From: a virus
DNA length: 37,485 nucleotides
Virus record (IMG/VR): IMGVR_UViG_3300005513_000323
Span: 1-37,485 of that record
Reading direction: 5' to 3' (one strand)
A program made the position numbers and the translations under genes. The notes beneath the pieces are model-generated. The model had not been told where the DNA came from. It saw only the letters and a program-made list of their open reading frames with translations, and searched no databases. How positions within the stretch are numbered: the stretch's first letter is position 1; each line of letters opens with the position of its first letter. Positions 1 through 37,485 of the stretch are shown piece after piece.

Positions 1-99
1 CAGCTCGACGCCCTCGCCGCTGAGCGCGGCATCAAGTTCCGCAAGGACACCAAGACGGCGACCAAGCTCGCCAAGCTCACCGCACCCGCGGGCGAGTGA
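1..99 (+). CDS. C-terminal end of a phage head-region protein (partial)
   Basis: Only the last 32 codons are in the window, open at the left edge and ending in TGA at 97-99. The piece reads LDALAAERGIKFRKDTK and then alternates Lys, Thr and Ala. This resembles the small HeH/LEM-type helix-extended-helix domain that often closes phage capsid or capsid-adjacent proteins. Its place immediately before the head-tail connector genes fits a capsid-module protein. The rest of the protein is not visible, so identity is inferred from position and a short motif only. Confidence 0.5.
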   Translation, partial: QLDALAAERGIKFRKDTKTATKLAKLTAPAGE

Positions 100-154
100 A
101 CCCCGAGCGGGCGGCCGCGACGCCGCCCGCTCTCCCCTCTGAGGAGGCACGTTC

Positions 155-451
155 ATGCTGACCATCACCCTCCCCGAGCACCTCGCAGACTCGCACCTGC
201 TCGCCGGCGTCGAGTTCGTCGACGGCAGCGCGACCGTCACGGAGCTCGGCAGCCATACCCGCCACTACTTCGAACTGGTCGGCGCGACCGTCGAGGACGC
301 CAGCACGCCCGCGGCCGACGACGCCGAGCCGACCCAGCAAGACCCCGACGACGCCCCCGCGCCGGACGGCGACCCCTCCCCGGACGCCGAGGCGGCCGCA
401 CCCGCCAAGCCCCGCCGCAGTCGGAAGGCTGCGCCCGTCGAGGAGGCCTGA
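155..451 (+). CDS. small phage protein with acidic Pro/Ala-rich tail, unknown function
   Basis: This 98-residue protein starts at ATG 155, after a strong GAGGAGG ribosome site. Residues 1-48 form a compact part containing FVDGSATVTELGSHTR. Residues 49-98 are low-complexity (Ala, Asp, Pro) and end in a basic patch KPRRSRK. It lies between the capsid-region gene and the head-tail adaptor, where many actinophages carry a small gene of unknown role. The next gene starts two bases after its stop, so the two are translationally coupled. I do not recognise a named domain. Confidence 0.7.
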   Translation: MLTITLPEHLADSHLLAGVEFVDGSATVTELGSHTRHYFELVGATVEDASTPAADDAEPTQQDPDDAPAPDGDPSPDAEAAAPAKPRRSRKAAPVEEA

Positions 452-453
452 CC

Positions 454-846
454 GTGTGGTTCCCGTACGCGGAGGAGACGGATGTGCCTGCCGCCGTGGC
501 GGTGGAGTTCGACGACGTCGCCACGTCGCTGCGCACCGCCTCCTACCGTGTGCGGGACGCCCTCAAGACGGCCCGGTTCGAGGTCGACGGCGACGGCAAG
601 CCGACCGACACGCATGTCGTCGAGGCCATCAAGGACGCCACGATCGCGCAGCTCTCGTTCTGGGCTGAAACCGGCGACGCCTCGGGCGCGGGCGCGCAGC
701 TCGGCGGCGGCTCGATCCTGTCGGTCTCTCTGCCCGGCGGATCCGGTGCGGCGGATGCTCGCGCGAAGCAGGAGGCACGTGAGGCACCGGCCGTCGACGA
801 CATCCTGCGGTCCTGCCCGGGCATCGACTGGGCGGTGCAGTACTGA
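454..846 (+). CDS. putative head-to-tail adaptor (connector)
   Basis: 130 residues from GTG 454, preceded by GAGGAGG overlapping the end of the upstream gene. The sequence is helical and begins with an acidic N-terminus (WFPYAEETD). A long helix covers about residues 25-70, followed by a Gly-rich turn, and it ends in IDWAVQY. Size, helicity and position (first of four small genes between capsid and major tail protein) match siphophage adaptor proteins of the gp6/gp15-like type, which bind the portal ring. It overlaps the next start by one base. The call rests mainly on order and size. Confidence 0.6.
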   Translation: MWFPYAEETDVPAAVAVEFDDVATSLRTASYRVRDALKTARFEVDGDGKPTDTHVVEAIKDATIAQLSFWAETGDASGAGAQLGGGSILSVSLPGGSGAADARAKQEAREAPAVDDILRSCPGIDWAVQY

Positions 847-1178
847 TGCGCCGCCTGCCGAAGCGGCTCATGCCGCACCGCAACCTCGTCTCCTACCGCC
901 CGAAGACCGGAGAGGGCGCCTACGGGCCCGTCTACGGCCCCGCGGTGGTCGCGAAGCGCGCCGCGATCGACGACAAGCGCCGCCTCCTGCGCATGACTGG
1001 TGGCCGCGAGCTGATCTCGTCCGCGCGCGTCGCGCTCGACCTCGAACACCTCATGCCCGAAGGATCCCTCGTCACCGTCTGGCGCGGGCGTCCGAACGAA
1101 CTCGAGCGCACCGCGGTGTTCGTCGAGACCGCCGACTTCGACGGGCTCCCCGAGTTCGTGCAGATCACCTTGGAGTGA
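846..1178 (+). CDS. putative head-tail stopper (head closure protein)
   Basis: 110 residues from ATG 846, overlapping the previous stop (TGATG). The N-terminus is basic and the rest is beta-rich, with SLVTVWRGRPNE followed by VFVETADFDGLPEFVQITLE near the end. A small beta-barrel stopper in second place in the connector cassette is the usual siphophage arrangement. The stopper seals the filled head until the tail docks. There is no diagnostic motif, so the call is from synteny and fold-like composition. Confidence 0.55.
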   Translation: MRRLPKRLMPHRNLVSYRPKTGEGAYGPVYGPAVVAKRAAIDDKRRLLRMTGGRELISSARVALDLEHLMPEGSLVTVWRGRPNELERTAVFVETADFDGLPEFVQITLE

Positions 1179-1181
1179 ACG

Positions 1182-1541
1182 ATGGCGCTGACCTGGCGCG
1201 GTGACGAAGCGATGTCGCGGATGCGCGAGGGCGCCGCGCGCGGTCTCACGCGCGCCGCGCGGGCGCTCCTCGCAGAGTCGCAGTCGCGCGTGCCGGTCGA
1301 CTCCGGTGACCTGCGCAACTCCGGCGCCGTGCACCCCGCGACGCCGTCATCGCTGCAGTCCCGCGTGACGTACAGCGCTTCGAGTCCCGACGGCTACCCC
1401 TACGGGGTCCGCCAGCACGAGGACCTCACCCTCGACCACCCCCACGGCGGTGAAGCGAAGTTCCTGGAACGCCCGGCCGCCGAGATGCGCGGCGAGCTCA
1501 TGCAGGTCGTCGCCGTCGAGATCAAGCGCGCCGTCGGATAG
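1182..1541 (+). CDS. HK97 gp10-like tail-joining protein
   Basis: 119 residues from ATG 1182 with a GGAG site about seven bases upstream. The order of motifs is typical of the HK97 gp10/minor capsid family: an N-terminal amphipathic helix, then RVPVDSGDLRNSG, an aromatic stretch around SPDGYPYGVRQHED, a GGEAKFLERP motif, and a C-terminal helix. The VDSGDLRxS and KFLExP motifs are the strongest evidence. Proteins of this family join the head-completion complex to the tail tube. Confidence 0.8.
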   Translation: MALTWRGDEAMSRMREGAARGLTRAARALLAESQSRVPVDSGDLRNSGAVHPATPSSLQSRVTYSASSPDGYPYGVRQHEDLTLDHPHGGEAKFLERPAAEMRGELMQVVAVEIKRAVG

Positions 1542-1549
1542 GAGGCCTC

Positions 1550-1978
1550 ATGACCTGGCATTCCACCGTGCTCACGGGCCTCGCCGAGCAGATCGCCGGT
1601 GCCGGTCTCGGCGTCTACCGCGAGGACGGCCAGTACGCCGAGGCCGAGCGCGGCATCGTCATGCAGGCCTACCCCGAGCGGCCCGTCGAGCTGATCTCGC
1701 TCTCGCTGTACCTGCCCGAGCGGACTCTGCTCTCCCCCACCGCGAAGCACGACCTCAGCACGCCGCGCGTCCAGATCCGCTACCGCCTCCTGGGTCATCC
1801 CTTCGGCGGCATCGACATGTTCGACGGGCTGAGCGCGGTCATCGACGGGAAGCACCTCACCCTCGGCGACGCCGTCGCGACCGGCGAGTACGTCTCCTTC
1901 GCGAGCCTCGGCCAGGACGCCTCAGCGCGCCACGAGTTCAGCACGAACTGGAAGCTCACCGGCCTCCGCCCCCTCTGA
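1550..1978 (+). CDS. putative tail terminator protein
   Basis: 142 residues from ATG 1550, with AGGAGG five to ten bases upstream. It is a small alpha/beta protein with LSLYLPERTLLSP and a central VQIRYRL strand. A GGIDMFDGL segment and a C-terminal NWKLTGLRPL follow. Fourth in the connector cassette and directly before the major tail protein, it occupies the tail-terminator slot (lambda gpU/HK97 gp11-like), a hexamer that caps the finished tube. An extension of the reading frame continues over the next gene only because stop codons are rare in this GC-rich DNA. Confidence 0.65.
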   Translation: MTWHSTVLTGLAEQIAGAGLGVYREDGQYAEAERGIVMQAYPERPVELISLSLYLPERTLLSPTAKHDLSTPRVQIRYRLLGHPFGGIDMFDGLSAVIDGKHLTLGDAVATGEYVSFASLGQDASARHEFSTNWKLTGLRPL

Positions 1979-2073
1979 CCACCCGCGCCGCGGGCCCGCC
2001 GCCAGGCGCGGCACTCCATCGAGCCTCCGCATCCGCGGGGGCTCTCGCCATTCCTGGAAGGAAACCCCCTGTC

Positions 2074-2841
2074 ATGACCACCTTCGCCGCTGTGACGCCC
2101 ACCCTGGGCTCGGTCGCGCAGTCGTACGAGTACATCGTCGACGTCGCCCCGGTCCCCGTCGGCGCCGCTCCGAAGAACTACCGCAACGTCCCCGACATCA
2201 ACCAGTTCAACCCGCAGTTCGCGGCGCAGCTGCAGGACATCACGACCTACGCCAACAAGGGCCAGCAGGCGCAGACGAAGGTCGGCTCGGCGCCGACCGC
2301 CGCCTTCAACATCCTCAAGATCCGCGACTCGCTGGGCGACTTCCAGCCCGAGTGGCAGATCCTGAAGACCGCATCCGACAAGTCCGGCCAGGACAACCTC
2401 GTCTACCTGCGCTGGTACGACGCCCTCGGCGCGTCCGACGCCTACGAGGGCCTGTTCCTCGTGGCCCGCGACAACCGCCCGGAGAACGGCCCGCAGGGCC
2501 CCGGCTGGGACGCGTTCACGTTCACCGCGGCCGGTCCCATCCTCCCGATCGTGAACCCGGTCAAGACGGGCTCGAAGACGGCGTGGAACCTCACCATCGG
2601 CGGCTCGCCGACGGGCGGCACGTTCACGCTGTCGCTCAACGGTGTCGCGACCCCGGCGCTGGCGTACAACACCGCCGCCGCCGCGATCGCCACCGCGTTG
2701 AACGGGCTGTCCGGTGTGACCGGCATCACGGGCATCGCCGCGACCGGCACCGCGCCGATCGCGATCGCCCTGCCGACCGCGGCGGTCCTCACCGTCACCG
2801 CAGCGCTGACGCCCGCCGGCGCCACTGCGACGCTCGCGTAA
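2074..2841 (+). CDS. major tail protein with C-terminal Ig-like domain
   Basis: 255 residues from ATG 2074, with a TGGAAGGAA site upstream. The open frame extends further left but overlaps the previous gene, so this start is preferred. Residues 1-165 look like the tail-tube fold and include a LVYLRWYDALG segment. After a short linker the rest (about 168-255) is a Thr/Ala/Gly-rich beta domain resembling the Ig-like decorations common on tail tubes. This is probably the abundant tube subunit. A 14-bp hairpin follows the stop and may limit read-through into the low-abundance chaperones. Confidence 0.8.
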   Translation: MTTFAAVTPTLGSVAQSYEYIVDVAPVPVGAAPKNYRNVPDINQFNPQFAAQLQDITTYANKGQQAQTKVGSAPTAAFNILKIRDSLGDFQPEWQILKTASDKSGQDNLVYLRWYDALGASDAYEGLFLVARDNRPENGPQGPGWDAFTFTAAGPILPIVNPVKTGSKTAWNLTIGGSPTGGTFTLSLNGVATPALAYNTAAAAIATALNGLSGVTGITGIAATGTAPIAIALPTAAVLTVTAALTPAGATATLA

Positions 2842-2846
2842 CCCCT

Positions 2847-2881
2847 GGCCGTGGGCGGGCACCACCAGCCCGCCCACGGCC
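2847..2881 (+). terminator. perfect 14-bp hairpin after the major tail gene
   Basis: The arms at 2847-2860 (GGCCGTGGGCGGGC) and 2868-2881 are perfect reverse complements around a seven-base loop (ACCACCA). It starts five bases after the major tail stop and lies 30 bp before the chaperone start. No T-run follows, so it may act as a weak terminator, an attenuator or an RNA 3'-end stabiliser rather than a classical Rho-independent terminator. Confidence 0.75.
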
Positions 2882-2911
2882 CCACAAGCACCACCACACG
2901 AGGAGAACAGC

Positions 2912-3403
2912 ATGACCATCAAGGCGTACGAGCGTGGCCGGAAGCTCATCATCGACCTCGGCGACGAGGGCGACGAAGACATGATCCGGATCGTCGTGAA
3001 GCCGATCCCCTCCAAGCAGGGCGCTGCGCTGCAGGCGCTCCACGCAGGCATCGCCTTCGGGCAGTCCGAGGAGCTCGAGCGCGAGGCGACGCTCATGGGT
3101 CGCCTCGCCGTCGGCGTGGAGAACTGGGACACCATCGAGGAGCTGCGCTGGGCTGAGGCTGAGCCTGTGATCCACGCCGCGTTCTTCTGGAACGTGCAGG
3201 GCGGCAGCATCGACCTCGTCAACACGGTCCTGAACGAGGCCCTCGGTGGCTACCCAAAAGCGCTCTCGACGCTGATGGAGCGCAACGGTCTCTCGCAGCC
3301 TTTCAGTCTGTTGAAGACATTGCTCAGTTCGGACGAGGACACCGAGACCCCGTCACCGGCCGATACGAGCGCTACGAGTACCCCGCCTGGTTCCAAGAGC
3401 TGA
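2912..3403 (+). CDS. tail assembly chaperone, short form (gpG-like)
   Basis: 163 residues from ATG 2912 after GAGGAGAA. It has the usual position (between major tail protein and tape measure) and size of the lambda gpG-like chaperone, which coats the tape measure during tail assembly. The body is helical (residues 30-135). The last 30 residues are low-complexity Ser/Thr/Pro because this frame becomes non-homologous after the slip site. A -1 shift at 3253-3259 makes the longer form. Confidence 0.85.
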   Translation: MTIKAYERGRKLIIDLGDEGDEDMIRIVVKPIPSKQGAALQALHAGIAFGQSEELEREATLMGRLAVGVENWDTIEELRWAEAEPVIHAAFFWNVQGGSIDLVNTVLNEALGGYPKALSTLMERNGLSQPFSLLKTLLSSDEDTETPSPADTSATSTPPGSKS

Positions 3404-3651
3404 TCCAGGCAGCGAGCAAGCCGAAGACCGAGCAGGCCGATGCCGAGGCCGGGATCCCCGAGTCCCAGGTCTGGACGGCCGTGTTCCGCGACTGGGAACG
3501 CTTCGTGCTGCCCGACCTGGAGCAGTACTTCCGGCTCGACGCGTACGACCTCGCCGAGGTCGAACGCCCGTGGCGGTGGTTGAGGAATCAGATCCTCGCC
3601 CTGCTCGACATCCCCGATTCGCGCGTCGCGCGAAGCATCGACAGATCGTGA
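2912..3651 (+). CDS. tail assembly chaperone, -1 frameshift fusion (gpGT-like)
   Basis: Read as join(2912..3259, 3259..3651). At C CCA AAA (3253-3259) the ribosome can slip back one base. The new frame continues as SALDADGAQRSL, then VEDIAQFGRGHRDP, then YPAWFQELIQ, and ends DIPDSRVARSIDRS at TGA 3649-3651. The T part is rich in charged and aromatic residues and is clearly coding, although no independent start with a ribosome site precedes it. Nine bases separate its stop from the tape measure ATG. Frameshifting at this place is a conserved feature of long-tailed phages. Confidence 0.8.
3253..3259 (+). promoter_or_regulatory. programmed -1 ribosomal frameshift slippery site
   Basis: The heptamer CCCAAAA is positioned in the zero frame as C CCA AAA, the canonical X XXY YYZ layout. 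Both tRNAs can re-pair after a one-base slip (CCA to CCC, AAA to AAA). It lies between the two overlapping chaperone frames and is the only such heptamer I noticed in the overlap. Confidence 0.8.
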
Positions 3652-3660
3652 GGTGATCCG

Positions 3661-6600
3661 ATGTCGTTCGAGGCCGCCGAACTCGTCGCAACAATCCAGC
3701 TCGGCGGAGCGGACAAGGCCGACCGCGACCTGTCGTCGTTCAAGTCGAAGCTGGAGCAGACCGACGCCGCAGCGTCGAAGCTCGGCCGCGCGGCGGAGCA
3801 GACGTTCCGTGCGGCGGCCGTCGGGATCGGCGTCGCGTCGACCGCGGCCGTCGCCTACGTCTCGAACCTCTTCAAGACCGGTGTCGCGTACAACCAGCTG
3901 CAGCAGACGTCCCGTGCGGCGCTGAAGACCCTCACCGGCGGCGCCGAGCAGGCGAACGCCCAGATGGACAAGCTCGACGCGTTCGCGAAGAACTCGCCGT
4001 TCTCGAAGTCGGTCTTCATCACCGCACAGCAGCAGCTCATCGGCTTCGGCATGCAGGCCGACAAGGTGATCCCGACCCTCGACGCCATGCAGAACGCCGT
4101 CGCCGCCGTCGGTGGCGGGAACCAGCAGCTCTCCGAGCTCGTGTTCATCCTCGCCCAGATCCAGGCCGCGGGGAAGATCACCGGCCAGGACCTCATGCAG
4201 TTCGGCCAGCGCGGTGTGAACGCGGCCGAGATCATCGGATCCCGGATGGGCAAGACCGGCGCCGAGATCCGCGACGAGATCACGAACGGCACCCTCGACG
4301 CCCAGGCCGCCATCGATGCGCTCGTGACCGGCATGGGCGTGAAGTTCGCCGGCGCCTCGGCGGGGGTCAAGCAGACGTTCTCCGGCACGGTCGACCGGAT
4401 CAAGGCCGTCTCGCGCGACATCGGTGCCGCTCTCGCGGAGCCGTTCGTCGGGAAGAACGGCGGCGGTCTCTTCGTCACCTGGGGCAACCAGGTCGCAGAC
4501 GTCATGCGCGCCGTCGAGGGCCACGTCGCCCCCGTGGTGAGCATGCTCACGGCCCGCGCGATGCCCGCGTTCGCTGGCATCACCGAGACTCTCGACAAGG
4601 CCAAGGTCCAGGTGAAGTCCTGGGACTCGTCCCAGCTTGAGACGTCTCTCAACCAGCTCGGCACGCACGGTCCGGCCATTGCCGCGACCGCGGGCGCGAT
4701 CCTCGGCGTGAACAGCCAGCTCCTCGCATCACTGCCGATCGTCGGCCGGTTCATCCCCGGGTTCAACCCTATCGTCGGCATCCTCGCTGGAGCCGCGGCC
4801 GCGTCCCCGGCCGTGCGCAAGGAGTTCTCCGGTCTCCTCGGTTCCCTGAAGCCGCTCGTGCCCGTCACGGTGGAGCTCGGCAAGGTCGCGTCGCAATCCC
4901 TGAACGCCGTGCTGCCGGTGGTCGCGTCCGGGATCCGCGCGGTCACGGCCGTCGCTGGCCCCGCCGTCGACATCATCAGCCGCATCCCGGCCCCGATGCT
5001 CGCGACCGCCGCCGCGGGCGTCGCGGTGTTCGCCGCGCTGCGCTCGAACATCCCGATGCTCGAGTCGTTCGTGAACGGATGGAAGCGGCTCGCGGAGCAG
5101 GCCGCGGTCCAGAAGGCCCTCTCCGGCATGAGCACGGAGATCGGCTCGACGGCGACCGGCATCGGTGCGGCGGCGAAGGCCGCGGAAGGCGCTGCAGCGT
5201 CGTCCGGAGTCATGTCGACGGCGTTCGGCATGGCCGGCCGCGCGGCGACCGGCCTCGGCGTCGCCATCAAGGGCGCGTTCCTCTCGAACCCAATCGGGTG
5301 GATCATCCTCGGCGTCTCGACGGCGGCCACGATCCTCACCGGCGTGCTCACGGCACAGGCCGAAGCCGCGCAGAAGGCCCAGGAGCGCATCGACGGCTAC
5401 CGCGAGACGCTGAACGAGGCCGGCGGCATGACCGAGGCCACCATCACCAAGATCCGCGACAGCATCAAGAAGCTCGGCGATCTCGACCTGGACTTCGTCG
5501 CCGCGATGTTCGACGGCGGCGCGCTCAAGGACGCCGAGGCGTGGGTCTCGAAGGTCGGAGGCGCCGAGGCGGCTCTGCTGAAGTTCGGCACCACATCGGA
5601 CATCGTGACCAAGGCCATCCGTGACGGAGGTCCGGCGTACGACGCGCTCCTCGAATCGCTCAAGAAGCACGGACAGGAGACCGAGAAGGTCGCGAACTCA
5701 TCCGGTGTGATGAAGGAGCAGCTGACTGATTCGGCGAACGCGGCGAACGCGTTCAGCGCCGCGATCGAGGATCAGCGCAACGCGCTGCAGGTGGCCCAGA
5801 CGATCCAGGCCGAGTTCAACGAGAAGCAGCGAGACGCCGCGGCTCGAATGTCCGAGACCGCGCGCTCGAACGAGCGGATCAACACGGCTCTCGGGATCCT
5901 CCGAGACACCAGCTCCGACGCCGCTACCAAGCTGAAGGCGCTCACACAGGCGCTCGACGAGCTCAACGGCGGCACGAGGTCCCAAGAGGACCTCACGCAG
6001 CAGCTCAACGACCGGACGAGGTCGCTGGCGGATGCGTTCGCGGTCGCTGACGAGAACGGCAACAAGCTCGCCGACTCGCTCGTGCAGGCGAACGGTCAGA
6101 TCGACACGTCGACTGCGGCCGGATCCGCTCTCCGCACTCAGGTGTCCGGTCTTGCCGACGACTACAAGTCCGCGATGATCGCCGCACAGGAGCAGGCGCG
6201 CGCGAACGGCCAGGTCACGATGTCGGCCGAGACAGCCGCGGGGATCTACGCCAACTACTCGGGCAAGCTCCGGGAGGCGGCGGAGTCCGCCGGCGTCGCC
6301 GGAGAGAAACTCGACGCGTTCGTGCAGTCGGCCCTCACGTCGCCCGAGGTGATCCGGTTCACGCTGAGCGACGATGGCTCGATCGACGCGACGAAGCTCC
6401 GTCTCGTGGACCTGTTCACGCAGATAGCGGGGCTCCCGGTCGGGCAGGCGATCGTCACCGACGAGGGCACCATCGCGCCCATCATGAACGACATGCAGGC
6501 GCTCGGCCTGCGCGTCGAGAAGGGCGCCGACGGCGTCGTCCGGGTGTTCAAGGACGAGGGATCGTTCAACACCGTCGAGGACGGGCTGAACCGGGTCTCC

Positions 6601-7206
6601 CGACCGCGCGATTCCAGTGTGACCGCATACGCCGACACAGGATCCGCAGAGGGCGCCCTCAACCAGGCCGCACGTGATCGCGTCTCGACGATCTTCGCCA
6701 AGACGGTGAACCTCGCGACCGTCGAGGACCCCGCCGGAAGGTGGGCGACTGGTGGACCCGTGTTCGGGCCGGGAACGGCGACGTCCGACTCGGTGCCCGC
6801 CCGGCTGTCGAACAACGAGCACGTCTGGACGGCGGCGGAAACCGCCGGCGCAGGCGGGCACGGGAAGGTACAGCAGCTCCGCTACCTGGCCCGCACGGGT
6901 CGACTCGGTGAGATCGTTCCCGGCTTCGCCGAGGGCGGCCCTATCGGAACGATCCGCGCTGACCGGCTCCCGGCCCTGTCTGTGCCCGCCCCGCGAAGCG
7001 CGCAGGCCGGGACGTCCGAGGTGGCTGCTGGCCAGACCGGCACCGGACCAGATCTCGGTCAGGTGCTGGCGCTGCTCGAGAAGATCGCCGCCGGCCCCGA
7101 CGGCGCGAACGCCCTGGTGCAGCTCTTGCAGCGCATCGCGGTGGCCGTCGAGTCCGGGCGCCGTGATTCGAAATCCGATGCGTGGAGCGCCGCGCAGTTC
7201 CTGTAG
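3661..7206 (+). CDS. tape measure protein
   Basis: 1181 residues from ATG 3661 after GAGGTGA. By far the longest gene of the cluster, it directly follows the chaperones. Residues about 75-260 match the conserved tape-measure N-terminal domain, with SPFSKSVFITAQQQLIGFG, then GKITGQDLMQFGQRGVNAAE, then KQTFSGTVDRIK. Hydrophobic stretches occur around 345-385 and 538-563 (GWIILGVSTAATILTGVL). A long Ala/Gln/Glu-rich coiled-coil region follows at about 690-850. The C-terminal 130 residues carry a Gly/Pro-rich segment typical of the tail-tip end. It sets tail length and is thought to be ejected before the DNA. No lytic-enzyme domain is obvious. Confidence 0.92.
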   Translation: MSFEAAELVATIQLGGADKADRDLSSFKSKLEQTDAAASKLGRAAEQTFRAAAVGIGVASTAAVAYVSNLFKTGVAYNQLQQTSRAALKTLTGGAEQANAQMDKLDAFAKNSPFSKSVFITAQQQLIGFGMQADKVIPTLDAMQNAVAAVGGGNQQLSELVFILAQIQAAGKITGQDLMQFGQRGVNAAEIIGSRMGKTGAEIRDEITNGTLDAQAAIDALVTGMGVKFAGASAGVKQTFSGTVDRIKAVSRDIGAALAEPFVGKNGGGLFVTWGNQVADVMRAVEGHVAPVVSMLTARAMPAFAGITETLDKAKVQVKSWDSSQLETSLNQLGTHGPAIAATAGAILGVNSQLLASLPIVGRFIPGFNPIVGILAGAAAASPAVRKEFSGLLGSLKPLVPVTVELGKVASQSLNAVLPVVASGIRAVTAVAGPAVDIISRIPAPMLATAAAGVAVFAALRSNIPMLESFVNGWKRLAEQAAVQKALSGMSTEIGSTATGIGAAAKAAEGAAASSGVMSTAFGMAGRAATGLGVAIKGAFLSNPIGWIILGVSTAATILTGVLTAQAEAAQKAQERIDGYRETLNEAGGMTEATITKIRDSIKKLGDLDLDFVAAMFDGGALKDAEAWVSKVGGAEAALLKFGTTSDIVTKAIRDGGPAYDALLESLKKHGQETEKVANSSGVMKEQLTDSANAANAFSAAIEDQRNALQVAQTIQAEFNEKQRDAAARMSETARSNERINTALGILRDTSSDAATKLKALTQALDELNGGTRSQEDLTQQLNDRTRSLADAFAVADENGNKLADSLVQANGQIDTSTAAGSALRTQVSGLADDYKSAMIAAQEQARANGQVTMSAETAAGIYANYSGKLREAAESAGVAGEKLDAFVQSALTSPEVIRFTLSDDGSIDATKLRLVDLFTQIAGLPVGQAIVTDEGTIAPIMNDMQALGLRVEKGADGVVRVFKDEGSFNTVEDGLNRVSRPRDSSVTAYADTGSAEGALNQAARDRVSTIFAKTVNLATVEDPAGRWATGGPVFGPGTATSDSVPARLSNNEHVWTAAETAGAGGHGKVQQLRYLARTGRLGEIVPGFAEGGPIGTIRADRLPALSVPAPRSAQAGTSEVAAGQTGTGPDLGQVLALLEKIAAGPDGANALVQLLQRIAVAVESGRRDSKSDAWSAAQFL

Positions 7207-7215
7207 GAGGTTCCA

Positions 7216-9135
7216 GTGCCGACGATCGACGGTATCCAGCTCGACAACCCGGCCTTCGGGTGGTCGCATCGGGCGACGTCGGAACCGATTCCCTCCTACG
7301 AGAGCGATCTGTCGACCCTGAAGCGAGCAGGCCGCGACGGTGTTGTGTCCTACCCGGGCGACACCGCCGCGGTCCTGCTGCGCATCGTGGTCCAGACCCC
7401 GTTCGCGAACCTGGAGTCTCTGAAAGCGCTGTTCAAGCAGGGTAAGGTCTGGGGAAACCGGGGCCGCGAGTCGGCCTACGAGTTCAAGTCGGACGGGGCC
7501 GTGGGATACGGTCCCGCCGATGGGCTGGTCGATGCAACGTTCGTGATCCGTCTCCCAGGCGCATTCATGCGCCCCAGCGCGAGTGAGACGACACCTCTCG
7601 CCCTCACCTCCGCGACGCACACCCTCTCGTGCTTCGGCGCGCGCCCGGTGGGTCTCGTTTCGCAGTGGCAGAACCTCTCCATCTCCTCGGGGTTCGAAGC
7701 CCCGGGATCGTCGGTAGAGGTACGGCGGAACTTCTGGCAGGACCCGAACTTCACGACCACATCGGCCGCTTTGTACGGCCAGACCGGTGGTACTGGGACG
7801 GCCGCAGTGTCGGGCGGCCGCATGGTGTGCACGAGCACGGGCGCAAGTGCGGTGCGGCTCGGCGTGGTGCACACGCTCGCGAACGTGAAGCCAGCGGGCA
7901 CGTACTACTTCGGAGTCGACGTGAAGTCGAGCTCCGGCAACCTGCAGGGCGCCCGCATATACCTGTACGACTCAGCAACCGCGACGATCCGGGCGACAGT
8001 GAACTTCGCGGCGCCGACGACAGAGACGCGCATCGAGGTGACCGCAACCGCCACAGGCGTGTTCGATCGGATCTATCTCGAGTTCTACGGAACAGCGATC
8101 GCGTCGGGCGACAGCGGGACGTTCTACCGCCCCTACCTCTCGAACATGCCCGGAGCGTTCATAGGGGGCACCACGCAGGCCGTGCCGGACGCGGACCTTA
8201 CCGCGGCATTCAGCGGCACGGTCAACGCTTCCGAGACGGTGCTCTCGGGCACCGGCGTCGTGGGGATCGCGTCGAGCATGGGCGTCGCCATGATCCGCTC
8301 GTCGTTCTCGTGGCCTGGGCGGCAGGGGGCCTACTCGCTGCGCCAGATACCAACGAGCACGACCAACAACGTCTCGTATGCGTCGCTCACGATCCCGGCG
8401 GCGGCGATCGGCGGGACGCTGATCGTCACAGGGCATCAGGAAGCGGCGCTCACGGGGTCGCTCTGGGTTCTGCGAGGCCGCGTCTATACGAACCCGGCCG
8501 GCTCGGGGAACGCCTCCCCGCAGATGCCGAACGCGGCTGGCACGCAGGAGCATCGTGTGGCGATCAGCGCCGCGCAGGCGGGATTCATCCTTCCTCACGG
8601 AGGGCTCGCCGGATCCGGTGATGTCTGGTGGGACCTCGTGATGGTCACCGCGACGCCGAACTACACCGGCCCAGCCTTCACCGGCTCGACGACTCCGCCA
8701 GATCGGCTCTCCACAATCGTGTGGGACGGCCTGCCGGATCAGTCGTCATCGACGTGGACGACCTACGCATCCTGGGACGGCGGCCTCTCCGCCCCGGTTC
8801 AGGATGCGGTCCTGCGGATGAAGGGCCCGGCAACCGGGATCCAGATCACGGATTCGTCTGGGGCGTGGGTGGTCCTGCCGGACACCCCGGCAGGAACCTG
8901 GACTCGGTTCGAGGCCGACACGGGGCGCTGCTTCCAGACGACCACGGACACGTGGTCGGGCGGCACCGAGGTCTCGGGGTCGTGCGACTTCGGCGGCCCG
9001 CGCGGTGTGTTCGAGATCACGCCGGTCATGGCACCGGGTGATCCGGGATCCCGCAGCGGCCAGCTCACGGTCGCGACCGTCACACGCACGGGTGCGGTGT
9101 TCGAGGTGCGCGGAAAGGCCGCGTACCTGCTCTAG
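7216..9135 (+). CDS. distal tail protein with carbohydrate-binding-like insertions
   Basis: 639 residues from GTG 7216 after TAGGAGG. Residues 1-145 look like a distal tail (Dit-like) protein, with IDGIQLDNPAFGW, then SYPGDTAAVLLRIVV, then FVIRLPGAFMRPSA. Next comes a jelly-roll-like region (about 170-310: GTYYFGVDVKSSSG, ARIYLYDSAT). Further beta-rich segments with many Trp and Ser follow, resembling carbohydrate-binding modules. At more than twice the size of a minimal Dit it resembles evolved Dit proteins that add host-surface binding modules. Position after the tape measure supports the call. Confidence 0.75.
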   Translation: MPTIDGIQLDNPAFGWSHRATSEPIPSYESDLSTLKRAGRDGVVSYPGDTAAVLLRIVVQTPFANLESLKALFKQGKVWGNRGRESAYEFKSDGAVGYGPADGLVDATFVIRLPGAFMRPSASETTPLALTSATHTLSCFGARPVGLVSQWQNLSISSGFEAPGSSVEVRRNFWQDPNFTTTSAALYGQTGGTGTAAVSGGRMVCTSTGASAVRLGVVHTLANVKPAGTYYFGVDVKSSSGNLQGARIYLYDSATATIRATVNFAAPTTETRIEVTATATGVFDRIYLEFYGTAIASGDSGTFYRPYLSNMPGAFIGGTTQAVPDADLTAAFSGTVNASETVLSGTGVVGIASSMGVAMIRSSFSWPGRQGAYSLRQIPTSTTNNVSYASLTIPAAAIGGTLIVTGHQEAALTGSLWVLRGRVYTNPAGSGNASPQMPNAAGTQEHRVAISAAQAGFILPHGGLAGSGDVWWDLVMVTATPNYTGPAFTGSTTPPDRLSTIVWDGLPDQSSSTWTTYASWDGGLSAPVQDAVLRMKGPATGIQITDSSGAWVVLPDTPAGTWTRFEADTGRCFQTTTDTWSGGTEVSGSCDFGGPRGVFEITPVMAPGDPGSRSGQLTVATVTRTGAVFEVRGKAAYLL

Positions 9136-9149
9136 AAGGGTGGTCACCG

Positions 9150-12059
9150 ATGTACGACATTCGGCTGCGCCGGTACTCGGACTCGGGGACCATTAGGGGT
9201 GCCGTGCTCCCCGCGCTCGACATCGACGCGACAGACGCCGAGTCGGCCACGGGCCGCCTCACGTTCACCACGACCGCGAAGACCGCAGGACGGCTTCCTG
9301 CCCCGTTCGTCGTCGGTCTCGAGGAGAACACCGGGGAGAAGTTCTGGACCCGACCGCGCAACGACCTGTTCATCGTCCTGGAGGACGCTGAGGACGCTGC
9401 GGATCAGACGGACATGATGCGGTTCACCGCTCAGTCGTACGTCGGGTGGCTGCTCTCGCAGGCGCTGCAGTGGTGGGCCGCGTTCAACACCGCGGACGGC
9501 AAGACCCGAGTGTTCAAGGCCACGCCGGGCTACATCCTGAAGACCTGGATCGATGAGGCGCACGGGAACGTCCCGGGCGGCTCGACGCCGCGCGGGTGGG
9601 CGCCCTCGCTGACCTACGACTTCAACGCGATGGTGGACTCGTTCGGCGCCGGCTGGCAGCCAGAGGACACGATCGAGGGCAAGTTCGAGATGTGGCGCTC
9701 GTACGCCTCGTTCATCCAGACCTGGGTGGACACGGGGAAGTTCGAGTGGTGGGCCGAGGGCATGAAGATGCGCATCGCGCGTGTCGGCACCGGCATCGAC
9801 CGCATGGGAAGCGTCGTCCTCGGCGGGCCCGCGTTCAGCGCGGCACCGGCCAAGACGTCGTTCGCGGACGTGTTCTCCACTCTCGTGCTGCTGCCAGAGA
9901 ACAACGCGGCCACGCACCGCTACAACGCGGGCGCCGACACCCGCTTCGGCGCGCTGGAACGGTCGATGTCGTTCAGCGGCGTCTCGTCCTGGGACGATGC
10001 CGTGCAGCAGGCGCAGCCTGCGATGACCGAGGGTCGCGCGAAGAAGCTCGAGCTGTCGTTCGACTGGACGCCCGCCGCGGGAGGCCCGGTGCCCGGCCGC
10101 GACTTCGACATCGGCGACACGGTCACCGCACGCCGCAAGTCGGGCAAGGTGCCGCAGCGCGTCATCGGGATCCAGCGCTCGAAGCGCGCCGGTGAGCTCG
10201 CGACAGTTCGGGCGATCGTCGGCGACAAGCTCGTAGGGCTGCAGGCGAAGATCGCGAAGCGCACCGCCGCGATCTCCACCGGCACGATCATCGGCGGATC
10301 CGGTACCGCGTTCCCGTCGAACCCGGGCCAGGCTCCGCTCACCCCGGCCGCGCCGACGGCGCTGCGCGTGGGCTCGAACGTCGGCTCGTGGCGGGCGGAC
10401 GGATCCGCTGTCGCGACCGTGACGCTCGCGTGGGATGCCGTGACGACCGACGTGAACGGGAACCGTCTCGATTGCGACCTTTACGAGATCGACTCTCGCC
10501 TCGGATCCGGGACGCCCCAGTCACTCACGACGACGAGCGCCCTGACCGCGACGACGACCGTCTGGGAGTCGGGCACGCCGCGCTACGTGCGCGTACGGGT
10601 GCGCTCCGTCGGCGGGGCCTGGTCGGCGTGGTCCGGGGAGATCTCGGTGACGCCGGCGACCGCGTCGTCGATCGTCCCGAAGGCCCCGACCGGGCAGACG
10701 GTGGCGTCGAACACGGCCGCGTTCCAGGCCGACGGCAGCGCTCTCGCGACCGTCGTCGTGACGTGGACGCCGGTGACGCAATCCGTCGACGGCCTGCCCG
10801 TGGCGATCGCCGAGTACGAGGTCACGATCGGCGCCGACAAGGTCCGCACGACAGCCGCGACGCTCACGTTCTACCTCCCGACCGGGAAGACGGTCGACGT
10901 CACGGTGCGGGCGCTCACGACCCTCAAGGTCTGGGGCGACCCGTCCGCGGCGCTGAACGTCGGCGGCGCGAACCCGACCCTCTCGACGGCCGTGCCGACC
11001 ACGCCCGCGCTGACTGCGGGCATGGGCGGGATCTCCGTCGTCTGGGATGGGCGGTTCGTCGGGAACACTCCGCCGCCTGCTGGGTGGGCTTCGACGCTCA
11101 TCGAGGTCGCGACCGCGAGCAGCGGCCCGTGGTCCGCGCTCGGCGCGCCGCTCTCGGCCGCCGGCGGAACCACGATCGCTGTCCCGGCCGGATCCGCCCG
11201 TTGGGTGCGGTTCGTCGCTCTCGACAGCCTCGCCCGCCGCGGCGGGGTCTCAGCGAGCGCGAGCGCGACCGCGACCGGTGTCCCGCTGGGGCAGCTCGAC
11301 CAGGCCGTCATCGACGCGATCAGCAAGGCGCAGACCACCGCCGACGGGAAGAACCGGATCTACGCGCAGACCGCGCAGCCGGCGCCCGTCCCGCCCGCAC
11401 CGTCCCTGGCAGCGGGCGATCAGTGGTGGGTGCTCGACGGCGCCGGCACGTCGATCGTCGGTGTGAAGGTCTGGAACGGGACGACCTGGGTGCCGTACCT
11501 GCTCCTCGCTGACCAGATCATCGCGGCCGGGTCGATCACGTCCCCGCTCATCAAGGCGGGGCAGATCCTCGTCGATCACATCGGCCCGAACGTCGGATCG
11601 CAGCTGAACCTCGGCGGAAACGGCGCACTGGTCCAGATCGGCGGGCAGCTCGCGCAGCAGACCGCGGACCTCGCGGCGACGAACCAGGCCGTCCAGAGCG
11701 CGCAGGCCACCGCGGACGCCGCCGGCTCGGCGGCTTCCACCGCGCAGGGCACGGCGACATCGGCGGTGACGCAGGTCTCCGCGACGGATGCGCTCGCCCG
11801 CGCGACGGCCGCCGCGCTGACCGCGCACAAGTCGATCTTCCAGGTGACGAGCGACGGCGCGCAGCTCATCACCCCGGACGGGTCGAACGCGCTGCGACTA
11901 ACCCCGGCCGGGATCGCGATCCTGCAGAACGGCGTCGCGCAGACGACGTGGAACGCGGGCGTGATGGTCGTCCCCAACCTGGTCGCCGACGCGGCCAGCA
12001 TCGCCGGACTGAAGTTCGAGAAGTCCGGCACTCGCACGCTGCTCCGGCAGCTCACATAG
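9150..12059 (+). CDS. Gp37-like minor tail protein with fibronectin-like domains
   Basis: 969 residues from ATG 9150 after AGAAGGGTGG. Residues 1-370 match the Siphovirus ReqiPepy6 Gp37-like type: a beta-rich start, many Trp (LQWWAAFN, FEWWAEGMKMRIARVG) and a late GRDFDIGDTVTARR. Three fibronectin-III-like repeats follow at about 397-502, 509-604 and 612-710. Then comes a fibre-type segment (DQWWVLDG, then GTTWVPYLLLADQI, about 755-800) and an Ala/Gln/Thr coiled coil (about 830-890). It is probably a tail-hub/baseplate protein replacing the tail-associated lysin, extended by spacer domains. Confidence 0.75.
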   Translation: MYDIRLRRYSDSGTIRGAVLPALDIDATDAESATGRLTFTTTAKTAGRLPAPFVVGLEENTGEKFWTRPRNDLFIVLEDAEDAADQTDMMRFTAQSYVGWLLSQALQWWAAFNTADGKTRVFKATPGYILKTWIDEAHGNVPGGSTPRGWAPSLTYDFNAMVDSFGAGWQPEDTIEGKFEMWRSYASFIQTWVDTGKFEWWAEGMKMRIARVGTGIDRMGSVVLGGPAFSAAPAKTSFADVFSTLVLLPENNAATHRYNAGADTRFGALERSMSFSGVSSWDDAVQQAQPAMTEGRAKKLELSFDWTPAAGGPVPGRDFDIGDTVTARRKSGKVPQRVIGIQRSKRAGELATVRAIVGDKLVGLQAKIAKRTAAISTGTIIGGSGTAFPSNPGQAPLTPAAPTALRVGSNVGSWRADGSAVATVTLAWDAVTTDVNGNRLDCDLYEIDSRLGSGTPQSLTTTSALTATTTVWESGTPRYVRVRVRSVGGAWSAWSGEISVTPATASSIVPKAPTGQTVASNTAAFQADGSALATVVVTWTPVTQSVDGLPVAIAEYEVTIGADKVRTTAATLTFYLPTGKTVDVTVRALTTLKVWGDPSAALNVGGANPTLSTAVPTTPALTAGMGGISVVWDGRFVGNTPPPAGWASTLIEVATASSGPWSALGAPLSAAGGTTIAVPAGSARWVRFVALDSLARRGGVSASASATATGVPLGQLDQAVIDAISKAQTTADGKNRIYAQTAQPAPVPPAPSLAAGDQWWVLDGAGTSIVGVKVWNGTTWVPYLLLADQIIAAGSITSPLIKAGQILVDHIGPNVGSQLNLGGNGALVQIGGQLAQQTADLAATNQAVQSAQATADAAGSAASTAQGTATSAVTQVSATDALARATAAALTAHKSIFQVTSDGAQLITPDGSNALRLTPAGIAILQNGVAQTTWNAGVMVVPNLVADAASIAGLKFEKSGTRTLLRQLT

Positions 12060-12075
12060 ACAGGAGGGCCGGTTC

Positions 12076-13968
12076 GTGACGAACTCCTCGAACTTCCCGA
12101 ATCGGCCCTTCCGTCTCGAGATCCGCACGTGGGTGAACTGGCAGGACGTCCCCTCGAACCGCGACTCGATCCACTCCGAGCTGTGGATCATCAAGAACGC
12201 GTACTCGCCGTCGTTCTCCAACGCGACGTCCTCGTTCGATCACTGGGCCAACGGCGGCCGGGTGAACTCCGGCACGTTCACGTTCGACTTCACGTCCACC
12301 GACGCGCTGCGGATCTCGTCGACGGACTTCCTCGTCGTGCACGACGCCGACGGGAGCAAGACGTTCGAGACCGCCGGGTTCGTGAACGCCGACGTACTCG
12401 GCTACACCCAGGTGAACGAGTGGATCACCCCGCCCACGATCCCGCGCGCCACCATCGGCACGTTCGCCGGCGGATCCGCATTCGACTCGGGCGCCGCGGT
12501 GACGATCAACCTGCCCCGTGCGTCGTCCGCCTTCACGCACGTGATCGACGCAGCGTTCGGCACCCGCCGGGTGACGATCGCCTCGGGCGTCGGCACGTCC
12601 TACGTGTGGACCCCAGATCTCGCGTGGCTGGATCAGATCCCGAACGCCACCTCGGGCGTCGGCGAGATCATCGTCGGCACCTACAACGGCAGCGACCCGA
12701 ACGCGATCGGCTACCAGCGCACCGGGTTCACGCTCCGCGCGCCCGCCTCGGCGGTCCCGACGATCAGCGCGGTCACGGTCCAGGACAACAACCCGGACGT
12801 GGCGTCGAAGATCGGCAAGCTCGTGCAGGGCCTGTCCGCGGCGATCGTGACCGTCACCGCCGCCGGCGTCTACGGCTCCACGATCACGCAGAAGTCCGCG
12901 ACCGTGGGAACCGTCGCCGGCGCCGAAGGCACGCCGATCCCGATCACTGTGTCCGGCTCGGTCTCCGTCGTCGGCGTCGCCACCGATTCCCGAGGCCGCA
13001 CTGCGACCTCGGCGGGTACGATCCCCGTGCTCGCATACGATGTCCCGAAGATCCTCACCGCGCCGACCGCACAGCGGTGCAGCTCCGGCGGCGCACCCGC
13101 CGACAACGGCACGTTCCTGCGCGTCGACCTGAACGCCTCCGTGAGCTCGCTCGTGAACGGGACCGAGAAGAACGCGCTCACCGTGACCGTGCAGACCCGC
13201 GAGCACGGCACCGGCCCGTGGACGAACCGCAACGTGCTCACCCCCGGCCTGGCCTACAACGGGTTCTTCGTCGTGACCGGCGGCGGCATCTTCGACGTCG
13301 CGAAGTCCTGGGACGTGCGGATCCTCGTCGCCGACGTGTTCCAGACCGCGATCCAGGATCTCGTCGTCGGCACCGAGCGCGTGATCGCTGACTTCGGTCC
13401 CGGCGGCATGGGCATCAACAAGCGGTACACGCAGGGCGGACTCGACGTCGCCGGCGACATCTTCACGGACGGCGAGCTCCGCCACCGCGGCAACTTCCCG
13501 GTCGAGCCCGTCGGCGTGATCCACATGTTCGCCGGAGCCACGGCACCTGCAGGGTTCCTGATCTGCGACGGATCGCCGGTGTCGCGCACGACGTACGCGG
13601 CGCTGTTCACTGCGATCGGCACGCTCTACGGCGTCGGCAACGGGACGAGCACGTTCAACCTGCCCGACTTCCGCGGCCGCGGCGCGATGGGCAAGGACGC
13701 GACGACCGACTTCGACACGCTCGGCAAGACCGGCGGCGAGAAGAAGCACACCCAAACCGTCGCCGAGATGCCCAAGCACGGCCACTCGCTCGACATGAAC
13801 ACCGCCGGATACACCGGCGGTGCCGCGGGCAACATCCACTTCGGCAACGGTGCGGCCACGCACCCGGCGTACTTCACCGGTGGCGCGAACTCGCTGACCG
13901 GTGGCGACACCCCGTTCAACGTCCTCGACCCGTACGTGACCGTCAACTTCATCATCAAGGCCCAGTAG
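12076..13968 (+). CDS. tail fibre / receptor-binding protein with collar domain
   Basis: 630 residues from GTG 12076 with a CAGGAGGG site. Residues 1-460 are beta-rich, resembling DUF859-type siphovirus minor structural proteins (SELWIIKNAYSPSFS, ITPPTIPRATIG). Residues about 477-535 are a phage tail collar domain: PVGVIHMFAGATAPAGFLIC, then a conserved Tyr-Gly-Gly-Asn stretch, then FNLPDFRGR. The remaining Gly/His/Asn-rich end (KHGHSLDMNTAG, ending in FIIKAQ) is typical of receptor-binding tips in this family. It is the last large structural gene, so it probably recognises the host surface. Confidence 0.85.
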   Translation: MTNSSNFPNRPFRLEIRTWVNWQDVPSNRDSIHSELWIIKNAYSPSFSNATSSFDHWANGGRVNSGTFTFDFTSTDALRISSTDFLVVHDADGSKTFETAGFVNADVLGYTQVNEWITPPTIPRATIGTFAGGSAFDSGAAVTINLPRASSAFTHVIDAAFGTRRVTIASGVGTSYVWTPDLAWLDQIPNATSGVGEIIVGTYNGSDPNAIGYQRTGFTLRAPASAVPTISAVTVQDNNPDVASKIGKLVQGLSAAIVTVTAAGVYGSTITQKSATVGTVAGAEGTPIPITVSGSVSVVGVATDSRGRTATSAGTIPVLAYDVPKILTAPTAQRCSSGGAPADNGTFLRVDLNASVSSLVNGTEKNALTVTVQTREHGTGPWTNRNVLTPGLAYNGFFVVTGGGIFDVAKSWDVRILVADVFQTAIQDLVVGTERVIADFGPGGMGINKRYTQGGLDVAGDIFTDGELRHRGNFPVEPVGVIHMFAGATAPAGFLICDGSPVSRTTYAALFTAIGTLYGVGNGTSTFNLPDFRGRGAMGKDATTDFDTLGKTGGEKKHTQTVAEMPKHGHSLDMNTAGYTGGAAGNIHFGNGAATHPAYFTGGANSLTGGDTPFNVLDPYVTVNFIIKAQ

Positions 13969-13976
13969 GAGGACCC

Positions 13977-14285
13977 ATGGCAACGACCACGCAGCACATC
14001 GCCGCCCGCAACGACCCGGACCTGCTCGACCGGTTCATCGCCGCCGCCGAGCAAGCCGGCGTCGAGGACGCATCGCGCATCGTCCAGACGAACATGGGCA
14101 AGCTCGTCACGCAGCCGGTCGGCGACGGCCAGGTCATCGCGGACGTGCACGCCTTCGCCGCCAACGCGCGCGAGGAGTACATCGCCGCGACTCCGGAGCG
14201 CGCGGGTGCGAACCTCGCAGCGGTGACCGATGCTCAACTCGCGTCGGCGATCGCCGCTATCCTGCCTCCGGAGGTGTCCGCATGA
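13977..14285 (+). CDS. small phage protein after the tail fibre, unknown
   Basis: 102 residues from ATG 13977 after TAGGAGGACC, eight bases after the fibre stop. It is Ala-rich and helical (LDRFIAAAEQAGVEDASRIV) and has no signal or membrane segment. It overlaps the next gene by ATGA, so it is part of the same late operon. Small downstream partners of tail fibres can be fibre assembly factors or minor fibre subunits, but nothing in the sequence shows this. Function not recognised. Confidence 0.7.
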   Translation: MATTTQHIAARNDPDLLDRFIAAAEQAGVEDASRIVQTNMGKLVTQPVGDGQVIADVHAFAANAREEYIAATPERAGANLAAVTDAQLASAIAAILPPEVSA

Positions 14286-14503
14286 CCGCATACATCGTGA
14301 AGGCGACCAGTGCGGACGGTCTGTCCGGCGAGGTCTTCGAGGTCGACGCCGTCGACGAGGACGCCGCGCGCGCCGCCTACGTCGCCTGGGCTGAGCGCGA
14401 GTACGCGGCCCCCTTCATGGGACCGACCCGGCTCCCCGACGGCTCGAACACACCCGCGCTCGGCGGCGCGTTCCCCATCATCACGGTCACTCGAATGGAC
14501 TGA
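14282..14503 (+). CDS. small phage protein, unknown
   Basis: 73 residues from ATG 14282, overlapping the upstream stop (ATGA). The start MTAYIVKATSADGLSGEVFE and the middle DEDAARAAYVAWAE look like a small alpha/beta fold. It is the last rightward gene before the reverse-strand insert, and the expected operon terminator only appears 700 bp further on. No recognisable domain. Confidence 0.65.
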   Translation: MTAYIVKATSADGLSGEVFEVDAVDEDAARAAYVAWAEREYAAPFMGPTRLPDGSNTPALGGAFPIITVTRMD

Positions 14504-14523
14504 TCGCACCGCCCGTTCGAGCG

Positions 14524-15192
14524 CTACACCATCGTTTGCTTGGTCTTCTTGCGTCGCAGTTCCCTCGCGACGCCCGCGTCCTGGAATGTCGGGCGAATAC
14601 TTCGCGGCGCACGGCGTACTGGCTCGTTCTCGAACCGCTGCCACCAACGACCGGCAGCGTCACGGAACACGATCCGGCCCTGGATATGCGCCGCCGTGGG
14701 ACCCCACCTGTGCTCGAGCATGAACTTCACAGTGTGTGCGGAGCCCGGCGGGATCCGCACGATTCTCTCAGCCGCCCCGTCGATCAGAGCCTGATCGAGT
14801 CCGCTGACCACTTCGAAGACCATCGGCCCGACGGCCTCATCGCTGTTGTTCGCGATGGTCATCGTGGCGATGATCGCCGGCCGAGGAGACTTACCCCATC
14901 CGCCAGTCTTCTCGTCCTCGTTGACCTCGATGCCAACGATCGACGCGCCTTGGTGAAGGAAGAATGGCTGGCCGGCCTCGTACAAGGCGATGTCTGCCTC
15001 ACCAATGACTACCTTGCGAGCCTGTGCTTTCCGGCCGTCCATGACGCTCCACACGTAGCCGAAGGCCGCGAGTCCCAGGGCCCCTACGGTCCCGATCGCT
15101 GCGACCCAGTCAGGCACTGAGCCCCAGTTGAACGCCTGCCACCAGTGGCCGAGGTCTACACACATGGCCGAATCGTATCGGTCGCACTCCAT
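14524..15192 (-). CDS. reverse-strand membrane-anchored protein, likely prophage moron
   Basis: Up to 222 residues. The first possible start is ATG 15192 and the next in frame is ATG 15165 (MCVDLGHWW); neither has a clear ribosome site. One membrane segment lies at about 29-50 (DWVAAIGTVGALGLAAFGYV), then a charged stop-transfer stretch and a soluble beta-rich domain (FFLHQGASIVGIEVNED, MTIANNSDEAVGP, SAHTVKFMLEHRWGP). The VPDWVAAIGTVGAL-type start occurs in hypothetical actinobacterial membrane proteins. It is the only leftward gene in the late region, has visibly lower GC than its neighbours, and lies between the last tail gene and the terminator at 15199. This fits an independently expressed lysogenic gene, for instance superinfection exclusion. 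Function unknown. Confidence 0.75.
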   Translation of the reverse strand: MECDRYDSAMCVDLGHWWQAFNWGSVPDWVAAIGTVGALGLAAFGYVWSVMDGRKAQARKVVIGEADIALYEAGQPFFLHQGASIVGIEVNEDEKTGGWGKSPRPAIIATMTIANNSDEAVGPMVFEVVSGLDQALIDGAAERIVRIPPGSAHTVKFMLEHRWGPTAAHIQGRIVFRDAAGRWWQRFENEPVRRAPRSIRPTFQDAGVARELRRKKTKQTMV

Positions 15193-15198
15193 ATCGAT

Positions 15199-15219
15199 GG
15201 CCCCCGCTCGGCGGGGGCC
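15199..15219 (+). terminator. Rho-independent-like terminator before the endolysin
   Basis: Arms GGCCCCCGC (15199-15207) and GCGGGGGCC (15211-15219) pair perfectly around a TCG loop and are followed by TTCGTCGTT in the rightward direction. It fits the end of the tail operon. It also overlaps the upstream region of the reverse-strand gene, and the endolysin ribosome site follows directly. Confidence 0.75.
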
Positions 15220-15245
15220 TTCGTCGTTCCCGAAAGGACACTTTC

Positions 15246-16955
15246 ATGGCCTACGTCACCCCCGCCGACGTCGGAGTCTCCGACAACTGGCAGGACCACA
15301 TGAACCGATCCAGCGCCGAGCCCGGCACCGACTACGGCACCGCGTACGGCACGAACCTGCGCGCGCCGGAGTCGGGCGTGGTGATCGGCGTCGACCGCGA
15401 TCCCGGCGGCCCCGCCGGTCGGCGGCTCACGCTGCTGCTCGACGACGGCCGCGTGGTCGACTGGATCCACCTCTCCGAGATCTGGGTGAACGTCGGCGAC
15501 CGCTTCTCGCGCGGACAGACCGGTCTCGCGCTGTCCGGCGCGTCCCGCTACGGCGTGAACTGGCCCGACGACATGGGGCCTCACGTGCATGTAACGCTGC
15601 GCGCCGATCGAGGGCGGCCATTCGCCGACACCCTCAACTTCGAGGACTACGTGGGCGGCGGATCCGGCGGCTGGTCCGACCAGGATAAGCAGGACTTCCT
15701 CGACTCGCTCGGCTACGACACTGGCGCGCCCGGCTGGGGCGCGAAGTGCGAGGCCGCGACGAACGACCTGCAGAGCAAGACTGGCCTGAAGCCCGACGGC
15801 GACTTCGGCCCCGCAACGAACGGCGTCGCCCAGACGATCAAGGCGGGGCGTAACGACACGAGCCGCCCGACCCGGGAGATCCAGACCGCGCTGAAGGCGG
15901 CAAAGTTCGACCCCGGCGCGATCGACGACAGCTGGGGCAACAAGACCAGCTTCGCCGAGTACCGGTGGCAGCTCTCCGCCGGCCTCACCGCGGACGCGAT
16001 CCACGGCCCCGCCTCCGACGCGCGCATGTTCCCCGCCACGCCGACCCTGGCCGCGCACCAGCGCCAGGCGGACGGCGATGGCGTGAAGGGCCGCACCGAC
16101 GCGACCAAGTCCGCAGCGCAGATCGCGTTCCTGGACCCGAACGACGTCGGCGACTTCGACGGCTGGAAGCGCGGCGAGAAGGTCGACGGCGAGGATCGCT
16201 GGGTGCGCGGCGCGCACACCGGCGCGTGGTTCTGGCTCGGCGGCCTCTCCCCCCGCACGGTCGACGGACTCACCGAGGTGAAGGCTGGAACGACCCCGGT
16301 GACGCCGGTCCCCGCGACGCCGAAGTTCCCGCAGCCGACCGCGCCCACCTACCCCGGCGCGACACGTTGCGCGCACTCGCCGTCATCGGAGCCGCGCAAC
16401 GGCCAGAAGGTGAAGTGGTTCATCGTCCACCACCGCGGCGACAAGAACCTCCCGAGCGCCGCGCAGTGGTGGGACGCGGACATGCGCGATCGGGGCGACC
16501 AGGGCGTCTCGCCGACATGGGCTGTGAGCTCTGACGGCTCGGTGGCCGAGATGGTCCCACCTGACGACTTCCGCCCGTGGGCGTCCGGCAAGGCCGACTT
16601 CAACGCGGTCGCCGTCGAGACGCAGAACACGAGTGGTGCACCTGCATGGGGGATCTCGGATGCCTCGCACGAGGCGATCGCGCAGCTCGCTGCGTGGTCC
16701 GCAAAGCGCTACGGCTTCCCGATCGACCGAGACCACGTCTTCGGTGACCGGGAGATCACGGCGAAGACCGGGATCCAGACGCGATCGACCGAGTGCCCGG
16801 GCCCGTCGATGGACCTTGACCGGATCGTGAAGCGCGCGCAGGAGATCGCCACGCCGAAGCCCGATCCCGAGCCGACGACGGATCTCTCGGGGATTGCGAA
16901 GTTGCTGCAGCAGATCCTCGACCTGCTCAAGCGGATCTTCGGAGGTGGGAAGTGA
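15246..16955 (+). CDS. modular endolysin: M23-like peptidase plus Amidase_2
   Basis: 569 residues from ATG 15246, with GAAAGGA upstream. Residues 10-130 resemble an M23 endopeptidase, with EPGTDYGTAYGTNLRAPESG near residue 25 and the HxH metal motif at His113/His115. Residues about 155-310 are a linker/peptidoglycan-binding-like part (LKPDGDFGPATNG). Residues about 385-535 are an Amidase_2 (N-acetylmuramoyl-L-alanine amidase) domain: WFIVHHRGD with His395/396, DHVFGDREIT with His497, and ECPG with Cys517, the usual zinc ligands. A short amphipathic helix ends the protein. It should cut both stem-peptide and glycan-peptide bonds of the wall at lysis. In the M23-like part Glu25 sits where the first zinc His is usual. 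Confidence 0.88.
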   Translation: MAYVTPADVGVSDNWQDHMNRSSAEPGTDYGTAYGTNLRAPESGVVIGVDRDPGGPAGRRLTLLLDDGRVVDWIHLSEIWVNVGDRFSRGQTGLALSGASRYGVNWPDDMGPHVHVTLRADRGRPFADTLNFEDYVGGGSGGWSDQDKQDFLDSLGYDTGAPGWGAKCEAATNDLQSKTGLKPDGDFGPATNGVAQTIKAGRNDTSRPTREIQTALKAAKFDPGAIDDSWGNKTSFAEYRWQLSAGLTADAIHGPASDARMFPATPTLAAHQRQADGDGVKGRTDATKSAAQIAFLDPNDVGDFDGWKRGEKVDGEDRWVRGAHTGAWFWLGGLSPRTVDGLTEVKAGTTPVTPVPATPKFPQPTAPTYPGATRCAHSPSSEPRNGQKVKWFIVHHRGDKNLPSAAQWWDADMRDRGDQGVSPTWAVSSDGSVAEMVPPDDFRPWASGKADFNAVAVETQNTSGAPAWGISDASHEAIAQLAAWSAKRYGFPIDRDHVFGDREITAKTGIQTRSTECPGPSMDLDRIVKRAQEIATPKPDPEPTTDLSGIAKLLQQILDLLKRIFGGGK

Positions 16956-17119
16956 ACGAGACCGACTGGGCACGCTCGCGCCCGTCGAACATCCAGCACG
17001 CCGAGAAGCGTCCGCATCCCATGCGTCCTGTGGATGCTGTGTGGATCAGCATCGGCGTGATCCTCGTCGCAGGCGCGGTCGTCTTCGGCGCGATTCGGAT
17101 GCTCGGGTGGAGCGCATGA
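16952..17119 (+). CDS. 55-residue single-span membrane protein in the lysis cassette
   Basis: Starts at GTG 16952, overlapping the endolysin TGA, with GGAGGTGGGA immediately upstream. It ends at TGA 17117-17119 and overlaps the next ATG. The N-terminal 27 residues are polar and basic, and one hydrophobic segment follows (VWISIGVILVAGAVVFGAIR). The overlap pattern, strong ribosome site and membrane span make it a real gene. It may be a holin partner or antiholin. No family recognised. Confidence 0.75.
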   Translation: MNETDWARSRPSNIQHAEKRPHPMRPVDAVWISIGVILVAGAVVFGAIRMLGWSA

Positions 17120-17622
17120 CCCACACCGGCCCTGCCCGCACTGTCCGGCGCGGGCGGGGCTGGTGGTGGGTCGCGGCAGCAGCTCTCGGCGTGCTGATCG
17201 TGTGCGTCGGCATCATCGTCGCCGGCGCGATGAACGACGGCGACGGTTCTCCACTCGTCGAGAACCCGGGCGCCGTCCTGGTCGGATTCTTCGCACTCGT
17301 CAGCGGTCTCGGATCCGCGCTCATCGGCAAGCTCTCCGGCCCACTCTCTGACATCGGCGACGTGAAGGAGAACGTGCAGAACGACCACACGAAACCGGAC
17401 GGCACGCCCCTGAACCTCCGAGACGACCTCGACGAGAAGCACGACACCGTGCTCGAAGCATTCGCGCAGTTCCAGGCCGAGATGAAGAACGAGTTCGCGG
17501 CGGTACGCCTCGACATCGGCGGACTCCGGAAAGAGAACCGCGACGACCGCGACGACGCGAACGACCGCATCAGCGACCTCGCCACGCGCGTCCGACACAT
17601 CGAACAGAAAGGCACATCATGA
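17116..17622 (+). CDS. two-span membrane protein, DUF2746-like
   Basis: 168 residues from ATG 17116, overlapping the upstream stop (ATGA). The frame extends further left, but that stretch overlaps the endolysin and the 55-residue gene. Two membrane segments are seen: about 18-38 (WWVAAAALGVLIVCVGIIVA) and about 50-72 (GAVLVGFFALVSGLGSALIG). A charged coiled-coil tail follows, with GTPLNLRDDLDEKHD and then FAAVRLDIGGLRKENRDDRD. The layout and the NLRDDLDE motif resemble DUF2746-type proteins of actinophage lysis cassettes. It may help control holin action. Confidence 0.7.
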   Translation: MTHTGPARTVRRGRGWWWVAAAALGVLIVCVGIIVAGAMNDGDGSPLVENPGAVLVGFFALVSGLGSALIGKLSGPLSDIGDVKENVQNDHTKPDGTPLNLRDDLDEKHDTVLEAFAQFQAEMKNEFAAVRLDIGGLRKENRDDRDDANDRISDLATRVRHIEQKGTS

Positions 17623-18002
17623 ACCGCATCTGGTTCCCGTCGCAGCGCGCCATCCGGACCGCGCTGCAGGTCATCCTCGGGGCGATCGCCATCCTCGGCA
17701 TCGTCGTGAGCGTCGCTCCGCAGGTGCTCGACGCTGTGGCCGACGTGCTGCCGGGACCTGCGGTCGCGTGGCTCGCTGGCGCGATTGCCACGCTCGCGGG
17801 CGTGAGTGCCGCGATCTCCCGGGTCATGGCCATCCCCGCGATCGACGAGTGGCTCCGCAAGTTCGGCGCCGGTTCCGCGCCCGCCGGCGCGATCACCTAC
17901 ACGCCGCTCAACGGTGACGCGATCGGCCTCACCCGACGCCAGTACCGCGCGATGGCGGACGGCGCCGACACCGGCGAGAAGACGACCGTCGCCGACCGCT
18001 GA
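17619..18002 (+). CDS. putative holin
   Basis: 127 residues from ATG 17619, overlapping the previous stop (ATGA), with a GAAAGG site. Two hydrophobic helices occupy about 14-38 (ALQVILGAIAILGIVVSVAP) and 45-70 (GPAVAWLAGAIATLAGVSAA), followed by a basic/polar cytoplasmic tail. Two closely spaced helices, small size and the last place in the lysis cassette match class II-like holins, which permeabilise the membrane so the endolysin can reach the wall. The terminator follows within 20 bases. Confidence 0.75.
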   Translation: MNRIWFPSQRAIRTALQVILGAIAILGIVVSVAPQVLDAVADVLPGPAVAWLAGAIATLAGVSAAISRVMAIPAIDEWLRKFGAGSAPAGAITYTPLNGDAIGLTRRQYRAMADGADTGEKTTVADR

Positions 18003-18018
18003 CCAACACCGCAACCAC

Positions 18019-18055
18019 AGACCCCCGCCCCGGCTCACGCCGGCGGCGGGGGTCT
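18019..18055 (+). terminator. terminator at the end of the prophage late operon
   Basis: An 11-bp perfect stem, AGACCCCCGCC (18019-18029) with GGCGGGGGTCT (18045-18055), encloses a second short CCGG/CCGG pairing and is followed by TTCGTCGTT. It is a convincing Rho-independent terminator closing the rightward phage transcript. Confidence 0.88.
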
Positions 18056-18330
18056 TTCGTCGTTCGTGGGCACAGGTCGCAGGGGAGGCGGTATCTCATC
18101 TCGGCAACCGAGGCCCTTCCGGCCCTCTCCTCTGCGGAGGGTTTCTCGGCGTGGGCATCAGCCCGTCGCTGGGCGGTCTCCTCTTCGTCCCGATACGCGG
18201 ACGAATCACCTACCGATGGAGAAGCACATGATCGACATAATGAACCAACTCGACGCCGACCAGATCGACGTCCTGCTCAAGGTGGGCCGCTGGCTCGGCT
18301 GGGCCGCGCTCAAACTCGCCGCACGGACAG
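18056..18330. other. probable right end of the prophage (att region, position not resolved)
   Basis: Phage late genes end with the terminator at 18019-18055. From 18310 onward the genes look chromosomal. Between them lie a small non-coding stretch with a short hairpin (CCTC/GAGG around 18129-18140) and the start of a small rightward frame that runs into the 3' end of a leftward chromosomal gene. A phage crossover inside or next to the 3' end of that gene would explain this. I cannot see the other copy of the core sequence because the left prophage end is outside the window. Confidence 0.4.
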
Positions 18331-18545
18331 CAGCTGATAGCCCTCGGGGATCTTCGCCTCGAGCGCTACCATGTCGTCGGCTTCGATCTCGGTCACGCCG
18401 TCACGGCGCGCGATCGTGCCCTCGGCGGTCATCATCGTGTCCTTCTTCGACATCGACACGGGTGCGGACACCGTCTCCCAGCCGGCGGGTGACTGCTCGC
18501 GGATCAGGTCCTGGATCTCGTCGAGTTCCTCGGCCTGCACGGTGA
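18228..18545 (+). pseudogene. small phage-type frame, probably interrupted at the prophage end
   Basis: ATG 18228 has a good GGAG site. The first 35 or so codons look coding (MIDIMNQLDADQIDVLLKVG, then WLGWAALKLAAR). After about 18330 the frame turns into Ser/Arg/Pro-rich antisense of the leftward gene 18310-18585. I read this as a phage gene whose natural 3' end was exchanged at the attachment site. It could also be chance. Confidence 0.35.
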
Positions 18546-18585
18546 TGGTGCGCGTCTCGCGCGGGCGGATCATTCCAATGAGCAC
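18310..18585 (-). CDS. conserved small chromosomal protein, unknown
   Basis: 91 residues, from GTG 18585 (second start ATG 18573); neither start has a strong ribosome site. The start carries RPRETRTITVQAEELDEIQD. The C-terminal half has SKKDTMMTAEGTIARRDGVT and then EIEADDMVALEAKIPEGYQL. It is rich in Glu with no membrane segment. The codon pattern is coding on this strand, and the rightward frame opposite is not. Its 3' end is the candidate integration site of the prophage. No family recognised. Confidence 0.65.
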   Translation of the reverse strand: MLIGMIRPRETRTITVQAEELDEIQDLIREQSPAGWETVSAPVSMSKKDTMMTAEGTIARRDGVTEIEADDMVALEAKIPEGYQLLSVRRV

Positions 18586-18694
18586 CAGGACAGCCTAGGC
18601 CGCCGGGGCGATCACGGTCGGGTCGTCCTACCGCGTCTCGTCGGAGTCGCGCAAGCCCGTACCGCCTGCTGCCGAGGCGCCTTAGCGTTCACGG

Positions 18695-18733
18695 GTCAGG
18701 AGCCGGCAACCGAGGGTGCTTGCGGCTCCTGAC
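18695..18733 (+). promoter_or_regulatory. hairpin in the leader of the NRAMP-type transporter gene
   Basis: Arms at 18695-18705 (GTCAGGAGCCG) and 18723-18733 are perfect 11-bp complements, with three more pairs possible inside (CAA/TTG). A second short hairpin, GGCGG (18744-18748) with CCGCC (18754-18758), sits just before the AAGGAG ribosome site of ATG 18779. No T-run follows. It could be a metal-responsive leader, a protein operator or an attenuator. Confidence 0.55.
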
Positions 18734-18778
18734 GCCAAGTCGCGGCGGATCGACCGCCTTCCGTCGAAGGAGCAACGA

Positions 18779-20149
18779 ATGGCAGTCAGGACGCCGACCG
18801 CTGGGGACGAACCCATGCGGCCTCGAGAAGTCGCGAACGAGGACACCGAGTCGGACAAGAAGCGCAATCCTGTGATGCGGCTTCTCAGGGTGCTGGGGCC
18901 AGGCCTGGTCACAGGAGCCGCGGACGATGACCCCTCCGGGGTGGCGACGTATTCGCAGGCGGGCGCGACGTTCGGTAACGGGCTGCTGTGGACGGTTCCT
19001 TTGTCGTTGCCGCTGATGATGGCGGTGCAGGAGATCTGCGACAGGATGGCGTTGGCGACCGGTGACAGCCTCGGAAAGCTGATTCGGCGCAGGTTCCGTC
19101 GAGGTGTCGGCATCGCGATCGGTGTGCTGATCGTCGCACTCATCGCGGCGAACTGTCTGAACCTCGCTGCCGATCTCAACGCGATCGGGCAGGGCATGCA
19201 GCTCCTGCACGCGGGCCCTGCGTGGCTCTGGAGCATCATCGCGGGAATCGCGATCACGGTCACGGTCATGGTCGGCTCCTTCGACCTGATCGGGAAGATC
19301 TTCAAATGGCTCTGTCTGGTTCTGCTGGTCTACGTCGGCGTCTTGTTCGCCACCCACGTGAACTGGGGAAGCGTCGCGAGCGGCCTGGCGGGCTTGCAGT
19401 TCCGGCTGTCACCGGCATACCTCGGACTTGCCGTCGGCGTCCTCGGGACGACCGTCTCTCCGTACATGTTCTTCTGGCAGTCCGCGCAACGCGTCGAGGA
19501 ACTCCGAGAGGAGAAGCGCGGCGGCGATGACGCCCCCGCACTTGACGAGCGTCCCGCGCGGGAAGCGCATCGACGGCTCCGCAACGGGCGGATCGACGTG
19601 TTCACCGGGATGGCGTTCAGCGTGCTCATCATGTTCGCGATCATCGCGTCGTCCGCTGCGACACTGGGAGCCCACCACAAGACCGTCTCCAGCGCCGCGG
19701 AGGCGGCCAAGGCTCTCGAGCCGATCGCCGGCAACCTTGCCAGCGTCCTCTTCGCACTCGGCTTCATCGGATCGGGTATGCTCGCCGTTCCGGTCCTCGC
19801 CGCGGCGGGAGCCGCCGGACTCTCCGCCCTCATGAACAAGAACTGGGGTCTGGATAAGAGCCCTCGCAAGGCGCCCCTGTTCTACATCCTGCTCGGCGTC
19901 GGCATGATTGGCGGCACGATCCTCGCGGTCGTGTCGACCGATCCGATCGGGCTGCTCGTCCTCAGTGCGATCGTCAACGGAATCGCCGCGGGACCATTCC
20001 TCATCGTTCTCATGCTGATCTCCCGCGACAAGAACATCATGGGCGAGTACCGCAACGGGAAGCTCGCCGCCGGTCTCGGATGGTTCACCACCATCCTCAT
20101 GTGCATCGCGGGCGTCTACGGCATCTGGTACACGATCTGGGGCGGCTGA
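18779..20149 (+). CDS. NRAMP-superfamily cation transporter, DDPSG type
   Basis: 456 residues from ATG 18779 with AAGGAG upstream; a longer frame to 18716 lacks such a site. It has about eleven membrane segments. TM1 reads GLVTGAADDDPSGVATYSQA, where classical NRAMP has DPGN: Pro52 is kept but Asn is Gly54. TM6 reads GTTVSPYMFFW, with Ser227-Pro228-Tyr229 where classical MntH has Met-Pro-His. A charged cytoplasmic loop (about 240-270) is longer than in MntH. The superfamily imports divalent metals with protons. The missing Met and His suggest a different substrate, perhaps Mg2+ or none of the usual Mn2+/Fe2+ set. Confidence 0.85.
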   Translation: MAVRTPTAGDEPMRPREVANEDTESDKKRNPVMRLLRVLGPGLVTGAADDDPSGVATYSQAGATFGNGLLWTVPLSLPLMMAVQEICDRMALATGDSLGKLIRRRFRRGVGIAIGVLIVALIAANCLNLAADLNAIGQGMQLLHAGPAWLWSIIAGIAITVTVMVGSFDLIGKIFKWLCLVLLVYVGVLFATHVNWGSVASGLAGLQFRLSPAYLGLAVGVLGTTVSPYMFFWQSAQRVEELREEKRGGDDAPALDERPAREAHRRLRNGRIDVFTGMAFSVLIMFAIIASSAATLGAHHKTVSSAAEAAKALEPIAGNLASVLFALGFIGSGMLAVPVLAAAGAAGLSALMNKNWGLDKSPRKAPLFYILLGVGMIGGTILAVVSTDPIGLLVLSAIVNGIAAGPFLIVLMLISRDKNIMGEYRNGKLAAGLGWFTTILMCIAGVYGIWYTIWGG

Positions 20150-20154
20150 CCCTC

Positions 20155-20460
20155 TTATCCGAGGATGTGCTCCTCCGGGATCAGGATGCCACCGGACGTG
20201 TTCGCAGAGTTCGCGTACGCCTGGATGCGGGCGGGGTCCAACTGTGGCGGGTCGGGCTCGTCGAACTCGAAGCGGAGTTGGATCGACGGGTGCAACCAGA
20301 CCGTGGTCCGTCCCCGGGGTTGGCCGTCGTCGTGCCGCCAAGACAGGGTGAAGCTCTCTTTGCGACGGAGCTTCGTGGCGATCACGACCTTCAGGTGCGC
20401 GAGGGTGACATCGTCGATCTCGATCGGATGTTCCGAGCTCCCGTAGAACAGAAACGCCAT
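20155..20460 (-). CDS. DUF7882-like small protein of Microbacteriaceae
   Basis: 101 residues, from ATG 20460. The pattern FLFYGSSEHPIEIDDVTLAH, then LKVVIATKLRRKESFTLSW, then a TTVWLHPSIQLRFEF strand and an ANSANTSGGILIPEE end is a family common in Microbacteriaceae. As I remember it, members are often mislabelled ATP-dependent DNA ligase; no ligase motif (KxDG) is present here. The gene converges with the transporter, the two stops being only a few bases apart. Biological role unknown. Confidence 0.75.
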   Translation of the reverse strand: MAFLFYGSSEHPIEIDDVTLAHLKVVIATKLRRKESFTLSWRHDDGQPRGRTTVWLHPSIQLRFEFDEPDPPQLDPARIQAYANSANTSGGILIPEEHILG

Positions 20461-20508
20461 GCACCGGACGCTATCCGACCGCGAGTGCCCTCCGCCAGGA
20501 CTCGCCGG

Positions 20509-21072
20509 TCAGGGGCTTGGTGCGGTGCTCATCGTGCACTTCGGGTTGGCACCGAGAGCTCCGGCCGAGGCTGTCGCCACGAGCCAGCTCGAGGTCCATC
20601 CACCGGGACCAACGAAACGGATCCCGAAGCTCATCGAGTTACCGAGGAGACCCGACAGCAGGCCGCCGTTCATCACGGTCGTGTACGCCGTGGTCGTACC
20701 GGTTGTGGTCACATTGCTCAGGAGCGGGCCGGTGATGGGCGTCAGCAAGCCCTGGTTCGTGCTGCCGTACTGCGCGTTGCTTGAGCTGTATCCGGTCACC
20801 CCCGCCGGTACGCGCCACGAGATCGTCAGGACGGGGTTCGCGCCGAGCAGTCCGGGATCGAGCACGCACCCCGGCGTCTGCGAACTGACCGGGGCAGGAA
20901 CCGTGAGCGCGGTCAGCGTGCCGCTCGCTGCGAACTCACCGTCAGTGAACGACGCGTCCGTCGTCTCTTCGTGCGGCCACATCAGCAGCGTCAGGAACGA
21001 CGCGGTGGTGACGGCCGCGAGCACAGCAAGGACTCTGCGACGGCTGCGTGAGCAGGACGCCTCGGTATCCAT
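20509..21072 (-). CDS. exported protein with SipW-type signal sequence
   Basis: 187 residues from ATG 21072, which has GAGGAA upstream; a longer frame to 21141 has no ribosome site. An N-terminal Arg cluster and hydrophobic segment (RRRVLAVLAAVTTASFLTLL) are followed by ASFTDGEFAASGTLTAL. This is the Ala-Phe-Thr-Asp type of junction seen in actinobacterial SipW-like signal proteins. The mature part is Gly/Ser/Thr-rich and beta-like, with two Cys (CVLDPG near the start, PKCTM near the end) that could form a disulphide. Probably a surface or secreted structural protein. Function unknown. Confidence 0.7.
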   Translation of the reverse strand: MDTEASCSRSRRRVLAVLAAVTTASFLTLLMWPHEETTDASFTDGEFAASGTLTALTVPAPVSSQTPGCVLDPGLLGANPVLTISWRVPAGVTGYSSSNAQYGSTNQGLLTPITGPLLSNVTTTGTTTAYTTVMNGGLLSGLLGNSMSFGIRFVGPGGWTSSWLVATASAGALGANPKCTMSTAPSP

Positions 21073-21204
21073 GATGTTCCTCGCGATCAGGGCCCTTGGC
21101 CCCATCCTGGAACGCAGAATACTGGTATGCAAGACCTCCACACGACGACGGACGACGGCGGACGGGTTTCCCCTCTCCGCTGAAGGCCCCCGCTGGGCGC
21201 GCCG

Positions 21205-21663
21205 TCAGCTGCCTAATGCGAGATGGAGAATCGGGTAGGGGCGGCCGTCGCCGTCGAGTTCACTTCGCCCCGTCTGCACGAAACCGCGGCTTAGATAGAA
21301 GCCGTGCGCGCCGGAGTTCTGTTCGTTGACGTCCACACGGGTGACCGCGAAGTGCTCGATCACGTGCTGGAGGAGAAGCGTGCCCACACCCGTGCCCCGC
21401 GCCTCGTCGGCGACGAACAGCATCTCCAGGGCCCCTTCCGCCACCCCGGCGAAGCCGACCGCACGGCCTTCGCGCTCGGCGACCACGAGCCTCACGGCGG
21501 GGAAGTAGACGGAGGCGAGGTTGCTCTCGATACGAGCGAAGTCCTCTTCCGCGAGGAAGCCGTGCGTTGCACGAACGGCACTGCGCCAGATCTCCACCAG
21601 CCGGGGGTACTCCGCGGCACCGCGCGCGGGACGGACGACGGCTGAAGTCGGATCGATGGACAC
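21205..21663 (-). CDS. GNAT-family N-acetyltransferase
   Basis: 152 residues from GTG 21663 with AGGA eight bases upstream. It has the GNAT layout: an N-terminal strand-helix (AAEYPRLVEIWRSAVRATHG), a central VGFAGVAEGALEMLFVAD strand pair, the acetyl-CoA loop ARGTGVGTLLLQHVIEHF, and late VDVNEQNSGAHGFYLSRGF. It fits the YjaB/small-molecule acetyltransferase type. It is the last gene of the leftward group headed by the SOS box at 23049, about 40 bp after the SRAP gene. It could be co-transcribed or have its own promoter. Substrate unknown. Confidence 0.85.
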   Translation of the reverse strand: MSIDPTSAVVRPARGAAEYPRLVEIWRSAVRATHGFLAEEDFARIESNLASVYFPAVRLVVAEREGRAVGFAGVAEGALEMLFVADEARGTGVGTLLLQHVIEHFAVTRVDVNEQNSGAHGFYLSRGFVQTGRSELDGDGRPYPILHLALGS

Positions 21664-21703
21664 CCAGCGATCCTGCCATTGGTCACTCAGGATGGCGAAA
21701 CCG

Positions 21704-22396
21704 TCAGATGGCCGGCTCGATGACGGTCGGGTCGTCGCGGTCGACGGTGCGGGTGTTGTTGACCTTCCGGTCGACGACGTACTGCTCGATCGTGGAGGCG
21801 ATCGCTGTGGAGGATCCGTCGAGGAGGGCGAGCATGTTCTCCCGGCCGGGACGGTCGAGCTTGACCGGTTCGAGCCAGGCGTCCGTGGCGTCGGGGGTGA
21901 GGAACGCGGGCATGCGGTCGTGTACCTCGCCTCCGGCGTCGCGCGCTTCGCGGGTGACGACGACGAAGCAACGGGTCTGCTCGCCGCGCACGTCCATCGA
22001 CCAGGTGAGGCCAGCGGCGGCCAGCAGCCCGTCGCCGTGGAGGTAGTGCGGGATCTTCGCGCCCTTCTCGCCGGTCCATTCGAAGTAGCCGCGCATCGGG
22101 ACGACGCAGCGCGCCGCGGTGAACGCGGGCGCCCAGAACCCGGCCGCGAGCTTCTCGACACGGGCGTTGATGAGCGGAGCACCGGGGCGCATGTTCTTCG
22201 GCTTCTCCCAGTCCCACCGCACGAGCTCGAGGAACCGGCCCTCGCCGCGGTCGCGGATGATCGGCGCCGGGTCGGTGGGAGCGATCGAGTACGAGCCGTG
22301 CCATTCCTTCCACCAGTCCTGGGGGTCGCCGCCGCCGGCGACGAACTCTTGGATCAGCTCGTCGGTCTTGGCGTCCATCGCGAATCGTCCGCACAT
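21704..22396 (-). CDS. SRAP/HMCES-family DNA-damage protein (YedK-like)
   Basis: 230 residues. I choose ATG 22396 because it places Cys2 next to the initiator Met (MCGRF), as the family needs after Met removal. Conserved parts: CGRFAMD, YSIAPTDPAP, LINARVEK, a GYFEWT motif with the catalytic Glu, and VHDRMPAFL with the catalytic His. The family forms a thiazolidine crosslink between Cys2 and abasic sites in single-stranded DNA, shielding them during replication. It is third in the leftward operon behind a LexA-type box, consistent with damage induction. Confidence 0.92.
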   Translation of the reverse strand: MCGRFAMDAKTDELIQEFVAGGGDPQDWWKEWHGSYSIAPTDPAPIIRDRGEGRFLELVRWDWEKPKNMRPGAPLINARVEKLAAGFWAPAFTAARCVVPMRGYFEWTGEKGAKIPHYLHGDGLLAAAGLTWSMDVRGEQTRCFVVVTREARDAGGEVHDRMPAFLTPDATDAWLEPVKLDRPGRENMLALLDGSSTAIASTIEQYVVDRKVNNTRTVDRDDPTVIEPAI

Positions 22397-22406
22397 GGCC
22401 GCCACC

Positions 22407-22745
22407 CTACGCCCGACGACCGACAGCCGGCGCGGTGGTCGTGCCGGCTTCGTCGGGGAGGGTGACGGCGTTGCCCCACACCCAGCACCGGAACGTCTTG
22501 TCGCGGATCGTGAACGAGACGCCGGCGGCGTCGGAGGTCGTGCGGTGGATCCAGCAGTCGACGTGCATCGGGATCGCGCCGAACCGGATCCACGCCTTCG
22601 CGCGGATCGGGTTCGGGTAGATCGTCACCGGGGTCTCGTCGAGTCGCAGTTCCTTCTCAGTGAGGGACTGCAGCGCGTTCTCGCGCGCGATCTTCAGCAG
22701 GAAGTGATCGGCGGCCGCGTCGGCTTCACGCTGGCTCGTGCCCAT
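22407..22745 (-). CDS. unknown protein in the SRAP operon, SOS-linked
   Basis: 112 residues from ATG 22745, five bases after the stop of the preceding gene and ten bases before the SRAP start. The N-terminus is helical (READAAADHFLLKIARENAL). A beta-rich domain follows with ITIYP-like strands, KAWIRFGAIPMHVDCWIHRT and FRCWVWGNAV. It has no membrane segment or signal. Tight packing between the LexA box and SRAP suggests a role in damage tolerance, but no family is recognised. Confidence 0.8.
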   Translation of the reverse strand: MGTSQREADAAADHFLLKIARENALQSLTEKELRLDETPVTIYPNPIRAKAWIRFGAIPMHVDCWIHRTTSDAAGVSFTIRDKTFRCWVWGNAVTLPDEAGTTTAPAVGRRA

Positions 22746-22750
22746 TCAGA

Positions 22751-23029
22751 TCAGAACCCGTCGCGCGCGACCGACGCCGAGATCGCGGCTCTCTCCTCCG
22801 CGTCGCGGCGGATCTCGTCACGGCACCAGTTCTCCGCGGCGAGCAGCCCGTCGTGCACGGTCAACACGTGACGTCTCTTCGGATCCGGCGCCCACCACTC
22901 GACGCGGTGCTTCACCATCGTCTCGCCCGTCTCACGCAGCACGAGCGGTCCCTCCACGATGAGGAATCGGGCGTGGTAGCGGTTGTCCACCACGAGCCAC
23001 TGCGCGCGGGCGAGCGGGATCACGTGCAC
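22751..23029 (-). CDS. unknown first gene of the SOS-box operon
   Basis: 92 residues from GTG 23029 (MHVIPLARAQWLVVDNRYHA). It is basic and Trp-rich with strands around FLIVEGPLVLRE and HRVEWWAPDPKRRHVLTV, ending in an acidic/basic helix. The start lies 20 bp from the SOS box at 23049-23064, so this is the promoter-proximal gene of the leftward operon. The composition could suit nucleic-acid binding, but no motif is diagnostic. Not recognised. Confidence 0.75.
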   Translation of the reverse strand: MHVIPLARAQWLVVDNRYHARFLIVEGPLVLRETGETMVKHRVEWWAPDPKRRHVLTVHDGLLAAENWCRDEIRRDAEERAAISASVARDGF

Positions 23030-23048
23030 GATCGCACTCTAGCCGTAT

Positions 23049-23064
23049 TCGAATGTGTGTTCCA
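23049..23064 (-). promoter_or_regulatory. candidate LexA (SOS) box
   Basis: TCGAATGTGTGTTCCA matches the actinobacterial/Gram-positive box TCGAAC-N4-GTTCGA at ten of twelve conserved bases, with mismatches at the sixth base of the left half and the fifth of the right half. It lies directly upstream of the leftward operon ending in SRAP and GNAT, where a LexA site controlling damage-inducible genes would be expected. Confidence 0.7.
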
Positions 23065-23138
23065 TGGTGTTAACCCATGAGCCTGCGAACAGTCGAAAAG
23101 CCCGTGGGGGCAGCGGGTACGGCACACGAAGTAGCGGA

Positions 23139-24674
23139 TCAGTCGAGCAGACCGTGCCTGTTCGCTATCGCGACTGCCGATGCATTGTCAGAGGTGCCGA
23201 GCTTCCTGTAGATGCTCCGCAGATGCGTCTTGACGGTGTTCTGTGACAGGAACAGGCGTTCCGCCAACTCCCGAGGCCCTGTCTGGTGGGCCAATTCGCT
23301 GAGGACGCGACGTTCCGCGGCGGTTAGCGCGAGGAACTGTCCAATCGCGCTTTCGCGATCATCAGGCAAGGCCTGCACCTGCACGATGAGGTCAGCGTGC
23401 TCAGGAGACAGTGAGTCGAGCAGCTCAGACCGCGGAGCTAGACGGAGGACGGAAGCGTTTCCCTTGCGCTTCAGGGCGGCGGCGAGTCGTGACATCAGCC
23501 GGCGCGCTTCGACCGGCAGACCCAACCGAGAACTGGCGATTGAGATCGACAGAAGCGACTCTGCGTTGAGACGAGGACCCAAGGTGTGCGACGCGGCTGC
23601 ATCGAGAGCCCGGCGTCGAGCCGCCACCACATCGCTGCGGAGCAACAACCGGGATTGTGCCAGCGCGCTGGGGCCACCGGCCGACGCCTCTTCGAGAAGC
23701 ACACGCGCACGCTGCGGCCGCCCAGAGGCGAGGAGAAGGTCCGCCTGGACAGCGTTCAGGAGTTCGAGCGCGAAGTTGCTGGTTCGTCGCCCGCGATGGT
23801 CCGTGGAGAGCTCATCAAGGATGTCGGCTGCTTCCTCCGGTGAGTGAGTCAACATTAGCGCTCGGCCTCGAGCAGCGAGAATGTACGCCCAGTGGTCCAC
23901 AGAGGGCAGCCGTTCGTCTAGTTCGTCGAGCAGCATGTGGGCTCGCGAACCGTTGCCATCCTCAATCGCAACCAGGGCTGCGGCAATGTTCCAGCCTGTT
24001 GCGCCGTAGCTAGCGCGCCAGTCGATGCCGTCCAGCGCTTGGTCAATGCGACCCAGAGTCCGCCGAGCCGCCGGGAAGTCTCCGAAAAACGTCTGCGACA
24101 AGGCCGTCATGCTTTGTACATGCAGTTGGCGCCATTGGCTGGGGTCATCGCGCATCCGGGCCGATGCCCGAACTGCGTCAGGAAAACGCCCGCTGTGTGC
24201 ATACGCGGCGACTACCTGCGTGCCGACGACCCTCACCATGTCGGCAGACGCGAGCAGTTGCGCTGCCGGAAGCCCATCTGCGATCGTTTCCCACCGTTCA
24301 GCGGCATTAGCAGCGTCTTCCGACCGGCTGAGGATTCGATGTGCGCCCAGCTCGATCCCGGCGGAACGGAAACGACGTCCGACATCAGCCACTTCGTCGG
24401 CGCGTGTACGCATGACCTCGATTGCTCGCAAGAGTTCGACCGCGTGCTCGATCTGAGCCCACCCGAGCGAGGTATGGGGCTCGAACCAGGAGGAGGCAGC
24501 GGAAGAGATCACCGTGATCTCGGGGAAGTCTTCCAGGTGCTTTCTGTCGATGGTTGCGACCAGGGCGGCGTACTCACGCCAGGGACCGTTGTACAACTCG
24601 GTGAATCTCCCGACCGACAGGTCGACAAACTCGTCCATCCGCTGCTGCGCGATCAACTCGCGAAACTGATCCAT
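23139..24674 (-). CDS. LuxR-type regulator with long helical N-terminus
   Basis: 511 residues from ATG 24674; the frame also allows GTG 24677 and TTG 24689. The last 65 residues are a LuxR/GerE helix-turn-helix: LTAAERRVLSELAHQTGPRE, then AERLFLSQNTVKTHLRSIY, then RKLGTSDNASAV. The first 440 residues are helical and Ala/Leu/Arg-rich like TPR arrays of the MalT/LAL family. No Walker A motif is visible, so it is not a complete LAL ATPase regulator. It is divergent from the Tat-exported repeat protein, about 490 bp away, and is the obvious candidate to control it. GC is visibly lower than in the flanking chromosome. Confidence 0.85.
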   Translation of the reverse strand: MDQFRELIAQQRMDEFVDLSVGRFTELYNGPWREYAALVATIDRKHLEDFPEITVISSAASSWFEPHTSLGWAQIEHAVELLRAIEVMRTRADEVADVGRRFRSAGIELGAHRILSRSEDAANAAERWETIADGLPAAQLLASADMVRVVGTQVVAAYAHSGRFPDAVRASARMRDDPSQWRQLHVQSMTALSQTFFGDFPAARRTLGRIDQALDGIDWRASYGATGWNIAAALVAIEDGNGSRAHMLLDELDERLPSVDHWAYILAARGRALMLTHSPEEAADILDELSTDHRGRRTSNFALELLNAVQADLLLASGRPQRARVLLEEASAGGPSALAQSRLLLRSDVVAARRRALDAAASHTLGPRLNAESLLSISIASSRLGLPVEARRLMSRLAAALKRKGNASVLRLAPRSELLDSLSPEHADLIVQVQALPDDRESAIGQFLALTAAERRVLSELAHQTGPRELAERLFLSQNTVKTHLRSIYRKLGTSDNASAVAIANRHGLLD

Positions 24675-24689
24675 CACCCCGAAGCCCAA

Positions 24690-25165
24690 CCCTTAGTCAT
24701 ACGTGCGTGTTCCCGTCACACGCTATCGGGAGCGGGACGGTCGAAGCCCAGCATCGACGCCATCGGAGCGACCCAGTAACGGCGGCCAGTCTCCGCGGCT
24801 GTGGCCGAAGATGCGTGCTCTGCGACCGGGCTTCGAGCTACGCATCGGTCGACGCTCCATGCAAATGGCCACTCAGCCTGTCACCTCCTCTCTCACCCCA
24901 TGGTTCACCCGTTTGTTCATCCATCTTGGGAGATTGTGCTGAACGACCTCCCCAGTAGCGTGGATCTCGTTCATAGGTTGGTGCAGGCAGATTGATGGAT
25001 TTGCCATTTAACTGTCGATGACCGTGCCTCGAAACAGAGGCGCGCAACGAAGCGCTCAAACCATCGATAAATATCTCGGCAGGGATTAGAAAAGGATCTT
25101 CGAGAGACGTTCGTATGCCCGATACGCGCATTCCTGATCTCACATTCCAAGAAAAAGGGGGAGAA
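24690..25165. promoter_or_regulatory. long divergent intergenic region
   Basis: This 476-bp gap between the LuxR gene and the exported repeat protein has no convincing gene. It becomes AT-rich between about 24990 and 25110 (ATTTGCCATTTAACTG, GATAAATATC). That is unusual for this genome and fits a promoter and regulator-binding region, but I cannot place -35/-10 boxes with confidence. The rightward gene's ribosome site is AAAAAGGGGGAG just before 25166. Confidence 0.5.
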
Positions 25166-26542
25166 ATGAAAGACATGGATTCTGGACCTGGATCACAAGT
25201 CTCACGACGAACAGTTGTGCTCGGAGCCGCCTGGTCAGTGCCGGTGATTGCTGCGGCTGTGTCCGTCCCGGTTTCCTCAGCGTCGGCTGGCCAGCCGACG
25301 CTCGCTTTCCTCAACGGCCCGTTCGCGGTGACTGCATGCGATCCGATTCCGCAGCTCGTGATCCAAGCGACCACGAACGGCACTACGCCAGCAATCGGCA
25401 CGACGGTGACTGTGGCCCTCCCGGATGGCCTCACGTGGAGTGATGGAACAACGGCGCCGCGGAGCTTCGTGACGGACAATGCCGGGCAGGTCAAGCTCGA
25501 TGGGCTCAAGCTGGTGGACACGAGAGTGTCCGGTGATCTCACCCTCATCGCTGACGGCGCGGGTGGCCCGGCAAACGGCGCCGTTTCGGTGTCGCCTGCA
25601 CCGCAGGTGATGAAGTACTACAACAAGAACAGCGATGGCACGTCGAGCACGGGCACTTACACAAGCCCACCTTTGGGATCGCAGCCCCTCGGTGAGGGGT
25701 TCTGGCTCGCGCCGGACGGAGTTCTGTACTCCGGCAACAAGGCCATTGCATCGAACGTCACATCAGGTTCGGCATACCCCTACCAGCTCAAGGGCGGAAT
25801 CGGCGCAACATTGAGTGTTCAGTACGTGACTGCAGACGGTGTTCAGCATTGGTACAACGAGTTTCCCGACGGTACAGACTCGTCCGGAATGTACTCGATT
25901 CCGGCTGGCTCCACGACCCTTGGCGAAGGCTTCCATCTTGCACCCAATGGAGACCTTTTCCTGGACTCGACGCTCGTCGCAAGCAACGTTTCAACCGCCG
26001 TTGCCTACCCGTACGAGTCAGAAGATCTGACGGTGTACCGGAGCGTTCAGTTCGTGACCGCGGACGGTGTGCAGCACTGGTACAACATCAACAACGTCAC
26101 AACCGTGGCGGCTCAGGGCACATATTCAGGCGTACCTGCGGGCGCCAAGCCTCTGGGCGAGGGATACTGGCTCGCACCGAATGGAGATCTCTACTTGGAC
26201 GGCCTCATGGTGGCGAGCGGCGTAACCGATGCAGCCGCATACCTGTACCGCCCAACGTCGACCAGCACACCCGCGCGAGGCATCCAGTACACGACCTCCG
26301 ATGGCGTACTTCACTGGTACAACAGCTTCGTGACAAACCCGGCGACGACGACCCAGGGAGTGTATGCAGTCACGCCGACGGGTTCCAAGCCCCTCGGCCA
26401 GGGCTACTGGCTAGCGCCGAACGGCGACCTCTACCTGGACGACGTTGTCATCGATCACAACGTCCGGCCCTCGGCTGTCGCGTACATGACCGACGGCACG
26501 CAACCCGCCAAGAGCGTCCAATACGTCACGTCGGCGTGCTGA
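25166..26542 (+). CDS. Tat-exported protein with four-fold repeat domain
   Basis: 458 residues from ATG 25166 after AGGGGGAG; the frame also opens at 25115 without a site. Ser13-Arg14-Arg15 with RRTVVLGAAWSVPVIAAAVS forms a twin-arginine signal ending near SASA. Residues about 45-145 resemble a bacterial Ig-like domain. Residues 148-448 are four repeats of 69-78 residues, each with QHWYN-like, PLGEGYWLAPNGDLYLD and an AYxY end. A final partial copy (SVQYVTSAC) ends in Cys. Probably a cell-surface or secreted beta-rich protein under control of the divergent LuxR regulator. No named family recognised. Confidence 0.85.
   Translation: MKDMDSGPGSQVSRRTVVLGAAWSVPVIAAAVSVPVSSASAGQPTLAFLNGPFAVTACDPIPQLVIQATTNGTTPAIGTTVTVALPDGLTWSDGTTAPRSFVTDNAGQVKLDGLKLVDTRVSGDLTLIADGAGGPANGAVSVSPAPQVMKYYNKNSDGTSSTGTYTSPPLGSQPLGEGFWLAPDGVLYSGNKAIASNVTSGSAYPYQLKGGIGATLSVQYVTADGVQHWYNEFPDGTDSSGMYSIPAGSTTLGEGFHLAPNGDLFLDSTLVASNVSTAVAYPYESEDLTVYRSVQFVTADGVQHWYNINNVTTVAAQGTYSGVPAGAKPLGEGYWLAPNGDLYLDGLMVASGVTDAAAYLYRPTSTSTPARGIQYTTSDGVLHWYNSFVTNPATTTQGVYAVTPTGSKPLGQGYWLAPNGDLYLDDVVIDHNVRPSAVAYMTDGTQPAKSVQYVTSAC
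25607..26542 (+). repeat. tandem protein repeat (four copies and a partial fifth)
   Basis: Within the exported protein, units begin at about 25607, 25814, 26042 and 26276, with a partial fifth near 26510. Unit length is 69, 76, 78 and about 78 codons. Each carries an aromatic start (xxQYxTxDGVxHWYN), a LGEGYWLAPNGDLYLD core and an AYxY end. Protein identity is clear between copies, while the DNA has diverged, so the duplication is old or under recombination-limiting selection. Confidence 0.85.
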
Positions 26543-26628
26543 TCGTCGTTAGGGATAACCAAGACGCGAGTCTCGATCTCGTCGCGCTCGAGGAAGTCAA
26601 ATCCGCTTGCTAACCTGCGCGGCGCCGT

Positions 26629-26665
26629 GGGGAGGTGGCATCTGTACCGGAGACGCCGCCTCCCC
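26629..26665 (+). terminator. hairpin downstream of the exported repeat protein
   Basis: GGGGAGGTGGC (26629-26639) pairs with GCCGCCTCCCC (26655-26665) with a single G-T wobble. It lies 90 bp after the repeat-protein stop and 27 bp before the next start. No T-run follows, so it may be a weak terminator or a leader structure of the next gene. Confidence 0.5.
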
Positions 26666-26691
26666 GCGGATAGGTCAGAAGGGGGATTTCT

Positions 26692-27069
26692 ATGGAGGGT
26701 AACGGCGCGACAGTCTTTGATTGGAGCAGTCGCGATGGGCAGGAAGCAGAGCATCGGCGACACGTAGAGTCTGAGCTGCGTCGGGGTGCTGCAGAGGGAC
26801 AACGCCTCTCTCGTAGAGCTCTGCAGTTGCTGGAGAGCGTCGTCAGTCAAGGTTCACGCGCTGAACGCACTTCGGTTCCCTGGGACAGGGTCCTTCGGCA
26901 CATGCCGGCCGCGCGGCGACTTGAGATGCTGATCGCGAAGAGGCTTGTTGTGCGATCTCGAGGATCGTTGTATCCGACTATCGCGGGGCTCGGCGCTGTC
27001 CACCGAGGCTACCGCCGAGGCGGGGCGACGGATTGGGTGGAACAGTTCGAAGAGCCACGACGCGGCTGA
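26692..27069 (+). CDS. small winged-helix-like protein, unknown
   Basis: 125 residues from ATG 26692 with AAGGGGGA upstream. The middle (RALQLLESVVSQGSRAER, then VLRHMPAARRLEMLIAKRLV) and the end (SRGSLYPTIAGLGAVHRGYR) resemble a winged-helix fold with a helix-helix-strand wing. There is no signal or membrane segment. GC is lower than in the phage region. A reverse-strand frame overlaps it but lacks a ribosome site. It could be a regulator of the neighbouring repeat protein. Function not shown. Confidence 0.6.
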   Translation: MEGNGATVFDWSSRDGQEAEHRRHVESELRRGAAEGQRLSRRALQLLESVVSQGSRAERTSVPWDRVLRHMPAARRLEMLIAKRLVVRSRGSLYPTIAGLGAVHRGYRRGGATDWVEQFEEPRRG

Positions 27070-27190
27070 GGGCGAACGCCCCGAACACGAATGCAGATCA
27101 CCTCGGCTCGTTGATCTACGGCATCACGGTCGCTCGGTCCTTCTTGCGTGCCTTGTTTCTGGGATCTCGACCGATTCACGAGTGTGACTA

Positions 27191-27220
27191 GTGCCTGTTC
27201 CCCGATCAGGGATCAGGCAC
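27191..27220. repeat. interrupted palindrome at the left edge of the Tad fragments
   Basis: GTGCCTG (27191-27197) and CAGGCAC (27214-27220) pair, with TCCC/GGGA pairing inside after a T/T mismatch and a six-base CGATCA loop. The stop codon of the cut-short GDVPGW-type gene lies inside it. It may be a terminator without T-run, or a recombination site marking where the tad locus was broken. Confidence 0.5.
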
Positions 27221-27572
27221 GTGTCACGAACGTGATCAGGACCCAGCCCGGTACGTCTCCGACCTCGTCGTCGACTGTGCGTCGGAGGGTCGCCGTCGCT
27301 CGTCGCCACCCCTTCGCCCGGGGAGTGGAAGCCCCGACAGCACCCGCAGTGCAGTGGGCTTCCCGGACCCGGCCCGGCTTGAACGGGCTGCCACCCTCAC
27401 CAGACTGCGGGTCGGGCGCACCCTTACCGGGTAGATGCGCCTTGGGCGGGCTCGTCTGCACGCTAGCAAAGACGCCCGCGCCGTCCAAGGGGCGGCTCGA
27501 GTCTTGGCGTGGGTAGAAGCGCGCATCGGAGCAAGGCGGAGCGGGGCGGAGGGGGAGGCGATCTGCGGACAT
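27213..27572 (-). pseudogene. truncated GDVPGW-motif small membrane protein (Tad/Flp-associated)
   Basis: A leftward frame from ATG 27572 (GAAGGGA upstream) ends in DDEVGDVPGWVLIT followed by FVTRA and a stop. As I remember, small actinobacterial proteins beside TadB/C and TadE genes carry GDVPGWVLVTLMTAG and continue into a membrane helix and tail. Here the helix is cut just after the motif and nothing like the continuation appears in any frame leftward. The N-terminal 100 residues are unusually long and low-complexity, so the true start is uncertain. The 650 bp between 27070 and 27723 holds only this remnant, the T2SSF fragment and the palindrome. Confidence 0.5.
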
Positions 27573-27611
27573 GAGGGGTTCCCTTCGAGGAGGTGGAAGA
27601 CGAGGACGGTC

Positions 27612-27716
27612 TCAGCCGATACCGAGCCGCAGGATGAAGACACCCGGAAACACGGCGAAGAGCACGCTGAGCGGGAGGATCAGGAACACGAGCGGGAGCA
27701 GAAGTAGGTAATAACC
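27612..27716 (-). pseudogene. C-terminal fragment of a TadB/TadC-like (T2SSF) protein
   Basis: A leftward frame reading LLLLPLVFLILPLSVLFAVF, then PGVFILRLGIG and TGA at 27612-27614. This is the typical last membrane segment of type II/IV secretion F-domain proteins (TadB/TadC), which form the inner-membrane platform of Tad/Flp pili. Upstream in frame it reaches a stop at 27720-27722 with no start, so only about 31 residues remain. It directly abuts the integrase gene, implying that the rest of the gene was separated by integration. Confidence 0.6.
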
Positions 27717-27723
27717 TTTCTAC

Positions 27724-29175
27724 ATGGCACTCATCCCCGCAGCGAGCTACGCCCGCATCTCCCAGAAGGTCGAGCGCGACAAGGTAGCCGACCAGCATGC
27801 ACAGAATGCTCGTCACGCGAAGGCCCGGGGCTACCAAATCGTGGCGAAGTTCACTGACGACGGCATTACAGGCCTCGGGCACAAGGAACGTCCCGGATTC
27901 GAGGCAATGCTCTCAGCGGCCGACCGCGGCGCCTTCCAGGTGATCATCGCCACTGAGGAGGAGCGCCTAGCGCGCAATGTCGAGGAGAAGCTAGAGCTGC
28001 ACGCTGCATGCGAGGACTTCAAGATTGTGTTCGACACGATCCGTGACGGGTATGTCGACCCCTCCACCGACTCGGGTGAATTCATGTCCACGATCCGTGC
28101 TGCGGTCGGCAAGATCGAGTCGAAGCGGAAAGCCCGCCGACAGCGGGACACTTCCGATGAGCGAGCGGCAGAGGGGCAGCCCACCGCTCGGCCTGGCTAT
28201 GGCTATCGGCGTGAGGATGGGCGTGATGTGGTCTTCGAAGCAGAGGCCGCAGTCATACGTGAGACCGCTCGCCGTGTACTCGATGGGGAGTCCCTACGGT
28301 CGGTTGCCGCAGACCTGAACCAGCGGGGCATCCCTTCGCCACGCACGAGGGAGCTCGCCCGCAAGGCGCAGCGCGAGGAAGTGGAGCCTCCCCCGCCGAT
28401 CCCCTGGCAGGGCATCACCTTGCGCCAGCTCATCCGCCGCCCATCGCTCGCAGGACTCCGTACCCATCGAGGCAAAGTCGTCGGCAAATTCGACCCCGAC
28501 AAGCACCCTGCGATCCTCAATGAGGACACTCACACCCGGTTGGAGGCGCTGCTCACGGACCCGAGCCGAGCGCAGGGCACGGGTGGCCGCACCCCGGTTC
28601 ACCTACTGTCGGGGTTGGCCGTGTGCGGTCGATGCGGCGGGCGAATGAAACGGATACCAGGGTGGGCGCCGAAGCCGGGGCAGGAATCCAAGGCAGTAAA
28701 GGCCGCGTACTCGTGCGGCGACTGCCACAAGGTGCGTCGCATCCAAGAGTCGGTGGACGAGTTCGTGACGGAGGTTATCCTTCGCCGCCTCGAACAGCCC
28801 GACGCTGCATCGCTGTTCCGTCAGGGCGATGAGGGTGCCGCACAGCAAGCCCGTGACGCTATCGATGTCATCGACGCCCGACTCGCCACCGCCGCCGATC
28901 AGTTTGCCGAGGGTGTCCTGACCGGCGACCAGCTACGCCGCATCACCGAACGTCTACGGGCCGACCGTGGCGCGCACGAACGCATTGTGGCGGATTCGAT
29001 GCCCGCTCGCGTGCCCGTCGGCGTACTGGGGCCTCTAGCACGCCAGACCTGGGCCGGACTACACATCGACAGCCGACGCGCCATCATCAACGCCCTGGCC
29101 GCGGTGATCATCGAGCCGCAAGGTAGCGGACGATCATTCGATCCTGACCTCATCCGCATCGTGTGGCGCGCGTAA
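27724..29175 (+). CDS. large serine recombinase (integrase)
   Basis: 483 residues from ATG 27724. Residues 5-150 are the resolvase catalytic domain: SYARISQKVERD with nucleophile Ser13, a DGITG segment, and IIATEEERLARN. Residues about 165-275 are the recombinase DNA-binding domain (RPGYGYRR, LRSVAADLNQRGIPSPR, ITLRQLIRRPSLAGLR). Residues 295-345 are a zinc ribbon with Cys301, Cys304, Cys331 and Cys334, followed by a coiled coil and a C-terminal helical part. Length and domain order match phage- and ICE-type large serine integrases that recombine attP with attB in one direction. It lies at the left end of the element and follows a broken tad gene. Confidence 0.93.
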   Translation: MALIPAASYARISQKVERDKVADQHAQNARHAKARGYQIVAKFTDDGITGLGHKERPGFEAMLSAADRGAFQVIIATEEERLARNVEEKLELHAACEDFKIVFDTIRDGYVDPSTDSGEFMSTIRAAVGKIESKRKARRQRDTSDERAAEGQPTARPGYGYRREDGRDVVFEAEAAVIRETARRVLDGESLRSVAADLNQRGIPSPRTRELARKAQREEVEPPPPIPWQGITLRQLIRRPSLAGLRTHRGKVVGKFDPDKHPAILNEDTHTRLEALLTDPSRAQGTGGRTPVHLLSGLAVCGRCGGRMKRIPGWAPKPGQESKAVKAAYSCGDCHKVRRIQESVDEFVTEVILRRLEQPDAASLFRQGDEGAAQQARDAIDVIDARLATAADQFAEGVLTGDQLRRITERLRADRGAHERIVADSMPARVPVGVLGPLARQTWAGLHIDSRRAIINALAAVIIEPQGSGRSFDPDLIRIVWRA

Positions 29176-29212
29176 GTTGGCTGCCGGGAACATGTCGACA
29201 CCAGCGGCTCCG

Positions 29213-29725
29213 CTACGAGGACAGCACCAGTTGATGCAGCAGCGTCTTGATCTGTTCTGCTTCTTTGTGCGACACACGGAAGCCGATTGCCAGAGACGAC
29301 GAAGTCACAGACACGACCGTATTGATCATCCCGTCACGCTTTGTCGTCACGCCGGTGATGGCCTTCATCGGGATCATCTCGCTTCCAGACCTGCCGCTCT
29401 TGACACCGGTGGCGATCATCGAGAGCCCTAGCGTCATCATGCCCGCGGCAACCTTCGCACCGGACACCCCGCCTTCACGTTTCCACTCGATGCGATCCGG
29501 ATAGATCTCGACATCCGCGTTCTTGCCGTCGATGTGTGACTTGAACTTCATCAGCGACCCATCAGAGGTGAATGTAGCCGCCTGGCCCGCACCGGGAGCA
29601 GGTGGAGCGGGCGGCGCTGTCGGCGTCGGCAGCTGCTTGGGACGGTGTTGATCTGTCCATGCCGACCCGTCCCAGTACGTCTCCCAGTCATCGCCGTTCG
29701 GATACCAACCCGCAGGTGCACTCAT
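29213..29725 (-). CDS. DUF2510 plus PH-like domain protein
   Basis: 170 residues. Start ATG 29725 is preferred for its AGGAGG at ideal distance; the frame extends to 29878 without a site. Residues 5-28 are a DUF2510 motif (APAGWYPNGDDWETYWDGSA, then WTDQHRP). A Pro/Ala linker follows, then about residues 52-165 a beta-rich PH-like domain (KFKSHIDGKNADVEIYPDRI, GLSMIATGVKSG, AIGFRVSHKEAEQIKTLL). It is divergent from the XRE gene, and both starts flank the candidate operator at 29752-29773. DUF2510 proteins are common in actinobacterial envelopes and mobile elements. Role here unknown. Confidence 0.85.
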   Translation of the reverse strand: MSAPAGWYPNGDDWETYWDGSAWTDQHRPKQLPTPTAPPAPPAPGAGQAATFTSDGSLMKFKSHIDGKNADVEIYPDRIEWKREGGVSGAKVAAGMMTLGLSMIATGVKSGRSGSEMIPMKAITGVTTKRDGMINTVVSVTSSSLAIGFRVSHKEAEQIKTLLHQLVLSS

Positions 29726-29751
29726 CGAAACGCCTCCTTCTTCTGTGATGT

Positions 29752-29773
29752 GACTCATAGTCCGTGGACTCAT
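29752..29773. promoter_or_regulatory. candidate operator between divergent DUF2510 and XRE genes
   Basis: GACTCAT occurs twice as a direct repeat (29752-29758 and 29767-29773, 15 bp apart), and the overlapping AGTCCGTGGACT (29759-29770) is a perfect 5-bp inverted repeat around GT. It is 27 bp from both the leftward start at 29725 and the rightward start at 29800. This is the arrangement expected for a repressor site controlling both. Confidence 0.5.
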
Positions 29774-29799
29774 TGTCACCTTAGCGAAAGCGTGTACGG

Positions 29800-30027
29800 G
29801 TGACTGATCCCGTTCCGCCGCATCGCGCCGCATTCGGTGCGCGCGTGCGTGAACTAAGGAATCGACACGGCTGGTCACAAGAAGACTTCGCTCACCGTGC
29901 CAAACTTGACCGCACCTACGTGTCCGGCATCGAGCGAGGACAGCGGAACCCGACGCTGGACCTCATCTATCGGCTCGCCCAAACGCTCGGCGTCCCGGCC
30001 GCGGATCTCTTGACAGACGGCTCGTAG
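29800..30027 (+). CDS. XRE-family helix-turn-helix repressor
   Basis: 75 residues from GTG 29800. Nearly the whole protein is an HTH_3/Cro-CI domain: FGARVRELRNRHGWSQEDFA, then HRAKLDRTYVSGIERGQRNP, then TLDLIYRLAQTLGVPAADL. It has no C-terminal oligomerisation or peptidase domain, so it is a minimal phage/ICE-type repressor. It sits right after the integrase and probably maintains the integrated state by binding the operator upstream of its own start. Confidence 0.88.
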   Translation: MTDPVPPHRAAFGARVRELRNRHGWSQEDFAHRAKLDRTYVSGIERGQRNPTLDLIYRLAQTLGVPAADLLTDGS

Positions 30028-30039
30028 CCCAGCCTCGCG

Positions 30040-30120
30040 AGGTCTCCGGTTAGCTCGCGCACGGCACCCTGGGCAGGCCCGCACCCACCAGCAGCACCCC
30101 AACTCGGCCCGCGGAGACCT
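30040..30120. repeat. 9-bp inverted repeat spanning the gap after XRE
   Basis: AGGTCTCCG (30040-30048) and CGGAGACCT (30112-30120) are perfect complements 63 bp apart in the 180-bp gap before the next gene. The gap is GC-rich with no T-run and no ribosome site. It may be an RNA structure or part of a recombination/replication site. Confidence 0.4.
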
Positions 30121-30206
30121 GGGGAGGCGCAACACAGGCCCCTAGTGCCAATACGCGGCGCGCCGTAGGTTTGGCCACACGGGCACGGATGGGCAAAATA
30201 GTGTAT

Positions 30207-30491
30207 ATGGAGTCCAAAGTCAAGGTGATCTGTCAAGGCACCGCGGAGGCGCGCCACAAGGTCAGGCTGGCGCGGTATGAATGGTCGGCCAACGAGGGTG
30301 TCTGGGAGCGTATCGACAGGCACGGCTCAGACGACGACTGGTACCTACGAGCGGACAAGGACGGCATGAGGGCCTACCCGCGGCCAACGTTCGAGTGCCC
30401 GGTCTGCCAGGAGTCGCGCGTGTTTGCGCATGATTCCTTGCAGGCCAGGCTTCAGCAAGCTGCGGAACACGACGGCACACTTGTGATCTAA
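30207..30491 (+). CDS. small element protein with one CxxC, unknown
   Basis: 94 residues from ATG 30207 (MESKVKVICQG); upstream ATGs at 30189 and 30171 are in frame and no start has a good ribosome site. The sequence is basic and Trp/Tyr-rich. It ends with a FECPVCQESRVF stretch; only one CxxC pair is present, so it is not a complete zinc ribbon. AT-rich TATAT precedes the start, which could be a promoter for a leaderless transcript. Function not recognised. Confidence 0.6.
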   Translation: MESKVKVICQGTAEARHKVRLARYEWSANEGVWERIDRHGSDDDWYLRADKDGMRAYPRPTFECPVCQESRVFAHDSLQARLQQAAEHDGTLVI

Positions 30492-30695
30492 AGTTAGACC
30501 TCTACAACTGAATAGCGCTGGTGGATCGGCGCACTACAAGTCAGGATCCACGTTGAAGGCGTGAAGCCGTGTGGGAGCCGCACTCGAGGCGGACAGACAA
30601 CCCCGGTGCCTAGACCGAGACCTTCGGTCGACCTCCTCAGCGGGAGCTCGTTGAGCGACACATCGTGTTGCTCCGGCTCCCCGAGGAGTACACAC

Positions 30696-30914
30696 GTGGC
30701 TACCCACGAACCCCCGACCGTTCACAAGGCGGTGTCCGACATCATGGTCGGACGGCGTCTCAACGACGCAGAGCGAGAAGCCAAGGGCCGCAGCGCTCTC
30801 GTAGAGGCGAAGATCGCCGAGGCGATCGAGCGCAACCTCGCCAAGGCACCCTCCTTGTCACCGTCCCAGATCAGGCGGCTCAGCGGCCTCCTGCGATCCG
30901 GTGGCCAAAGGTGA
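30696..30914 (+). CDS. small element protein, unknown
   Basis: 72 residues from GTG 30696 with GAGGAG eight bases upstream; this start is chosen over a longer frame from 30561. It is basic and helical (VGRRLNDAEREAKGRSALVE, then AKIAEAIERN) and ends SPSQIRRLSGLLRSGGQR. It overlaps the next gene by GTGA. Proteins of this type are common at the head of primase modules in actinobacterial mobile elements, but no role is established. The 204 bp upstream (30492-30695) shows only a short GACCGA/TCGGTC hairpin. Confidence 0.6.
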   Translation: MATHEPPTVHKAVSDIMVGRRLNDAEREAKGRSALVEAKIAEAIERNLAKAPSLSPSQIRRLSGLLRSGGQR

Positions 30915-31315
30915 GCGCCCGCAATCCGGTGCACAACGACCCGCAGGTGCGCACACGGGGCGAGGGCTACTACGGCGTGCGCCTCACGCGGTTCGTGTCG
31001 TGTGGTGACCCTGGCGGTTACCGCGCGCTTGAGTTCGTCTATCTGTTCCCGACACGCGAAGAGCGCGACGCCTACGCCCGGGACCTCCGACGCAAGCACA
31101 GCAGCCGTCGCAGAGATGCACCAATCATCGAGGCGTTCGCGGCGCCCGCAGTAGAGCCTTCCTGGCTGTACATGGTGATCGAGGAATACCCACCCTTCAC
31201 GATCGATGTTTTTTCAAAGATCGCCCGGGATCAGCGGCGGCAGCGTGCCAGGAAGAAGCAGTTTCGACGGCTACTACAGAAGGCGGCCGAGCTTGCCGCC
31301 GAGGGTCGCTCATGA
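30911..31315 (+). CDS. element protein before the primase, unknown
   Basis: 134 residues from GTG 30911, overlapping the upstream stop; a longer frame from 30665 overlaps the previous gene and lacks a site. Aromatic, basic sequence with ALEFVYLFPTREERDAYARD and a YMVIEEYPPFTIDVFSKIAR segment, and a highly basic C-terminal helix. It overlaps the primase-polymerase start (ATGA). Operon position suggests a replication accessory or DNA-binding role. Not recognised. Confidence 0.65.
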   Translation: MSARNPVHNDPQVRTRGEGYYGVRLTRFVSCGDPGGYRALEFVYLFPTREERDAYARDLRRKHSSRRRDAPIIEAFAAPAVEPSWLYMVIEEYPPFTIDVFSKIARDQRRQRARKKQFRRLLQKAAELAAEGRS

Positions 31316-32052
31316 GCCGCATGCGCGCCGCGCTCGAACTGGCCGAGGCAGGCTGGGCGGTGCTCCCGCTGAAGGGCAAAACGCCGACCACAGGGCTGAC
31401 GCCTCACGGCCACCTGGACGCCACGACCAACCCTCGCACGATTCGCCGCTGGTGGGCTGACCGGGACTGGAACATCGGCTCCCCCGTGCCCGACAGTCTG
31501 CTCGTGTTCGACGTGGACCCCCGCAACGGTGGCCGTCTAGCCGACCTGGAACGACTCGCCGGGGTGTCTCTGCCACCGACGCTGGAGGTCGAAAGTGGAC
31601 GCCGAGACGGCGGACGGCATCTGTACTTCAAACGTCCGTTCCCACAGCCGTACCGGGGCAACATCCCGCACGGAATCGATCTGAAAACCGGCAGCGGCGG
31701 ATACATGGTCATGCCGCCAAGCGCGCATCCCGACACTGGACAGCCTTACCGCTGGATCTACCGCGACATAGCGCGCCTGCCACGACAGGTCTCCGCCCTG
31801 ATGATGCCGCGCACGCGCACCACACGGCGCAACCCCACGGCTGCCGATGCTGTCGCACTCGCAACCTGGGTCCGGTCCCTGCAGGCGGGTGAGCGACACG
31901 ACGGGCTGCACTGGGCCGCGCGCCGTGCGCACGAGGCCGGGGTAAGCGACCGAGGGCTTGACCGACTAATCGACGCCGCCGAGGACATCGGTATGAACCC
32001 GAGGGAGGCCCGCCGCGTAGTCGAGTCGGCCCGGAAAGAGCAGCACGCATGA
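31312..32052 (+). CDS. primase-polymerase (Prim-Pol)
   Basis: 246 residues from ATG 31312, overlapping the previous stop (ATGA). It matches the bifunctional DNA primase/polymerase N-terminal family: AGWAVLPLKGKTPTTGL, then TIRRWWADRDWNIGSPV, then the metal-binding LLVFDVDPRNGG (Asp67, Asp69) and GGRHLYFKRP with His103. The C-terminal 80 residues are helical and basic. Prim-Pol enzymes make primers and extend them in plasmids, phages and integrative elements. It is directly coupled to an ATPase gene, a standard replication pair. Confidence 0.9.
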   Translation: MSRMRAALELAEAGWAVLPLKGKTPTTGLTPHGHLDATTNPRTIRRWWADRDWNIGSPVPDSLLVFDVDPRNGGRLADLERLAGVSLPPTLEVESGRRDGGRHLYFKRPFPQPYRGNIPHGIDLKTGSGGYMVMPPSAHPDTGQPYRWIYRDIARLPRQVSALMMPRTRTTRRNPTAADAVALATWVRSLQAGERHDGLHWAARRAHEAGVSDRGLDRLIDAAEDIGMNPREARRVVESARKEQHA

Positions 32053-33197
32053 CCGTCCGCAAGAAGCCCCGCAGTGTGCCCCGCGTTCCCGAGGTCGAGT
32101 ACGACACTGAGCCTGCGACTCCCAAGCCTCGCTCAGTGTCGGACCTGCTCGAACAGGAGTTCCCGATCCTCGACTGGATCGTGCCGGACGTCATCCCCGA
32201 CGGATGCCACCTGATCGTCGCGGCTCCGAAGATCGGCAAGAGCCTGCTCACGCTGATGCTCGCTATCGCCTGCGCGACAGGTGACGTGGCGTTCGGCGCA
32301 ATCAAGGTGCGTCCGCGCCCGGTGCTGCTGCTCGACCTGGAATCGGGGGATCGCCGCCTCGCCGACCGGATGCGCGCCTTCGGCATCACCAGCGTGCCGG
32401 ACACATTCGAGTTCCACACGGACGCAGAGTCAGCCCTTGCTGTGATGCGGGAGTTCATGGAGGAGCACAAGGGGCGGTCGCCACTGGTCATCCTGGACAC
32501 CTTGTCCGAGGTCATGGGGCCGAAGCCGCGCGACCTCGCACCGATGCTCCACGAGAAGCGCACCTTGCAGCCGATCCAGAGACTCTGCGCCGAAGACCCT
32601 GGAGCATCCGTGCTGATCGTCCATCACAACCGCAAGGACAAGACCGGCGACAGCGTCGATTCGTCGTCGGGCACACATGGGCTGACGGGTGCCGTAGACG
32701 GCATCTTCGTGCTGGACCGGCCCGACCGGCAGCAGCCGGAGGCGACCCTCATCCGCAACAGCCGCGATATCGAAGACGCCCTGTTCGGCATGACCTTGAA
32801 GGGCGTCGTGTGGACGTTCGACGGGCGGAGCGCGGGCAAGGCACGCCTGGCCGCCGAGGAGCGCAAGCGCCGGGAGCAGATCGAGCGGCAAGGCCGCATC
32901 GGTCACAAGATGCTCGCCCTGCTGAAGGAGCACGGTCCGCTGACCCCGGCAGAAGCGTTCGACCTCTACGACGGCGACGCGAAGCTCCAATCCGTCCGAA
33001 ACGCGCTCGTACGCCTCGTGGTCCGCGAGTTGGCGTCCAAAGACAGCACCGGGCGCTACCAGGCTAAATACCCCCCTGAGTTGGGTGAGTTTTCTGAGTT
33101 GGTTCGCAACCCAACCAACTCAGGCAACTCGGGGGGTTATGTACACCCACGCAAGCGCCGCACAACAACCCCACAGAAAGCTAGGAGCCGGTCATGA
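32049..33197 (+). CDS. RecA-fold AAA ATPase (RepA-like helicase)
   Basis: 382 residues from ATG 32049, overlapping the primase stop. Walker A is AAPKIGKSLL (Lys64, Ser65); Walker B is PLVILDTLSEV with Asp150. Residues 40-265 form an AAA_25/RepA-type hexameric ATPase core, including HHNRKDKTGDSVDSSSGTHG. Residues about 275-345 look like a winged helix (IGHKMLALLKEHGPLTPAEA). The last 40 residues are low-complexity and encoded by an inverted repeat (33071-33136). It is probably the replicative helicase or initiator of the element, working with the Prim-Pol. Confidence 0.88.
   Translation: MTVRKKPRSVPRVPEVEYDTEPATPKPRSVSDLLEQEFPILDWIVPDVIPDGCHLIVAAPKIGKSLLTLMLAIACATGDVAFGAIKVRPRPVLLLDLESGDRRLADRMRAFGITSVPDTFEFHTDAESALAVMREFMEEHKGRSPLVILDTLSEVMGPKPRDLAPMLHEKRTLQPIQRLCAEDPGASVLIVHHNRKDKTGDSVDSSSGTHGLTGAVDGIFVLDRPDRQQPEATLIRNSRDIEDALFGMTLKGVVWTFDGRSAGKARLAAEERKRREQIERQGRIGHKMLALLKEHGPLTPAEAFDLYDGDAKLQSVRNALVRLVVRELASKDSTGRYQAKYPPELGEFSELVRNPTNSGNSGGYVHPRKRRTTTPQKARSRS
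33071..33136. repeat. large cruciform inside the 3' end of the ATPase gene, candidate origin
   Basis: Inner stem: CTGAGTTGGTT (33094-33104) with AACCAACTCAG (33113-33123), perfect 11 bp, eight-base loop. Outer stem: GAGTTG (33078-33083) with CAACTC (33125-33130), a bulged T at 33077, then CCCCCC (33071-33076) with GGGGGG (33131-33136). The unit CTGAGTTGG also recurs. The same bases encode the ATPase C-terminal tail. Element replicators of this kind often carry origins within or next to the rep gene. Confidence 0.75.
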
Positions 33198-33463
33198 CCG
33201 AGGTAATCACCATCCACGTCGAAGACAATGTGCTCTTCCGCCTGCACGTGGGGCGTCGCCCGCTCGTGTATCCCGACGCCGTCGTCCGCATCTCCTACGA
33301 GATCGGCGTTGACGTGCTGCACACCGGCACGATCTGGGATCTGGGATACCTGGACGGCGTCGAAGCGCTCGAACTGGACGACGGCACCTGCGTCGCAATC
33401 GCGGACATCGACCCCGACTCATTCGTGCTCAACCCGACCGCGGCCATGCGGGAGGAGTCGTGA
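33194..33463 (+). CDS. small element protein, unknown
   Basis: 89 residues from ATG 33194, overlapping the ATPase stop, with AGGAGC upstream. It is acidic and beta-rich: VITIHVEDNVLFRLHVGRRP, then VRISYEIGVDVLHTGTIWDL, then AIADIDPDSFVLNP. It has no Cys pair or membrane segment. Operon position suggests a replication accessory protein or an uncharacterised cargo gene. No family recognised. Confidence 0.7.
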   Translation: MTEVITIHVEDNVLFRLHVGRRPLVYPDAVVRISYEIGVDVLHTGTIWDLGYLDGVEALELDDGTCVAIADIDPDSFVLNPTAAMREES

Positions 33464-33515
33464 GCTCACCGGCTGTACGGCTCTTCAATGATCCGCACGG
33501 GTGGAGGCACACCCC

Positions 33516-33752
33516 ATGACGCAGGACGCAGCGTGGCACGCCTTGGACTCGGCTCTGCAGGACGTGGCCGCACCATGCGCAGGCCGTGCGCTGTTCACCG
33601 CCGACTCGATGTCACCGACCGAGCAGGCGATCTGTGCCCGGGTGTGCGCCGTGTGTCCCTTGACCGTTCACTGTGATGCCTACGCCACGGCAGCACGAGT
33701 GGACTTCGGCTTCTGGGGCGGCAGGTGCCGCGGGCGCAAACGGAAGAAATGA
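33516..33752 (+). CDS. WhiB-like iron-sulphur regulator
   Basis: 78 residues from ATG 33516, with GGAGG nine bases upstream; GTG 33501 is in frame without a site. Four Cys fit the WhiB pattern: Cys21, Cys44, Cys47 and Cys53 (CxxC, then x5, then C), followed by GFWGG in place of the usual G(V/I)WGG and a basic tail RCRGRKRKK. WhiB proteins hold a 4Fe-4S cluster and act with sigma factors. Phage- and element-borne copies (for example WhiB of TM4) alter host transcription. It is short for the family but complete. Confidence 0.85.
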   Translation: MTQDAAWHALDSALQDVAAPCAGRALFTADSMSPTEQAICARVCAVCPLTVHCDAYATAARVDFGFWGGRCRGRKRKK

Positions 33753-33802
33753 CCACCGCGTCGGGCGGATCCCGGCACCACCCATCAACAGAAGGAACCA
33801 TC

Positions 33803-34369
33803 ATGAGCAAGACCTCATCCCTCGAATCCAGCCTCCCCAAGGCAATGGAGGACTACAAGGCGCGTGCAGCCGCCATCAAGGACGGCTACCAGGCCGAGCG
33901 CCGAGCGATCCTCCAGAACGACCGGCTCAGCGACTCCGCAAAGACCTCCGATCTGTCGCTGCTGTCCCAGGCCACCCGCAACCAGCTTGAGAGCCTCAAG
34001 GCCGACCAGGAGTCCTACGTCAAGGGGCTGCGCACTCAACTGGAGAAGGAGCTGCGCGGGAACCAGCCGAGCGACGCCAACAGCGTCCTGCTGCGTCGCG
34101 ATGCCGCAGACCGGGTCCGCAAGATCACCGACGAGCAGGAGGCGATGGACGTCCTTCAGGACGCGATCGCGAACGGGGACGACAGCCTCGCCAACGCGAT
34201 CGGCATCCGCGCCCGGAACGCGGGGATGCAGGACGTGGCCGAAGTGTGGAAGGGCACGTACACCGGCACCGCAGACGCAGCCGAGGCGCTGGCCTACGTC
34301 GAGGAGTACACCAGCGGCGGCGCGTACAACCTGTCCAACCAGATCACGTACGCGGCACCGGCCGACTGA
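33803..34369 (+). CDS. coiled-coil element protein, unknown
   Basis: 188 residues from ATG 33803 with GAAGGA upstream, 50 bp after the WhiB stop. Mostly helical and charged: a first coil (LPKAMEDYKARAAAIKDGYQ, then AERRAILQN) and a second (RNQLESLKADQESYVKGLRT, then QLEKELRG). An Ala-rich helical part and a Tyr-rich end (LAYVEEYTSGGAYNLSNQ) follow. Two hairpins and a terminator-like structure follow the stop, suggesting a strongly expressed or independently ended transcript. No family recognised; not obviously a capsid or scaffold. Confidence 0.75.
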   Translation: MSKTSSLESSLPKAMEDYKARAAAIKDGYQAERRAILQNDRLSDSAKTSDLSLLSQATRNQLESLKADQESYVKGLRTQLEKELRGNQPSDANSVLLRRDAADRVRKITDEQEAMDVLQDAIANGDDSLANAIGIRARNAGMQDVAEVWKGTYTGTADAAEALAYVEEYTSGGAYNLSNQITYAAPAD

Positions 34370-34380
34370 TCACCATGACT

Positions 34381-34433
34381 GGGTCAGGGAGTCTATTCCT
34401 TTCGCCCTGACCCGCTGGGGGTGCATCCCCAGC
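34381..34433 (+). repeat. two tandem hairpins after the coiled-coil gene
   Basis: GGGTCAGGG (34381-34389) pairs perfectly with CCCTGACCC (34405-34413), and GCTGGGG (34414-34420) with CCCCAGC (34427-34433) immediately after. Together with the terminator at 34441 they make a three-hairpin block over 100 bp that ends the WhiB/coiled-coil transcript and separates it from the recombinase module. Confidence 0.65.
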
Positions 34434-34440
34434 AGCAGGA

Positions 34441-34480
34441 GGCCCCTGGGTTGTCGTCCGGAGCGACGCCCGGGGGTCTC
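34441..34480 (+). terminator. terminator-like hairpin before the recombinase module
   Basis: GGCCCCTGGG (34441-34450) pairs with CCCGGGGGTC around 34469-34478 with one mismatch, and the loop itself pairs GTCG with CGAC. TCTCTTGCG follows, a weak T-rich end. In the rightward direction this is a plausible Rho-independent terminator. Confidence 0.6.
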
Positions 34481-34501
34481 TTGCGTGAACATCCAACTCT
34501 C

Positions 34502-34522
34502 CAGATTCGAACATCTGTTTGG
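34502..34522 (+). promoter_or_regulatory. dyad / SOS-like site upstream of the small recombinase operon
   Basis: CAGAT (34502-34506) and ATCTG (34513-34517) flank TCGAAC; the overlapping TCGAACATCTGTTTGG (34507-34522) matches the LexA pattern TCGAAC-N4-GTTCGA at ten of twelve bases. It is followed by an AT-rich TTTTCGAATATAG that could hold a promoter. It may be a LexA or element-specific operator, or part of a recombination site for the adjacent serine recombinase. Confidence 0.4.
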
Positions 34523-34582
34523 TAGATGGGTCCCCTTCGAGCAAACTTTTCGAATATAGCACCCACCGTCCCAGGAGCTCAC

Positions 34583-34846
34583 ATGCACCACACCCAGCCC
34601 GTAGTAGTCGATGCCGGATTCGCAGGCGGGGCGATCCTCGTCGAGCAGGACGCTGAGCACCTCGGCGACGGGCGCTCTGTCGTCACCCTCGCACTCCCGG
34701 GGCTGGCAGTCCCCCTGTTCCTGCACGAGGCCCGGGCACTCGCCGCCGCGCTGACCGCTCAGGCTAACGCCGCATCAGCGGCGCGCACCGCCCGAGAGAC
34801 GACCCTAGACGCGAGCTTCCACGAGGTAGATGAGGACGACGAATGA
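34583..34846 (+). CDS. small element protein coupled to the recombinase, unknown
   Basis: 87 residues from ATG 34583 with AGGAG six bases upstream. A mixed alpha/beta sequence (VVVDAGFAGGAILVEQDAEH, VVTLALPGLAVPLFLHEARA) ends in an Ala-rich helix and acidic tail EVDEDDE. Its stop overlaps the recombinase start (ATGA), so the two are co-translated. It could be a directionality factor or an unrelated cargo gene. No motif shows which. Confidence 0.7.
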   Translation: MHHTQPVVVDAGFAGGAILVEQDAEHLGDGRSVVTLALPGLAVPLFLHEARALAAALTAQANAASAARTARETTLDASFHEVDEDDE

Positions 34847-35502
34847 CGACCATGATCGGCTACCTGCGGGTCAGCACCGAGGAGCAGGCCAACAGCGGGC
34901 TAGGGCTCGACGCTCAGCGCGACACCATCCGCCGCTACGCCGACGCGCACGGCTGGGATGTGGTGTGGTTCGAGGATGCGGGCCTCAGCGCGAAGTCGCT
35001 CGACCGCCCCCAACTACAGGCCGCCCTCAACCGGCTCGACGTTGCACCGAAGCACCGGGACGTGGACGGCATCGTGGTCGCCAAGCTCGACCGCCTCAGC
35101 CGCTCGGTCGCGGACTTCGCAGGGGTACTGGAGCTAGCCCGTGCCCGCCGCTGGGCACTCGTCGCGATCGATCTCGGCGTAGACACGTCCAGCCCTACGG
35201 GCGAGCTCGTGGCCAACGTCATGATGTCGGTGGCTCAGTGGGAGCGCCGCGTGATCGGTGAGCGCACCTCGGCAGCCATGCAGGCGGCAAAGCGGTCGGG
35301 GCGTCACATGGGCCGGGTGTCACATCTCCCCGAGGGCACCGGAGCACGCCTGGTGGAGCTGCGAGTCACACACACCCTCGCAACCACGGCGGCGGCCCTG
35401 AACGCCGAAGGTCTTACCACGGGGACCGGCGCAGCCTGGACTGCGAACGCCGTCTGCAAGGTACACAAACGTCTTCTCCTGAGAAGCGAAGTGGTTTCCT
35501 AG
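34843..35502 (+). CDS. serine recombinase, resolvase/invertase type
   Basis: 219 residues from ATG 34843. The catalytic domain is clear: MIGYLRVSTEEQANSGLGLD with nucleophile Ser11, then VAKLDRLSRSVADF, then ELVANVMMSVAQWERRVIGE. The C-terminus (ARLVELRVTHTLATTAAALN, then TGTGAAWTANAVCKVHKRL) is a helix-turn-helix binding domain of the resolvase kind, without zinc ribbon. At 219 residues it is slightly longer than classical resolvases (about 185). It is a second recombinase, distinct from the large integrase at 27724, and could resolve multimers or act in a res-type inversion. It is the last rightward gene seen. Confidence 0.9.
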   Translation: MTTMIGYLRVSTEEQANSGLGLDAQRDTIRRYADAHGWDVVWFEDAGLSAKSLDRPQLQAALNRLDVAPKHRDVDGIVVAKLDRLSRSVADFAGVLELARARRWALVAIDLGVDTSSPTGELVANVMMSVAQWERRVIGERTSAAMQAAKRSGRHMGRVSHLPEGTGARLVELRVTHTLATTAAALNAEGLTTGTGAAWTANAVCKVHKRLLLRSEVVS

Positions 35503-35511
35503 CCCTGTGAG

Positions 35512-37485
35512 CTAGCTTGTCAGCGCCTGATTGAGCCTCTCGAACAACTTCTCGAATCTCAAGACCGTGTCCTTCTTCACGGTCGCAAAGAAGTCCTCTT
35601 GGTTGTCGGTTAGTGCGTGAGCCGGAAGAGCATGGTCAAACTTGCCGTTCAGATCGATGAGTTTCTTGACGATCGGTACAGGCGTCGACGGAAGATCAGA
35701 CTCCTTGACATTGCGACCAAACGCCCAGTTGTACAGGCGGAGGTAGTCAGATGCAGCGAAGAGGTCCTCGATATCAGCGGTTGCCGGTAGCTTCGAGTCA
35801 ACTTCGGAGACTGCCACGATGATGCCGGGGTCAACCCCGTTCTCTGACGCTGCCTTTCTGGTCCGAGCGAGGGTAGCGTCAGTAGTTGCTCCGTCGACCA
35901 GAGCTGAAACTCTCAGCCTCCTGCCCATGAGAGCGACAAATGCGGGCATGTTCGAGATGCCGCCAACCGGAATGATCGCGAGCTTAGGACTCAGCGGCGT
36001 CTTGCTGTTCTGCTCCATGTAAGCGCTCATCCGCATCAGAAAAATGAAGTCGCTGCTGCCTTCGACTGCGAGGTGAGGACCTGAACCCAGGAACAGGTGC
36101 TGGCTGATGGAGTACCCAAGGGCAGACTCCACCGGGAGGATCGTATCGCGGTCCGCGGACAAACTGACTTGCGTTACCGCCACGCCCCCTTCACGGTTCT
36201 CTCGAGTCGCCTTGTCATGCACCGCGCGCAGCTTCTCGTACACCGTCGGGTCGATCATGAACTGCGAGTGCGTGGTGTAGATCGTCTGCTTCGATGCACC
36301 AAGCTCCATGAAGATGTAGTCAATGAAGTCCTTCTGGGCTTCGCCGTGAAGACTAGTTCCTGGCTCGTCCAAGAGCACGATTACGGGGTTGCTCGTATGC
36401 AGGTACTCGCTGAAAGCGGCGAAGAACGAGAAGAACCACTGGAACCCGCTGGACCGCGTCGAGAAATTGGTCTCAACATCGCCGTGGCGCGCATCACGGA
36501 GTTCGATCTTCAGGAGTCGGTGGTTCTCGTGCACATTCGTGGACGGGTTCAGTACGGCTACGTTGTCGTCACCAAACACAACCGCCAGATCGGTGTTGAC
36601 TCGCCAGTACTTGAAAACTTCACCACTGAGGTCCCCGGCTGCTGCCTGAAGCTCTGCCTTGCGGCTGTCATAATTCGAATCGAGGAAGTCGGAGGGCGTC
36701 ACCCCCGCGTGAGCGAGCAGTGAGACGACGGTCTGGTCCTGCTCTTCGAGAGCGACGCCTGCACTGACGTTTTCCGCCAGCTTCGTTAGATCGGTCTCGC
36801 CCGGGAGGACGCTGTAATTGGAGAAGTAGAAGAACTTGGGGACCCGCGCCTCTAGCGCTGTCAGCTGGTCTTCATCCAGCTGACCGGCCTCCAGCAAGTA
36901 CCGATGCCTCTCTGCAGCGCTGGCGAATCCTGAGACAGCCTTAGCCAGCGCAGCTTCGCCGGCCTCCTTGAGGCTCTTGGCTAGCTCCTTACTTTTGGCG
37001 ATTGCATCATCGAGGGATTTCTCGATCTTCAGGATCGCCACTTCTTCCGAACCGACCGAGGCATCGGAGCAAGCCGCCTCGATAACCTCCGAAAGGTCTG
37101 CTTTGAAGTACACGGTGTAGCGGTTGGCGTAGTTTTTGGCAGCCTTGAGCGTTGTGCCAACCATCGGCCGCGCAGGGAGCACGTCAGCCAACGCGTCGCA
37201 GTCGGACTCGTCCAGCGCGAACTGAGCAATAACCGGCCAGGTCTCACGTTCGAGGTCAGGATTGTCCCGCCGGTCACGCGCTAACCGCCAGCGGGGGTAC
37301 TCAGTCACCAGGTCGAAGCTCCGGCTATCACCGTTGGCAGGGTTCAGGCGGTGGAGTGCCTTCAAGATCGTCGTTTTGCCCGACTCGTTCTTGCCGACGA
37401 GGGCGGTGACATCTGGCTCGATCTCGATCCTCTGTGGTTCGACAAAGTTGCGGAACTTCTGCACGGTGACGGCGACGAGCTTCAC
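35512..37485 (-). CDS. OLD-family-like ATPase with TOPRIM domain, candidate defence protein
   Basis: 657 residues; the start codon GTG is the very last codon of the window, and MKLVAVTVQKFRNF matches a normal N-terminus, so it is probably complete. Walker A is GKNESGKTT (31-39); an ABC-like signature is SSGFQW (345-350). Walker B is PVIVLLDEPG with Asp373 and Glu374; the switch His is TTHSQ (His406). A TOPRIM-like domain spans about 470-580, with HLAVEGSSDFIF (Glu475) and ALVDGATTD. Here the usual Asp-x-Asp reads Asp531-Gly-Ala. OLD-type proteins are ATP-regulated nucleases, several of them antiphage. A helicase partner, as in Gabija, is not in the window. Confidence 0.8.
   Translation of the reverse strand: MKLVAVTVQKFRNFVEPQRIEIEPDVTALVGKNESGKTTILKALHRLNPANGDSRSFDLVTEYPRWRLARDRRDNPDLERETWPVIAQFALDESDCDALADVLPARPMVGTTLKAAKNYANRYTVYFKADLSEVIEAACSDASVGSEEVAILKIEKSLDDAIAKSKELAKSLKEAGEAALAKAVSGFASAAERHRYLLEAGQLDEDQLTALEARVPKFFYFSNYSVLPGETDLTKLAENVSAGVALEEQDQTVVSLLAHAGVTPSDFLDSNYDSRKAELQAAAGDLSGEVFKYWRVNTDLAVVFGDDNVAVLNPSTNVHENHRLLKIELRDARHGDVETNFSTRSSGFQWFFSFFAAFSEYLHTSNPVIVLLDEPGTSLHGEAQKDFIDYIFMELGASKQTIYTTHSQFMIDPTVYEKLRAVHDKATRENREGGVAVTQVSLSADRDTILPVESALGYSISQHLFLGSGPHLAVEGSSDFIFLMRMSAYMEQNSKTPLSPKLAIIPVGGISNMPAFVALMGRRLRVSALVDGATTDATLARTRKAASENGVDPGIIVAVSEVDSKLPATADIEDLFAASDYLRLYNWAFGRNVKESDLPSTPVPIVKKLIDLNGKFDHALPAHALTDNQEDFFATVKKDTVLRFEKLFERLNQALTS

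What the first reader, a model, noticed from the sequence alone, without database searches (positions are those of the whole stretch)
21205..23064. LexA-box operon linking SRAP/HMCES to two unknown proteins
TCGAATGTGTGTTCCA lies 20 bp before the first gene. Two unknown proteins (92 and 112 residues) precede an SRAP protein with Cys2, Asn, Glu and His all conserved, and a GNAT follows. Spacing is 5, 10 and about 40 bp, so a common SOS transcript is likely. The two small proteins are candidate new partners in abasic-site protection.
Basis: partly seen in the sequence, partly recalled or inferred. Interest (0 to 1): 0.65.

Follow-up and report, generated by a model that had tools for sequence, protein, structure and literature searches.

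The report
Phage DNA-damage-switched SRAP gene cassette
A temperate phage of Microbacterium carries a small set of genes, including one that should cap damaged DNA, behind a switch that the cell's DNA-damage response very probably controls; tracing the switch through relatives led to an unstudied small-protein gene that carries the same switch in almost every Microbacteriaceae copy examined.

Summary
In detail: a LexA-like box at 23049-23064, then on the minus strand p92, p112 (both without known family), SRAP and a GNAT, with spacings of 5, 10 and 40 bp. In the window alone the box is not significant; comparison makes it so. The window is part of a Microbacterium temperate phage. Close relatives keep the box in a divergent promoter whose other gene is an 86-aa protein, p86; the window retains only its first ten codons. 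Of 70 Microbacterium p86 genes, 64 have a LexA box 20-45 bp upstream (0.25 expected), scored with a matrix made from host recA boxes only; in other Microbacteriaceae genomes it is 39 of 40. The gene across the box is usually p112-family. p86 resembles DUF6504 (best E 1.8e-4). So the conserved unit is p86 <- LexA box -> p112; p92 and SRAP are additions in some phages and islands. p112 directly precedes an accessory-clade SRAP in about ten loci, never a housekeeping SRAP (0 of 28), but most p112 and about half the p92 loci lack SRAP. The GNAT is not conserved. SOS control is well supported; partnership of p92 or p112 in abasic-site protection is not shown. No wet-lab evidence exists.

The parts
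23049..23064 (.). LexA (SOS) box TCGAATgtgtGTTCCA; on the minus strand TGGAACacacATTCGA, 19 bp before p92 and 12 bp before the p86 stub
   Evidence: 2 mismatches to TCGAACN4GTTCGA; score 16.4 with a matrix built only from host recA boxes, background 0.02 per kb at this score; conserved in L002, L016, L017, L019
23036..23041 (-). probable -10 element TAGAGT of the p92 operon; the transcript would start about at the GTG (leaderless)
   Evidence: read by eye, conserved as TAGAGT/TATAGT in the five p86|p92 promoters; the consensus scan finds no sigma-70 site
22751..23029 (-). p92: 92-aa protein of no known family, first gene of the operon
   Evidence: 8 of 296 Microbacterium genomes; alignment A2; low-confidence model: beta hairpins plus a C-terminal helix
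22407..22745 (-). p112: 112-aa protein of no known family, N-terminal helix and a 4-strand beta domain
   Evidence: homologues across the LexA box from p86 in most p86 loci and upstream of SRAP in about ten loci
21704..22396 (-). SRAP (HMCES/YedK-type) protein, Met-Cys start, accessory clade
   Evidence: PF02586 8.6e-41; catalytic residues kept; clade apart from chromosomal SRAPs, support 100/100
21205..21663 (-). GNAT acetyltransferase, downstream, probably not part of the conserved cassette
   Evidence: PF13673; no homologue in any other related locus then held
23077..23106 (+). remnant of the divergent gene p86: start codon and ten codons, then no homology
   Evidence: DNA nearly identical to L002 from 23030 up to 23106, where similarity stops; tblastn 90% over residues 1-10 and nothing else in the window
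18310..18582 (-). p91: small protein of no known family that recurs just downstream of accessory SRAPs
   Evidence: homologues beside SRAP in L016, L017, L052-L054, L103-L113 and others
3661..18002 (+). phage tail (tape measure), endolysin and holin-like genes that show the window is phage
   Evidence: PHROGs and Pfam hits; the genome source is a virus record
27724..29175 (+). serine integrase, so the phage is temperate
   Evidence: phrog_95 integrase 3e-74, Resolvase and Recombinase domains

Best explanation
A LexA-controlled accessory operon (p92-p112-SRAP) of a Microbacterium temperate phage, derived from an older divergent SOS unit p86 <- LexA box -> p112. Proposed working: in the lysogen the host's LexA binds the box, which overlaps both promoters, and keeps p92, p112 and SRAP off. 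DNA damage loads RecA on single strands, LexA cleaves itself, and the operon is transcribed. SRAP uses Cys2 to cross-link abasic sites in single-stranded DNA and so protects host or phage DNA while repair, or prophage replication, goes on. p112 (a small, perhaps SH3/Tudor-like beta domain) and p92 are made with it as small accessory proteins of the damage response. In this phage the partner gene p86 has been lost. Shown by sequence: box, gene order, conservation, intact SRAP active site, phage context, p86 stub. Inferred: LexA binding, one transcript, SRAP activity. Guess only: what p92, p112 and p86 do.
For: Box at one position in 5/5 p86|p92 promoters and 64/70 Microbacterium p86 promoters against 0.25 expected, scored by a matrix made only from host recA boxes. 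39/40 p86 homologues in other Microbacteriaceae genomes have near-perfect boxes. The palindromic pattern TCGAA-N6-TTCGA occurs at only 6-8 places per genome; in G003 one is the p86|p92 promoter and another lies just upstream of recA. All six genomes tested encode LexA and RecA. SRAP active-site residues kept. p112 directly before SRAP in L052, L053, L109, L113, L117-L120, L128 and the window, in scattered parts of the SRAP tree. Published actinobacterial LexA motif tCGAAC-N4-GNNCGa (PMC9380542).
Against: The window's own box is one of the weaker ones (16.4 against 22-28 for recA). Most accessory SRAPs (about 40 of 58) have neither p112 nor a box nearby, so SOS control is not a general property of this SRAP clade. 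In L017 an insert of about 2.3 kb separates p112 from SRAP, so one transcript is not conserved everywhere. No expression or binding data.
Confidence: 0.8

Rival explanations
1. p92 and p112 are dedicated partners of SRAP in abasic-site protection.
For: p112 lies 10 to about 45 bp before SRAP in about ten loci, with at least three forced changes on the SRAP tree, so the pairing recurs or persists; p92 with SRAP in window, L002, L016, L017, L018.
Against: Most p112 loci pair with p86 and lack SRAP; p92 is without SRAP in L019-L023; 40 of 58 accessory SRAPs have no p112 within 5 kb.
Confidence: 0.15
2. The cassette is phage cargo that blunts host defence or helps the phage at induction: SRAP shields phage single strands from nucleolytic attack at abasic sites; p92, p112, p91 and p86 are other accessory genes of the lysis-integration arm, gathered there by recombination rather than by function.
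For: Genes lie beside lysis genes at the prophage end in L002, L051-L054, L273-L287 with very variable neighbours; DNA glycosylases that make abasic sites can act as phage defence (PMC11078745, listed).
Against: p86-p112 units also lie on chromosomes with no phage genes in sight, and p86 is kept with its box across the family, which argues for a cellular role of that pair.
Confidence: 0.25
3. The palindrome is an operator of a phage repressor, not of host LexA.
For: It is phage-borne and sits in a divergent promoter, as phage operators often do.
Against: It matches host recA boxes and is found at chromosomal p86 genes with no phage nearby, 39 of 40 genes outside Microbacterium.
Confidence: 0.04

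Closest known systems
SOS-associated SRAP operons (Aravind, Anand and Iyer 2013, PMC3765255)
   Same: SRAP linked to SOS control, presence of SRAP in temperate phages, small unknown neighbours
   Different: Known operons pair SRAP with umuCD, imuAB-dnaE2, dinB, Ku or ligase; none of these is here, and p92, p112 and p86 are not mentioned in the passages read
YedK / HMCES (solved, e.g. 6kcq, 2icu, 6nuh)
   Same: Full-length homology, Cys2, Asn, Glu and His kept
   Different: Only distantly related to YedK; belongs to a Microbacterium accessory clade apart from the housekeeping copies
DUF6504 (PF20114)
   Same: p86 homologues match it nearly end to end, best E 1.8e-4
   Different: Weak match, 3 of 22 members, and the one whose score is printed is far below the cut-off; p86 is a stand-alone gene of about 86-96 aa. 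That DUF6504 genes lie next to imuB-dnaE2 is my recollection, not tested
LexA regulon of actinobacteria (Streptomyces venezuelae, PMC9380542)
   Same: Same 16-bp palindrome
   Different: No DUF term occurs in the text of that paper; whether a p86 relative is among its targets was not tested

Membership tests
LexA (SOS) regulon | Promoter box matching the host LexA motif | tested here: met
   recA-derived matrix, score 16.4; 64/70 related Microbacterium promoters and 39/40 in other genera
LexA (SOS) regulon | Box overlaps the promoter | tested here: inconclusive
   -10-like elements on both sides read by eye and conserved; consensus scan finds none
LexA (SOS) regulon | LexA binding and induction by DNA damage | not testable with these tools
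   needs EMSA/ChIP and RNA-seq
SRAP / HMCES (PF02586) | Domain match above the curated cut-off | tested here: met
   140 bits against 27.1
SRAP / HMCES (PF02586) | Cys2 after Met, catalytic Asn, Glu, His | tested here: met
   alignment with YedK entries 6kcq, 2icu
SRAP / HMCES (PF02586) | Covalent capture of abasic sites in ssDNA | not testable with these tools
   biochemistry needed
DUF6504 (p86) | Match above the Pfam gathering score | tested here: inconclusive
   best E 1.8e-4, 3/22 members; first member 13.2 bits against 24.2
Tudor / SH3-like barrel (p112) | Clear structural match to the fold | tested here: inconclusive
   model pLDDT 76.6; list dominated by Tudor, PWWP and integrase C-terminal barrels but best Z 5.7 and no Foldseek E below 0.001

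The most novel reading that the evidence does not exclude
p86 (DUF6504-like) is an unrecognised LexA-regulated gene kept across Microbacteriaceae, and with p112 forms a two-protein SOS unit read in both directions from one LexA box; temperate Microbacterium phages have taken up the unit and joined SRAP and p92 to it, so that host damage signalling drives a phage-carried DNA-protection set.
Probability: 0.45. Interest if true: 0.75.

Novelty: new variant of a known kind. Interest (0 to 1): 0.56.

Why it matters
SRAP was tied to SOS by gene neighbourhood, usually beside mutagenic polymerases; here is a phage-borne SRAP under a conserved LexA box with different, uncharacterised companions, and a contrast group (housekeeping Microbacterium SRAPs without a box). 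The search also yields a testable new SOS gene family: p86 carries a near-perfect LexA box in almost every copy examined in the Microbacteriaceae, a bacterial family for which no paper in the held library combines LexA and SOS response.

Tried and rejected
GNAT as part of the system: no homologue in related loci. p92 and p112 in phage and plasmid records: p92 none in either, p112 none in phages. Single-protein viral scan with p112: no relative; with a relative as query: 17 loci. p92 as a tail protein (phrog_5577, E 8e-4, 19.9 bits): short weak match, not followed. Solved structures by sequence for p112, p92 and p86: nothing convincing. p92 fold: three sequences, pLDDT 68.7, matches meaningless. 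LexA box at housekeeping SRAPs: none convincing in 28 loci. Phage markers from this window and a few relatives detect only 7 of 52 accessory-SRAP loci and 7 of 61 p86 loci; that test sees only close relatives of these phages, so the share that is phage is unknown. Alignment A1 was too variable for a viral scan.

Full report
What is there. On the minus strand the window has p92 (23029-22751), p112 (22745-22407), SRAP (ATG 22396 to 21704) and a GNAT (21663-21205), with gaps of 5, 10 and 40 bp, and TCGAATgtgtGTTCCA at 23049-23064. SRAP is PF02586 and keeps Cys2, Asn, Glu and His when aligned with YedK. p92 and p112 match no Pfam or NCBIfam family. By itself the box is not significant in this window: 34 sites with up to 3 mismatches, 24.5 expected.

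Setting. The window is a virus record with a tape measure protein, endolysin, holin-like genes, primase and serine integrase; homologues are in Microbacterium. The operon lies in the accessory stretch between lysis genes and integrase.

The promoter is divergent and has lost a gene here. In L002, L016, L017 and L019 the same box sits between p92 and an 86-aa gene, p86, read the other way, always at -35 from p92 and -28 from p86. In the window, DNA similarity to L002 runs through the box into p86 and stops at 23106 after ten codons: p86 is a stub.

The box is a LexA box. recA loci in six Microbacterium genomes show a conserved box, TCGAAgacatgTTCGA or close variants. A matrix from those recA boxes alone gives 16-21 to the p86|p92 boxes. 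Sites of 16 or more occur at 0.02 per kb outside p86 promoters.

p86 is the constant part. p86 homologues occur in 99 of 367 Microbacterium genomes. Of 70 p86 genes with context, 64 have a box scoring 12 or more 20-45 bp upstream, against 0.25 expected, and in most of them a p112-family gene (p112 or the related p106) is on the other side. In a family-wide sample 182 of 400 genomes have a p86 homologue; of 40 such genes read from genomes outside the Microbacterium set, 39 have a box of 16 or more, most of them near-perfect palindromes such as TCGAACATATGTTCGA. Some of these loci are near-copies (L306-L309, L312), so independent cases are fewer, but the sequences and neighbourhoods are diverse. 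p86 homologues match DUF6504 nearly end to end, weakly (best E 1.8e-4). No paper in the held library contains 'DUF6504'.

Where SRAP fits. The Microbacterium SRAPs sampled form two fully supported groups: a housekeeping type (28 rows) and the accessory type to which the window belongs (58 rows). None of the 28 housekeeping loci has p112, p92 or p86 within 5 kb or a convincing box. In the accessory group p112 is directly next to SRAP in 11 rows, 10 of them upstream in the same direction (in L114 a p112 fragment is divergent), and a p112 or p106 is within 5 kb in 7 more, scattered over the tree (6 changes, at least 3 forced). Strong boxes upstream of SRAP are found only where p86, p92 or p112 is there (window, L002, L049, L134, L100, L113, L118). 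p92 is rarer: ten loci, five with SRAP, six with the box, one of these (L023) a contig with a relaxase-like gene where p92 faces a p112-like gene across TAGAACATATGTTCGA.

Mechanism. The best-supported account is host-LexA repression of a phage accessory operon whose SRAP would cap abasic sites after damage. LexA binding, co-transcription and SRAP activity are inferred from established knowledge of LexA and of YedK/HMCES. p112 is modelled as a helix plus four-strand beta domain whose best structural neighbours are Tudor/SH3-like barrels, but at Z 5.7, which the tool itself calls middling; an adaptor role is a guess. Nothing ties p92 to a function.

Against known systems. SOS-linked SRAP, and SRAP in temperate phages, are known (PMC3765255); so the SRAP part is a new member of a known kind. 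The companions and the divergent p86/p112 LexA unit were not found described, hence 'new variant of a known kind'.

Limits. All evidence is comparative sequence analysis. The search for phage genes around relatives used only markers close to this phage, so how many accessory SRAP or p86 loci are prophage is unknown. Starts of some small genes are by inspection. p92, p112, p86, p91 and p106 are names made for this report.

Noticed in passing
L033-L038 (lexA loci of six Microbacterium genomes): recA has a clear LexA box in all six genomes, but the lexA loci show none with up to two mismatches in a consistent promoter position; lexA autoregulation may use a diverged site or none.
   Followed up: no
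window 18310-18582 and homologues in L016, L017, L051-L054, L103-L113: A 91-aa protein (p91) of no known family recurs near accessory SRAPs and p112 genes; one weak hit to DUF4177.
   Followed up: partly
L023 (G050, 9-kb contig with a relaxase-like gene): A distant p92 and a p112-like gene face each other across a strong LexA box on a probable mobilizable element, outside any phage context.
   Followed up: partly
L049:5001-5258 and L134:5822-6079: Two near-identical p86 genes carry an in-frame stop at codon 43 while box and downstream SRAP stay intact.
   Followed up: no
L017 and L018 (G268): One genome holds two related elements near two glutamine synthetase genes; the second has a 5'-truncated p92 and an SRAP with a TGA stop.
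   Followed up: partly
window 23139-24689: A LuxR-type ORF lies where the rest of p86 would be; its codon usage looks unlike the other genes, so it may be recently acquired or decaying.
   Followed up: no
window 18815-20149: The phage accessory region carries a long transporter-like membrane ORF (it reads like an Nramp-type metal transporter, judged by eye, no family search run).
   Followed up: no
window 8851-8928: ARAGORN calls a tRNA-Val (cac) inside the tail-protein ORF 7216-9135; probably spurious.
   Followed up: no
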